Positions 1 to 64,000 of a stretch of 64,000 nucleotides of DNA are shown piece after piece. The stretch's first letter is position 1. Every line of letters starts with the position of its first letter. The stretch comes from Cephalotus follicularis. Its lineage: Eukaryota; Streptophyta; Magnoliopsida; Oxalidales; Cephalotaceae. Location of the stretch: assembly GCA_001972305.1 (NCBI GenBank), contig BDDD01001795.1:26126-90125 (forward strand), in the 5' to 3' direction. The notes under the pieces were generated by a model. It saw only the letters and a list, made by a program, of their open reading frames with translations. It was not told the origin of the DNA and did no database searches. The translations under genes were made by a program, and so were the position numbers.

Positions 1-704
1 CTTCAGAAATTCAGAAATTCAGTATTTGAGATTGTTTGTGTAGTGCCGTACACGACTTTTCCGTCAGAGCATGTGGGCCTCGCGAACCCCTTGCACCTAT
101 ATATGTATGTATGTCAGAAATTCTCTGTTATGGAATTATGAATCAGATAATGTTTTTGAATTATGATGTTACGTTTTTGCAAAGTTATGTTGATTTTACA
201 ACTGTTCGCTTTTAAATATTCTGTTTTACTTTTCAAGAATATTTACTATGTTGCTTTACTGAATTTAAAGTTCGAATTATTTTGTTTATCGTTTACTGTT
301 TTAAATCCTTATCCGTACTGAGGTTTGCTCAGCCGCGTTTTTGTTTCCATGCGGCAGGTTTTCAGAAGGATGGGGGAAACGTGTGATGAGAGTTACTCAC
401 TTGTCAGAATATCAGCTAGGAGTTGGTCCTTGTGTTTTCCAGTAGGATCAGACTAGTTTTCGTCAAAAACAGTTTCAGATTTTGGTTTTGTTTCAGTTAT
501 GATTTTCAGTATTTGGATATCGGATTATGATTCGTTTTTATTTATGATTGGTTAAAATTTTTAGACTCTGTTTTATATCAGTTTATTATAAGATATGTTT
601 TCAGACCACCACATCCGTTTCGTATCAGTCTTTTGTTTAGATTTCCGTTATGTTACAGTTTGGCATTATGACCTGTAAGGGCTCCCACCATCGGGGGTGT
701 TACA
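1..704 (+). repeat. 3' part of a Ty3/gypsy-type LTR (family M)
   Basis: This matches, in opposite orientation, the complete solo LTR at 58563-59864: both share the stretch around the 'gcggcaggttttcagaaggatgggggaaa' region and the final gggctcccaccatcggggg block, and both end in the canonical ...gggtgttaca. The LTR start lies left of the window. No primer-binding site follows position 704, so it may be a 3' LTR or a solo LTR; the target duplication cannot be tested. Confidence 0.85.
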
Positions 705-2383
705 GATGGTGTTTAGGGTTTGAATACAGCAGAGCTAAGTTGCCAGAATATAGAGATTAGAGCCTTTCAGTAAGTCTTCTAGAGGAGGACTTTGTCCTCG
801 GCAGTTATGCCATCAGCTCAGATAAGTAAGTAAAGCAAAGAAATAGCAAGCACGGAAGGGAACCATGGGTTCTCGGCAGATACTGCCAAGCAGGCTTCAG
901 CCTAGATCAGCTCAGCTCAGGGCCATTATAAGTTGGAAACTATATTATGTAAACAGTAAAGCAAGCATAGCAAAAAAAAGCCAGTTCTAGCTTAGTCATT
1001 CTCCTCGGGTTTTTAGCCGAGAGGGACCCCAGCTCTTTATCAGATCTCTTTCTTTAATCAGTTGTATTATTAAGTTATTTCAGCTTTCATGAACATTCTA
1101 GAATCAGCTAAGCAGAGAAAAAGTAAGTTTTTTAAGTACTTTGAGCTTTTCTTTATTGTATGCCATGACATATGTTTTGTTACAGTCTTTTCCCCAATCG
1201 GGATAGTTATTCATGCTCATGGTAAGCTTTCTTTCAGCGCATTCCCTTTTTATGAATGCAACAGAGGATGTTTTGTTCCCAGTCACTTATTCAGTTGGAC
1301 TAATCCCCTCATAGATTATTTTGAAGACCAGCCAGCAGGAGGAGACCCTCCAGCTCAGCAGTAGATAGCTAAGCAAGGTAGTTTTGAGCTCAGCACCATG
1401 GAACGTCAGCTCGGGCGTTTAGCATTACATAGCATGGGGCATTCTTTAGGTTCCTTTACCCTTCTTTTGTAGTAGAGTAGATGAGAGCCTTTCTTTGTAA
1501 GATATGATATTCTTTTGCGTGCCAGGGAAGGCAGTGTATGTATACCAGGGATTAAACATGTAATGGTTTTATACTTTCGAGAATGTTTATGGATGTTTTG
1601 AGTTTGTAGATTTGTTTATCTTGTGATTTCATGTTTTGAGTTTTGTGATCCTAGGTCTGGCCGGGGAGCTAGAGAGTCCCCGGGCTAGTATAGCGGAGAT
1701 GAGTTTAGTGGGGGAGAGTAGTTAAGGCCAGGATGGATGTTTTAAACTTATAGAGTTTTACCCGTGGTGGTAGGGTGTCCCCGGGTATGGTTGGGCCTTT
1801 GGAGTATGACCCCGAGAAGGAGTCCTCGGGTAGATGCTAGGGAAGGCTTGTTAGAAGAAGGCCTAGGACGGGCATAAGTTTGTTGAATAGTGTTTAAGTT
1901 ATGCTGTGCGTTTTGATGTTAGTGTTGTTGAGTTGAGCAGGGGTGCCGGGGGACAAGGTGTGTTCCCAAGGGAGCTTAAGTGAGCACGTGAGGCGTGCGT
2001 GCATCTCTCCCCGGGCATGTTTGTTAAGTGTGCTCGTGAGTTGGACGTGTGTGCTCTCCCCGGGCATGTTGTTGAGCGTTCAGCCCAGGCCCGCTCCCCA
2101 GGAATGCTTTTGTGCGATAAGTTAAGTGATCATGTGAGGAGCAAGTGGGTGTTCTCCTCGGGTATAAGTGATACGACGCGTTTGGAAATTTTGTTAAGTA
2201 GAGCTTTGGGCACAAGCAGGTGAAGAGTTGGATTCTCTGCCCTGGCTGCCCTGTTAGCTGCGCGCCCAGCCCAGCCCAGGCTTTCTCCTCGGACAATTAT
2301 AGTTTTAGAGGGTTGTTGGCAAGATGAGCGCCATCCCCGACAGGGCACGTGTTCCATAGAGTTAGCGGGAACGGGTCCTGGCA
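705..2383. other. Unclassified non-coding repeat stretch with recurrent CCCCGGG motifs
   Basis: No convincing coding region is visible. Short blocks of the type tccccgggca or tcctcgggta recur near 1671, 1779, 1823, 2010, 2060, 2154 and 2285, and ccgggg or cccagg variants lie between. The stretch ends where virus-like sequence begins, close to cctggca at 2377-2383. It may be another LTR or the inside of the element to its left, but neither LTR ends nor a target duplication could be found. Confidence 0.45.
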
Positions 2384-2998
2384 TATTATAAGCACAAATA
2401 CGAAAACAAGGTTAGAAATTTGTAATGATATTAAAATGGGTAAACAAATTTAAAAAGATTAAAAAACTTATAAAAAGAATTAGGAGATTTTTGCACCCAA
2501 TTTGGTTACGAAACATTTAAACCTCCACCTTCAAAAACAAAATATTTTCAAAAACATAAAAAAGATAAGAAATATTATTACAAAAAATAAATTGAAAAAC
2601 CAGAATATTATAAAAAAATCCAGCAAAAGGAGAACTCAATTTAAAACAAATAATTTTCAAAAACCCACCAATGATTTTCAAAAAACAAATTTTCAAAATT
2701 CAAGCACTTGTTATAATTGTGGTAAATCAGGTCACATAGCAAGATACTGTAAAATTAGGAAACAAATTAAAAAAATTAGACTTGTTTGAAGATCATAAAA
2801 ATCAATTATTCAAAATTATTGGTAATCAAAACCCCGAAGAAGAAGAAAGTGATTATTTTTCAACCTCTTCAACAAAATTTCAAGCCATAAAATACTCAAC
2901 TTCAGAGTCTGAACCTGATTTTGACAATTCAAACATTAAAACTTGCAATTGTAATAATTGTATCATCAGAACGACTTGTCCTACAGATAAACATTGAT
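2384..2998 (+). pseudogene. Endogenous caulimovirid segment 1a: coat-protein tail with zinc knuckle
   Basis: AT-rich, broken plus-strand coding sequence. In different frames it shows the end of a capsid domain (about 2400-2520), a very Lys-rich stretch, a CX2CX4HX4C zinc knuckle at 2709-2750, then an acidic Ser/Glu-rich stretch with a Cys cluster, ending at a stop near 2996. In Caulimoviridae (plant pararetroviruses) this order marks the end of the capsid domain just before protease and reverse transcriptase. Here the protease does not follow; a different viral ORF does, so the viral sequence is rearranged. Frames shift at least twice, so nothing is translatable as a whole. Genus is uncertain; a florendovirus- or petuvirus-like source is plausible. 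Confidence 0.75.
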
Positions 2999-3318
2999 AC
3001 ATTGTACACTTCCCAATTTTATACTAACCAAATATGTGAATAGGACTTTACATGTCTCTTTACTTGACGCAATTCGGATTCATTACCAGCCTCTATTTCC
3101 AACTGAAGTAGAAGGAAATATAGCCATTTAGCATCATGAATGATTCGTGTGCGCTTAAAAAATTCTAATGTGTGGAATCACTTTTATTATATGAGCACGC
3201 TTGTGTGAAAAATAAATTCTAAAACATTTCATGCATTTTGCAGAAAATGATTTCCAAGTCAGAAGGCTCTTTCCAAACAAATTGTTCTAAACATTTCTTA
3301 CAATTTTATGCATAAATA
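2999..3318. other. Viral-type non-coding spacer
   Basis: AT-rich and full of stops in all frames. It lies between the zinc-knuckle fragment and the next viral ORF and has the base composition of its viral neighbours. No recognisable domain. Confidence 0.4.
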
Positions 3319-4472
3319 ATGACTTCAAAGCCTGATAGTCCTTTCAAATCAAAACAGTCTTAATCCAAAAAAAGACAATTACCACCAACCATTGAAAATA
3401 CTCCAAAAGATAAGTCTCTTATCCCAACTCCTAAACAATTAACTACTATTTATACATACATTATAGAAGGACAAAATTCAGCCATTTCTCAAACAGGAAC
3501 TTAAAAAATCATTGCCACTCAAAATCCCAACAGACCTGTTTACAAACACATTAAAAATCCATATTCTCGATTTCTTTTCATCATTGAGCCAGAATACCGA
3601 AAAATTGGCAAAACACCCTTAGAAATTACAAAGAGAGTCTTTTCCAAATGGTGGAATTATTAGAATGACCATCCCCAAAAAACTCAAATATTTTATGAAT
3701 TCATCCTAGTAGATACCGATTCCATCAAAACTAGCCCAAAATCCGATCCAAGTAAGCCAGAGTTAATCACTCATACTTCTGTATTCATTCAAAAAATTAT
3801 AACTATTGCTGAATGAGGACATCCTCCCCATCGTTATAAACATTTTTCTCCCTCTTTCGACATTCCAGTTTACAATTATTTCGATTATATTCAAGCCTGG
3901 AATCATGTGTTTCTTTTCCAAAACATTGAAGATAGACATTCTTGGTTCTTTTGTTTTGATAAAACATTCAATGCAAAACAATTCATTCCCTATTGGTTCA
4001 TGAATTGGTGGACCTTTTATGGACCCAATCAAGACATTTTACCCCCGTCTATTGAAGAAGCACTTTATACATACGCAAACAATACTGAAGAAATACCATT
4101 TTGCCCAATAATGGCGTCATTCTTCATCCACTGCAAATTATCATGGATAATGTATTGGGACTATACTATTGAAGAAACTCCACGAATTTTACCCACTCTT
4201 CATAGACAATATCGGACCAAATGGTGGAATAAATATGATTTGTCCAAATGCACACCTGCAACTATTTTACAGTCATTAAAAGCCAAATTCAAACAAACAT
4301 TGCATCACCATCTAACAAAAAAGAGCTCGAAGAACAAATTAAAAAATTGCAAGAAGCATTAGAAGACATCCCTGACGAAGATGATGATAAGCAATCCATC
4401 ACTTGCACAATAAATTTAGGAGATGATGAAAACTTTATCCTAGTATCTCGAAGAAGAAAAGGCAAAGAGAAA
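3319..4472 (+). pseudogene. Endogenous caulimovirid segment 1b: ORF of unknown function upstream of the viral promoter
   Basis: A plus-strand reading frame begins with ATG near 3319 and is broken by several in-frame stops (for example near 3499 and 3661). The best preserved part (3907-4362) is rich in Trp, Tyr and Phe, with repeated Trp-Trp pairs, followed by a basic C-terminal part with Lys/Glu coiled-coil character at 4300-4500. It stops where the LTR was inserted at 4473 and resumes at 19192 for about 90 bases. Its position just upstream of a pregenomic-type promoter fits the accessory ORF of some endogenous caulimovirid groups; that assignment is inferred. No catalytic motif is visible. 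Confidence 0.55.
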
Positions 4473-5214
4473 TGTCACACCCGTTCCCGACAACAACCGA
4501 TATCCTACCGAGAACGGGTATGACATGATTTTTATAAAACTCACTTTAAACTAAAAATTTCTTTAAAACAATTTCATCAAAACATAAGTTAAGCTTCATA
4601 AAGTTGGACTTTTCTAAAAACTTGAAAATTTTTCTAACTCTTAAAATTTTACGAAAATCGGGCATGTAGTATCCGTTTATCGGACTATGCCCCTTGTAAA
4701 TAAAAACACAGTTTATATCCACACTCCCGAAGGAGGAATCAACTGATTTTAAATGGGCTCAGCCCTCAGAAATCCACAATTTGAAACAATAAACATAGGT
4801 TGGGCTCATCCTCAACCATATCATCAAATCAAGAAGCATAAATATATAGGGCTCGGCCTTTTAAAAGCAAAACCATAAAAGAAAACCATTTATATAAAAA
4901 AACATAAGTAAATGCGAAATTTAAATGTTGATGTGGTGATATTATGCATGTGTTGAAATCCTGGTAACGTGCCCTGCTTCCGTGGTCAAACATTTACAAC
5001 AACAAACTAGTAATCATCTTGCCTCTATCTGGAAGGGAAAGAAAAAGGAGGAGGGTAGTCCAAATGACTAAGTGAGTAGAAACAATAAATACATCTCCCA
5101 TAACTATATACCGAATAAAAAGAGAAATGATATAAGCTCAAGGTAGTATGCAATGTAAATCTACAACAAGAAATGAAATCAAGATCCAAAAGGATAGTCA
5201 AAATCAACAGAAGA

Positions 5215-5300
5215 TATCAAGATCCATAACAAATCATGATCCACAAGGGATATCGAGATCACAAAAGATATCGAGATCACAAAGGGATATCGAGATTCTC
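5215..5300. repeat. Short tandem repeat, unit about 18-22 bp around atatcgagatcacaaa
   Basis: At least three consecutive copies of a gatatcgagatcacaaa-type unit are visible at 5250-5300, preceded by diverged copies, inside the family E LTR. Confidence 0.7.
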
Positions 5301-5807
5301 GATGTGTAAACGAAATCCACAATATAAATGAAGTCCACGATGTAAATGAGAATCACAAATGTAAAAGAAATCAGGAAAAGGGATCTCGATACTCGACAAA
5401 TGGCTCTACAATATAACATGAGTCAGGAATGTAAACAAGATTATCAAAAGAGACCCACAATTGTTACCATAAACATTAACAAGGCTCCATGAAAGAACGC
5501 TCAAACTCATCAAATGCAATAACACAAGAATCCACGAAACAATCTCAATGATTAAGTCAATACTCTACAATATGATAGACTCACAATGAAATAACCGGTG
5601 ACTCAACAAAGAAGTCCACTGAACAAATATCATACTCAAAGCAATAATCAAGTACATGAGAGTCGCAATAATATCAAGTATCTGGATATCAAAGCTTAAA
5701 GATATGATCATAACTCAAATGACAGTATCAATATCAAGAATGTAACATGTGCCCAAGGAATCATAAACATATAAGAGGATGTTGGTACAAATCATGTCAA
5801 TGCCTCA

Positions 5808-5905
5808 TATCCCCGCCAAATCACATGGCGTCATATCGTATCCCCGCCAAATCACATGGAATCATATCATAACCCCGCCAAATCACATGGCGTCATATCA
5901 TAACT
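5808..5905. repeat. 31-bp tandem repeat, three copies
   Basis: Units contain ccccgccaaatcacatgg followed by cgtcatatc; the core gcca-aatcaca-tggc is a small inverted repeat. Two copies are found at the equivalent place in the family H LTR (about 22350-22425), so the repeat is an old component of this LTR lineage. Confidence 0.75.
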
Positions 5906-7387
5906 TCTGCAGCAATGATACCAGGTAAGGCTACAGGATGTAATCATCATCCATCATACACCGGTGTAGAGTGCCTACCTCTGCCTCGAACGAGGGGCCG
6001 ACATGATTAGTGTATGGACCCAGCCATCGTCTGAAAAACCCGCACGCACACTCAACCTCATCCGAGGGACCGCGTGCAATATATATTACCATAGACAAGC
6101 ATATATGGTGATATCAGTATTAAACATAAATTCCAGCATTTCATTCAACAGTAATTAAACAATATGCGGAAGTAGTCAATAAGCTAGAACATAAAATTAC
6201 AAGCCATCCGCACGCATCCCATACTACGTGCGGGTATAATTCAAACATTATCCTTAACATAAGGAATACAACAAGAAACGAGGTATGATTCGTTCGTTCA
6301 TTACAATACATTAAAAGAAATAACAACCTTAAAAGATAAACAGAAGCTTCCAAAGCTTCAGCAGCAAGCTCCGAATGTCCTTGCTCAATCTGTAATTGTA
6401 GGGGTTAGACGTTGTCCTCACTTGGCTAAGTAGGAAGATAAAGTATGCTAGGGAATATATGAATGCAATATGTATGAAAGTTTATATAAAATAACATTTC
6501 AGTGAGCCAATATGTAGCAATCATGCCAAGTGGCCATAAACAGTACATATGCAAAGATACCGCACAAGGGTACAATCAATTCATTCAGTGGTTTGGGTGA
6601 CGCATATCGCTAACTCCTAGCACCAATTGCGCACCACCTATCTATCACCCTATGCACCGAGGATGATAGGTCAGGTAACGTTTACTACCGGCGTTTGCGA
6701 GTAGTTTATCAGTAATTTCTGCAATTGCAGACAGTGGGTGATACTCTGGCCAACTCCTGGCACCCAGGATCACATCCATAATCAGTGATATCCTCCATCA
6801 CTGACTACGGCAGTAACATAGACAATCAATTCAACCAGTACAATTCAGTAATAATATTACATATATAAGTAATATGCAATATCAAGCGTTTCTTTCCGAA
6901 ACATAAACATTCAGTAATCGTGCATCTCATATGAGGAAACGATATCAGTACAGTGGTAGTTTCCAGGTGAGGAAACAAAACAGTAGCCTCTCATGTAGGA
7001 GGAAAATCAGTAGTTATCTTTAACAATACATGTTCTTTTGAAAATGATAATAAATATCATAATTTTGGGTACAAGGCCCATAAATGGTTTCAATCTTTAA
7101 ACTATCAGTAGTAGTGGTGTTAATCGCACCAAACAATATATATATACTATCATCAGTAGCATATGCAGTAACATTAATCAAAGTATTAGTTTTGTAACCA
7201 ATAGTTTCCATTTGGAAATGATGTTTAAATCATAAATTGTACATATAGTACTTAGTTCGACCGATCATTGAAATATCAGTAGTAATGATGTTAATTAACA
7301 TCAAACAGTATATAGAAGCATATACAAATCAATAGCAATGCAAAACAGTAGCAATTCATTCAATTATTATGCAATTTCTGCCCAGAA

Positions 7388-7500
7388 CAGTCGACTGCCT
7401 TCATGAACCAGTCGGCTGTTGGGTTGAGTAGTCGACTGCCAGGCCTTGCCAGTCGACTGGATTAATTGTGTAGTCGACTGTCTTCAATGACAATCGACTG
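7388..7500. repeat. Class A palindrome array (CAGTCGACTG), 6 units, 20-21 bp steps
   Basis: Units start at 7388, 7409, 7429, 7450, 7471 and 7491, giving steps of 21, 20, 21, 21 and 20. Each unit is CAGTCGACTG or a one- to two-base variant (for example tagtcgactg, cagtcggctg, caatcgactg). The 10-11-bp spacers are unrelated to each other. Confidence 0.9.
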
Positions 7501-8519
7501 GTTTTGCCCAGAATTGCAGGCAGAACAGTGTATATGCAGTATAATTTCAATACCAATCAGTGCAATGCAAGTAGAAATTTACATACATAAAATGCATGAA
7601 CATATCTTCCAAAGCATAACACTACCCCTACCTCAATTTGCTATCCGAAGATCAATTGTGTGATCTTTCTCTTTAAAGTTCCAAAGCCTTTTTCCAAGCT
7701 TTCCACCAACAATTCTTTTAATCTCAGCAATTCAATCTATACATGCATGTTTATGGATACATGCAACAGTAACAGTAGATTCAGTAACACTTATAACCAT
7801 TCCAATCACTAGCTTAAGTCATTAGTTCATTAAGCATATATCAACTCCCTTTTATCACATCTCATGCATTTGATCCCACTATATTAATTCATTGTCTTCT
7901 AAGTGGACCATAGATATGTTTGTATATCCATAAGGAATTCAGTAACTTATGATGACCACTAACAACAATTTGCTAACCTATTAGAGATTAACATCCATTC
8001 ATGAACCAATGCTACATTCCATTTTAATCCCTTAATCCTTAGAAGATGTTAACCAACCTTGATACAAAAGATTAAGCATTCTCCTAACCTTACTGTCAGA
8101 TTACAACACAGGGAGTTCGAATTGAACTTACCAGGAAGGAGTCCAAGCTTCTTTCAAGACTTTGCGCTCCACCCCCAATCCACAATGCAAGCTCCAAATC
8201 GAAATTCCCAGCAACACTCCTCAATGTTCAGTGTTTCTAACACTCCTTCATACCACTCAACAGTTGATATAAGCCATGAATTCGCCAGAGTTCATCTGCT
8301 CTAACATTTTCTCTATTATTCCTCTCACTCACATGCACCCCTTTCTCACCTTTCTTTCTCTTTTCAATGTTGCAGGTGCAGGTCTGTCATTGCAGAACAC
8401 ATGCAAGGGTTCTCCTTGCATGTCATGGAAGCTTGTGCATGCCCACAACACCTGTCCTTTAGCATGCCATGCTCAAGCTCAACTTCACACCTGCACAGAC
8501 ACCTGTTCTGTCGTAATTC

Positions 8520-8599
8520 CAGTCGACTGGATGCATGGGACAGTCGACTGTCCACAACACGCATCAGGCAGTCGACTGCTCCCCTGTGTCAGTCGGCTG
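8520..8599. repeat. Class A palindrome array, 4 units
   Basis: Units begin at 8520, 8541, 8569 and 8590 (steps 21, 28, 21), all CAGTCGACTG except the last, cagtcggctg. In the minus-strand LTR this is the upstream array, on the U3 side. Confidence 0.9.
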
Positions 8600-11283
8600 T
8601 CAAGATTAAATTAGGGTTTCTTAAGTTGGATTTCCACCAAATTGCATTCCAATTCAACCCAAGTAATTACCAATCACAAAATGTAATAATTGGACATTAA
8701 ATTCAAATAAGTGCACATTTTATTAATCATTATTACAATGTACACGAATTGAATTTGCGGTTATTACATCTGCTGCACTCACACTCAGCATACCATCATA
8801 GACAATAGTATGCCGCAGATCCAGGTATGGAACCCGGGGGCAGTTTCCACATAACACCCCATCATAGACCAATGGGCCTGCTAAGTAGAGTTGAGCGTCG
8901 AACATATACCTCTTCGTGGACCGGTAATACATATCAGAGAACCCGGTACCCAGCATCAGAGTATATCATAGTATAACAATATAACAAGTGACGATATCAC
9001 AAATGTGAGAAGGTGACCAAGTCACCCAGAACATCGAGCATATACCCGCTCGGAATCATATCACAACCATGAATACGTTAACAGAAGATGACTGGGATAC
9101 AAATCCCAACCAATATCACAATCACAAGAAAATAGGGCACATATGAAGACAACATGACTCTCAAATAATAAATTGCTCAACGGTATCATCAACAAAGCTC
9201 AAGTATAACAAAACAGAAACCAATCGAAATCAACAAATCCGGCCCTCAATAGCCATCTCATGATAGAACCACAAAAGAGCACATACCCAACAATAAAACT
9301 CAAACAAAATGATACAAGGCTAGAATGAATATAATAATAGCAATAGAACGAAATAGATCTTCGTAGAAGTTAAACAGATATAACAACAGCAACAAAACAA
9401 TATTCGTCCGCAGGAGCCCATGCGGATACGACATCACGAGGTGAAATGAATATACGACCACAAGGTCTCATATCAACATAGAAGTTCAAACGAGAATACT
9501 CAAAGGGTTCCCGAATAACCAACAATGAAATCGTCATATAACAATTCACATGGTGGAGTCAACAATAAGGTCTATCAACAAATATACAATTAAGAAGCAC
9601 AATCAAAGCACGACCAATGATCAAAATATCAAGAAACAGGTCATGTCACATGATGGAATCCAATAATAAAGGCTATCAACAACATTTGACATTTGAGAAA
9701 TCACAATAGAGTCACATCATCAAAGAATAGCAATAACAAATAAGGTAAAGGAAGGAGATGTTCTACTCATAGAATTATTGAAATCAGCTATGCGAACTAG
9801 CCCCTCGATTCTCCGAATCAGTTACAGCAATCTCGTCTACAAAATCATTACATAACTGACTTAGAATTCATAGGTTCTCTACTTTTAACATGAAACGCAT
9901 GAATGAAAGCATGAAATACCATGATCCAGTTTTCTCCCCCCTAATAACACCTAACAACCTATAATTTCATCATCACAATATTCGCATAATTACTGCTTGA
10001 CATTAAAACACCGCTTCACATACCCTCACTTACTAACATTATCATATAATCACCTCATCATTCATGTTACTCACGATTCACTATCATTATCTTATAACCC
10101 GTTCCAATACAACCATAATTATCTACTATCGTATAATTACTCCTTCACATCGGTAAACTTATTCAACCACATTTGAACAGGAAAAAGAAGGTTAATTGCA
10201 ACTTACCAGAAACTGGGTTCGCCAGAAAAACTGTGGGTCGTCATCAATTGGAACTCCACCATCCTTCACGCTGCATAGACATAACACGTATCGTTACGAC
10301 ATACATACAAGAAACAAATTGTCGTAATCGAAACTCCGACCAACTTGCCAAAGTTCCGGCGACACCTAAAACAACCCCCAAAATTGCTGGTCAACACATT
10401 ACTGATTGAAATTCACTGTGACTCGCCCGAGAACGGGCAACCACCGCCGGCAGTGAGTTTGACTCACTGAGTCAACTCGTCGGTCATCCAACAATTATGG
10501 CCACTTCACAAAAAAGTGTCCACGAGGCCCGTAATACGCATCTCTGCCCGTAACTTGCCTCAAATCAGCGGCTGTCGCTGCGTCAGAGCTCCGGCCGAGT
10601 TGCCATTGCACTGGTCACGCCACCACTAGCCTCCAAAAGCTCCGGTCTACTCATTGGTGACCAAGACTCACCGGGAATCGACGTAGAACACAGCGTTAGA
10701 GGCGGCAGTGAGTCAACTCGTTTAGTTTACTGAACTTCTAAAATCCGGCCAATTCCGGCCAAATGACGCCTCAGCCACTGTCAAAATAGGGAGAGCTGGT
10801 CTTCTAGACCAAGACCGCCCCAAACCGCGATGACAACGTCGGCGAACGCGCAGCGACAGTGACGGCAAGGGAAAAAGAAAAGGGAAGAAAGGAGAAGAAA
10901 GAGAAAGAAAAAGGAAAGAAAGGTTACCTGGTAGTGGAGGTGACGCCGACGCCTTCTTTCCCGGCCTCCGGAGCCTCGCCCGGTGTCTCTCTCCCGTTCT
11001 CTGCATCCATCTCTCTCATCTCTCTGTTTACTCTCTTCTCACACAGGCGCATAACGCCCGTGTCTTGTTTCCATTTTTAACTAAGGCGCTAGGCGCAATC
11101 TAGCGCCTTCAGCCGATTTTGTAACGCCCGGAAGTTCAATTTCACGTATTAATGTAATCCTCGATGTAACCTTTACCTTGAATTAATAAAAGGCAAATTT
11201 CCTGGGTGATATCTTGAATTCAAGGTAACTTAGAACATTTAGAAGAGTGATTCTAAGTATAATTGTGGAGATTTTGTCTTGGA

Positions 11284-11435
11284 CATCCGACTGGTGCAAT
11301 ATACCAGCCGACTGTTGGACTAAAGGGAGAGGCAGTCGACTGGCGAGAGGAACCAGCCGACTGGCTAACTGTCGTGACACTTGGCAAAAGACTGCCAGGC
11401 GAAGCAGCTGACTGCCAGGGAAAGGCAGCCGACTG
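11284..11435. repeat. Class A palindrome array upstream of the LTR promoter, 7 units
   Basis: Units start at 11284, 11305, 11333, 11354, 11385, 11405 and 11426 (steps 21, 28, 21, 31, 20, 21). Core variants are cagccgactg, cagtcgactg, cagctgactg and one eroded caaaagactg. Confidence 0.88.
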
Positions 11436-11661
11436 GATCGTGCCCTGTTCTGTTACATGTGACAGAAATCACATGTTACAACTGAAAGGGAATCTTGCAG
11501 GCGCCATCTGATGATAAATGAAACGTGTTGGGCATGCACCACCACGCCAGGACCTGCAAGAAAAGAAAGGAAGAGAAAGAATGACAAGTGTGTGTGCATG
11601 CAAGTGATAGTGAGAGGAATGGGCTCTTATGCCATGCAAAGGGGGTTGAAGGGGAGAGACT

Positions 11662-11671
11662 GCATAAAATG
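11662..11671 (+). promoter_or_regulatory. Probable TATA box of the 5' LTR
   Basis: gcataaaatg is followed by a C/T-rich stretch (cttcctgccttcgtctctctcaccc type), as in plant LTR promoters. The corresponding box is kept in the solo LTR 51677-53970 (ccataaaacc at 52067). Confidence 0.55.
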
Positions 11672-11886
11672 CTTCCTGCCTTCGTCTCTCTCACCCTACA
11701 ATCCGATAAGAGAGAACCAGAGAATTTGAGAGTCAAAATAGTGGGATATTAAGAGAAAGACAGTGAGGAAGTGAGAGGTTCACCATTGTTGAAGCTTGGA
11801 ACTTGGGATTGGAGCAAGTGGACCGTTCGTGGAGCTACTGGGAGGCTCAAAGACACTGGAAAGGAGACACAAAGAGGTGGACTTTC

Positions 11887-11904
11887 GATTTCTAACTTGA
11901 AATC
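11887..11904 (+). other. Conserved LTR hairpin with TAACTT loop
   Basis: gatttc-taactt-gaaatc, a 6-bp stem, directly precedes aaaggtagggg. Related LTRs keep the loop but change both stem arms together (see 39336, 52253 and 28052). The AG|GT that follows could be a splice donor; this is inferred. Confidence 0.7.
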
Positions 11905-12267
11905 AAAGGTAGGGGTAGTTGTTGAGAATGTTATGCATGCATTTTGAGTTTAAAGAGTAATGATGTTATTAATGAATGGTGTAGTCATTGGTTATGGATT
12001 TCTGTGTTAAGGTTATGGTTACTGATTAATGAATAACCTGATATGCACATTGATTTTGAATGGAGAATTTGGTTGGTTTTCATGCAATGCCATGTTTGAA
12101 TGTCATTTGAATTATGATAAAAACGGAAAATAATGCATGAATTGAGTTATGTTTTAAACCATGATATGATTTCTGGTGATGTTCTGAGATCTGTATACGT
12201 GTGGTTAAGTCCCAATTGCGTTTTGGATGGATTTAGAAGTGGATTGCTGGTACCGTCCAGCCAAGAG

Positions 12268-12490
12268 CAGCCGACTGTTTAAGTAAAGCAGTCGACTACT
12301 CAAACATCCAGTCGACTGGCATGTAATAACAGTCAACTGCGTATACGATGTTATCCAGAACAGTCGACTGTCAAAGGAAGGCAGTCGACTGCCTAATGCT
12401 CGTGATGAACCAGCCGACTGTTGGGGAAGAACAGTCGACTGACTCAAGGATCCAGCCGACAACTAACTGTTATGAGGAAACAGCTGACTG
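12268..12490. repeat. Class A palindrome array downstream of the LTR promoter, 10 units
   Basis: Units start at 12268, 12289, 12309, 12330, 12361, 12382, 12411, 12432, 12453 and 12481 (steps 21, 20, 21, 31, 21, 29, 21, 21, 28). The 3' LTR keeps the same series from 17635; its last step is 21, so the 28 here reflects a 7-bp insertion. Confidence 0.92.
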
Positions 12491-12895
12491 TTATAGCAGA
12501 AATTGGACCGTTAGAGAAGGTGATAGGCCTAGGTTAATTACCAAAAACCCTAGGTGCATTCTGAGCATATGTTTGCATTATTACTATGAATTGCATTATG
12601 GTTGATTTCTAAAAAGTGTTAACCATTTTGAAAATCTTGCATGATTATTATAATCATTATTGTACGAAAATGTATATTTGTCAAACATATGATTTTATAT
12701 ATTTTCGAAATGGCTGGGGAAGTATCCCCAAAGACGGAGAAATGTTTTAAAGGATTGAATACGCAATTCAAATGTATTGGTTTATGTTTTATAACTTATC
12801 ATAACTTGTGAACGGAGTAATATATTTTAAACAAATATATGTGATCAAGTAATCATATTTTATTGCTTGACTTGTAATGCTTGTGCTTGTTGATT

Positions 12896-12976
12896 ATTAG
12901 CCGCTGTGCTAATAACTTGTTGATTACTCAGCCGCTGTGCTAGTAACTTGCTGTTGGTTTAGCCGCCGCGCTAAAC
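12896..12976 (+). other. Three consecutive stem-loops with CGCTGT-type loops
   Basis: attagc-cgctgt-gctaat (12896-12913), ttactcagc-cgctgt-gctagtaa with one bulged base (12924-12946), and gtttagc-cgccgc-gctaaac (12957-12976). The arms differ from one stem-loop to the next but remain complementary. The 3' LTR carries the same three at 18256-18336. Confidence 0.7.
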
Positions 12977-13700
12977 AACATACGGAGGACTTGCTCCAAA
13001 ACCGTTCGCAAACGGGGATGGGGTAATAGTGCATGACGTTGGGGCCAGGAGGTGGCGACGGTTATGACGACTTGTTTGTCTGGTCCCTTTTGGGACATAC
13101 TTATTGCTCGTGTTGATATAACTTATGATTTATACTTGTACGGTGAACATGCACATGTTTTATATGTATATACGGAGATATAATTATTGTGAAAATTTCA
13201 TGTCATGCTGCATCACTATGCATTCATTCATGATACGCATTACCTTTGACCTTGAACTGTATACATAAACTTTTCTACTTAGCTGAGTGAGGACAAAGGC
13301 TAACCCCTACTGTAACAGATTGACGGAGTGTATATGATATGGAGCATGCATGGAGGCTTAAAGAGAAGACTTAGTTGTTTCTCTTATTTCTTGTATTGAG
13401 TTAATGAATAATGACTATGGAACCGGGTTTTGTAACATGGGTTTATTTTGTTATTTCGTACTGTTTTATCACTCTCTGTTTATGGGCGATCGACAATGAT
13501 GTTGGATTTTATTATAAACTTTTTGGGCATCACGTAGTATGAGATGTGTGATGCATGTTTAAATTCGGCTCACTTATGTTATTGCTTTCTCTATCGAAGG
13601 TTTTTATTTATTGGTAAATCTGCATGATCTGAATTATACTATGTTGATTGCCTTACCACTTTATATGTTGTCTTAAATTGGAAAACGGGGTGTGACAACG

Positions 13701-13712
13701 TGGTATCAGAGC
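13701..13712 (+). other. Primer-binding site (initiator Met-tRNA)
   Basis: tggtatcagagc lies three bases after the 5' LTR. It is complementary to the 3' end of plant initiator tRNA-Met, the usual primer for these elements. Confidence 0.95.
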
Positions 13713-13811
13713 ATATATCCATTATATGGTTAGCTTGGATAAGTCCCTTGGCAATTAACGGATTGTTTCCTTGAGATGACTACTAATGACATCTTTTCCA
13801 TATAGGAACAA

Positions 13812-14612
13812 ATGGATCAAAGTAGAACACATGGTAGGGCTAGAGCTGCTGGAGCCAATGCCCCTGAGGAAATGAATGTGCCGCAAGGAGTGAATGTCCC
13901 CCAAGATGATAGGGACCTGATGGCCCGGATTGCGGACTACTTCCAGCAAGAGATGGCCTTTAATATGGCCAATGCGGAGGATATGCGCCAGTACTACGCG
14001 CAAGCTCGACCGTAACATAGAGCTCCCGATCACTGCCTGGGGGAGGATGGTAGTCAGTTTGGAAGGGACATCGAAAGGTTTATGAGACAGAATCCACCTA
14101 GCTTCCGGGGAGAACTTGATGCTACGGTTGCTGAAAGATGGCTCCAAGACTTGGAGAAGATTTTTGATGTGATGGACTGTACTGATACTCAGAAGCTGAA
14201 GTTTGTTGTGTACCGTCTATGGGGAGAGGCCACTCACTGGTGGGAGATGGTCAAAGCAAAGTGGGAGTCTATTGGACTCGATGCTACATGGGAGAGGTTC
14301 CAGACAGAGTTCCTCGACTCCTATGTACCCCGGATTGAGCAAGAGCGGAGGGAGACAGAGATTCTTGAGTTACGGCAAGGGGAGATGACTGTGGCCGAGT
14401 ACCAGGCCAGGTTTATGGAGCTATCCAGAGATTCACCTTATCTGGTAGCCGATGACATGAAAAAGATATGGAGATTTCTGAAGGGTTTGCGACCGAATCT
14501 TCGGTCGAGGATTAGGGCTATGGAGCTGGGTACTTTTTCGGAGGTTGCTCAAAAGGCGAGGCTGCTAGAGAGCATATCCAGTGAGGACCGAGCAGAGAGG
14601 GCACAAGCATAA
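13812..14612 (+). pseudogene. gag: gag of the Ty3/gypsy element, with an in-frame stop
   Basis: The capsid-like Gag packages the element's RNA into cytoplasmic particles. The frame opens with ATG at 13812, about 100 bases after the primer site. It is interrupted by TAA at 14013-14015 and continues in the same frame through the Retrotrans_gag domain: a PPSFRG motif near 14094, then W-rich helices (14140-14300) and an ELRQGEMTVAEY motif near 14365. It ends at TAA TAG about 14610. The zinc-knuckle part follows in another frame (from 14753), so a frameshift separates it. A complete Gag would run on through the zinc knuckles; here it cannot be made in one piece. Confidence 0.9.
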
Positions 14613-14752
14613 TAGAATAAACAGAGCCCGACGAGACCAGCATCTTCAAAATGGTAGGGCAGTGGTTCTCTGACTAAATCCTCGAAGAACAGATCTGGAC
14701 AGACTGCCACACAGGGTACTCCTAGTCAGGGGAGTAATGCGGGAACTGGAGC

Positions 14753-14926
14753 TTGTTATCACTGTGGTCGTAAGGGCCACTTACAGAAGGATTGCTGGAG
14801 GATGAATGGACTGTGTTTGAGGTGTGGGGAATCTGGCCATTCAGTGAGAGATTGCCCGAAGAGTCAGGCTACAGCACCAACTAGACCAGCGAGTAGCAGC
14901 GGGGCCGCAGCGGGGCCTTCACAGTG
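14753..14926 (+). pseudogene. gag: Gag nucleocapsid part: two CCHC zinc knuckles
   Basis: Two tandem CX2CX4HX4C motifs, CYHCGRKGHLQKDC (14753-14794) and CLRCGESGHSVRDC (14813-14854), are followed by a Ser/Ala-rich tail and a stop at about 14924. These bind the element's RNA. The frame is shifted relative to the capsid part upstream, which marks an indel between 14612 and 14753. Confidence 0.9.
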
Positions 14927-15046
14927 AAGGGACACCGACAAGGGCATTGCGAAAGGTAAAGTTTTTACCCTTTCACAGACAGAGGTTCCGGAGTCTACCT
15001 CGGTCGTTGGAGGTACACTGTATATTTATGGTTTACTGCTAGAGTA

Positions 15047-15751
15047 TTGATGGACCCTGGAGCATCACACTCATTCATATCATCATATTTTGCATCATGT
15101 TTAGATGTAACACCAGACAACATGCCATATACCTTGGATGTAAGCACACCTGCCAGAGTTTCCATGTATACAGATACTGTATATAGGGGTTGTGAGATGT
15201 CTATGGCAGGCATTTCCTTGTATGCGGATTTGATAGCGTTGCCTATCTGCGACTTTGATATTATCTTGGGGATGGATTGGCTGTCAGCACATCGTGCTTA
15301 CATGGATTGCTACAACAAGACGGTTGATTTTCGTCTGCCCGATGGTACTACTTTACAGTTTAAGGGAGACAAGGGGTTTTCTACACCGATTGTATCCTTC
15401 ATCCGTGCGTTGAAGTATCTCGAGAAAGGATGTGAAGGGTATCTTGCTTATGTAATTGACCAGAGGAAGGAGAAGGGCTTGAGCCTGGAGGAGATCCCAG
15501 TGGTATGTGACTTCCCAGATGTATTTCCTGATGACTTGGGATCTTTTCCACCAAGAAGGAATATGGAGTTTGTCATTGATCCTATACCAGGTACAACTCC
15601 TATTTCTAAAGCACCGTATAGAATGGCTCCTGCAGAATTGAGAGAGATGAAATTGCAGTTACAGGACCTGATCGATAAGGGTTTCATTCGACCCAGTGTT
15701 TCACCGTGGGGTGCACCTGTACTGTTTATCAAGAAGAAGATGGGTCGATGA
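15047..15751 (+). pseudogene. pol: pol part 1: aspartic protease and start of reverse transcriptase
   Basis: The reading frame starts just before the protease active site, seen as MDPGASHSF; the usual Asp-Ser/Thr-Gly-Ala reads DPGA, which also occurs in related plant elements. The ILGMDWL flap/helix motif typical of retropepsins follows near 15269. From about 15500 the N-terminal part of the RT begins (APYRMAPAE, then [16 protein letters not shown]). A frameshift in the KKK/EED run near 15740 moves the remaining RT to another frame. The protease would cut Gag-Pol inside the particle. Confidence 0.9.
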
Positions 15752-16971
15752 GGCTCTGCATCGACTACAGAATGTTGAACAAGGCAACGATTAAGAACAA
15801 GTATCCTTTACCTCACATCGAGGATTTGTTCAACCAGTTACAAGGAGCGAGAGTGTTCTCAAAGCTTGATTTGAGGCCAGGTTATCACCAGTTGAGTGTG
15901 AGGGAAGGAGATATAGAGAAGACTGCTTTCCGAACAAGATACGGTCACTATGAGTTCCTAGTGATGCCTTTTGGTGTTACCAATGCATTGGTTGCGTTCA
16001 TGTCTTTGATGAACGATGTGTTTTGACCATACCTGGACCAGTTTGTCGTTGTGTTTAATGATGACATACTTGTATACTCAAGGAGTGAGGAAGAGCATGC
16101 TTGCCACCTGAGGTTGGCTCTGCAGATCTTCCGAGAGCACCAGTTGTATGCCAAATTCAGTAAGTGTGAATTTTGGCTTGACCGTGTGATCTTTCTTGGT
16201 CACATTGTATCTGGAGAAGGTTTGGTGGTGGATCCGTCAAAGACAGAGGTGGTACAAGATTGGCCACAACCGAGGAATGTAACGAAGGTACGCAGTTTTC
16301 TTGGGTTGGCGCGGTATTACCGAAGGTTTATCCAGAATTTCTTGAGAATAGCTGAGCCCTTGACTAGATTGACCCAGAAGAAGACCATGTTTGTTTGGGA
16401 TGATGATTGCAAAGCTAGTTTCCGTGAACTGAAGGATCAGTTTGTTTCCGCTCCTATCTTGGCATTACCCGAGGGTAATGAGGGCTTTGCGGTTTATAGT
16501 GATGCATCGGGTAAGGGCTTGGGCTGCGTGCTGATGCAGCGAGGAAAGGTGATTGCTTATGATTCTAGGAAGCTGAAGCCGTATGAAAAAAACTACCCGA
16601 CTCATGATCTTGAACTTGCAGCTATCATCTTCGCCCTTCAAAAGTGGAGACACTATCTTTATGGGGCGCAGTTTGAGATCTTTACCGATCATAAAATTTT
16701 GAGGTACCTGTTCTGTCAGGACACACTGAACATGAGACAGCGCAGGTGGGTAGAGTTCTTTAATGATTATGACTGCAGTATCCAGTACCACCCGGGGAAA
16801 GCGAATGTAGTCGCTGATGCCTTGAGTCGCAAGGCTATGGTTGCCAGTACGATGGTGTCGCAATGGAAGATGTTGGAAGACTTCCAAGAGTGGTCTCCAT
16901 TCAATCAGTCACCGGGGATTTTTGTGGCTGACATGCGGGTCCAGCCAGTGTTACTTGATCACATCAGGGAT
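15706..16971 (+). pseudogene. pol: pol part 2: reverse transcriptase and RNase H, cut by the gap
   Basis: RT makes cDNA from the element's RNA. Visible blocks are [44 protein letters not shown] and the catalytic segment FNDDILVYS (FIDD is usual, so Asn replaces Ile beside the two catalytic Asp). A TGA at 16024-16026 interrupts the frame. The connection domain and RNase H follow: [10 protein letters not shown] (catalytic Asp), the TDHKILRYL region, and [15 protein letters not shown] near 16795. The frame then runs into the N at 16972. The integrase expected next is absent, because of the assembly gap rather than a demonstrated deletion. Confidence 0.92.
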
Positions 16972-16972
16972 N
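16972..16972. other. Assembly gap shown as a single N
   Basis: Left of the N is the end of RNase H; right of it (16973) is gatagtgagaggaatggg, which corresponds to position 11606, 486 bp inside the LTR. The rest of pol, the polypurine tract and the first 486 bp of the 3' LTR are missing at one ambiguous base, so it marks an unresolved join of unknown size. Confidence 0.9.
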
Positions 16973-19057
16973 GATAGTGAGAGGAATGGGCTCTTATGCC
17001 ATGCAAAGGGGGTTGAAGGGGAGAGACTGCATAAAATGCTTCCTGCCTTCGTCTCTCTCACCCTACAATCTGATAAGAGAGAACCAGAGAATTTGAGAGT
17101 CAAAATAGTGGGAGATTAAGAGAAAAATAGTGAGGAAGTGAGAGGTTCACCATTGTTGAAGCTTGGAGCTCGGGATTAGAGCAAGTGGACCGTTCGTGGA
17201 GCTACTGGGAGGCTGAAAGACACTGGAAAGGAGACACAAAGAGGTGGACTTTCGATTTCTAACTTGAAATCAAAGGTAGGGGTAGTGGTAGAGAATGTTA
17301 TGCATGCATTTTGAGTTTAAAGAGTAATGATGTTATTAATGAATGGTGTAGTCGTTGGTTATGGATTTCTGTGTTAAGGTTATGGTTACTGATTAATGAA
17401 TAACCTGATATGCACATTGATTTTGAATGGAGAATTTGGTTGGTTTTCATGCAATGCCATGTTTGGATGTCATTTGAATTATGATAAAAACGGAGAATAA
17501 TGCATGAATTGAGTTATGTTTTAAACCATGATATGATTTCTGGTGATGTTCTGAGATCTGTATACGTGTGGTTAAGTCCCAATTACGTTTTGGATGGATT
17601 TAGAAGTGGATTGCTGGTACCGTCCAGCCCAGAGTAGCCGACTGTTTAAGTAAAGCAGTCGACTACTCAAATATCCAGTCGACTGGCATGTAATAACAGT
17701 CGACTGCGCATGCGATGTTACCCAGAACAGTCGACAGTCGAAGGAAGACAGTCGACTGCCTAATGCTCGTGAGGAACCAGCCGACTGTTGGGGAAGAACA
17801 GTCGACTGACTCAAGGATCCAGCCGGCTGTTATGAGGAAACAACCGACTGTTATAGCTGAAATTGGACCGTTAGAGAAGGTGATAGGCCTAGGTTAATTA
17901 CCAAAAACCCTAGGTGCATTCTGAGCATATGTTTGCATTATTAATGTGAATTGCATTATGGTTGATTTCTAAAAAGTGTTAACCATTTTGAAAAGCTTGC
18001 ATGATTAGTATAATCATTATTGTACGAAAATGTATATTTGTCAAACATATGATTTTATATATTTTCGAAATGGCTGGGGAAGTATCCCCAAAGATGGAGA
18101 AATGTTTTAAAGGATTGATTACGCAAGTCAAATGTATTGTTTTAAGTTTTATAACTTATCACTACTTGTGAACAGAGTAATATATTTTAAACAAATATAT
18201 GTGATCAAGTAATCATATTTTATTGCTTGACTTGTAATGCTTGTGCTTGTTGATTATTAGCCGCTGTGCTAATAACTTGTTGATTACTCAGCCGCTGTGC
18301 TAGTAACTTGCTGTTGGTTTAGCCGCCGCGCTAAACAACATACGGAGGACTTGTTCCAAAACCGTTCGCAAACGGGGATGGGGTAAGAGTGCATGACGTT
18401 GGGACCAGGAGGTGGCGACGGTTATGACGACTTGTTTGTCTGGTCCTTTTTGGGACATACTTATTGCTCGTGTTGATATAACTTATGAGTTATACTTGTA
18501 CGGTGAACATGCACATGTTTTATATGTATATACGGAGATATAATTATTGTGAAAATTTCATGTCATGCTGCATCACTATGCATTCATTCATGATACGCAT
18601 TACCTTTGACCTTGAACTGTATACATAAACTTTTCTACTTAGCCGAGTGAGGACAAAGGCTAACCCCTACTGTAATAGATTGACGGAGTGGATATGATAT
18701 GGAGCATGCATGGAGGCTTAAAGAGAAGACTTAGTTGTTTCTCTTATTTCTTGTATTGAGTTAATGAACAATGACTATGTAACCGGGTTTTGCAACATGG
18801 GTTTATTTTGTTATTTCGTACTGTTTTATCACGCTCCGTTTATGGGCGATCGACATTGAGGTTGGATTATATTATAAACTTGATTGGCATCACGTAGTAT
18901 GGGATGCGTGATGCATGTTTAAATTCGGCTCATTTATGTTATTGCTTCCGCTATCGAATGTTTTTATTTATTGGTAAATTTGCATGAGCTGAATTATACT
19001 ATGTTGATTGCCTTACCACTTTATATGTTGTCTTAAATTGGAAAACGGGGTGTGACA
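16973..19057 (+). repeat. 3' LTR of the Ty3/gypsy element, first 486 bp missing
   Basis: Collinear with 11606-13697 of the 5' LTR, with scattered substitutions and a few indels. It ends ggggtgtgaca and is followed by the target duplication gattt. It keeps the hairpin (17254-17271), the downstream array (17635-17850) and the three stem-loops (18256-18336). Confidence 0.93.
17635..17850. repeat. Class A palindrome array in the 3' LTR, 10 units
   Basis: Units at 17635, 17656, 17676, 17697, 17728, 17749, 17778, 17799, 17820 and 17841. Spacing agrees with the 5' LTR except the last step (21 here, 28 there). Confidence 0.9.
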
Positions 19058-19186
19058 GATTTCCTCTTTTTTTTAAATTCTAATAATAATATAATAATAG
19101 TAATAACATTAATGAAAATGATAATAATAATGATAAGCTCCCGTCCTTTGCACGTCAACCATGTAAAAGTGACACGGGGTGTCACA

Positions 19187-19389
19187 AGAAAGTTGAAAAA
19201 GATTGAACAAATCAGCCATATCGCAACAATACTAGCAGACAAAGAATCATTCAAAAATGCGGCAAACACGTCAACATCGTAGCCGCCATCCTTTGTTCAT
19301 TGATTTTGAAGACAAGACAAGAATAGTAACTCCATTAAAAAGTCAAGTGACCTTGAAGACAAGACAATAATAATAACTTCTCCAAGGCT
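19187..19389 (+). other. Endogenous caulimovirid segment 2: end of the upstream ORF and promoter-proximal region
   Basis: Starts with the target duplication agaaa. The first about 90 bases continue the reading frame cut at 4472. The rest is AC-rich with a duplicated phrase (ttgaagacaagacaa at about 19308 and 19353), the kind of repeat seen in enhancers of pararetroviral pregenomic promoters. Confidence 0.6.
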
Positions 19390-19398
19390 TATATAAAG
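19390..19398 (+). promoter_or_regulatory. Probable pregenomic-RNA promoter TATA box of the endogenous caulimovirid
   Basis: tatataaag is preceded by an enhancer-like repeated region and followed by a C/T-rich start region (cctccttcattcatttc). This matches caulimovirid promoters in layout and lies between the upstream ORF and the movement-protein region, where such a promoter is expected. Activity today is unknown. Confidence 0.65.
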
Positions 19399-20204
19399 AA
19401 GCCTCCTTCATTCATTTCAAGGCATAGAATTTTTCACAAGTCATTTCTCTCAAGTCATTCCTCCTTCCAAGATTCCAAACCATTCTCCAAACCAAAATCC
19501 CATTTCAGTATTGTAATCATTTCTTCTCTAGATGTATACACTTAGAGCCTGAGTGTACACACTTGAGTTGTAACCGTCCTCCAGTATTAGTATTTGTAAC
19601 CGTCCTCCAAGAATTGTAACCATTCCAGCATAAGCTCCAGCAACCAAGTATTGTAAGTATTTCATGTACTTAAATAAATTCAAGTACTATTAATATTCCG
19701 TTTAACTATTCATTAAGCTTTTCGTCAACTATTCATGCAACTGTTATTCTATTTAGGCACTATTCATTGAGTTTTCCGGCTACTATTCCCGTAAGATTCT
19801 TGAATTAAGGCAAAACGATTTCATTTAACTTTACCATCGACATGGTCGGTTTATCCGCATGACAGTGTGGAGAAAGTTAATTTCCAATTAATTTTCCAAT
19901 TAATCAATTTTGTTTAAGATCCCTCAACACGGTCGGTTCATCCGCCTGACAAAGTGGTGCCTTAAACTTTTTATTTATTTATTTTAAGTATTCAAAAGGA
20001 TCCATCAACCAGTGCGGACTACCGCCGGTAAGCATGAAAACTTTTCCATATAACTTTTCCATATTAATCAATTTTTAGAGTAAAAAATCCCAAGGATTGT
20101 TTAATCCACTGTAAAGCAAAATGATATTAGATTTCTGTAACTCCTAGAATATGATCTAGTTGCTAGAATATGAAAAATCTATAACTGCTAGAATATGGGG
20201 TTAA
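19399..20204 (+). other. Leader of the endogenous caulimovirid
   Basis: About 800 bp without a long frame. A phrase of the type cggtcggttcatccgc(c/a)tgaca followed by gtgg occurs at about 19850 and 19929, with a remnant near 20008. aaataaattc near 19671 resembles a plant polyadenylation signal. Three short copies of ctagaatatg lie at 20143-20196, just before the next ORF. Caulimovirid pregenomic leaders are likewise long and structured. Confidence 0.5.
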
Positions 20205-21208
20205 ATGGATCGTAGTGGCAAAATTGGAAACCTCCAAAGATTTCGAACAAAAAAATTTATAGGTATAATCCATTTAACCCATTTAATTTCACTGAAAAAA
20301 TTCAAACAATTGAACAAACTATAAAAATTGCTAAGACTCAATAAAATATTCAACTATTAGATGAAAAAGCCATTAAAGAATTAACCAAAAACTTTAAATA
20401 TATTTATTTCGCTTTAGTTTAAGTAACAATTAAGCCATTAACAAGACAATGATTAAACACTTCTATCTTGGAGTGTCTACGTGATGCCATACATTTAAAT
20501 TTCGATGATTCTTTAATTGGAGCCGTTGAAACAAGTCTATGTAATGGATCTGTCTATTTTGATGGGTATCCAAATTTAACAATTTTCTTAACAGATAAAA
20601 ATATTTTAGAAACATTAAAAATTAATATTAAACTCCATGGTTACAATATGTTACTTGGATCTGAAATCATTGCAATAATTCATTATGTTCACTATAAAGC
20701 TACGGATTCTATTTGCTCCAAATCATTAGGAAATTTAACAAAAGGAAAAATCACTATCATGAAACGTGTAACAAATGATTCAAACATTTTAATTCCTCAA
20801 AAAATTAGATGGAGTGATATCAATATTCCCGAAGATTGGTCCTTACAATACAATACTATTGCTCATACTCAAGAAAACATTGAAAATACTTTGTTACATT
20901 CAATTACTCAAAATGATGAAGGATTAGTAAAAATTAGGTTTGATAAAACTGGCAAAACTCATTCAAACTCAGAAAATTTAAGAGAAAAATTTAATTACTT
21001 AAACATCTGTGACGAAAAATTATATAATAATTATCAATTTCATCCACATAGATCTTCTACTTCTAGTATTAGATCTGGACCATCAAATTATTTTGATACC
21101 AAAACAAAATTATCAGAAATTTCAAATCAATCAAGTAAACCATCAAATTATTTTGATATCAAAACAAAATTGTCCAAGATTTCAAATCAGTCAAGTATTT
21201 TAAAATGA
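20205..21208 (+). pseudogene. Endogenous caulimovirid movement protein (30K superfamily), 5' part broken
   Basis: An ATG near 20205 opens a short frame that shifts. The main part, 20468-21208 (246 codons), remains open. It has the 30K-superfamily pattern: alternating hydrophobic beta strands, a conserved Asp-x-Ser-Leu-Ile-Gly-type segment near its start, a small-residue/Asn-rich strand, and a Gly-Tyr-Asn stretch near 20633. It is followed by a Ser/Pro/Asn-rich tail with a duplicated 18-residue segment (21083-21190). Movement proteins carry plant viruses through plasmodesmata. The open part is long for such a decayed element, but the N-terminal part is frameshifted, so it is scored as a pseudogene. 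Confidence 0.75.
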
Positions 21209-21303
21209 ATTTATACTCAAGAAGATTCACAAGATAAAAATTCTCAAGAAAACACTCAAGAATATAATGAACCTATTTCCCCCACATATTCTGAGATGAA
21301 ACC
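21209..21303 (+). other. Endogenous caulimovirid, short segment up to the next LTR insertion
   Basis: AT-rich continuation after the movement-protein stop, ending with aaacc (21299-21303), the left copy of the target duplication whose partner is at 34582-34586. Confidence 0.65.
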
Positions 21304-22349
21304 TGACATGACCCATCCCTTTTAAAGACTAACTTGTGCATAACACGCTTAACTTTAAAGTTTTTATATTAACTTGTCCATTAGACCATCTTATCAATTT
21401 TAATCACTTATTGAATCTTTTTATCCTTATAACATAACATACCAACAAACCTTTTATAACCTAGCACCCACAAATTTATTTCATTCATGACCTCGTAGCC
21501 ATATTATTGCTATTTTAATTCAATATCTATAACAATTATCTATTTATTTGTCCATTAAATATGGTGGAATTTCTTCAGAAAAACTGCAAGAGTTTCCTCT
21601 AAAAATGGACATTTCCCAAATTTTTCACCTGTAAGAAATCACAATTTATAATTTTCCACACTCTCGAAGGAGGAATCAGCAGTTCATTCTAAATCTATTC
21701 ATTACAGGCTTATCAAATTATGCCTGATTTTATCATAATTACTATACGATCATATAATTCTCAAGGAAATCATAAATCAACAATTACTATCTCATATATA
21801 ACCATAACAAAATATATACAACCCAAAAATATGCCCAAATGTCCCAAATGCATGCATGTGAGGTTGGCCAAAACTGCCAACATGAGGTGCCTGATTCACG
21901 TGGTCTACCTTTAACTACTTCAAGGCTGGTGGATCAGGTGGATCATCCTCTGCTATCTCATCTGAAAACAAAACACTGTGAGGGGGTTAGTCCAAGTGAC
22001 TAAGTAAGTGAGAACAAAATATTCCCTGTTGCATCCATCAAAAGTTGGATGCGCTGAAAGGAATATGCCATGATCAAGAATATAAACCCATACTGGGTAG
22101 AAGCAATAAAAACAAATGAAAGGCTATCATGGCTTCATAAAAGAACGCTCAAACTCAAAAATACAATTAATATAAGAATTCATGAAAACAATATCAATGA
22201 TCAAGTCAATACTCTACAAAAAAAGATAGGCTAACAATAAAATCAGTACACAAGAGTGTTTAGAATTAAGACATGATCATGAATAATAAATCAATGTATG
22301 TGCCCATAAAAATAGTATAACATCTGAGGAATACTGGTACATCTGTCAT

Positions 22350-22425
22350 CGTCTTATATTATCGCCAAATCACATGGCGTCATAACATATCCCTGCCAAA
22401 TCACATGGCGTCATAATATAACCGT
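22350..22425. repeat. 31-bp tandem repeat, two copies
   Basis: Two copies of the ccaaatcacatggcgtcata unit, equivalent to the three copies at 5808-5905 in family E. Confidence 0.7.
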
Positions 22426-25319
22426 TGCAGCAATAATACTAGGTAAGGCTACAGGATGTGATCATCATCCATCATACACCGGTATGGAGTGCCTACCTCT
22501 AGCTCGAACGAGGGGCCGGCATGATCAGTGCACGGACCCAACCATCATCCAAAAAAAAAACCCGCACGCACACTCAACCTCATCCGAGGGACCGCGTGCA
22601 ATATATATACATCAGCAACCAAACACAGTTCGATAGGAGGGTAATGGAGCAGCTCTGCTGCACTCACACTCAGCATACCATCATAGACAATAGTATGCCG
22701 CAGATCCAGGTATGGAACCCGGGGGCAGTTTCCACATAACACCCCATCATAGACCAATGGGCCTTCTAAGTAGAGTTGGGCGTCGAACATATACCTCTCC
22801 TTGGACCGGTAAAATCATATGTGACGTATCACAAAGTACCAGCATCATAGTACAAATATGATATAATAATCACGATCACACATATATCAAGAAGGTGACC
22901 TAGTCACCCAGAATCAGAGTCTCATATACTCGTATATCACAATACAATAAAGAATCAACTCACATAAGACATACGGGATTCAAATCCCGATCAAATCATA
23001 TATCACAAACACAACCGGGCACATATCAATTAAAGACTCAAAATAAGAGGAAGGGAATGTCCCACTCACTGTTTTACGGAGAATTATAACCACTGCCTAA
23101 CCACTCGATAGCTCCGGATCGAATGCAGGATCCAAGTCTAGCATGCTGTCGTATAATAACCTTCATAAGCATACTTTCCATGCTTATACAACGAATGATA
23201 CATGAATATACGTATAATCTTAATACTGGCTATAACCACCACATTTAGCACTTTCTAGCGGGTTTACGTATCCATGAATCTCAAAGGTTCATTAGCATAC
23301 CATTCTCATATTCTTTCTTACTGTTTATTACTCTCATCTTAATTCATTAACTCCGTTAGAACTCGATCATTCATTAGCCCGCATAACTAGTACAAAACAC
23401 ATATTTATTAAAATCATTTATCATTAGCATGATAGAGATAATATCATCGTCACTTCATTAAACACCGGAATAATTCCAATTGTTCATAAATACCATATAT
23501 TCCTTAATCCATATACTTACTAATATCCTTGATTTTTATTAGAACTATAGTGAAATTTAACCTTCGATACCAATCCCTAACCCGAGTTGTGAAGAAGGTA
23601 AGAAAGAAACTAATTCTGGCCATAAAACTTCCATTTTGATCTAGTTATTATTTATTATACATGTATAACTCAATTACTCAACCATACTCCCTTTCCTTTA
23701 TTAAAATACCCATTCCATTATCACAATTCTTCAACTACTAACTCATTTAGCTAATATAATCCATAGAAAATTAATTCCCTCTTCAACCTTTAAAACCACA
23801 AATTTTAAAGGGAATAAAAAGAAATTAAAGCATGCTAATATCCATTTCCATCCCATCATCAATTTTTCCCTTCACTCCCAAAAACAGCCTGAAATTATGA
23901 ATAAAGAAGAATAAAACTTACTTCCATTTTTAAATCCAACCCTATAGCATGATTATTACCTACTTGGATTTATTATAACATAAACATCTTCTTATTCCAG
24001 AAAAATATAATTTCCTCCTTGCTCTTTATTAAACCAGAAAATTTAGAGAATTAAAAGGGAAATCTAAACCAAACTTATATACTTCATTTACTAACACAAT
24101 ATATCCTTAATCTACAAAGAAATGAACTCATCCTCCCTGCCAAATGATGAAACCCGAAATTTAAAGGTTAAGAGGAATAAGTTATTCATGAAATTTCTAT
24201 CACTAAAATCATCACAAAATATCAATTCCTATTTTCTTTATGAAATCCAAAATTTAAGAGATGAAGAGAGTGATAAATCTTTAACAATATGCTTCAATTC
24301 TAGTTTAGCTTTTCTCTATTTTGCTAGAATAATTCTTCACTTCCATCATCATTTTCAAACCCGAAATAATGAGAAAAAGAGAAAAAAAAAAGTAAGATTG
24401 CTAGAGAACTTACAAGAATGAAAGAGGAATTACTTCTGACTTGTTTCCTTGAGAATTCCTTGAAGAATTGGAGAATAAATTAATAGCTTGAAGTAGAGGC
24501 AAGGCTCGGCCAGGATCGAAAAAAAATGGAGAGATGCCGTCTTTTCCCACTTTAAAGCTCAATTAAATTTGAAGATTGGAGCACTTTCTAGAGAGTTGGA
24601 GAAGTTGGGGAGAGCTTGCTTGTCACACCCCATTTTACAAACAACAATAAAAGTGGTGGCAATCAACATATAAATCCGGCTTATGCAATTCACCATAAAT
24701 TTAAAACTTTCCATATCCATTAACAACTTACGGAAGCATTTAAATATAAGCCGAATTAAAACGTAACATGCATCCCATACTACATGCTACAACAATAAAC
24801 ATCATCAAAGTTAACTGCCCTCAAACGGAGCGTGAACAATATTCATCAATACATCGATTCATTTATTACAATGATCCATTAACATTTCTCAAAAGTAAAA
24901 ACAACATAAAACTCCATTCGCTCCACGGAGCTCAACGGTAACAATCCGCTGCATCAACCTGAAATCAATCTGAAAGTGTAGGGGGGTTAGCCTTTGTCCT
25001 CACTCGGCTAAGTATAAACACAGTTCGGTTTCAATGATAATGCATGTCATGCATGAATGCACAGTGATGCAGTACGGTAGATATAACAGTATATACATAT
25101 ATGTATATATATATATGCATATTCACAGTACAGGTGCAACCCGTTAGGGCTACACCAACACAATCACGGTCATGTCCTCAGCGGACCAGTCACAATCATG
25201 TCCTTAAAGGACCGAACAAACCATCAGTTATGCCTCAACGGGCCAACAATCCAGTAAAACATGTCACAATGGACAAACAACCAACACGGTCAATCTATCA
25301 TGTCACAACGGACAACATT

Positions 25320-25660
25320 CTATGCGGGGATGATTCCACTCTGTGTTTAGCACCCAGTCACTTCCACTCCGTGTTTAGCAACCCAGTTACTTCCGCTCTG
25401 CCTTTGGTAACCACCACAATAATCAATCAGTCACTCCAGAGATGCTTCCACTCTGTGTTTAGCACCCGGTTACTTCCACTATGTGTTTAGTAACCCAGTT
25501 ACTTCCGCTCTGCGTTTAGTAACTGAAGAAGGTGGGAGTCCCTAGCTACTTCCACTCAGTGTTTAGTAGCCCGGTTACTTCCGCTCTGCGTTTAGTAACC
25601 ATCGTACGGGAAACCCTAGCTACTTCCACTCTGTGTTTAGTAGCTAACACATGTGAAATT
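25320..25660. repeat. Minisatellite, units of about 26-35 bp around acttcc(a/g)ctctgtgtttag
   Basis: About ten diverged copies of an (a/g)(c/t)tacttccgctctgcgtttagtaac-type unit; one more follows the nested solo LTR at 26977-27005. Many arms are inverted around the spacer (gttac ... gtaac). Confidence 0.75.
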
Positions 25661-25663
25661 CCT

Positions 25664-26971
25664 TGCAATAACCGCAAATTCAATTCGTGTACATTGTAAT
25701 ATTGATTAATAAAATGTGCACTCATTTGAATTTAATGTCCAATTATTATAAGATTGTGATTGGTAATTGCTTGGGATGAATGGATGAACATTTGGTTAAG
25801 TATCAAACTTAAGAGACCCTAAAACAACCATTGACAGCCAACTGCCACCGGGGGCCAGTCGACTGTCTAATGCGTGGTAGGGCAGTCGACTGCCCAGTGA
25901 AGACAGTCGACTGGATCGGTACAGAACAGGTGTCTTTGCATGCCTGTGTGACTGAAACGAAAGGGAATGCATGGAGGGCAGGTGTCATGCGTGACAGGAG
26001 CTGCCAGAGCATGAAAATTAGAGTGCTTGCATGCCCCCTATTCCATCTGCAAGTTGCAGACCTGTAACCTGCAAAAACAAAAGAGAGAAAGGTGAGAAAG
26101 AGGAGTGCATGTGAGAGAGAGAAGGAATGAGAGAAGCTGAGTTAAAGGACTCTGGCGAATTCAAGGTCCCTAAACCCTATATTAGCTGTGCATGAGCTGA
26201 GAGTGAGTGTTAGAAACACTGAAAATTGAGGAGAGTTGCTGGGATTATTGGAGCTTGCATTGAGGATTTGAAGTGGAACTCAAAGACTTGGAAGCTTTAG
26301 ACTTTTCCTGGTAAGTTCAATTCGAGCTCCCAGTTTAAGTAGTACTGTTAATGATGCAACTAGGAAGGTTTGTTATCTTCTGTTAATGGTTAAGAATCAA
26401 CAACTCCTAGAATTGAAATAGGAGGTAGCATATGGTTCAAGAAAATGGAGATTATACCTCTAATTGGATTATAGTTGTTGTTAATGTCAGAATATATGCT
26501 TACTGGGTTCCTTAAGTATGTATATACCTTCTGTCAACAAGTTAAGATCAATGAATCCGAAATTTAAAGATACTTGACTTAGAGTTCCAAGAGAAAGTAG
26601 TAACATGGAAGTTAAGACTTAAGGAATTGATAATAGGCTACTAATGAAGTAGTAATCGCAGCTGATATTGAGTCATACCTACTGGTTAATAACTGAACAA
26701 CATGCATACATAGATTGTACTGTTTTGTATTGAACGGTTCATACCTCGTTTCTGTTGTATTTCTTTATGTTTAAGGATAATATTTGACTTATACCCGCAC
26801 GTACTATGGGATGCGTGCGGATGACTTGTATTTTTATATTCCAGCTTATTGAATGCTTCCGCATATTATTTTATAAACTATTGAATGAAATGCTGGAGTA
26901 TTATGTTTAATTCTTATATCACCATATATGCTTGTCTTAATGGAATGGGATTGAAATAACGGGGTGTGACA
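25664..26971 (+). repeat. Solo LTR of family G
   Basis: Begins TGCAATAACCGC, ends ACGGGGTGTGACA, 1308 bp; flanked by ttcct at 25659-25663 and 26972-26976. It contains the class A array 25835-25913 on the U3 side. Compared with 6087-8768 it has lost about 1.35 kb internally, including the downstream array. Non-coding. Confidence 0.92.
25835..25913. repeat. Class A palindrome array, 4 units
   Basis: Units at 25835, 25856, 25883 and 25904 (steps 21, 27, 21): cagccaactg followed by three perfect CAGTCGACTG. Confidence 0.9.
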
Positions 26972-27438
26972 TTCCTAGTTACTTCCACTCCGTGTTTAGT
27001 AACTAATGCGGAATTCCCATCAATCAATAATGCTAACCGACCCTGACCTGGGAAAACACATGGCTAACCGTCCCGTGATGCTAGGAAAGCCCAACAATCA
27101 ATCAATCCTGTCAATTATGTTTCAAGTAGTCTATATTTTCATAAACGATTGAAACCATTTACATACATATAGATGTATACAAAATAGTCCTTTCCAATAC
27201 AGTCATCAAGTAATTTATGTAAAATAAAGTGCTTGCCAAACATATTTATTCAAGATATGTATAATCCTTTGAAACCTCGTTTCAATTTTTGAAATACAAC
27301 ATTTCATACAAAATATTGGTTATACCAAAACCATAATCCCATTGTCTAAAATGATAAACACTTTAGAAATTATATACATTTCAATCCATAACAATATACA
27401 ATGCAAACATATGCTCGAAATGCAAACGGGCTCTATTC

Positions 27439-27705
27439 GCGTCAACATGTACCATATAGGCGTTAATGTTCAACCCAGTCACTTAAGCGTCGCCGCTTAA
27501 CTCTTAGTGTCAACGCTTCTAGCCAGAAACTTTACGTGTCAACATCTCATCCCTTTGGCGTCGATGCGCTGAGGTAGGAACCTCAGGCGTCAACGGCACA
27601 CGTGTCCATTCTCACATACAACGAATCATGGCGTCGACATTTTCTCTAAGCGTTGACGTTTCTCGCGAATCAAGACTCATTCTCCGTATAACAATCCATA
27701 GCATC
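27439..27705. repeat. Class B palindrome array (GCGTCGACGC), diverged
   Basis: Units such as gcgtcaacat (27439), gcgttaatgt (27460), gcgtcgccgc, tgtcaacgct, gcgtcgatgc, gcgtcaacgg, gcgtcgacat, gcgttgacgt, gcatcgacgc and gcatcgacgg, with steps mostly of 19-22 and 27-29. Most changes are C-to-T or G-to-A at the central CpG. The 5' LTR keeps the last pair in undecayed form (gcgtcgacgc, gcgtcgacgg at 32416-32446). Confidence 0.8.
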
Positions 27706-28051
27706 GACGCTTCTTTCCTAAGCATCGACGGTTAAGAGAACCAAAACACGGTTCCTTCAACACGCCTCAAAACCAATAGAGTTCAAGCATACAACACATG
27801 CAATCTGATCTACAATCATTATAAAACACAATATACAGGACGGGTTAACTATTCATAGCGACCCTAACACACTCACATAATCCATTATCCACAGTCCACA
27901 ATAATTCTATGACACGATATGCATAACGGGTTAACTACTCACAGTAACCCTAACATAGTCACACAATTCACAATCCGTAAACCATGCATTTCATCAATGG
28001 CATTACAATATTATTGAACTCAAACTTGCATGTATAGCTTCCCCTACCTCT

Positions 28052-28069
28052 GATTCCAAGCTAGGAATC
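28052..28069 (-). other. Conserved LTR hairpin with TAGCTT loop
   Basis: On the minus strand gattcc-tagctt-ggaatc followed by agaggtagggg. It is equivalent to 11887-11904 with different, still complementary arms. The other LTR has it at 32766-32783. Confidence 0.7.
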
Positions 28070-31039
28070 GCAGCAGCAGCAGCACAGTCGAGCCGCAGGT
28101 TCAATTGCCTAACCTTTCCCAGAAACCGTTGAACTGAACCCGGTTCTCGTCAATTGATCAATTCCTCAATGCCAAATCCAATTGCCACTCACACACTGCA
28201 CATACAACACATTTCCGTCATGTTCGACACTCACAACATTTCCATCGCCGAAACGCCAGCCGGATTCCAACCGACACAACCAGGTGATGAAACACCCATC
28301 AACGGGTTCCACATTGAACGGTCTACTCAAAACCGGTCAAGACTCACCGAGAATCGGTGCCGAACATCACGCCACGGCCGGCAGCGAGTCGTGACTCACT
28401 GAGTCAACTCGTCGGACCCCCACAGGTCTTATCACCACCCAAAAACGCCACACAATCACCGGTCCCTTGCGTCACTGCCCGTGAGTCGCCAAGACTCGGT
28501 GCCAAACGCGTCATCTCAGGCGACAGTGAGTTGACTTGCTGAGTCGACTCAGTCAAGCCATTCTGGCCGATTCCGGCCAAATCACGCCTCACCGGTGGTC
28601 GAAATGGGTAGAGCGGGCCTTCTACACCATAACCCACGCCATCCGCGACGCTAACCGCGCCGGGAATCGCCGGGAGGAGGAGCGACAGTGGCGGCAAAGG
28701 AGAAGAAAAAAGAAGAAAAAGAGAAGGAGGGGGAAGAGATTACCGGTCGGTGGCGTGCCCGGGTTGACCGCCGCGCTCTCCCGGTCCGGTAGCTGGCTCC
28801 GGCGTGCTCTCTCTCCCTATGCTCTGATCTCTCTCCCAATCTCTCTCTCTCTCTCTCTGGCGCGGGCGCACAGAGCGCCCGCTGCCTATTCCTTGCACGG
28901 GCGCGTGATGCGCCCGTGTCTCTCCCTCTCCCTTCCTTTATTTTGCTTCCCCCTTAGTATTTTCTAGTAAAATACTAAGGTCTGGGTCTCGATTTTTTCG
29001 CGAACCGTGACATAAATTATCCAAACGACCACCAAAATAATCGCAATAATATTGCAAGCATTCGGGCTTTATTGTCGCGCATTAAAAATAGTTTTTATTA
29101 GCTGTCTTAGCTAACACAATTACGACTTAAATGTGTAATGCCTTTTTATTACTCCGGGCTCTATCGATTTTACCACAACTGTACACGCACCAATTTCATA
29201 ATAATTATTTATGAAATTCGGGGCTTTACATCCTCCCCTCCTTAAAGAAATCTCGTCCCGAGATTCCCTAGATTAAACATGTGAAGGTAGAATGCCTTCA
29301 CTTCATCCTCTCGTTCCATGTGGCTTTCCAAGCCCATGGTATTGCCATCACACTTCCACCAATATCGAGCTTCAGACCTCGATACATCTTGCTAATCGCC
29401 AGATGTACGGAGAAACTGGAGCGATAGGCTTACGACCACAGCTCATCCACATCAAACAATTCATAAGCATACGATGCATAACCATATGGCTTATGACCGC
29501 ACATTCCGTAACCGCACAATCTGTATCCGTTCGATCTGTAACCATACTATATCCATATCAATAGGTCTCCAAGAACCCAACATAGCACATATTATTATTC
29601 CACAACTTCAAATAACTCCAATTACCACTTTATTCAGTTAATCACCTTCAATCTCCCAACTGTAAGGATCCTACACTGGTATATCCAGCATAGTTCCGCA
29701 AAAGTCATACTTCAATCATACTCAAAAGTGCTATAAGCTAGAACCTTGAACAATCACATCCTGTTAGCGGAATAATCAGTTGAATACATTTCAACTCTTA
29801 TAATCTCCAGAAAATCGGGCATGAAGTATTCGTTTACAGGACTATGCCCCCTGTAAAGAAAACACATTTTATATATTCACACTCCCGTAGGAGGAATCAG
29901 CAGTTCACAAATGGGCTCAGCCCTCATCAAACCACAATTCAATAGAATTACATCATTCTAGAACCTCAAGTGATGAATCCATTAAAATCAAACTCTTAAG
30001 ATTTTCGAAATTTCGGCATGAAGTATTCGTTTATCAGACTCCATGCCACCTGATAAACCACAGTTTGTATGTTTTGGGGTTTAACCCTCATATCTCATCA
30101 CAATCTATATGCTGGGGGCTCCGCCCACACCAGACTACATCACAACTAAATCAAAATATATCGTTTTCATGCAAAGGATAATCCTTTCAATACCCTCTAT
30201 GATGGGCTTGATCATATCCAATAATACCATACGCATGCGAAGGATAGTCACGTCAAAACCTCAAAAGACGGGTCTGATCATATCCAATAATATCATACAT
30301 CAATCAAATGATGCACTGCCACATGCCGGCAGGTCCAATACATCAACACACATTTATTTGCAGCACTGCCACAAGCCGGCAGGTCATATAATGTACAACA
30401 ATAAGCCTCAAAATATCAGTTCCTTTACTTTATTCATATAACACAAGATAGGCTGGAGAAATGAAATTTCTTACCATGCGCTTGTCTTGACTAATCACTG
30501 TAGCTGTCATATGAACCTGAACCTGACCCACTTCATTTCAATGAAACAGGTCTGTAGCCAAAGGCTATGTACATTATACATATGCAATGAATGTATGCAG
30601 AGGTGTAGCAGATATATATATAATGTTAATCATGTGAGATGCGTACATAGCATAAGCAATGTGATCAATGTTATTTCACATTTATACAAGTCATAACACA
30701 ATATGTCATCAGTAACTCTACCATATACCGTTATCCGGGGCCTTTCGTCCTGTCTCAATCCATGATTGTGCTCTATCCATTACATTTCACATTCGTTTAC
30801 GGCCAACAGCCGCTTACGGTCAATACCAATTTACAATTCATGCCCGTTACGGCCAACAGCCGTTCACGGTCCATATCCGTTCACTCTACTAGGAATCTAG
30901 AGGCTAACAACATGTGTAGTTCACATCTAATGGTCGACTAAATATATATACTGTCTCATACCAGCACATATAAGTAGTTGGCCGCCCTACCAGTTCACTC
31001 GCAATCTATTTCGAGCATCCACGCAATGCCCATCTACTC

Positions 31040-31250
31040 GATAACAGTCCATTCGATCAACATTCGACCAATAACGACCCATTAAATCACTAATCGTTCA
31101 ACAACGGTTCAAACGATCACTATCCGTTCAACAACGGTCCATATGATCGCTAACCGCTCAACAACGGTTCAAACAATCACTATCCGTTCAACAACGGTAC
31201 ATTCGATCATGATACGATCGATAACGTTACAATACGATCCACGATGATAC
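31040..31250. repeat. 30-bp tandem repeat, about 7 units
   Basis: Consecutive units of the type cgttcaacaacggttcaaac followed by gatcactatc, the best four at 31095-31214; outer units are more diverged. Most units hold the dyad ccgttc-aaca-acgg. Confidence 0.8.
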
Positions 31251-31689
31251 ACTAGCCATTCGCAATGACCATTCATATTCTATTCCGATCAACCACTATT
31301 CGATACGGAAACTTTTCCGACAACACTTATGCCTTTCGGCTCATCCAATCGACCATTTAGCCATTACGACTTATTTGGTTGGTCACTTAGCCGCTATACA
31401 GTTCATAGCCCTCACTGTCACTTCATTTGATATATCCCATAGGATTTTGGGAGGTCTGCCTTCTTGAGGTCAACCTTTCAGGCAAGTCTAGACTGTTTGG
31501 CAGCCTTAGGCACTATTTTGGAGGCTTAAACATTAGCCTGATCTCAATCGAAATCAAAATCCACGCAAAACTGGGCAGTTTCACTAAAGCAGGGCTATTG
31601 GCGTTAACACCACCCTTTAGGCATTGACGTCATCACTCTAGGCATCTACGTTCATATCAGGCTCTTCCAAAACGGTTTCCATCATGCCG

Positions 31690-31905
31690 CGCAACATGGT
31701 CAGGAACCATGTGCTGTGGCTATGCTTGTGCGTACAATCGACGCATATCCTCCACGTTTGCAGCATTCGCATCCATCTGCTTCTGGAAGTAATCCGCTAT
31801 ATGGCTCATAAGGTCCGTTCTGTCATTTACTTCCTCAGGAACACTTCCATTAGTGGCTCAAGGCCCTCCACATTTTCTCTTTCCATCCATTTTGTTTCCT
31901 ATAAG
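31690..31905 (-). pseudogene. gag: Remnant of gag start in the family F element
   Basis: The minus strand here aligns with the start of gag at 13812-14015. Both have an ATGGA start, a cctgaggaa stretch, a phrase encoding IADYFQ-type residues and an AEDMR-type segment, then an early stop. Relative to the primer site at 31988-31999 it sits where gag should begin. The remaining gag and all of pol are missing, so the element could not encode its own proteins. Confidence 0.7.
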
Positions 31906-31987
31906 GAAATATGTCATTGTTCATCTCGAGGAAACAATCGTTAATTGCCAAGGATATTATCCAAGCTAAGCATATAAATGGATATAT

Positions 31988-31999
31988 GCTCTGATACCA
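31988..31999 (-). other. Primer-binding site of the family F element
   Basis: gctctgatacca on the plus strand, i.e. tggtatcagagc on the minus strand, four bases from the LTR at 32004. It fixes the element's orientation as minus. Confidence 0.93.
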
Positions 32000-32003
32000 C
32001 TGT

Positions 32004-33942
32004 TGTCACACCCCATTTTACAAACAACAATAAAAGTGGTGGCAATCAACATATAAATCCGGCTTATGCAATTTACCATATTTAAAACTTTTCATATCCA
32101 TTAACAACTTGCGGAAGCATTTAAATATAAGCCGAATTATAACATAACATGCATCCCATACTACATGCTACAACAATAAACATCATCAAAGTTAACTGCC
32201 CTCAAACGGAGTGTGAACAATATTCATCAATACATCGTTTCATTTATTACAATGATCCATTAACATTTCTCAAAAGTAAAAACAACATAAAACTCCATTC
32301 GCTCCACGGAGCTCAACGGTAACAATCCGCTGCATCAACCTGAAATCAATCTGAAAGTGTAGGGGGGTGACGTTTCTCGCGAATCAAGACTCATTCTCCG
32401 TATAACAATCCATAGCGTCGACGCTTCTTTCCTAAGCGTCGACGGTTAAGAGAACCAAAACACGGTTCCTTCAACACGCCTCAAAACCAATAGAGTTCAA
32501 GCATACAACACATGCAATCCGATCTATAATCATTATAAAACACAATATACAGGACGGGTTAACTATTCATAGTAACCCTAACACAGTCACATAATCCATA
32601 ATCCACAGTCCACAATAATTCTACGACACGATATGCATAACGGGTTAACTACTCACGGTAACCCTAACACAGTCACACAATTCACAATCCGTAAACCATG
32701 CATTTCATCAATGGCATTACAATATTATTGAACTCAAACTTGCATGTATAGCTTCCCCTACCTCTGATTCCAAGCTAGGAATCACAGCAGCAGCAGCACA
32801 GTCGAGCAGCAGGTTCAATTGCCGAACATTTCCCAGAAATCGTTGAACTGAACCCGGTTCTCGTCAATTGATCAATTCCTCAATGCCAAATCCAATTGCC
32901 ACTCACACACTGCACATACAACACATTTCCGTCATGTTCGACACACACAACATTTCCATCGCCGAAACGCCAGCCGGATTCCGACCGACACAACCAGGCG
33001 ATGAAACACCCATCAACGGGTTCCACATTAAACGGTCTACTCAAAACCGGTCAAGACTTACCAGGAATCGGCGCCGAACACCGCGCCACGGCAGGCAGCG
33101 AGTCGTGACTCACTGAGTCAACTCGCCAGACCTCCACAGGTCTGATCGCCACCCAAAAATGCCACACAATCACCAGTCCTACGCGTCACTGCCCGTGACT
33201 CGCCAAGACTCGGTGCCAAACGCGCCGTCTCAGGCGACAGTGAGTTGACTTGCTGAGTCGACTCAGTCAAGCCATTCTGGCCGATTACGGCCAAATCACA
33301 CCTCACCGGTGGTCAAAATGGGTAGAGCGGGCCTTCTACACCATAACCCACGCCATTCGCGACGCTAACCGCGCCGGGAATCGCTGGGAGGAGGCGCGAC
33401 AGTGGCGGCAAAGGAGAAGAAAAAAGAAGAAAAAGAGAAGGAGGGGGAAGAGATTACCGGTTGGTGGCGTGCCTGGGTTGACCGCCGCGCTCTCCTGGTC
33501 CGGTAGCTGGCTCCGGTGTGCTCTCTCTCCCTATGCTCTGATCTCTCTCCCAATCTCTCTCTCTCTTTCTGGCGCGGGCGTACAGAGCGCCTGCTGCCTA
33601 TTCCATGCACGGGCGCGTGATGCGCCTGTGTCTCTCCCTCTCCCTTCCTTTATTTTGCTTCTCCCTTAGTATTTTCTGGTAAAATACTAAGGTCTGAGTC
33701 CCGATTTTTTCGCGAATCGTGACATAAATTATCCAAACGACCACCAAAATAATCGCAATAATATTGCGAGCATTCGGGCTTTATTTTCGCGCATTAAAAA
33801 TAGGTTTTATTAGCCGTCTTAGCTAACACGATTACGACTTAAATGCGTAATACCTTTTTATTACTCCGGGCTCTATCGATTTTATCACAACTGTACACGC
33901 ACCAATTTCATAATAATTATTTATGAAATTCAGGGAGTTACA
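32004..33942 (-). repeat. 5' LTR of the family F element, internally deleted
   Basis: Matches the outer parts of 24621-29230. At about 32367 the sequence jumps from the equivalent of 24985 to that of 27648, a deletion of about 2.7 kb that removed most of the palindrome array and the minisatellite. The right part, 32368-33942, is nearly the same as 27649-29230. Confidence 0.88.
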
Positions 33943-34581
33943 TTGCTAGAGAAGAAGGTTGCTTCGGCTAAGAAGGAAGCCGCCGGGTTGATTGGAGTGA
34001 AATGCCGTTTGTGTCTTCCTTTGTAAGCTTAAAAATTTTCTAAATATGGACTAGTCTAGAAGCTTGGAGAGGGAAGTGGACACTGGCCGGCGTTTCAAGA
34101 AGGAACAAAGCATTTTGAGGCTTGATTTCATGCTAAGTTCGGGTAACATATAAGGAAAGGAATTTGGCTTAATTGGGCCAAGTTTGAGAAATGAAATCCA
34201 AGGGATTTTGGGCCTTGATGTACTCATACTTTAGCTACATAAAAAAGAAAGGAAAACTTAGCATGTTGGGGCGAATTTCATACATAAATTTCATAGTTTT
34301 TGGGCGTCTAATAACAAAAGAAACACATATAAGTTGGCCCTAATTACAAGCATAAACAGGCCATGTTAGAAAATGAATTCTTTGGGCCTTAATTCCATAT
34401 GTTTGTACATAATAGATTTATGACTTGGCCCAAAACAAAATATGATAACTTGGATTGACAACCCATTAATGCATGCCCCCCAAAAATACACCAAGCCTCA
34501 TAAAGAATTATACATGGCATGCTTACCAAAAAAAATGCATTCTTAAATGAATATACTCCAAATATGGTACGGGGTGTTACA

Positions 34582-35452
34582 AAACCTCCTTCTTAATTTA
34601 TGATGATTAGAATTAATAAACCATTTGAAATTAATAAAGATTTAATAAGAAAAGATTTTCTTCAAGAAAAATATTTAAGAAAAAGATACATAATCTTTAA
34701 AAAATATTCTGAAATTGAACAAAATAATATTCAAACAACATGGTATGAGTGAGTGCATGATAAAATCAAAGCTCATGTTATGTTTTTGATTATTTACCAA
34801 TTTACATTAACCAACAATAAAATAAAAAATATTTTGAAGAAGGAAAAATTTTAGAAGAAGGAAATATACCATTAGAAAATAAACAAAAATAAACAAAAAT
34901 CTGAGAAAATAATAGAAGATATTCATACACCAAAACTTGAAGATAATAATCAAACAATTTGTATGATTAATACAGACAAACAAAAAGAATCTAATTTATT
35001 ATTACAACTAGTCAATAAAACTGATGATCCAGAATTAAAAAGAGAATATTTATTAAAACTAAAAGATTTAATATCAAACGAATCTACAACGTCAATTAGT
35101 CAACAATACACGTTACAAAAAATATTTCAAAAATTTAATAATCCACTACCACAAAAATTAACGTTACAAGATTTACAAAGAGAAATTAAAAATACTAAAA
35201 AAGAGTTACAAAAATTTAAAAAAAAACAAAGAAACAAATTATACATTTAGAACAAATATTATTACAAAAGTATTCGTCTTCCTCTTTTTCTAACATAAAG
35301 ATTGAACAAAATGAGCCTATTGATCCAGAAATTTAAGAAAAAACATCAACCAAATTTATCAATTTAATATAGAGAATAACATACCAAAAATGACTCATTA
35401 ACATTTCTATTGTAATTCAAGATTCTTTTAAACATCAAACAGTTGCCCTAAT
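34582..35452 (+). pseudogene. Endogenous caulimovirid segment 3: linker and coiled-coil region before the protease
   Basis: AT-rich plus-strand sequence resuming after aaacc. It holds a broken Lys/Asp-rich stretch (34600-34760) and then an open stretch 34963-35250 rich in Lys, Glu, Leu and Gln with heptad-like coiled-coil character, as expected between capsid zinc knuckle and protease in caulimovirid polyproteins. It ends at the start of the protease active-site region, where the LTR at 35453 was inserted (ctaat). Several stops and frame changes are present. The main capsid domain expected between movement protein and this stretch is missing. Confidence 0.7.
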
Positions 35453-36869
35453 TGTCAAACTCGTTCCCTACAACAACCAATATCCTACCGGGAACGGATA
35501 TGACGTCCCACATGACAACTTTCTTTCGAAAGTCACCATATGGATTTATATAAAACTCACTTTAAACTTGGAAATCAAAAAGTTAAAACGTTTCCAAAAC
35601 TTTGAAATTTTTTTTAACTCTTAAATTTTTACGAAAATCGGGCATGTAGTATCTGTTTATAGTACTATGCCCCCTGTAAAGAAAAACACATTTATACTCT
35701 CACTCCCGAAGGAGGAATCAACAGTTTTAAAACGGGCTCAGCCCTCAGCAAACCATAATATAAAGCAGTAAACTTAGGTTGGGCTCAGACTCAACCATTT
35801 CAACAAGCAATGAAAGTAAATCTATAGGGCTCGGCCCTTTAAAAGCAAAACCATAAAAGAAAAACGTTTATATGAAACATAAGTAATGCATAAATTAAAA
35901 TGCGATGTAATGCTGCTATGCATGTTTTAAATCCTGGTAGCATGCCCTGCCTCCGTGGTCCATCATCTAACCTCTATCTGGAAGGGAAAGAAAAAGAAGA
36001 GGGTTAGTCCAAATGACTAAGTGAGTAGAAACAATAAATACATCTCCCATAACTATATATCGAATAAAATGAGAAATAATACAAGCTCAAAGTAAAATGA
36101 AATATAAGTCGTTAGCAAGAAATGAAATCAAGGATTCCAAAGAGAATCAAGATCCGTAACAAATCAGGATTCACTAGGATATCAAGATCATAAGGGAGTA
36201 TCGAGATCACAAACATTAACTCACAAAAAGGATCAAGATACGCAAATATAAAAGAGATCCGAGAAGAAAATCTCGATACTCAACAAATAGTTCCCCAATA
36301 TAAACATAAGTCAATAAATGATAACAAGATCATCTCAAAGCTCAAGACTCACGAGTACAATAAAATCAGAGTACATAAGGTATCAAAATCAAAGATGTGA
36401 TCAAGAATGTAAACTCATGCTGATAGAATCAATAAATGAAATAAATGAAAGATCATCATGGCTCCATAAAATAACGCTCAAACTCATCCGAAGAAATAAA
36501 GTAGGAATCCGAGAAACAATCCCGCTGCTCAAGTCAATACTCTACAATACGATAGACTCGAAATGAAACAACCAGTGACTCAACAAGGAGGGCCACTGAA
36601 CAATTACCATACTCCAGGCAATAATCAAATATACAGGAGTCACAATAACATCAAATATCTGGATATCAAAGCATAAAGACATGATCATAACTCAAATGAC
36701 AGTATCAATATCAAGAATGTACTATGTGCCCAAAAATATCATAAACATATAAGAGCAGACCTCTGTTTTTTTTTTTAATATTATTATAATATATATTTAT
36801 AATACCACATTAATAATAAGCTCACGTCTTTTGCGCGTCGACTTCGTAAAAGTAACACGGGGTGTTACA
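35453..36869 (-). repeat. Solo LTR, shortened relative of family E
   Basis: Begins TGTCAAACTCG, ends ACACGGGGTGTTACA, 1417 bp, flanked by ctaat at 35448-35452 and 36870-36874. It aligns with 4473 to about 5780 and then with the last about 110 bases of the family E LTR, so about 2.6 kb has been deleted internally. Confidence 0.92.
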
Positions 36870-37906
36870 CTAATAGATTCAAGAGCATAAATGAATTGCA
36901 TTCAAGAAGGATTAATTCCAACAAAATTCTTTGGAAAAAACTAAATAAAGATTATCCACTGCTAACGGTGAAAACCTTAGTGTTAAATTCAAAATTCCAG
37001 ATGTTCACATTTGTAATAATGACATTTGTATCAAACATACATTCATCTTAGTTAAAGATTTAGAGATAAGAATAATCCTAGGTCAACCATTTCTAGAAAT
37101 TATTAAACCATTCAAAGTAAAAAACGAAGGACTTATAACAAAAATATTTCAACGAAAAATTTTATTTGCTTTCAATGAAAAACCTATTACTAAATAAATT
37201 AATCTTTTAAAAACATTATCTATGTTTAAAGAACATTTAATAAATTTAATAAAAACAAAAGAAAACCATTTGTATTTTATGAAACAAGAAATATCGAACA
37301 AAAAACTTGAAGAACAATTACAAACTTCACAAATTCAAGAAAAAATTATTTCATTAAAAATTAACATAACCAATAATCTTTGTTCAGATTTTTCCGATTC
37401 TTTTTAGCACAGGAAACATCTTGTGGTGTCCTTACCATATGAAAAAGATTTTTCTGAACGAAGCATTCCTACTAAAGCAAGACCAATTCAAATGACATAT
37501 GAACTAATGGAACATTGTAAAAAACAAATTGAAGAACTTTTAAATAAAAAATTAATTAGGGCTAGCAAATCTCCTTGGAGTTGTATAGCCTTTTATGTCA
37601 ATAAAAATTTAGAAATTGAACGAGGAACACCAAGATTAGTCATAAATTACAAACCATTAAATACTGCTTTACAGTGGATTAGACATCACATTCATAACAA
37701 AAAAGATTTGTTAACAAGATTAATTGAAGCAAAAATATTTTCAAAATTTGATTTAAAGTCAGGATTCTGGCAAATACAAATTCAATAAAATGATAGATAC
37801 AAACTTGCATTCACTACTCCCTTTGGCCATTACGAGTGGAACGTTATGCCATTCAGATTAAAAAAATGCTCACAGTAAATTTCAAAAAATTATGAATGAT
37901 ATTTTT
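36870..37906 (+). pseudogene. Endogenous caulimovirid segment 4: aspartic protease and start of reverse transcriptase
   Basis: Resumes the protease region split by the solo LTR. The position after the catalytic Asp-Ser no longer has the expected Gly, and a stop codon follows soon after. A hydrophobic flap/helix segment with ILGQP lies near 37078. After a stop near 37195 and a Lys/Glu-rich spacer comes the N-terminal RT (from about 37423), with palm and fingers motifs including SKFDLKSGFWQI near 37740. A stop near 37786 interrupts it. The RT ends at 37906, where another LTR begins, before the catalytic Tyr-x-Asp-Asp segment. Family-level assignment to Caulimoviridae is firm, genus is not. Confidence 0.85.
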
Positions 37907-38595
37907 TGAAAGTTCTATATGGCAAGCTCTAAAGATACGTGGTTTGCGGAAAATACAAATTAAACTATGGAAGTTAAACAAGCATTCAAGAATCAATGAA
38001 TCAAAATAAGTAAAGAGAGATGAGTTAGAGATATTGCAAACACGATTTATAGTGATTCGGCTAACTCTTGCCTACGTCCACTTTTCCCAAGGACCTCCTT
38101 GAGATTCCACTAGATACTTTCTAGTACACTTTGATTTTGGGTTACGGGTGCAAATAAAAAACACCTTACAAGCAAGGGTTCACTCCCCTTTGATAATCCT
38201 ACTAAGAGTTCACTCATCTTGATTATCTCACTTAGGGTTCACTCCCCTATTACAATGAAAGGTTATTCTGTGTTTGATGAATTGATATAACCTCTACAAG
38301 GTTTGATATGAAAATGATAAAGTACTTGACACAAACTTTGATAGATTTGAAAGTTGTAGTTTTTACTCTTGATGTTCCTTTCTCTTCTTGTTGAAGTTGT
38401 TCAAGTTGTTCTCTTGTGTGTTCTTGTTTTGATCTTGTTCTTGGCCTCTTTTTATAGCTTTCTTTAGTTTGTGGCTATTGTAAAAGTATTATAGTCGTTG
38501 GTGTTGTCTTGGAAGTTGTTGTTGTAAAAACGGCTGTGAAAAGCTGCTTCATTGAATGTGTCCAGCGCGCAAAGTGTCGACAGTATTGCACAAAG
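37907..38595 (-). repeat. LTR fragment of family I
   Basis: Its start TGAAAGTTCTATATGGCAAGC matches the start of the solo LTR 49298-50371, and both share the gtgcaaat...caccttacaa and ggttcactcccc region. A minus-strand TATA box (revcomp of ttttatagc, about 38460) agrees with the position in the other copy. It is interrupted at 38596 by another LTR; the remainder is not in the window. It truncates the endogenous virus. Confidence 0.8.
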
Positions 38596-38772
38596 TGTAA
38601 TGACCGCAATTTCAATTCGATGTGTATTGTATAATTCATGAATAAATATACATTGATATGGGATTTATGCTAATTGTTCTTTGGATTCGCTAATTGTTGT
38701 TGATTGTTAAAAGCTAAGTTGAAGTATTGAAATATAAGGAAATCAGGCACTTGTGCCTTAATGCCTAGAAAT

Positions 38773-38960
38773 GACGTCGACGCCAAGGAACACTGAAACG
38801 TGCTTAAGGCTTCTTGCCTTAAGGTGTTGACGCCAAACGTGGACGTTGATGTCCAACGATGGCGAACAAAAGAGTTAGGAGTTAACACGGTTCGAGAAGC
38901 CTGATAGCACGAAGGCATGAAGTCAACGCGTCGACGCTTAGCGTTGACGTTGATGCCTAA
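38773..38960. repeat. Class B palindrome array upstream of the family J promoter
   Basis: gacgtcgacgcc at 38773, then gtgttgacgc, gacgttgatg, gcgtcgacgc and gcgttgacgt variants up to 38960. Spacing is less even than in class A arrays. Confidence 0.75.
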
Positions 38961-39335
38961 ACTATCTGCAGAGTAAGTTAAAACAAGGATAGTGGACGCG
39001 TGAGGGACAAAAGTGTGAGCCTTTACAATTCCCCATGTGCTCTGCATTGACAGATGTGAGAGAGAGGTGATTGATGGAGGTCATGTCACTTGCCATCACT
39101 GCCATGCCGAGAGGAGGGAGAGAGAGGTGTGAAACCATAAAAACTCCTCTCATCTTCTCCAAACCTCACACCAGTGAAAGAAGGAGAGAGTGAGAAAGAT
39201 ATTGTTCTGCCATTGTTGAGCTGAGAAGAGAAGCTTGGAAACCAAAGCTTGGAACCTGGACTTGGAGTGACCGAACTGGATCTTGAAGCTTGAAGAAGCT
39301 GATGATCGGATTAAAGCTTAAAGGGGTGGACCTTC

Positions 39336-39353
39336 GATTCCTAACTTGGAATC
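39336..39353 (+). other. Conserved LTR hairpin with TAACTT loop
   Basis: gattcc-taactt-ggaatc. Compared with 11887-11904, the third base pair from the loop side has changed on both arms. Confidence 0.7.
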
Positions 39354-39595
39354 AAATATAGGAACTTTGACATGTTTTTGAATATATAACATGCATATTG
39401 TGTAAGATAGTTCATGTATGCTTGCATTGGATTGTTGGATTCATGCTTGCTTGGGTTGAATGCATGATCTGTGTGATTGTTGCTGAGAATAATGCATGAA
39501 CGCAGTATTTGGGTTAATGCCTAGATGATACATGTTAACTCCATGTTGGAATGATCGATGTTTTGGCCTGCTGGCGTTTGATTCTCATCGACGCC

Positions 39596-39905
39596 ATGTG
39601 TGATAATGTTGATGCCTAGAGTCACTGTCTGAGCAGACGTTGACGCCATGCGTACGCGTTGACTCTACCTAACGCATCGACGCTAAGTGAAGTGTTAACG
39701 CGTAAGGCTTCCATGCTACACGTCGACGCCATTGATACACGTTGACGCCTAAAGGACTGTTGTGAGTGATAAGCATGGTATGCGCATTAATGCTTAAGGA
39801 TACTATCTACACGTCGACGCCATAAAGGACTATTTATACGTTAACGCCAATTATACACGTTGACGTGATGGATGCACGTTGACGCCTTTTATGCACGTTG
39901 GCACC
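39596..39905. repeat. Class B palindrome array downstream of the family J promoter
   Basis: About 14 units such as catcgacgcc, cgttgacgcc, gcatcgacgc and cgtcgacgcc. The last five start at 39812, 39839, 39858, 39877 and 39896 (steps 27, 19, 19, 19). Many are decayed at the central CpG (cgttgacgcc, cgttaacgcc). Confidence 0.82.
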
Positions 39906-40495
39906 TTTATGTGTTGTTTATGCATATGTGATTGTTAAGTGATTGTTTAATGATTATTGTTGATCCTTGAACTGCATATTGCTATCGTTATAGATGTTTA
40001 TATCTATCAAGTATTCTCAAATACTAGTGTTTAAAGTGTTTTCAAGGATTTCAATAGCTGAGTGCTATAAGCACTATTTATTGTTAGTGTTACAAAGTAT
40101 TTCATATATAAATACTATTGTTCAAGTGTTTTCCCGAAAGGGCAATTGATAAAGTGTTTAAAGTGTTCAAGTGGTTCTCTGATAATGAGAACAAGTGTTA
40201 AGTGAAAGTGTTTTTATGCCATTGAGCTAAAAGTGTTTTATTGTTTTCTCTACCAAAGAGCAAAATTGTTACATTACATTATATATGTAATTTTGAGTGA
40301 TTGATTGTGATTGAAGTGATGCCGATGGTTTAGTGATTGGAGTATATCACCGACTATGGCGGTGAGCGGATGTGCCAGGAGTTGGCTCTAGCTTATTCAC
40401 CAATTTATCTGTAATTACAGATCGTGTATGTAACGGCCCACCAAGTGCCGGCGGAAGTGTTTCCCTTTCTATCATCGGCAGGGTGTGGTGATAGT

Positions 40496-42287
40496 TGTTG
40501 GAACCTTATGGCGTTGTAGGCAATAAAATATCTATATGCATAAAACACTAAAACATATATTGTGTTATCATCTCATGAATATCAAGGTATATGGTTCATT
40601 TCCAGGATCTTTGGAGCATACATATATAGTTAGATATAAAACAATAGGTAGGAGCAGACGGAATTACTCACATGAATGGAGTGGCTCCTTCCTTCTTCCT
40701 ATGAGTCTTCTTACTTCCAAAAGCACAGCTACTTGTTGAACGTTTGAAACGGTTCTAGCTTCCAAGTATAGAAAGCCTCCAAGGTATCCACACCAAGCTT
40801 CAATTTCTAACACCAGGTTTTCCAAACCTTCAACTCTTGATTGTATATGAGAGAGAGGAGAGAGAAGACACTAAGAGAGAGCACAAAAACGTCCAACAAC
40901 TCGTCTCAATAGGAATGAGGGTGTGTTCTATATATACTAGCTGTTAGACAATCATATTAGAACACAAACTCTTATCCTATCATGCTTAGGGTTTCCTAAT
41001 GCATTCAGGATTATTCCTTAGATAGTCTTTCTCTCCTTTTTGACTTTTACTTTCCTTAATCTCATTAAGGATAATTAATCTCTTTAATTATAAATATATT
41101 TAATCTCATTAAATATAATTAGGAAATAACATCCCAATTATTTTTCTCTCATCACGTGTTGGAAATATCTGCCCGTATTGTGTGTGACCATATGGGTTCA
41201 CTATTACGCTGGCCGGAGGATTAAATTGTGACGCTCAAAATTTATCCAGTTAAATATTTATTATCTCATAAAAAATATTTTCTTGAATATATCGAATCAA
41301 AACTCTTTTAATTCTTTTTCTTCCAAGATTAATTTATCAATTTAATCTCGGGCATCCTACTGGTCGACATCGACATCTAGCAATGCATAATGACCCCCAG
41401 GTAATATGAATAATTTGTGAACCATTATTTACAGGTACATGCACGTATGGTCCCTCCATTGACAATGCTCTAATTAAATCTAGGGTACGGATTATGTCGG
41501 ACTCCAATAATTTAATCTTTAGTCTCGTGGCTATCTTTCATTAGCCTAAATAATATTAGAGGTGCCCCTCTAATATTCAACCAATGATATCACACTCTTG
41601 ATATCGTGGCTAGCCTGGCCAGACGTTTAATCGCTAACGAAAATCATCATGAGCATAATCTTCTTTTACTAGATGCAATGGATTCATTATTCCCAGTTCA
41701 CATGCCTCCATACATAAGCGTACTATATCAAACTAATGCCTGTATACACTTCATAGAATATGTATTTAAGCATCATCAAAACACAACACCCTATGCACAA
41801 GACATCCAGTGACGGCTCATGTCCAAGGACCACATGCGTTGCTGTAAAACTAGAATTCTGTCTGACATGTAAGTAAAACTCCATACAGATATTCTATCAA
41901 CAGTCACGTTCAGTGAACTCATTAAATGAGCACACACGTAGTTGTCATAGCATCATCCATGTGAGTGAGTGTAAGATCAGTCACCCTCTGCTTACCGATC
42001 TGACAGTACGTGCTGGTCTGTCCGGATTGATCATGCCCTGAGAGTCAATCCTATGACCAGGAAGATTCGAAATAAAGTATACGGAGATTCCAATTCTCAC
42101 ATCATGATCTCATCATGAACTTGGTTTTATTCCATGACATTCATTTACAATTAATTACGCATGTATTAATGAAATGAACTCATAGCCATTGATAAAACAT
42201 AAACATCTTTATTGAATTTATAAATCGTTTATACAAGATAAAGTAAATACAAGCTCAACACTAGCTCGCAACACTTCATCTCTAACA
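40496..42287 (-). repeat. 3' LTR of the Ty1/copia element
   Basis: 1792 bp, on the minus strand starting TGTTAGAGATGAAGTG and ending ...GGTTCCAACA. It has a minus-strand TATA box (plus-strand ctatatatact, 40928-40938). The segment 40890-40960 including this box is missing from the 5' LTR. Confidence 0.88.
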
Positions 42288-42298
42288 ATCTCCCACTA
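42288..42298 (-). other. Polypurine tract of the Ty1/copia element
   Basis: agtgggagatt on the minus strand, directly upstream of the 3' LTR; it primes plus-strand DNA synthesis. Confidence 0.8.
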
Positions 42299-42302
42299 AC
42301 TG

Positions 42303-43028
42303 CTAAAGCCAGTTTCCACAGTGTCTCACATCCATAGCATCAAGGTGTCTATCAAATACTGCCTTTGGTAGCGCATTAGTAAGCGGGTCTACAATATTGT
42401 CTTCACTTGGAACTCGTTCCACTTTTATATCTCCACGATCAGCGATCTCACGTATAAGGTGAAAGCGCCTGAGAATGTGCTTAGACTTTGAGTGCGATCT
42501 AGGCTCCTTGGATTGCGCTATCGCTCCATTGTTAGCACAGTACAAAGATACTAGATCTTCAATATCAGAAACAACACCCAAATCTTTGATGAAATTCTTC
42601 ATTCATATACCTTCCTTCGCAGCTTCCGATGCCGCAATGTATTCAGCTTTAGTCACTGAATCTGCAGTGGTAGACTGCTTGGAACTCTTCTAGCTCACTG
42701 CTCCACCATTTAAGGTGAACACAAACCCCGATGTCGATTTCGAATCATCCACATCTGTCTGAAAATTAGAGTTAGTAAAACCCTCAATCTTCAAACCTTT
42801 TCCTTCATACATCAAGAATAAATCCTTAGTCCTGTTAAGGTACTTGAGGATATCTTTGACAACCTTCCAGTGACTCTCACCTGGATCTGATTGATATCTG
42901 CTTGTAACACTTACAACATAGGCGATATTTGGTCTAGTGCAAAGCATAGCATACATGTCGCCTCCAATTTCTGAAGCATATGGAATGTGCATCATCCTTT
43001 GTCTTTCTTCAGCTATCTTGGGAGACAT
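42303..43028 (-). pseudogene. pol: copia RNase H region
   Basis: RNase H removes the RNA strand during cDNA synthesis. The first half (43028-42690) contains YASEIGGDMYAMLCTRPNIA, the copia-typical bridge between RT and RNase H, and an STSGFVFTLNGGAVS segment. A stop near 42687 separates it from the C-terminal half (42602-42303), which has YCANNGAIAQSK and SKSKHILRRFHLIRE, ending at a stop close to the polypurine tract. Some catalytic residues are changed (for example Asn for Asp in YCANNGA). Confidence 0.88.
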
Positions 43029-43040
43029 CTATTTAGAAAG

Positions 43041-43697
43041 TTAAATTCCATGACATAGAGGTAGATAAAATCTTTTGGAATTTTCCATTCTAAATCGGTT
43101 AAGCACTCTGTCAATGTACAAAGACTGGAATAACCACATCATCCTTTTTGATCTATCTCTATAGACCTTTATTCCCAAGATATAGGAAGCTTCTCCCAAG
43201 TCTTTCATGGAGAAAACTGTGGATAACCAAGCCTTTACGTTTGACAACATGATCACATCATTTCCTATAAGGAGTATGTCGTCAACGTACAAGACCAAAA
43301 AAGTCACGGAGCTCCCACTAACCTTTTTATACACACATGGTTCATCTCAATTCTTAATGAAATCAAACTCTTTGATTGTCTCATCGAATCGGATGTTCCA
43401 ACTTCTCGAAGCTTGCTTTATTCCATAAATGGACTTCTGAAGCTTGCACACTTTCTGGTCCTCACCAGTGGATATGAAACCCTCATGTTGAGTCATATAA
43501 ATGTCTTCATCAATGTTTCCATTGAGAAAAGCATTTTTCACATCCATTTTCCATATCTCATAGTCAAAATGTGTAGCTATAGCAAGTAAAATCTGAATGG
43601 ATTTAAGCATGGCTACGAGAGAGAAAGTTTCCTCATAATCTATCCATTTCCGATGATTGTAACCTTTGGCTACCACCCTAGCTTTGAAGGTCTTCAC
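43041..43697 (-). pseudogene. pol: copia reverse transcriptase
   Basis: Two adjoining pieces. 43697-43347 contains KARVVAKGYNHRKWIDYEETF and the first catalytic Asp in WKMDVKNAFLNG, then SIYGIKQASRSW. 43334-43041 contains the catalytic YVDDILLIGND and MKDLGEASYILGIK. A stop or frame change lies at about 43340, and further stops separate the RT from the integrase C-terminal part upstream. The motif order is the standard Ty1/copia one; the catalytic Asp pair is intact even though the frame is not. Confidence 0.92.
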
Positions 43698-43911
43698 CTC
43701 TCCATCGTCTCCAAGCTTCCTTTTGAAAATCTATTTGCAACCTAAGGGTTTAACCGCTTTCGGGTGCATCCACTAGATTCCAAACTTGATTGGAGTACAT
43801 GAATTCCATTTCGGAATTCATGGCTTTGAGCCATTTCTTCGAGTCCATATCGCATATGGCTTATTTGTAGCTTACCGGATCATCATTAATGAAATTTACC
43901 TCTTGGGTACC

Positions 43912-45067
43912 TTAAATGAGAAAACAACCGTAGTATCTCTCAGGTTCCCTGGGTAATCGGGTAGTTCTACGCAGAGGTTGTGTATCTGTGGTAGCTGACA
44001 TTTCAGGAACATCAATTTGAACAAGATTAGACAGGTCCTCAACTTGTGGCTCTTTAGATCGTTCATCTAGATCTATTATGCTTCCACTACTATCTTCCAA
44101 CAGGAAGTCCTTCTCAAGAAAAGTAGCATGTCTGGCTACAAACACTTTATTGTCATGTGGATAATAGAAGTAATATCCTCGAGTTTCTTTAGGATATCCC
44201 ACAAGTTTATATTTAATGGACCTTGATTCCAATTTATCTGTAGCTGCTTGCTTGACATATGTAGAGCAACCCCATATTCTTAGGTAACTAAGATTGGGTT
44301 TCTTCCCATTCCATATCTCATATGGGGTCTTGGGAGCAGATTTCATTGGAGTCTTGTTCAATAAGAGAACAATAGTCTCTAAAGCATAACCCCAGAAAGA
44401 CAGTGGAAGTCCAGCATCACTCATCATGCTACGCACTATGTCAAGAAAGGTACGATTTCTCCTATCGGACATACCATTAAGCTGTGGTGTTCCCAGAGGG
44501 GTCCGCTGAGAGATAATCCCATTATCTTTGAGATAAGTTAAAAGTCGATGGAGAGATACTCACCATCTCGATCTGATCGAAGAGTTTTTAGACTTTTACC
44601 AGTTTGTTTTTCTACTTCATGTCTGAATTCTTTGAACTTTTCAAAGGCTTCAGATTTGTGCCGCATAAGGTACAAATAACCAAAACGGGAATGATCATCC
44701 GTAAAGGTTATGAAGTAGGAATATCCACCTCTGGCATCAACTGTCATCGGTCCACATACATCAGTATGTACTAGACCTAGAGTTATGGGGTCCATTCCCC
44801 TTTCCCTGTGAATGGAGATTTGGTTATTTTACCTTTAAGACAGGGTTCACAAGTTGGAAGCGGTTGATACGTTGAAAAATCAAAGTATCCATCCGAGATC
44901 AACTTGTGGACTCTTTTCTCTCCTATATGACCAAGTCTGCAATGCCATAGGTATGATTGATTAACTTTATCTCTCTTTGTTTTATTGTCTTTTTGCATAT
45001 TGAAAACAGTTTCGTGTTTACTCAATATATATAATCCATCATAAAGGAAACATTTTGCATAAATCAT
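43912..45067 (-). pseudogene. pol: copia integrase with GAG-pre-integrase domain
   Basis: Three blocks on the minus strand. 45067-44783 holds the zinc-binding pre-integrase domain, with WHCRLGHIGEKRVHKL and CEPCLKGKITKSPF. 44795-44538 holds the catalytic core with VHTDVCGPM (first Asp) and LRSDRDGEY (second Asp). 44472-43912 holds the C-terminal core with NKTPMKSAPKTPYEIW. A small overlap in different frames at 44783-44795 shows a frameshift, and a stop lies near 44536. Integrase would insert the cDNA; this copy cannot encode it. Confidence 0.9.
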
Positions 45068-45151
45068 ATTATTAAATAAAATAGAGCAACACTTGTCTTT
45101 AAAAATAATATGAAAACCTTCAGCATCTAATGCTGGAATAGAAATAATATT

Positions 45152-46312
45152 TCACAAAATGTGAGGCGAATAAACACAATGTTTAAGTTCTAAACTCTGT
45201 CCAGAAGGCAACAAAATATAAACTAATCCTATGGCTTCAACTATTGAAGCATCCACAAGCCGTAGATCTCCCTCACCCTTCTCAAGGTTTCTTCTGTCCA
45301 TGAGGGCCTGTAAATTAGAACATATGTGAGTACCAAATCTGCTGTCTAAAATCCAGGAAGATGAATCAGAAATATTCATATTCACCTCTATATAAGACAA
45401 ATAGGGCATACCTTTGCCAATTGATCTAAGGAATGTCACACAGTTCCTTTTCCAATGTCCTGGATTCCCACAGTGGAAGCACGGTCCTTTAGACGGAGCT
45501 TCTGAGGCAGACTCCTCAGTAGTTGCAACTCTTGCGATAGTGTCCGACACAGCAATAACTTGCTGGTTTGTCTGATTATGCGGTCTGGCTCTCGCTGGTT
45601 TGAAAGATGCCGGTCGTGGTGGTATTGTCCCACTTTTAGTCTTTCCCTTCTCAAGGTTGGACTTGCCCGTCCTCTTGGGCATACGGGATGATCCTACCAT
45701 CATGACTGGCACCTTGCCCTTATTCATGTTCACTTCGGCTTCCCTCAGCATCTTTACAAGACCAGGCAGAGTAGCTGATATCCTATTCATGTTAAAATTG
45801 GTGACGAAACCAGAGAAGGAAGGTGGAAGCGAGTGAAGGATCAGATCTGTGCTTAATTCAGCATCCTGAATGATGCCAAGAGCAGCAAGATGTTCAATCT
45901 TATTGATTATCTTAAGCACATAATCATTAACAGATGATCCTTCAGCCATTTTAGTGCCATACAACTCAGCAGTGAGTTGGAATCGAGCATTCCTACTAGT
46001 CTCTCTATATAACTCGCGGTGATGTAGGAGAATTTCCCTAGAGTCTCGCATCGATTCATGCTGGACTTGTAGGGCATTGCTCATCGATACCATTAGATAG
46101 CTTCTGACTTTCTTTTCATCAGCCACCGATTTCTTATAAATGGCATGATCTTCGGTTGAGGCATCTTCAGCAAGTAGTTCTGGCATAGGGGCCTCTAGGA
46201 CATAATCTATGTCTTCGGAATTCAAAACTATTTTGACATTCCGTAGCCAGTCCACATAATTTGGACCTGTCAATTGCTTCTTCTCAAGAATTACAGTGAG
46301 GGGGTTTGTCAT
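45152..46312 (-). pseudogene. gag: copia gag with zinc knuckle and start of protease
   Basis: A long open frame on the minus strand. I place the start at the Met at 46312 (MTNPLTVILEKKQLTGPNY), because copia Gag proteins begin shortly before the LTGPNYVDW-type motif; an upstream in-frame Met exists at 46360. The UBN2-type capsid domain spans about residues 10-210, a basic Pro-rich linker follows, and the zinc knuckle CFHCGNPGHWKRNC is at about 45485-45444. The protease begins with WILDSRFGTHICSN, in which the catalytic Asp-Ser-Gly has become Asp-Ser-Arg. The frame ends at a stop near 45152, before the pre-integrase domain. It is the best preserved frame of this element, but the changed active site argues against function. 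Confidence 0.9.
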
Positions 46313-46533
46313 TGCGATTTCTGGAGATATAAAATAAAGAGAATATTCAGATAAATTCAATTTAAATGTTTATAACCATAAATATTTGGTCTTTAATCTT
46401 TTAGGTATTTTTCCTCTCAGGCTCCCACTGTTTTACGTGAATCCCATAACCCTCAAATATTATGGGAGACGAGAAACAACAATCCAAGTCTCATGGATCT
46501 CATTTCCAAGTGGGGATCAGTGTCCTACAACAT

Positions 46534-46845
46534 ATTCAATATAACCTTGACGGGGGCCAAAACGCTATACTGAATCTTGTAGTTAGGCAAACTCTTGCCA
46601 ACCATACAATAGCATGATTTCCGATCATCGCTTTTGCCTCTAGTGTACACATGACCTTGACGGGGGTCAAAACGTCATATGCATTCTAGTCAAGTTTAAC
46701 CTACCATCCAACACATAATGAATCAATGAATGTGAATCTTGACGGGAGCCAAAACATTCACATGCACAATTCATCTGTATGTATATCTCATGTTAAACTC
46801 ATATAGATGTTCCAATAAAAGGTAAGCCTTGACGGGGGCCAAAAC
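46534..46845 (-). repeat. Four copies of a 19-bp motif, several set in stem-loops
   Basis: On the plus strand ccttgacgggggccaaaac occurs at 46545, 46655, 46738 (variant) and 46827, 83-110 bp apart. In the first three, different flanking arms are complementary: attcaatata/tatactgaat, cacatgac/gtcatatg and atgtgaat/attcacat. The fourth has only a weak arm. Confidence 0.75.
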
Positions 46846-46968
46846 ACTCACAATTTCCAAGAGCATCTATAACAGTTGTAATGGCAGAAGGCAACGACCG
46901 AAGACTCTCTTGTGCCCGTTTCGCTTTAACTTGATATCATGGTATAAATGAGGAATAATAATATAAAT

Positions 46969-46971
<3 letters not shown>

Positions 46972-47027
<56 letters not shown>
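46972..47027. repeat. ATT microsatellite
   Basis: About 19 uninterrupted ATT units. Confidence 0.95.
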
Positions 47028-47652
47028 TAGCCAGACCTTTGTTAATCAAATTACAGGTACATGGCATAATATGGAGAGGTCGTTGGAACCTCTAAGGGGG
47101 AGGCCGTTGGAACCTCAAGAACAGAATTTAGACATGCATCACATACATACTATAAACTAATGGCAGGTTATGGAATTTTACTACTGCAACTTGTTTGACT
47201 CTCAAACAAGCTGTTGGTCTCATTCCTAGGTATGTTATTACAATCATATATTCGCTCCCATACATGCATGGGTCATGTAATATCTTCGTTCTCCTCCAAC
47301 TTGCTTCCGCTGCGATGCTCGCTCTTCTTTTACATAAAACAACTATAAACTACAGAAACCTTGAAATAAATCAAGGGAAGTTACAAGGAAGTGAAGAAGA
47401 ATTGTAGATACAAATTAAGAGAGAGAAGAGAGACATGCAAGTTTCAAAATTACAACCCGAAAATAATGAAAAATAAAAACATACATTCAACACTTGAATA
47501 AAATAAGACAAACTAGGTCAAGTCCATAGCCATACCATCATGCATATTCAATCTCATTGAATCAACAAATAAACTTGATAGATATATTTCTAAAACATAG
47601 ACAATTGATTGGGTAATTGGAAAAACTCTTTTTCCTGCAAATTAATGCCAAA

Positions 47653-47959
47653 CCGTCGACGCTTTTAAACAAAGCGTCGATGTCCATGCGTTAAGCGTTG
47701 ACACTTGCATTCCTTTGTGCGCGTAAGCGTCGATGCTTTTCTCAAAAGTGTCGATCGTTTTACGCGTAGGTGTCGACATCTTGCTCGAGTGAAGACGCAG
47801 TTTTAACGCATAAGCGTCGATGCTCTCACAAGCGTCCGCACTTTAGAGCATAAGCATCGAAGCTTTTCCCAAAAGCATCGACGCTTTGTCCATCTTCGTG
47901 CGATTCCTGACAGTGGTATCCCGCGTAGGAGCCTACGCTTTTCACGAATGTGTCGATGC
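47653..47959. repeat. Class B palindrome array in the Ty1/copia leader, 11 units
   Basis: Units start at 47653, 47674, 47695, 47727, 47748, 47770, 47814, 47832, 47854, 47875 and 47950. Steps include 21, 21, 32, 21, 22, 44, 22 and 21. Variants: ccgtcgacgc, gcgtcgatgt, gcgttgacac, gtgtcgacat, gcatcgacgc. Many neighbouring spacers extend the dyad, as in gacgctttt-aaac-aaagcgtc. Confidence 0.85.
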
Positions 47960-48087
47960 TTTCGCGACTGCAGAAAATTCCAAATCGCAAATTTGCATCC
48001 CATGCTTTCGTCTCACGGATTAAACCCAAACAATTCAAGCATATCATCAACAAACATGTTTCTAACTATATAGATGCATCAAATCCA

Positions 48088-48099
48088 GCTCTGATACCA
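48088..48099 (-). other. Primer-binding site of the Ty1/copia element
   Basis: gctctgatacca, i.e. tggtatcagagc on the minus strand, beside the 5' LTR. Confidence 0.93.
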
Positions 48100-48102
48100 A
48101 TT

Positions 48103-48981
48103 TTTTGGAACCTTATGGAAATTTAGGTAATAAAATATCTATATGCATAAAACCCTAAAACATATATTGTGTTACCATCTCATGACTATGAAGCCATATG
48201 GTTCGTTTCCAGGATCTTTTGAGCATACATATATAGTTAGATATAAAACAATAGGGAAGAACAGGTAGAATTACTCACATGAATGGAACGGCTCCTTCCT
48301 TCTTCCTATGAGTCTTCTTGCTTCAAAAAGCACAACTACTTATTGAACTTTTGAAACGGTTCTAGCTTCCAAGTATAGAAAGCATCCAAGGTATCCACAC
48401 CAAGCTTCAATTTATAACACTAGGTTTCCCAAACCATAAACTCTTGATTGTATATGAGAGAGAGGAACGAAGACACTAAGAGAGAGCACGAAAATGTCCA
48501 ACAACTCTTCTCATATTAGAATACAAACTCTTATCCTATCATGCTTAGGGTTTTCTAATGCATTCAGGATTCTTCCTTAGATAGTCTTTCTCTCTTTTTT
48601 GACTTCTACTTTCCTTATCTCATTAAGGATAATTAATCTCCTTAATTATATATATATATATACAAAATCTCATTAAATATATTTATATATTTAATCTCAT
48701 TAAATATAATTAGGAAATAACATCCCAATTATTTTTCTCTTATCACGAGTTGGAAATATCTGCCCTATTGTGTGTGACCCTATGGGTTCACTATTACGCT
48801 GGCCGTTGGATTAAATTGTGACGCTCACAATTTATCCAATATAATATTTATTATCTCATAAAAAATATTCTCTTGAATATATCGAATTAAAACTCTTTTA
48901 ATTCTTTTTCTTCCAAGATTAATTTATCAATTTAATCTCAGGCATCCTACTGGTCGACATCGACATCTAGCAATGCATAAC
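48103..48981 (-). repeat. 5' LTR of the Ty1/copia element, truncated and lacking its promoter
   Basis: Collinear with 40496-41390 of the 3' LTR. Near 48510 about 45-50 bp present in the 3' LTR, including its TATA box, are missing. The LTR is interrupted at 48982 in the middle of the phrase tagcaatgcataa, which continues in the 3' LTR. Confidence 0.85.
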
Positions 48982-49297
48982 TGTAACGACCCGAATTCCC
49001 TTTCTGTACTGTTGAACACTGTTCATGCATATACTATATCGTATTGTACCGTATTGAACTGTATTGTATTGTATTGAATTGAGGTATTCCTATACCCATT
49101 GTTATTGTATTGATTATATGCATGTACAGTCAGGATTTTGGGCTAAGTTTCAGTGAATTGAAAGAATTGACTATATAAGTCAATTCTTTACTCTTATTCT
49201 CCCATTTTCTCATTCTTCTCCCTCTCTCTATCCTTCTCCTCCTCTCTCTCAGCCGGAAGCCTCCCTCTCCCTCTAGCAGCTATGGAATTGTCTTCTC

Positions 49298-50371
49298 TGA
49301 AAACAAATGTATGGCAACCTTTAACAAGAAAATTGTATACGGAAATTACAATTTAAACAATGAATATAAACAATCACACAATAACAAATAAATTAAAGAG
49401 ATAAGGGATAGAAGGATTGCAAACGAATTTATAGTGGTTCGGCAAATCCGTGCCTACGTCCACTTTCTCAAGACCTCTTGAGTTTCCACTAGAATCCACT
49501 AGCAACCTTTGATTTTTGGCTTACGGGTGCAAATCAAACAAACCACCTTACAATTGATTTGAGTTCCGGGTGCAAATCAATGAAACACCTTACAAGGGTT
49601 CACTCCCCTCAAATACAAAGAATGATAAGAGTGAATTGGTTGGTGTTTACAAATAACCTCTTGAAGGTTGGATATGAAAGTTATAGACTAGATACAAGCT
49701 TTGGATATTGATTTGAAAGATTGAAAATATCTCTTGTGTTGCTTGGAAGAAGTGTATATTTGCTTGTTATCTCTTGATGTGTCTCTTGTGTAAAAATACC
49801 CCATTTTCCCTTTTATAGAGATCCTCCAACGGATCTATTTTTGTGCATTCAGAACAAATCCAGTCGACTGGATTTTCCTTGCAGTCGGCTGGGCAAATGT
49901 TGTGCATTTGTAATTATAGCCGTTGGAGAAGTGGCAGTCGGCTGGATGGACTGGGCAGTCGACTGGATGCCTTGACAGTCGATTGATGCTCTGTTCCAAT
50001 TGGCTGTCTGAGCTAGAAATTCGATTTCCAAAGCTACTGGTTGAATTGTGCATCTCTTGGCAGTCGACTGGTGTCCTGTGGCAGTCGACTGTCTTGGCCT
50101 GGCAGTCGACTGGAGCCCTGAGGCAGTCGGCTGGCTGGAGTGCAAATGTAGATTCTGGGTTTGTTTGAAGGTCCAGTCGGCTGGTCATACTTGGGTAGTC
50201 GACTGGATTGCCTGTTTCTGCAATTTACAACCTTTGCAACACTTTCAACATTACAACCAAGTGAGTATATGATATCAAAACATGCATATAAGTGTTTCTT
50301 GATTGTTACTTGTTTGTTAATCATCGAAACATAATCTTTAACACAATTAAAGGGGTGGCAAAAAGCCAACA
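49298..50371 (-). repeat. Solo LTR of family I
   Basis: Plus-strand ends tgaaaacaaatgtatggc and aaaaagccaaca, 1074 bp, flanked by ttctc (49293-49297 and 50372-50376). A minus-strand TATA box (plus-strand ttttatagag, 49811-49820) gives the orientation. The class A array 49861-50206 lies directly upstream of that promoter. Confidence 0.92.
49861..50206. repeat. Class A palindrome array next to a minus-strand LTR promoter, 12 units
   Basis: Units start at 49861, 49882, 49935, 49956, 49976, 49997, 50061, 50082, 50103, 50124, 50175 and 50197; steps are 20-22 inside groups and 51, 53 and 64 between groups. The consecutive run 50061-50133 has exact 21-bp steps. Confidence 0.92.
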
Positions 50372-50782
50372 TTCTCCATCACCAAAGATAGTGATTGCAA
50401 GTCTCTTTCTTGTAGATTGAACAACATAGCAGCCGATTCTTGAGTGTTTCTAGCCATTGATCGATCGTTAGCTCAATTGTTGAAGCTTCGATTATAGGTA
50501 GGACTTCTCTACTTGTATTTCCAATTGCTTAATTGACTGATTAATTGAATTGCATGATTGATTGAATGATTGTATTGTATTGAATTGTGAAACTCGGGTT
50601 TTTATTGATTTCCTTGATCTAACTGATCTAGGAAGATTGAAACTGAAATTTGAAGGTTGTAACAAGTTTTACTAACCTTAAAATATTGATTTTAACCCTT
50701 GGTTTTCAAAGAATGGGTTTTGATTGGGTTTTGACCTGAGATCGACTGTTTTTCTGCACAAAAATTGACCCTGCCCAGCAAA

Positions 50783-51112
50783 GACATCAATCTCCAGCCC
50801 ATGGACATCGATGTCTTTTGCTTTAGAATGCAGCATCTTTGATTCTGCAGCAAAGACATCGACGTCTTTTATGGACATCGACGTCTTTGTCTTGGAATTT
50901 CTTCTCCCCAGAGAAGACATCGATGCGTATTCCCATGCTATTTTTATTGAATCAAGTCGACGTCTTTGTCCAAGGACATCGACGTCTTTTGGCCTGACCT
51001 CTACACAAGCAGAGAAAGACATCGATGTATTTCAAAGACGTCGATGTCCTTCCATAGTTTTAAAGGAATGCCCTGATACGCATCGATGCCTTTGGCCAAG
51101 GACATCGACGCC
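50783..51112. repeat. Class C palindrome array (GACATCGATGTC)
   Basis: Units at 50783, 50804, 50855, 50874, 50916, 50955, 50975, 51018, 51037, 51080 and 51101, mostly in pairs 19 or 21 bp apart. Variants: gacatcgatgtc, gacatcgacgtc, gacgtcgatgtc, gcatcgatgc. Spacers inside pairs are often self-complementary, such as cctttggccaagg. Confidence 0.88.
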
Positions 51113-51822
51113 TAACAGGCTAAATAGAACTTTTAGCTGTTTTGAAGCTAGTTTTCAACTCCTTTTCACATTGCCGCTTGACCGGAACCTCACTTGAGGT
51201 ATTCAAGCATTTGAAACACAGTTTTCCATGGTTTTCAAAGATTGAATTGATAAATTGATAAAGTGACAACTTGATCCATAGGCGACGACCCAGTGACCTT
51301 CTTTGACTGGATAAATGTTCTGTCTTATCTCGTTATCTGATTGTCACCGTCTATTGGCTATTGATTGATTGATTGATTGAGTCATAAGTGTTGTGAGTCT
51401 AAGTTTGGAATGTTGGATGCATTTTCCCATTTCTCCATTAGACATCACCATTTATTGACATTGTAATGACAGATTGATTGTATTGTATGGATCCTATAGA
51501 GTGACCTTATGATTTGTGTCGGCATGTTAGGTTGTTGACTCTGTCCACCCATTCCATCAATTGTTTCATTTATTGTATTGTCTTGCTATTGAGTATATTG
51601 ATTTCATTGACGATTGATGCTCCATTGAGGGCCGTAGATCCCTGACAGTATAGTAGCTCACTCGGTTGTAGCTTATTGTAACGCCCATGAGTTTATTAAT
51701 GTAATGTTGTAATTTTCAATGCTTTATGCATTTAGTTAATGAGAATTATGGCTTGTCCCACCTTGTAATGTTGGTATTTGAATAAAAGTAAAGTGTGCGT
51801 AAAAGTGCTGAAACAGGGCGGG

Positions 51823-51951
51823 CAGCCGACTACCCAAGAGGGATAGTCAACTGGACCCCCTTGTGCGGAACCAGCCGACTGCTGTGAGAGACAGTCGGCT
51901 GGAAGAGGTGTCGGCAGAGACAACCGATAGCCAAGACAAGGAAGTCGACTG
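51823..51951. repeat. Class A palindrome array upstream of the promoter, 6 units
   Basis: Units at 51823, 51844, 51872, 51892, 51921 and 51942 (steps 21, 28, 20, 29, 21). Confidence 0.87.
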
Positions 51952-52066
51952 CCATGGGCTATGTCAGATAAAAACGTGTTGGCAGTCTGTCTTTTGGCAG
52001 AGGAGATGGGAGAGGGGACAAGGGCTGGTGACAATGTCGGCTTGTGAGGAGGGAGGCACGAAAATG

Positions 52067-52076
52067 CCATAAAACC
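52067..52076 (+). promoter_or_regulatory. Probable TATA box of the solo LTR
   Basis: ccataaaacc followed by a C/T-rich start region (cacttcctcccctcattcc). Confidence 0.5.
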
Positions 52077-52252
52077 ACACTTCCTCCCCTCATTCCATCA
52101 GCTTTTCAAGAGAGGAAAAGAAATGGAGAATTTTTGAGTGAGTGGAGTTAACCCAAATTGCTCCATACTTTGGATCGGAAGCTTGGAGGCTTGAACCAGC
52201 GGGAGAATCCGGAGGCTTGGAAACTCATATTGGAACTTAAAGAGGTGGATTG

Positions 52253-52272
52253 CAATTCCTAACTTGGAATTG
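52253..52272 (+). other. Conserved LTR hairpin with TAACTT loop
   Basis: caattcc-taactt-ggaattg followed by taggggtaa. A 7-bp stem whose arms differ from those at 11887 and 39336 while staying complementary. Confidence 0.7.
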
Positions 52273-52455
52273 TAGGGGTAAATCTCATAATTGTTATTTA
52301 AGTTCCGTTATAATGGAAGTTAATGGACGAAATGCATGCTATGGACTGTGTTATGAGCATAAATGTGTGTTATTGCTGTTGAATGCTCATTTTGGATTGG
52401 ATTGAATTGAGAAAGACATGCATTTTTCTGCTGTTTTTACCTACTGATGTAAATC

Positions 52456-52763
52456 CAGTCGACTGCCAAGGCGGGCAGCTGACTGGCGAGCTAGAACAGC
52501 CGGCTGTTCGGTGCGAACAGCCGACTACTCAATGGGAAACAGCCGACTGGACGTAAGAACAAGCCGACTGTTCATGCGTATAATAGGAAATACATGCAGA
52601 AGGTTAAGTAGTCAACTGCCAAGAGAGGGCAGCCGACTGGATGGGGAAAATAGCCGACTGCCAGAGGAGACAGCCGACTGTTAAGGGAGGCAGCCGACTG
52701 CCAGAATTAGGACAACCGACTGTTCAAGGAAAACAGTCGACACTCAAGAGACACAGCCGACTG
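52456..52763. repeat. Class A palindrome array downstream of the promoter, 14 units
   Basis: Units at 52456, 52476, 52497, 52518, 52540, 52561, 52609, 52630, 52651, 52671, 52691, 52713, 52734 and 52754. All steps are 20-22 except one of 48. The prevailing form is cagccgactg. Longest array in the window. Confidence 0.93.
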
Positions 52764-53080
52764 GTTAGGGACTAACCTGCACTTTGAGCATATCTTTGCA
52801 TTGCATTTTGATATGGAACGGATTGTTAACTGAATGTGATTGATGTCTAAAGTGTTTTATTCATTTTAGAAATGTGTACATGATTTTTATACAATCATTA
52901 TTTTAAATGAAAACATATATTTTGATAAATGTTTGTTTTCAAGGGATTGAAACATGGTTTTAAAGATGGATTACATTTTCAATAAATGTACTAATTCCAG
53001 TATTTTGTAACCTATAAACTACTTGGAAACGGTTTGATTTTGGATTGACCTTGGATTGATTGATTGATGTCTGTGTTTGG

Positions 53081-53284
53081 ATTGATGCTGCGCTAGTTCT
53101 GTGACGGAGGTGTCATGAGGACTAGGGGTAGGATCGTGCGCCTAAGGGCCAGGAGTTGGCTAGGGACACCCAAACTGATCGGATTGATGCTGCGCTAGTT
53201 CAGTGACGGAGGTGTCATGAGGACTAGGGGCGGGATTGTGCACCTAGGGGCCAGGAGATGGCTAGGGACACCCACAAACACTGT
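53081..53284. repeat. 102-bp tandem duplication inside the solo LTR
   Basis: Two copies of a unit starting attgatgctgcgctagtt and ending near ctagggacaccc; about 90% similar by eye. Confidence 0.85.
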
Positions 53285-53975
53285 TTGCTTGACCTTTGCG
53301 CAAGAAACAATGGATTGATTGGATTGGCTGGATTGATTGGATTGGTCCTACGGGACGTGACTGTTGGATTGGTGATTGTGGCCACTTGGCATGGATGTGC
53401 CTTTGGTATAGATACATCTACATACGTATATATGTATTATGGTATATCATGTATTGTATCATGAGTGAATTCATTTCATGACATTCATTATTACTGACCT
53501 TAAATTTACACTTATGATTTAGCCGAGTGAGGACAAAGGCTAACCCCCTACAATTTTAGATTGACAGTGGCAATCGGACAAGTGCTGTTGAAGCTGTGTT
53601 GGAAGCTTCTTTTCTGAAGGTTGTTTTAATTGTATTGTATTGTAATAATCATACTCGTGTTTTAAGAGAATGATGAGACGTGCTTGTTAAGAATTATCAG
53701 TTGGATTATTGTAATCAGTGAATGATGTATTTTATATTGCATATTGATCACGCTCTGTTTGAGGACAATTGACAATGGTTATAAGGTGATAAATGCTAGT
53801 ATTATGTAGTATGGGATGCATAATACGTGTGGTTTCAGCTTATGATTCATATGCTTTCGCAAGATATTATGTTTTGAAAGGTTTTAATTTTTTTTTCGTA
53901 TTTTGCAATAAGCTGAACATATGTTGATTGCCATGACCTAAATGTTGTGTTAACGAAACGGGGTGTGACACTTAT

Positions 53976-54785
53976 CGAGACTGTATTGACCCAGCCATAG
54001 GGTGGAAGATCTATGAGTTCCAGACTTGATCAGTCTGAGAATAGTAGATAGATCTCCCACCTTTTTCGAAGGACTACCTTCCGTGGGATTGATCATTACC
54101 GTTGATTGACATTGTACTGACTCGAGGTCATATGCTCTGTAGGATATGATTGATTGATTATGTGTTTTATACACCACCACCGAGTGTCCTCTATTGATTG
54201 ATTGTTATAGATCTTATTCATATGCTATGTTATGGGCCAGTGCCATATGGATAGTCAGATCGCCAATTGTATGCATGCATTTACCATATCATGCATTGAT
54301 ATTGTACACCGCACATTGATATTGTATAAACTGTCAGCGATATTGCACATTGTACATGCATACACGCTGGCTAACCCCATCATTCGGGGTGGGGTTGTGT
54401 TGTACATTTTGTGTGCGGCATAGGTAGGGCAGAAGGTAGCAGCGGACAGAAGGATTGAAGTTTCGGTGCGACCGCATGATAGTTTTATGTGACAGGGCTT
54501 GGATTGTAGATTGTACCGATGAGACTGATGATGAGTATGGTATTAAAAATGTATTGAAATGAAATCACTGGCATAGTATTATAACAGAATTTGTATTGTA
54601 TGGTATTGCATGGATGGATTATTGCTTTGTATCTTCCGCATATTTTAAAGTTTTAAGTTTTTTCGCATTTTTATATTGCTAGTCCCGACCATTGTATTGT
54701 ATTTTGGAGTGAGAGTAATATAAGAGCCCTAATTATTATAAAGAATTATTATTGGGATTTGTAATTATTTTTTCCACCTTTTGGG
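53976..54785 (+). repeat. Continuation of the family K LTR and adjoining non-coding sequence
   Basis: Resumes after cttat with the same TTGATTGATTG-rich style as 51340-51660. No coding signal is visible. Around 54700 the character changes to AT-rich sequence (cctaattattataaagaatt) without a recognisable LTR end, so the boundary to the next repeat unit is uncertain. Confidence 0.5.
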
Positions 54786-56357
54786 CTGAGCCTGATAATT
54801 ATGATGTATTTATTTGGCCTTAATGAAAATTAATTTGAGACCTTGGGCTTAGGAAATTATTTTCCTCATTGGGCCAATTTAATATGTGAAGGAATGGAAG
54901 AAATATAAAGTGAGGCCCAATTGGTGAAGTTAGCCCAAGATGAGGAATGGCCTGGATTGTTGAGAATTGTCTCAACAATTCTAGGCCCTTCCTCTCACAT
55001 GAATAAAAGATGGGTAGTGGCCTGCAGACACACTTTTGAACATTTTCTTGCACACCATTTATCTAGAGAATTCGGGAGAGTGATAGTGTGAAGGAGACAA
55101 AGTGGGTGATGTCCATGAAGCCCCCTTGTCCCCTGCACTCCAATAATATAAATACCATTCCCTGGAAGCAAGGCTTTGTGCAAGGAAGAAGATTTTGGCG
55201 AGGTTAAAGGCGTGTAGCAGACCCTTGTTGGAAGAAAATCCAGAATTCAAGAGGAAGGAAGCATCTCCATTTTCAACCTTACCCCAGGTAGGTTGCTCCA
55301 TGTTCGAGTGCCTACCAGCTGCTGTGCGCTTGCTTGATTGTTGTGTGCATTTTTTTATTGTTTGTTCTATGTTGTATTGCTTTTTTGTGTGATATGTCAT
55401 TGGTTGTTCGTATTAAATATGTAAATTAGGAATATGTACTTATGCATGTGGTGTCGGGTAGGCATTTCATTGAAGAAACACGCTTGGCACGTGGGCGTCT
55501 CTCTCCTTCACCATTTTGCGCGTTCCTGTACCACAAAACAGAGCGCAATGCACGAAGACGCCATTGCAAAGATGCCGGGGTGGGGTTGAGCTTCCCTGGC
55601 CACGCGCCCGGGCATGGTAACGCGTCGCGCTCCTCGCCGATGGACGACTGAGCTTCCTCCACCGCAAACATGCGCCAATCATGAGCTCAAAGTGAGCCTT
55701 GCATACCCCCTGCATGTTATGCTAAACCTGCGTGGAAATCCAAAGCCAAAGCAAAGAGTGCAGGGGAGAAATACCAGGAGTGCCGGGGAGAGATGCCACG
55801 AATTGCCAGGGATGAAGGCCTAGGCTGCTAGGGATGAGCACACAAACTGCCAGGGACAAATGCATGGGCTGCCAGGGATGAGCACACGAACTGCCAGGGA
55901 TGAACGCCTGGGCTGCCAGGGTTGAGCTCTACAATGCCCGAGCTCCATGACGCTGGGCTGCCATGATTGAGCTCTATAGTGCCCGAGCTCCAGGACATGA
56001 AGTGCCGACCTCCGTGCTAGGCCAGAGATGCCACCATACTCGCGTCGCCATAGCCGAGCTCCATGATGCTGGGCTACCATGGTGCCAGAGGTGGCAGGCG
56101 TTGAGCACACCAAGGATGACATTGAGGAGCCGCCTGTGGTCTTGCTCTGAAGGACGTGCCCATGATCCTCCCCTACCTTACAACCCGGTATGTATTGCAT
56201 GCATGCATGCTCACGTCCCTTTCTTGAAGAATGCTCCAGTGATGCCAAGCATACAATGTATAGCATTGTCCACTGGCATGCACGTTCTGTGTACGTCCCC
56301 TGGCTAATTAATATAGCATTGTCCACTAGCATTGTCCATTGTCCAGTGACGCGTAAA
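54786..56357. repeat. Repeat unit, copy 1
   Basis: Shares with the second copy (56649-56681 plus 62695-63340) the ataattatgatgtatttatt start, the gaccttgggcttagg part, the tandem tgccagggatga region and the end gtcccctggctaattaatata. About 805 bp here (54916-55720) has no counterpart in copy 2. The unit contains the intact form of the site where the CACTA transposon entered copy 2 (ggccttaatgaaaatt, about 54813-54828). No coding domain recognised. Confidence 0.75.
55770..55935. repeat. Minisatellite, unit about 22-24 bp (gggctgccagggatgaacgcct type)
   Basis: About seven diverged copies; a shorter version is at 62830-62950 in copy 2. Confidence 0.8.
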
Positions 56358-56648
56358 GTTTATGTTGTTTTTACTTTTGAGAAACGTTAATGGATCATTG
56401 TAATAAATGAATCGATGTATTGATGAATATTGTTCACGCTCCGTTTGAGGGCAGTTAACTTTGATGATGTTTATTGTTGTAGCAAGTAGTATGGGATGCA
56501 TGTTACGTTTTAATTCGACTTAAATTTAAATGCTTCCGCAAGTTGTTAATGGCTATGGAAAGTTTTAAATTTATGGTAAATTGCATAAGCCGGATTTATA
56601 TGTTGATTGCCACCACTATGTATGTTGTTTGTGAAACGGGGAGTGACA
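56358..56648 (+). repeat. Isolated terminal fragment of a family F LTR
   Basis: Reverse complement of about 24621-24910, ending acggggagtgaca. It lies exactly between the two copies of the repeat unit. Confidence 0.82.
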
Positions 56649-56681
56649 CCTATAATTATGATGTATTTATTTGGCCTTAAT
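56649..56681. repeat. Repeat unit, copy 2, left part before the CACTA transposon
   Basis: cctataattatgatgtatttatttggccttaat region, matching copy 1 at about 54784-54818. The last three bases, aat, are the left target duplication. Confidence 0.8.
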
Positions 56682-56830
56682 CACTACTAACAAACATGGC
56701 AACGACTAGGGCAAACGGCAAGGGCATGGCGAGGGCACATGATCCCCTTGCCGTTGAGCCCATTTTTTTAGTTTTTATTTAAAGAAAAGGCACAACGAGG
56801 GCATTGTTGCCCTCTCCATGCCCTTGGCCG
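56682..56830. repeat. Left terminal and subterminal repeats of the CACTA transposon
   Basis: The terminal CACTA is followed by motifs such as gcaagggcatggcgagggca and the inverse ccccttgccgttgagccc, and gccctctccatgcccttggc. In CACTA elements such motifs are binding sites of the TNPA-type protein. Confidence 0.82.
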
Positions 56831-57049
56831 ATACCCTAATTTTTACCAACCTTCTCTTTTTTCCCCCTCTTTCCCTCTTACCCTCACTTTTTTTCCTCTC
56901 CTTCCCGCCACCCTTACTTTCTCCCTCTCTCTCACTGCCGCCGGTCTCCTCCTCTCCACCGCCGGTCTTCTTCTCTCCACTGTCGGTCTCCCTCTCTCTC
57001 ACTTTCTCCTTCTCAGGTAATTTCTTTCTCCCTCTCTCTCACTAACAGT

Positions 57050-57295
57050 TTATATATATATGTATATATATGTATAAATAATTTAGTTAGTATGTTAGTA
57101 TATATGTATGTATAATTTAGTTAGTATGTATATATATAATAGTTAGTAATATATATGTCTATATAATTTAGTTAATATATATGTATGTATAATTTAATTA
57201 GTATGCTAGTATATATGTATGTATAATTTAGTTAGTATGTATATATAGTTAGTGATATATATGTATGTATAATTTAGTTAGTATGTTAGTATCAT
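57050..57295. repeat. AT-rich tandem repeat (gtatgtataatttagttagt type)
   Basis: At least five diverged copies of about 35-60 bp built from tatatgtatgtataatttag and tagttagtatgt blocks. Confidence 0.8.
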
Positions 57296-57751
57296 CTTTA
57301 AATTTATTATAGAGTTCAATTACCTATTATGATTAAAGTCGAGAAAAACCTTAGATTCCCGTTCATGATTCGTTCAATAGGAGTGAATCATGAATTGTCC
57401 AGTTCGGACAGTTCTCGTATACGTATGTCCACTGTAGGATATATCGTTATCTTGTGTACATAGTTTGCTTCAAGAAAGTTTCGGTTACACTCCTTAAACA
57501 TGTTCCTCGGATGCATAATTAAACCGGTCAATTCAGTTTAATTTGTGTGTTTGAGGAACCATGGGGAGATGCTGCCGAAATTTTCTCGGAGTGAACAATG
57601 CACGCGGGATAACGATATTAGTGGAGGTACGTAGTCGGGAATGGGATAGGGACATACCTTTTAGAGTTAGGTGGTGAGATACACTTCATTCAATGCATAT
57701 CGAGAAAAGTATACTTGAATCTAACAATCTTCTACCCTACTTGTAGAAAAA
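57296..57751 (+). other. 5' untranslated region of the CACTA transposase gene
   Basis: Non-coding stretch between the AT-rich repeat and the transposase start. Candidate splice sites are present, but no exon could be fixed. Confidence 0.45.
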
Positions 57752-58562
57752 ATGTCTGTTGACAGGAGTTGGATGAGTAGGCGGGTTGTCCGGGGGTTAC
57801 TAACGGAGGAATTTAACAGGGGTGTGCTCGCTTTCTTAGATTTTGCATTTTCAAATCAAGATTTTGTCTGGGATAGTAAGATAAAATGTCCTTGTAGCCG
57901 TTGCAAGTTAAGGGCGTTTGGAACTCGATCTGAAGTGCGGTTACATTTGTTGAAGAAGGGTTTCACCCCTCATTACACGTTGTGGGATCAACATGGGGAA
58001 AAGAGGGAACACCGTCGGGCTGCAGTAGAGCAGCCAGACCCCTCGGGTCTGAGAAATCCTTTTGTTGATCTCGTAATGGATGCCGGGGGGTTTGATTTTG
58101 ACACTAGTAAACATGACGAGACGGCCAATGAAATTCTGAACCCCAATACAAAGAAGTTCTACGACCTGCTTAAGGATGCCGACGAACCGTTGTGGAATGG
58201 TTGTAAAAAACACACCAAGCTGTCTATGATGACGCGACTCATGAATGTCAAGTCCAAGTATGGAATGACAGTTGCAATGACTTCTACAGAGCCTTGGTCG
58301 ACGTCGTGGAGCTCGATTTCAATGGAAAATACAACAACGTTGATTTATTTAAGTGTGATTGGGTTGACACTGCGGAGAGAGTTACCAGAGTGGACGAGTT
58401 TGCGATTGTTCATCTAAACCCAGAAAAGGAACTCCCCACATATGAGCCGTTCATACTAGCGAGCCAGGCTGTGCAGGTGTTCTACGCACCTAGCATTTCC
58501 AATGATCGTAGGTACAAAGGGTGGGTGACTGTAATAAAAACGAAAGCCAGAAATTCCTACAC
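57752..58562 (+). pseudogene. CACTA transposase (TNPD-like), central domains deleted
   Basis: Starts at ATG 57752 with a Transpos_assoc domain (residues about 3-85: DRSWM near the start, the CPCSRCK zinc-binding motif, LLKKGFTPHYTLW). A linker runs to about 58265. Next, in a different frame, comes a DUF4216-like C-terminal domain (58294-58562: LFKCDWVD, then EPFILASQAVQVFYAP). The catalytic Transposase_21 domain and DUF4218 that normally lie between are gone, and the join is out of frame. The gene was then split by the solo LTR at 58563. It cannot make an active transposase, so the copy is non-autonomous. Confidence 0.88.
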
Positions 58563-59864
58563 TGTAACACCCCCGATGGTGGGAGCCCTTACAGGTCTAA
58601 ATACTAAACTGAAACATAACGGAATTCTAGCAGAGACTGATACGAAACGGATGTGGTGGTCTGAAAACATATCTTATTACAAAACGATATAAAGAGTGTC
58701 TGAAATTTTTAACAAAACATAAATAAAGAGAATCATAATTCTGATGTCCAAAACTTAATTCATAACTGGAATAAAACCAAAGTCGGAAATTGTTTTGCTG
58801 AAAATAAATCTGATCCTAAACAAGAACCAACTCCTAGCTGATATTCTGACAATGGATAACTCTTATCACACATTTCCCCCATGCTCCTGAAAACCTGCCG
58901 CATGGAAACAAAAACGCGGCTGAGCAAACCTCAGTACGGATAAGGAATTAAAACAGTAACGATGAACAAAATAATTTGAACTTTAAATTCGGTAAAGTAA
59001 CATAGTAAATATTCTTAAAAAGTAAAACAGAATATTTAAAACGAGTAGTTATAAAATCATCATAACTTACGGAAAACAGTATTTCATAATCCAAAACATT
59101 ATCTGATTTCATAATTCAAAATCTCATCTGATTCATAATTCCATAACATCAAAATAATAAATCATGCATAAAAACCCATGAAGAACACATCAAAATGACA
59201 GCAGAAATCAGTTTCAACATGCTTCCTAAACCATGCTCAAAATCATGTTATAGTTGGTTTCAATACAAAATAATGGATGATATAGAAACTACAAATTATG
59301 AAATACAAGTTTCGTTTAGAAAATACCTCCAGAAAACGTCGAAATCAGTGTGAAAAATAGAGTTGAAAGCTGCTGTTCGTTTGTAAGAAATGCAGAAAAG
59401 TTTGGTGGTTTATAAAATAGTTTGTCTGGTTTAATGCACAAATCCGAGTTTTAATGGCTAAAATCAACATATTAGGACATTACTATATAGATAAAACGCG
59501 TTTATTACATAAGGAAAAAAGAATAACCAGAAAAAGGTAAGAAATCAGCCTTCCAAAAACGTTGTCACCGACCAAACTGATATGGAAACCCGATCAAGGC
59601 GTCGACAGGTTGCTTAAGGCGTCGACTTCCAAGCCTTTAAAAACAAAACGCGTCAAAACACACATATAGGCGTCGACCTCCCATCCAGCCACCAAGGCGT
59701 CGTCGTCTCTAAAGAGGGAGTCGGCGCCTTATGCCCAGAAACAAAACTCACAGGAATTCAAACCAAAAATCAAATGGGTCAACAAAACATAGCATAAGTC
59801 AAACATGGTATGATGCCAAACAATAAACATATAAACATGTTAACACAGAAAACGGGATATTACA
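58563..59864 (-). repeat. Solo LTR of family M inside the CACTA transposase gene
   Basis: Plus-strand ends TGTAACACCCCCGATGG and GGGATATTACA, 1302 bp; flanked by tacac at 58558-58562 and 59865-59869. Minus-strand TATA-like box near 59409-59420. The class B array 59599-59730 lies upstream of it. Same family as 1-704. Confidence 0.93.
59599..59730. repeat. Class B palindrome array in the solo LTR, 5 clear units
   Basis: Units at 59599, 59619, 59670, 59697 and 59718 (steps 20, 51, 27, 21); gcgtcgac cores with variable right arms. Confidence 0.8.
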
Positions 59865-59869
59865 TACAC

Positions 59870-60190
59870 CCTTCCGATTATGAGGAAGAAGATGGCGATG
59901 ATTTGGGTATGGATATGACATTGCAAGATGATGACTCTACCGATCCACGATGGTCATTTGCAGCTGATTTAGGACCTGAAAGTCAAGATTCCCTTCGAGG
60001 AGATGGCGAATGGGAGGAGGTAGTATTGCCTCTAGATGTTCGAATAAGAGATCCTACGTCAGACCGTGACAATACGGATGACGAGGAAGACGAATGGGAA
60101 GACGATCTTTCTAACACGGAAGAGGAGGACAGAGTGATGCAATATGATTCCGATAGTCAGGAGGACATGGATATTGATAGCATGGATTAA
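59870..60190 (+). pseudogene. C-terminal acidic tail of the CACTA transposase
   Basis: Continuation behind the solo LTR: a frame of about 105 codons dominated by Asp and Glu (DNTDDEEDEWEDD), ending in a stop at 60188-60190. Acidic C-terminal tails are common in plant CACTA transposases. Frame relative to the DUF4216-like part is shifted. Confidence 0.8.
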
Positions 60191-60343
60191 ACTGTAAGTT
60201 AATAGTGTAGTATATGTAGTAATAACTATTTGCAATAGTATTCTTAATGTTCTAATGTGACACGATATTGTAATTTGATAATATATAGTAGGACAACTGT
60301 ATGTAGTTTGTATCATTTTTAAATATGGTGAGTTCTTGCAGAT

Positions 60344-62011
60344 ATGCCTCGGAGAGTCTCGCGTCTCTCTATCCCTGGAGACTCCAGCACACCCTCAGGA
60401 TCTGCACATCCCGATCCGGACTCCATGGAGCTGGGGTCACAGGAACAGGATATCGATGTTCCCAGTGCTAGTAAGGAAATTTTTTATGTCACGATATTTG
60501 ACATTAAACTATTTTTCGTATTGTCGAAGCTTTTTTGTTATATTTTATTATATATGTTTACAGTGAAAAGTAACCATGTTTTTGAATCAGGTTCCCATCA
60601 GCGTCGGAGGAGGGAAGCTAGTAGAGGGGCGGACTTGCCCCCGCAGGGGGTTGACGCTAGACCTATTCGGCATATCAGTCCGAATGAGTAAAGTGACTAG
60701 TAATCTAAGTACATTTTTTTAAAAACTAACCTATGATGTATGTGCTAATATTTGTTTGTTTAATTGCAGGTGTTTTGAGGAGATGGACGTGAAGAACACA
60801 ATAGCGTCCAACATCAAGAAAAGAATACTACAGCCATGGATCACTTGGAGCCAGTGGCCTGATTCAGAGAAGGAACTACTGTGGGAGAAGCTATTGATGG
60901 GTAAAACTATTTCCATTTATCGTAAATATTATTTAGGTTTTTTTTACTCACTAATTGTTTTGACACTGATGTTTTGTAGGAGTACTTCCAATTTCTTCCA
61001 TCTGATGCACACAGCAGACTGCCATTCTATAGTTACGCGCAAGAGAATTACCCAAAATGGATGCGTAACTATAGGAGGAAGGCAATGACGGACGCTGGGG
61101 TGCAGCAGTTGAGCCCGGAGTGCATGCAACATGGCCCTGCAGAGATACCACGGCCAGTGTGGGATGAAATGGTGAACACGTGGTTGTCCGAGGATTTTCA
61201 GAAGTGGGCAAGAACAAATGCCGTCAATAGGGCGAATGAAAAACACACCACCTACACTGGCTGCAGTCACACGATGGAGAGACAGTTGCAGATTGGGGTA
61301 AGTAATAAACTAAATTTATGATTATGGTGATTAATAAACTTAATTTGTGTTTCAAACTAATTCGAAATACCATTTGACTTGCAGGGGGCCAAGGGGAAAC
61401 CGCATGTGGAAGTATACTTAGACACCCATAAGAAGGCGGGGGATGATACTCTTCCACCTCGTATTATAATGGAGAGGATGGTGAGTTACAAACTGAAATG
61501 AATGTGTCACTTAATTGATTAATCTTGTATATGTTAATCACTTAACTGATTAATCTTGTATTTTTTGTAGGAAAAGTACCGGGCAGCTGCGGGGCCGGAT
61601 ATTGTGGAGGGGCCCGACGATACTAGGGTGCCGACTCCCTTGAACGTCGTGGCATGGACAAAGGCGATTGGAGGTCCACGGAAGGGAAAGATTCATGGAT
61701 TAGGGAACTACATGACTTCCACGAATATGCTATCACAAGCACTTAGAGGTACTCAGTCGGGAGTGGGAGGTCAGACTTGCCCATTCACTTCACACCCGTC
61801 ACAGAGCACCCCAGGGTCGGACAGAGTCTCAGACCTTCAGAGCCAGCTGGACTGGATGGAGTCGAAGATGGAGACTTTTATGACTCAGATGACGCAGATG
61901 ATGGGATCTCAGTCCACATGCACACCATCTGATCATAGTTTGCCGCGATCTCGGCACCCCCCCTTCCAGCCATCCGGAGAATCAGACGATAGCGATAGCG
62001 ATGACGAGTAG
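60344..62011 (+). CDS. CACTA second protein (TNPA-like, Transposase_24), six exons
   Basis: Predicted exons: 60344-60470, 60591-60687, 60770-60900, 60980-61297, 61385-61480, 61571-62011, with GT...AG introns (for example gtaagg at 60471, ttgcag at 60764-60769, gtaagt at 61298, ttgtag at 61565-61570). Domains: Ser/Pro-rich start, basic RRRRE stretch, the Transposase_24 segment with W-rich KKRILQPWITWSQWP (third exon) and ENYPKWMRNYRRKA (fourth exon), a VEVYLDTHKK segment, and a C-terminal coiled coil (LQSQLDWMESKMETF) with an acidic end. Phases agree except at the junction of exons 3 and 4, which is off by one base, so a small indel or another splice site must be assumed. TNPA-type proteins bind subterminal repeats and assist excision. 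Confidence 0.82.
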
Positions 62012-62239
62012 GGTTCTGTTGTATCTGATATATTCTAACACTATCTGTAAGTGTATTTGACATATTATCCTTTTTATAAAATGCTGACAAAGCTTTTTTC
62101 CATTGTTTTGTTAGTTAAGAATGAATGAAATGTGTCTACTGCTGAGAATTGTGAAATATAAACTGTTATTGTGGTTGCTGCTGAAATGAATTACAGGTTT
62201 TGCTTGGAGTTTAGGGCATAGATTTTGTTGATAGTTCCT

Positions 62240-62680
62240 GCAGCAGAATCTGCAGAATGGCGAGGGCTCGGCGAGGGCATGGCCAGGCGTAGACGAGGGC
62301 ATTCTGCAGCAAACATACATGGCGAGGGCACAAACCCTCGCCATGGCGAGGGCACAGCGAGGGTGGCGAGGAGAGGGGCAGTCCAAGGAGGAGAGGGCCC
62401 CTAGCCATACCCTCGCCATGGAGAGGGTATATCGAGGGTAGCGGCGTCCCCTCGCCATGGCGAGGGCTCCATGGCGAAGGGAGCGTGCCCTAGCCATACC
62501 CTCTCTGTGGCGAGGGCAGTGCACAGCGAGGGGACTCTACGCTCGCTGTACCCTAGCCATACCCTCCCTGTAAGGGCTGGCGAGGAGGAAAACGGTGAGG
62601 GTGGCTTCCCCTCGCAGTGCCCTCGCCGTTGAGACAATGACGAGGGGATGGCAAGGGGACGTGCCCTCTCCGTTGCCCCT
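62240..62680. repeat. Right subterminal repeats of the CACTA transposon
   Basis: About twenty copies, in both orientations, of a tggcgagggc motif. Two sites, near 62335 and 62450, form the 18-bp perfect palindrome ccctcgccatggcgaggg. These are the likely TNPA-type binding sites and the source of the transposon's GC-rich end. Confidence 0.88.
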
Positions 62681-62694
62681 TTTTTTTTGTAGTG
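62681..62694. repeat. Right terminal inverted repeat of the CACTA transposon
   Basis: ttttttttgtagtg, reverse complement CACTACAAAAAAAA. It is only partly complementary to the left end, which reads CACTACTAACAAA. Confidence 0.85.
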
Positions 62695-63340
62695 AATGAA
62701 ATTTAATTTAAGACCTTGGGCTTAGGAAATTATTTTCCTCATTGGGCCAATTTAATATGTGAAGGAATGGAAGAAATATAAAGTGAGGCCGCTAAACCTG
62801 CGTGGAATTCCACAGCCAACGCCAGGAGTGCCGGGGAGAGATGCCACGAACTGCCATGGATGAACGCCTGGGCTGCCAGGGATGAGCACACGAACTTCCA
62901 GGGACAAATGCATGGACTGCCAGGGATGAACGGCTGGGCTGCCAGGGTTGAGCTCTACAATGTCCGAGCTCCATGACGCTAGGCTGCCATGATTGAGCTT
63001 TATAATGCCCGAGCTCCAGGACATGAAGTGCCGACCTTTGTGCCAGGCCAGAGATGCCACCATACTCGAGTCGCCATAGCCGAGCTCCATGATGCTGGGC
63101 TGCCATGGTGCTAGAGGTGGCAGGCGTTGAGCACACCAAGGATGACACTTGAGGAGTCGCCTATGGTCCTCCTCTACAGGACGAGCCCATGATCCTCTCC
63201 TGCCTTACAACCCGGTATGTATTGCATGCATGCATGCTCACGTCCCTTGCTTGAAGAACGCTCTAGTGACGCCAAGCATACAATGTATAGCATTGTCCCC
63301 TGGCATGCACCTTCTGTATACGTCCCCTGGCTAATTAATA
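62695..63340. repeat. Repeat unit, copy 2, right part
   Basis: Begins with the right target duplication aat. It matches copy 1 from about 54819 to 54915, then jumps at gtgaggcc|gctaaacc (about 62790) to the equivalent of about 55721 and runs to ggctaattaatata. It includes the tgccagggatga minisatellite. Confidence 0.78.
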
Positions 63341-64000
63341 TAATGAATGATCGCTCGTATACAGTTAAGTGGCATGTATAGAATGCATGTGCTATGCACA
63401 TGTCAGTGTGAACCTTGTGCATGGGAAGTGCCATGCACAATGGTGAGCCCTGGTCTGGCTTAAGAAATGGCTTAAGGAAGCCAAAGGAAAGAAAAAAGGA
63501 AACAAGCCAGGGAAGGAAATGGAATTAGAAAATAGAATGAAAAAGGAAAAGTCTTAGATAGATGGTCCCTAGCTGGTGAGCCCAACAGGGGAGAATTCCG
63601 CCGAGCTGGTGAGCCCAAGGGGGTGAACTTCGCGAGGCTAGTGATCTCGTGCAAATCTGCCAATGGTGAACCTAAGGGTGAATTCCGCCAGAGCTGGTGA
63701 TCCAAGGGGTGAACTGCGAGCAGGTGAGCAAAGGGTGAACCGCTCTGCAGGTGAACTGGAGGAGAATTTCGCGGGGTGGTGAGCCTAAAGATGAACCATG
63801 TACACTGACCAGACCATAGGATGACCGGACTAGACTCCTCTGTGTGTAATATGTATGGTTTGAGTAGAGCAGTCCGAGGATAAGGAATGATGATGATTAT
63901 GCTATGGATTGTGGTCTGTCCTTATGGTGGTTATGATTATTATATTTATTTCTCCTCTGCTTGTATTGTTTGTTCCTCTGGTGTGTGCCCGTGTATGTGG
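63341..64000. repeat. Non-coding end of the window with imperfect tandem repeats
   Basis: After the repeat unit comes a purine-rich stretch (63475-63550), then about seven diverged copies of gctggtgagcccaaggggtg followed by aattccgcc (63570-63795). No coding domain is recognised. Confidence 0.6.

Follow-up and report, generated by a model that had tools for sequence, protein, structure and literature searches.

Introduction

VANDAL elements are Mutator-like DNA transposons, the repeats of the HTLV-1 LTR have 21 bp as their length and not as their step, and the Drosophila DREF element (TATCGATA), a palindrome centred on TCGA, is the site of a dimeric factor. In the parts of the VANDAL/VANC accounts available to us, short motifs in the same orientation are dense in the non-coding regions of the transposons, upstream of genes and in introns, and differ between VANDAL families, the VANC21 motif being YAGTATTAY (PMC5735166, PMC10398659). 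The available part of the HTLV-1 account describes 21-bp LTR repeats with sites for a dimeric host factor that act on a TATA promoter (PMC506788). From similarly partial sources, the BII boxes in the promoter of the tobacco retrotransposon Tnt1 bind defence-induced factors (PMC3316501), and sunflower Tekay and Athila elements carry additional ORFs, extra genes of which some have a transposase-type domain (PMC11728184).

The arrays of TCGA-centred palindromes described here, from Cephalotus follicularis, resemble the VANDAL/VANC motifs in being dense, in lying in non-coding parts of transposable elements and in keeping, for 16 of 18 informative arrays, to a single orientation. Their carriers, however, are LTR retrotransposons of two superfamilies and not Mutator-like DNA transposons, and their motif, CAGYCGACTG, has a palindromic TCGA and mostly two-turn spacing, unlike YAGTATTAY. 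The parallel with VANDAL elements drawn in the original prediction thus holds for the layout but not for carrier or motif. As in HTLV-1, sites are repeated in LTRs. Arrays precede TATA-like boxes, which mark putative promoters, in the copia LTRs of L001, L003 and L013; whereas HTLV-1 relies on CREB/ATF sites and the virus-encoded Tax, the Cephalotus core is TCGA or CCGA, with no CRE-type core. The BII boxes belong to one family, while the Cephalotus arrays, likewise boxes in putative plant retrotransposon promoters, occur in several. Extra genes like those of the sunflower elements are present in Cephalotus copia elements; the part of the sunflower account available treats the proteins and makes no mention of motif arrays. 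The DREF element has the TCGA-centred palindrome in common with the arrays but belongs to another kingdom and another use. The Cephalotus system would work like the motif platforms of transposable elements and like LTR enhancers, but its sequence and its carriers place it in neither group.

Methods

Cephalotus follicularis is the Australian pitcher plant, order Oxalidales. The window, meaning the whole stretch of DNA analysed, comprises 64,000 nt (contig C1795:26126-90125, forward strand) of an assembly of 1,577,397,061 bases (~1.58 Gb) in 9,746 contigs; other loci carry L numbers. Three classes of site were distinguished: class 1, CAGTCGACTG/CAGCCGACTG with the consensus CAGYCGACTG; class 2, of the GCGTCGACGC type; and class 3, of the AAAGACATCGATGTCTTT/GACATCGATGTC type. 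Class-1 sites in the window were searched with up to two mismatches to CAGTCGACTG, and the same search was run after shuffling the window 40 times by dinucleotides within 1-kb blocks. A sample by place consisted of 20 pieces of 10 kb (200 kb) from contigs C11-C1803, picked blind to sequence. Step counts by class were taken from these 20 pieces, the window and L029-L038 without L033, and exclude L001-L008 and L039-L040. The orientation survey leaves out L004 and L006, which overlap L003 and L005, and the TATA-offset survey leaves out L004, L006 and L033. Masked-homology, divergence and spacer comparisons were made on a hand-chosen subset of arrays.

Results

All nine arrays named in the original prediction were recovered in the window (Table 1), and the array at 52456-52763 indeed holds 14 copies at steps of 20-22 bp plus a single step of 48. 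The window contains 78 class-1 sites, a few of them outside arrays, and 44 adjacent steps of 20-22 bp were observed against a mean of 0.025 and a maximum of 1 in the shuffles. Arrays in the loci read hold up to 17 sites. The motif, previously called constant, is better termed conserved, since no more than six of the 14 copies at 52456-52763 match CAGTCGACTG or CAGCCGACTG in full; the remaining eight have at least one base changed, several of these changes at CpG. The TCGA-centred CAGTCGACTG is a palindrome but CAGCCGACTG is an imperfect one, position 4 being T or C (0.59 and 0.40 in the chosen arrays). The predicted step groups of 20-22 and 27-29 bp are common, but that of 31-32 bp is rare (1 of 143 class-1 steps) and is exceeded by steps of 48-53 bp (11 of 143). 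Two further classes of TCGA-centred palindrome with similar spacing, absent from the original prediction, were also present in the window.

The placing of the arrays in LTRs is direct for 11284-12490 and 17635-17850, which belong to an element with a primer-binding site, gag and an LTR pair, and indirect for the others, for which it was assigned from homology to LTRs elsewhere, sometimes of the flank only, or from a like layout. Downstream of the 52456-52763 array, the sequence has a homologue in L003:6-641, which belongs to an LTR ending at a primer-binding site, and the flanks of 49861-50206 are ~90% identical to the LTR that follows the extra gene (aORF, see below) in L001.

Table 1 Palindrome arrays and associated features of the window (positions in the window).
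Feature	Positions	Strand	Remarks
Class-1 array, B position	7388..7500	-	Related gypsy-type LTR; motif search and homology
Class-1 array, A position	8520..8599	-	Same LTR as 7388-7500
Class-1 array A	11284..11435	+	Upstream part of Ty3/gypsy LTR; outside the piece common with the truncated right LTR
Left-LTR part	11606..13697	+	Common with truncated right LTR 16973-19057, 96.4%
Class-1 array B	12268..12490	+	Same Ty3/gypsy LTR as 11284-11435
Primer-binding site TGGTATCAGAGC	13701..13712	+	Ty3/gypsy element
gag, protease, reverse transcriptase/RNase H pieces	14016..16977	+	Ty3/gypsy type
Class-1 array B	17635..17850	+	Truncated right LTR of Ty3/gypsy element
Class-1 array	25835..25913	-	In stretch related to 8111-8768
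Class-2 sites	27485..27733	.	Partly within LTR (counterpart 32413-32447)
Class-2 array (GCGTCGACGC type)	47651..47961	-	In copia element, flanked by its primer-binding site (48088) and gag
Class-1 array	49861..50206	-	Copia-type LTR; steps 20-22, also 50, 53, 85; motif search
Class-3 array (AAAGACATCGATGTCTTT palindromes, <=4 mismatches)	50801..51093	.	Steps 19, 42-43, 51, 59
Class-1 array A, 5 copies	51823..51951	+	Upstream of TATA-like CCATAAAACC; sequence search
TATA-like CCATAAAACC	52067..52076	+	Between arrays A and B; putative promoter; read from sequence
Class-1 array B of 14 copies, with CCGA on the plus strand	52456..52763	+	Gypsy-type LTR, downstream of TATA-like box

Pieces of other elements and repeats were also encountered. 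An open frame at 20453-21205 matches the viral movement protein PF01107 (E 1.3e-11) and is possibly an endogenous pararetrovirus-like piece, while 57725-58414 carries the transposase-associated domain PF13963 (E 6.1e-20) and is a DNA transposon piece, presumably of the CACTA type. In L020, self-comparison revealed a long tandem repeat at 5680-9431 with a period near 163 bp and copies ~80% identical, a probable satellite.

The arrays are real and far above chance expectation. Genome-wide, the pattern CAGTCGACTG-N0-30-CAGTCGACTG occurs 48,687 times per strand compared with 166 for the reversed pattern, and CAGCCGACTG at a step of 21 occurs at 9,549+9,560 places compared with 27+16 for the control. 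Among the matches listed, 69 plus-strand CAGTCGACTG pairs, all on contig C1, had steps (derived from match lengths) of 19-22 or 27-28 bp only, namely 19 (3), 20 (12), 21 (40), 22 (2), 27 (4) and 28 (8). In the 200-kb sample, CAGTCGACTG was the commonest 10-mer apart from simple repeats (26 copies), and TCGA spacing peaked at 21 bp with 31 pairs against 1.85 expected (17x), the second commonest distance being 42 bp (15 pairs). A distance of 21 bp was the sole commonest one for TCGA only among the 16 four-base palindromes; for TTAA it was one of six tied commonest distances, at 2.4x expectation. The excess of 20-22-bp spacing, whose absence would have refuted the original prediction, is genome-wide.

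The sample also contained AAGCGTCGACGCTT and AAAGACATCGATGTCTTT arrays. Among adjacent steps up to 100 bp, 87/130 in class 1 and 27/55 in class 2 were of 20-22 bp, and 5/16 in class 3 were of 19-22 bp. When class 1 was removed, the TCGA peak at 20-21 bp persisted (10 and 16 pairs); when classes 1-3 were removed, it was gone (0 and 1 pairs). Class 2 at a step of 21 was found at 611 places in the genome, with varied 7-bp spacers, against 0 for its control, and class-3 pairs at 690+708 (1,398) places, also against 0, with steps among the matches listed mostly of 19, 22, 29-30 and 42-43 bp. The array of the aORF promoter in L040 combines class-1 sites with a single class-3 site that follows one of them at 42 bp, which suggests that class-1 and class-3 palindromes are alternative versions of one site.

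The original prediction had put each motif on the same face of the helix. This applies to the 20-22-bp steps but not to those of 27-29 bp, the second commonest, which are out of phase. The helical-phase test excludes steps >70 bp; over 23-70 bp, the class-1 steps (35) cluster 2.6 bp off whole 10.5-bp turns, the class-2 steps (21) fall on whole turns (P 0.04 vs uniform), and the class-3 steps (9) show no clustering (P 0.37). Strict phasing is therefore not general. The spacers of 27-28-bp steps (e.g. 8541-8569 in the window) often contain ACGCAT or its complement, perhaps a second bound site. In the copia LTR arrays of L003, L007 and L013, sites mostly form quartets at 20-22 bp with gaps of ~50, 60 and 65 bp.

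LTRs, primer-binding sites, gag and reverse transcriptase identify the carriers examined as LTR retrotransposons, and the arrays lie in the LTRs of real elements. Class-1 arrays are carried by the gypsy element with an LTR at 11284-13697 of the window and by L024, which represents a second gypsy family and has arrays in each of its two LTRs (98.6% alike), and also by the LTRs of the Ty1/copia elements L007 and L013. With the motifs masked, no homology between copia and gypsy LTRs was found among the matches listed (E <=1e-4, up to three longest per pair), and L007 and L008 matched L024 in stretches outside the copia LTR. As read from the sequence, LTRs of gypsy family 1 carry one array before a TATA-like box and another, array B, ~390-605 bp downstream of it, the latter preceded by the splice-donor-like AGGTAGGGGTA. 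Given the resemblance of AGGTAGGGGTA to a 5' splice donor, array B may sit in a leader intron. Copies of AGGTAGGGGTA or the like (donor-like AGGTAGGG) were noted between arrays A and B at 11907-11917, near 52275 and near 7630 (minus strand) of the window.

Some copia-type elements (L003, L039-L040, L001) contain, before the 3' LTR, the aORF, an extra gene related to PF20167 ('Transposase_32'). Gene-family positions are L040:1802-2893, L003:2753-3031 and L001:1-720. At 39 bits the locus pieces stay below the Pfam cut-off of 45 bits for PF20167, but close relatives carry the domain: the L040 piece matched 360 proteins at E<=1e-5, of which at least 120 carry PF20167 and are from Cephalotus, and an alignment-based protein search gave 337 matches, at least 120 of them from Cephalotus. 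The short distant copy in L025 (~25% identical) found two relatives. An array lies directly 5' of the aORF in L003 and L040 and in the LTR after it in L001, L005 and L008, and TTAGTCGACTAA-type palindromes lie upstream of the L025 copy. Six query proteins gave no PF20167 match in either the window or L024; the array-bearing gypsy elements of both are internally shortened.

The pattern CAGTCGACTG-N95-125-ATGGCWTCNARNAR was found at 286+318 (604) places in the genome compared with 0 for the control, and in 85 of 100 matches listed the motif starts 125-127 bp before the ATG, a distance fixed partly by common descent since the 604 places are related copies, found with a pattern that itself required the motif. 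In all 20 rows examined for it, chosen by eye for variety from the 100 listed, a TATA-like box (TATAAA, TTTAAA or similar) has its first base at position 27-32 counted from the motif start, and a CT-rich leader follows the box. Between motif and box, the spacers of several subfamilies are unlike in sequence but nearly constant in length. The ATG is confirmed as the PF20167 start at one listed place, C1:7665 (L040); from the common promoter and start sequence, the ATGs at the other listed places would likewise be PF20167 starts, although at least two rows, C179:549091 and C381:188552, look different. In the copia LTRs of L013, L001 and L003, the putative promoter has a TATA-like box whose start is at base 54-55 from the nearest site. 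Of 418 class-1 places in the loci read, counted on the motif strand, only one has such a box at offset 21-30, so the tight spacing belongs to the aORF promoters and not to LTRs in general.

Full-length aORF proteins seen start with a basic stretch. An AlphaFold2 model of the PF20167 protein, built from an alignment of 32 sequences, has a mean pLDDT of 43, and its confident part is one long C-terminal helix at about residues 331-370. A basic N-terminus and a long predicted helix fit a nuclear dimer and prove nothing. A PDB sequence search with the aORF protein gave no usable relative (five matches at E 0.23-0.51, the best covering the C-terminal part only).

Motifs diverged less than spacers in all six between-lineage comparisons, by 1.8-6.4x, in small samples with overlapping lineages. 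The differences per base in motif, spacer and flank were 6/170, 29/335 and 61/658 for L003/L007; 6/170, 27/335 and 59/658 for L003/L008; 19/170, 71/314 and 85/654 for L003/L013; 18/170, 61/315 and 84/655 for L007/L013; 10/110, 36/216 and 85/434 for L001 and the 49861 array of the window; and 3/60, 17/53 and 336/1251 for L002 and the 7388 array. In L003/L013 and L007/L013, motif divergence (0.112 and 0.106) is hardly below that of the flank (0.130 and 0.128), and it is the spacers that are fast (0.226 and 0.194). The two LTRs of a single insertion age without selection, and in neither of two such pairs was motif divergence lower than spacer divergence (window, 7/107, 6/109 and flank 55/1869; L024, 2/120, 2/137 and flank 22/1730). 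As the same motif-calling rule was used in both types of comparison, motif choice alone does not explain the gap between motif and spacer.

Spacer similarity was 0.406 within arrays, 0.347 between arrays and 0.322 after shuffling, and 5.9% of spacer pairs within arrays were at least 70% alike, compared with 2.8% between arrays. Spacers of one array are thus little more alike than those of different arrays, which points to growth partly by duplication but to no recent tandem duplication, the process that the original prediction had named as its refutation. The C form of position 4 keeps to a single orientation in all but two of the 18 arrays with at least two informative copies, the exceptions being the 51823 array of the window (2 to 1) and L013 (1 to 5). 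Together with the spacer likeness, this uniform orientation indicates that units were duplicated in part and that their spacers drifted afterwards. Over 12 arrays, with LTR pairs and related copies counted, the sense strand has 52 CCGA and 5 TCGG; L024 is the opposite, with CCGA not in the sense strand.

Discussion

We consider it probable, from the arrangement of the sequences, that the arrays are promoter-linked cis-regulatory platforms for a dimeric DNA-binding protein, driving or protecting retrotransposon transcription. The original prediction had proposed a multi-site protein platform, and this is the reading best supported by the results, namely by the conservation of motif over spacer, the spacing across classes and superfamilies and the placement at promoters; dimeric binding, activation and the encoder of the protein are what we infer. 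A dimer of some sequence-specific protein would probably occupy each TCGA-centred site. Most sites being two helical turns apart, neighbouring dimers would lie on one face, where they could touch and bind together. Lying upstream of transcription units and in part inside them, the clustered sites would then act as an enhancer, driving or protecting transcription from the LTRs and from the internal promoter before the copia PF20167 gene. Gypsy and copia LTR families would have come to use the same site, and the versions with other flanks, at least two (GCGTCGACGC, GACATCGATGTC), would probably be used likewise. Less in keeping with this reading are the motif divergence near that of the flank in the two L013 comparisons, the 27-29-bp steps that leave helical phase, the position of gypsy array B downstream of the TATA-like box and the rarity of a close TATA-like box away from the aORF promoters.

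The protein could be encoded by the host or by the elements, and a host factor seems somewhat more likely, because the two array-bearing gypsy elements, in the window and L024, gave no PF20167 match, shortened as they are; a host factor would also explain use by unrelated superfamilies. The alternative amounts to the platform reading with its protein named: the PF20167 aORF product would bind the palindromes and activate or demethylate its own element, and other elements would hijack it. It would account for the array on the aORF's own promoter and, by analogy with VANDAL, for flank variation between families. Arrays before the aORF in L003 and L040, in variant form in L025, and in the following LTR in L001, L005 and L008 agree with it, as do the near-fixed motif-ATG distance at many places, the 120 or more PF20167 carriers among the 360 matched proteins, all from Cephalotus, and the modelled helix, through which dimers could form if it is a coiled coil. 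The layout also resembles that of VANDAL21 in the available part of its description, with motifs upstream of genes and in introns (PMC5735166). Set against this, the gypsy carriers lack a match to the six queries, the model is of low confidence, the best PDB match has an E of 0.23, and the locus pieces fall below the Pfam cut-off, so that we regard this version as rather unlikely. Its extension to an activation or anti-silencing network common to Cephalotus LTR retrotransposons is a shade more doubtful; here an aORF dimer formed through the C-terminal helix would recognise TCGA palindromes, diverged aORF lineages would pair with CAG-TCGA-CTG, TTAG-TCGA-CTAA, GCG-TCGA-CGC and GACA-TCGA-TGTC, and unrelated gypsy families and non-autonomous elements would have evolved such arrays to exploit it. 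Such a network would be a retrotransposon counterpart of VANDAL, across superfamilies.

A host stress factor of the DREB/CBF type, for which LTRs would have gained arrays as a means of stress induction, is a special case of the platform reading. The CAGCCGACTG form contains GCCGAC, which we take to be the DRE core (RCCGAC), and some CBFs accept GTCGAC; in the part of the literature covered, GTCGAC was met in a primer table. However, the RCCGAC core is not common to all classes, being present in the CCGA form of class 1, T exceeds C at position 4 of class-1 sites, and perfect class-3 copies (GACATCGATGTC) lack even CGAC, which makes such a factor improbable. Slippage of a 21-bp unit, leaving the arrays as neutral minisatellites, would fit the slightly greater likeness of spacers within arrays, the consistent C/T variant and the two comparisons in which motif divergence is near that of the flank. 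Yet spacers diverge faster than motifs between lineages, three palindromes have one core and similar spacing, arrays recur in unrelated LTRs and before the putative aORF promoter, and copies hardly have a whole repeat unit in common, their spacer similarity being barely above background; a neutral origin is accordingly very improbable. Least credible is a signal in the RNA, whereby palindromes in transcripts would pair for genome dimerisation or packaging. Ten-base palindromes could pair, and gypsy array B may be transcribed, but CCGA in the sense strand puts C-A mismatches into self-pairing where the opposite variant would keep G-U, and the copia-LTR and aORF arrays, lying upstream of TATA-like boxes, would be outside the RNA from those putative promoters.

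The literature on LTR palindromes, TCGA palindromes, plant 21-bp repeats, VANC, Transposase_32 and Cephalotus retrotransposons, in the incomplete part covered, does not describe these arrays, and the letters of the motif returned unrelated subjects among the matches listed. As far as found, one palindromic site across retrotransposon superfamilies at such a scale is apparently new, as are parallel palindromes with one TCGA core and their placement before an internal retrotransposon gene.

If the platform reading is true, one DNA-binding specificity acts in a 1.6-Gb plant genome via near-identical sites that number tens of thousands and are common to retrotransposon superfamilies with otherwise unlike promoters. 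The arrays are ready bait for protein discovery. The convergence of unrelated retrotransposons on one transcriptional input would become directly testable, as would the question of whether retrotransposons, and not just DNA transposons like VANDAL, encode sequence-specific activators or anti-silencers.
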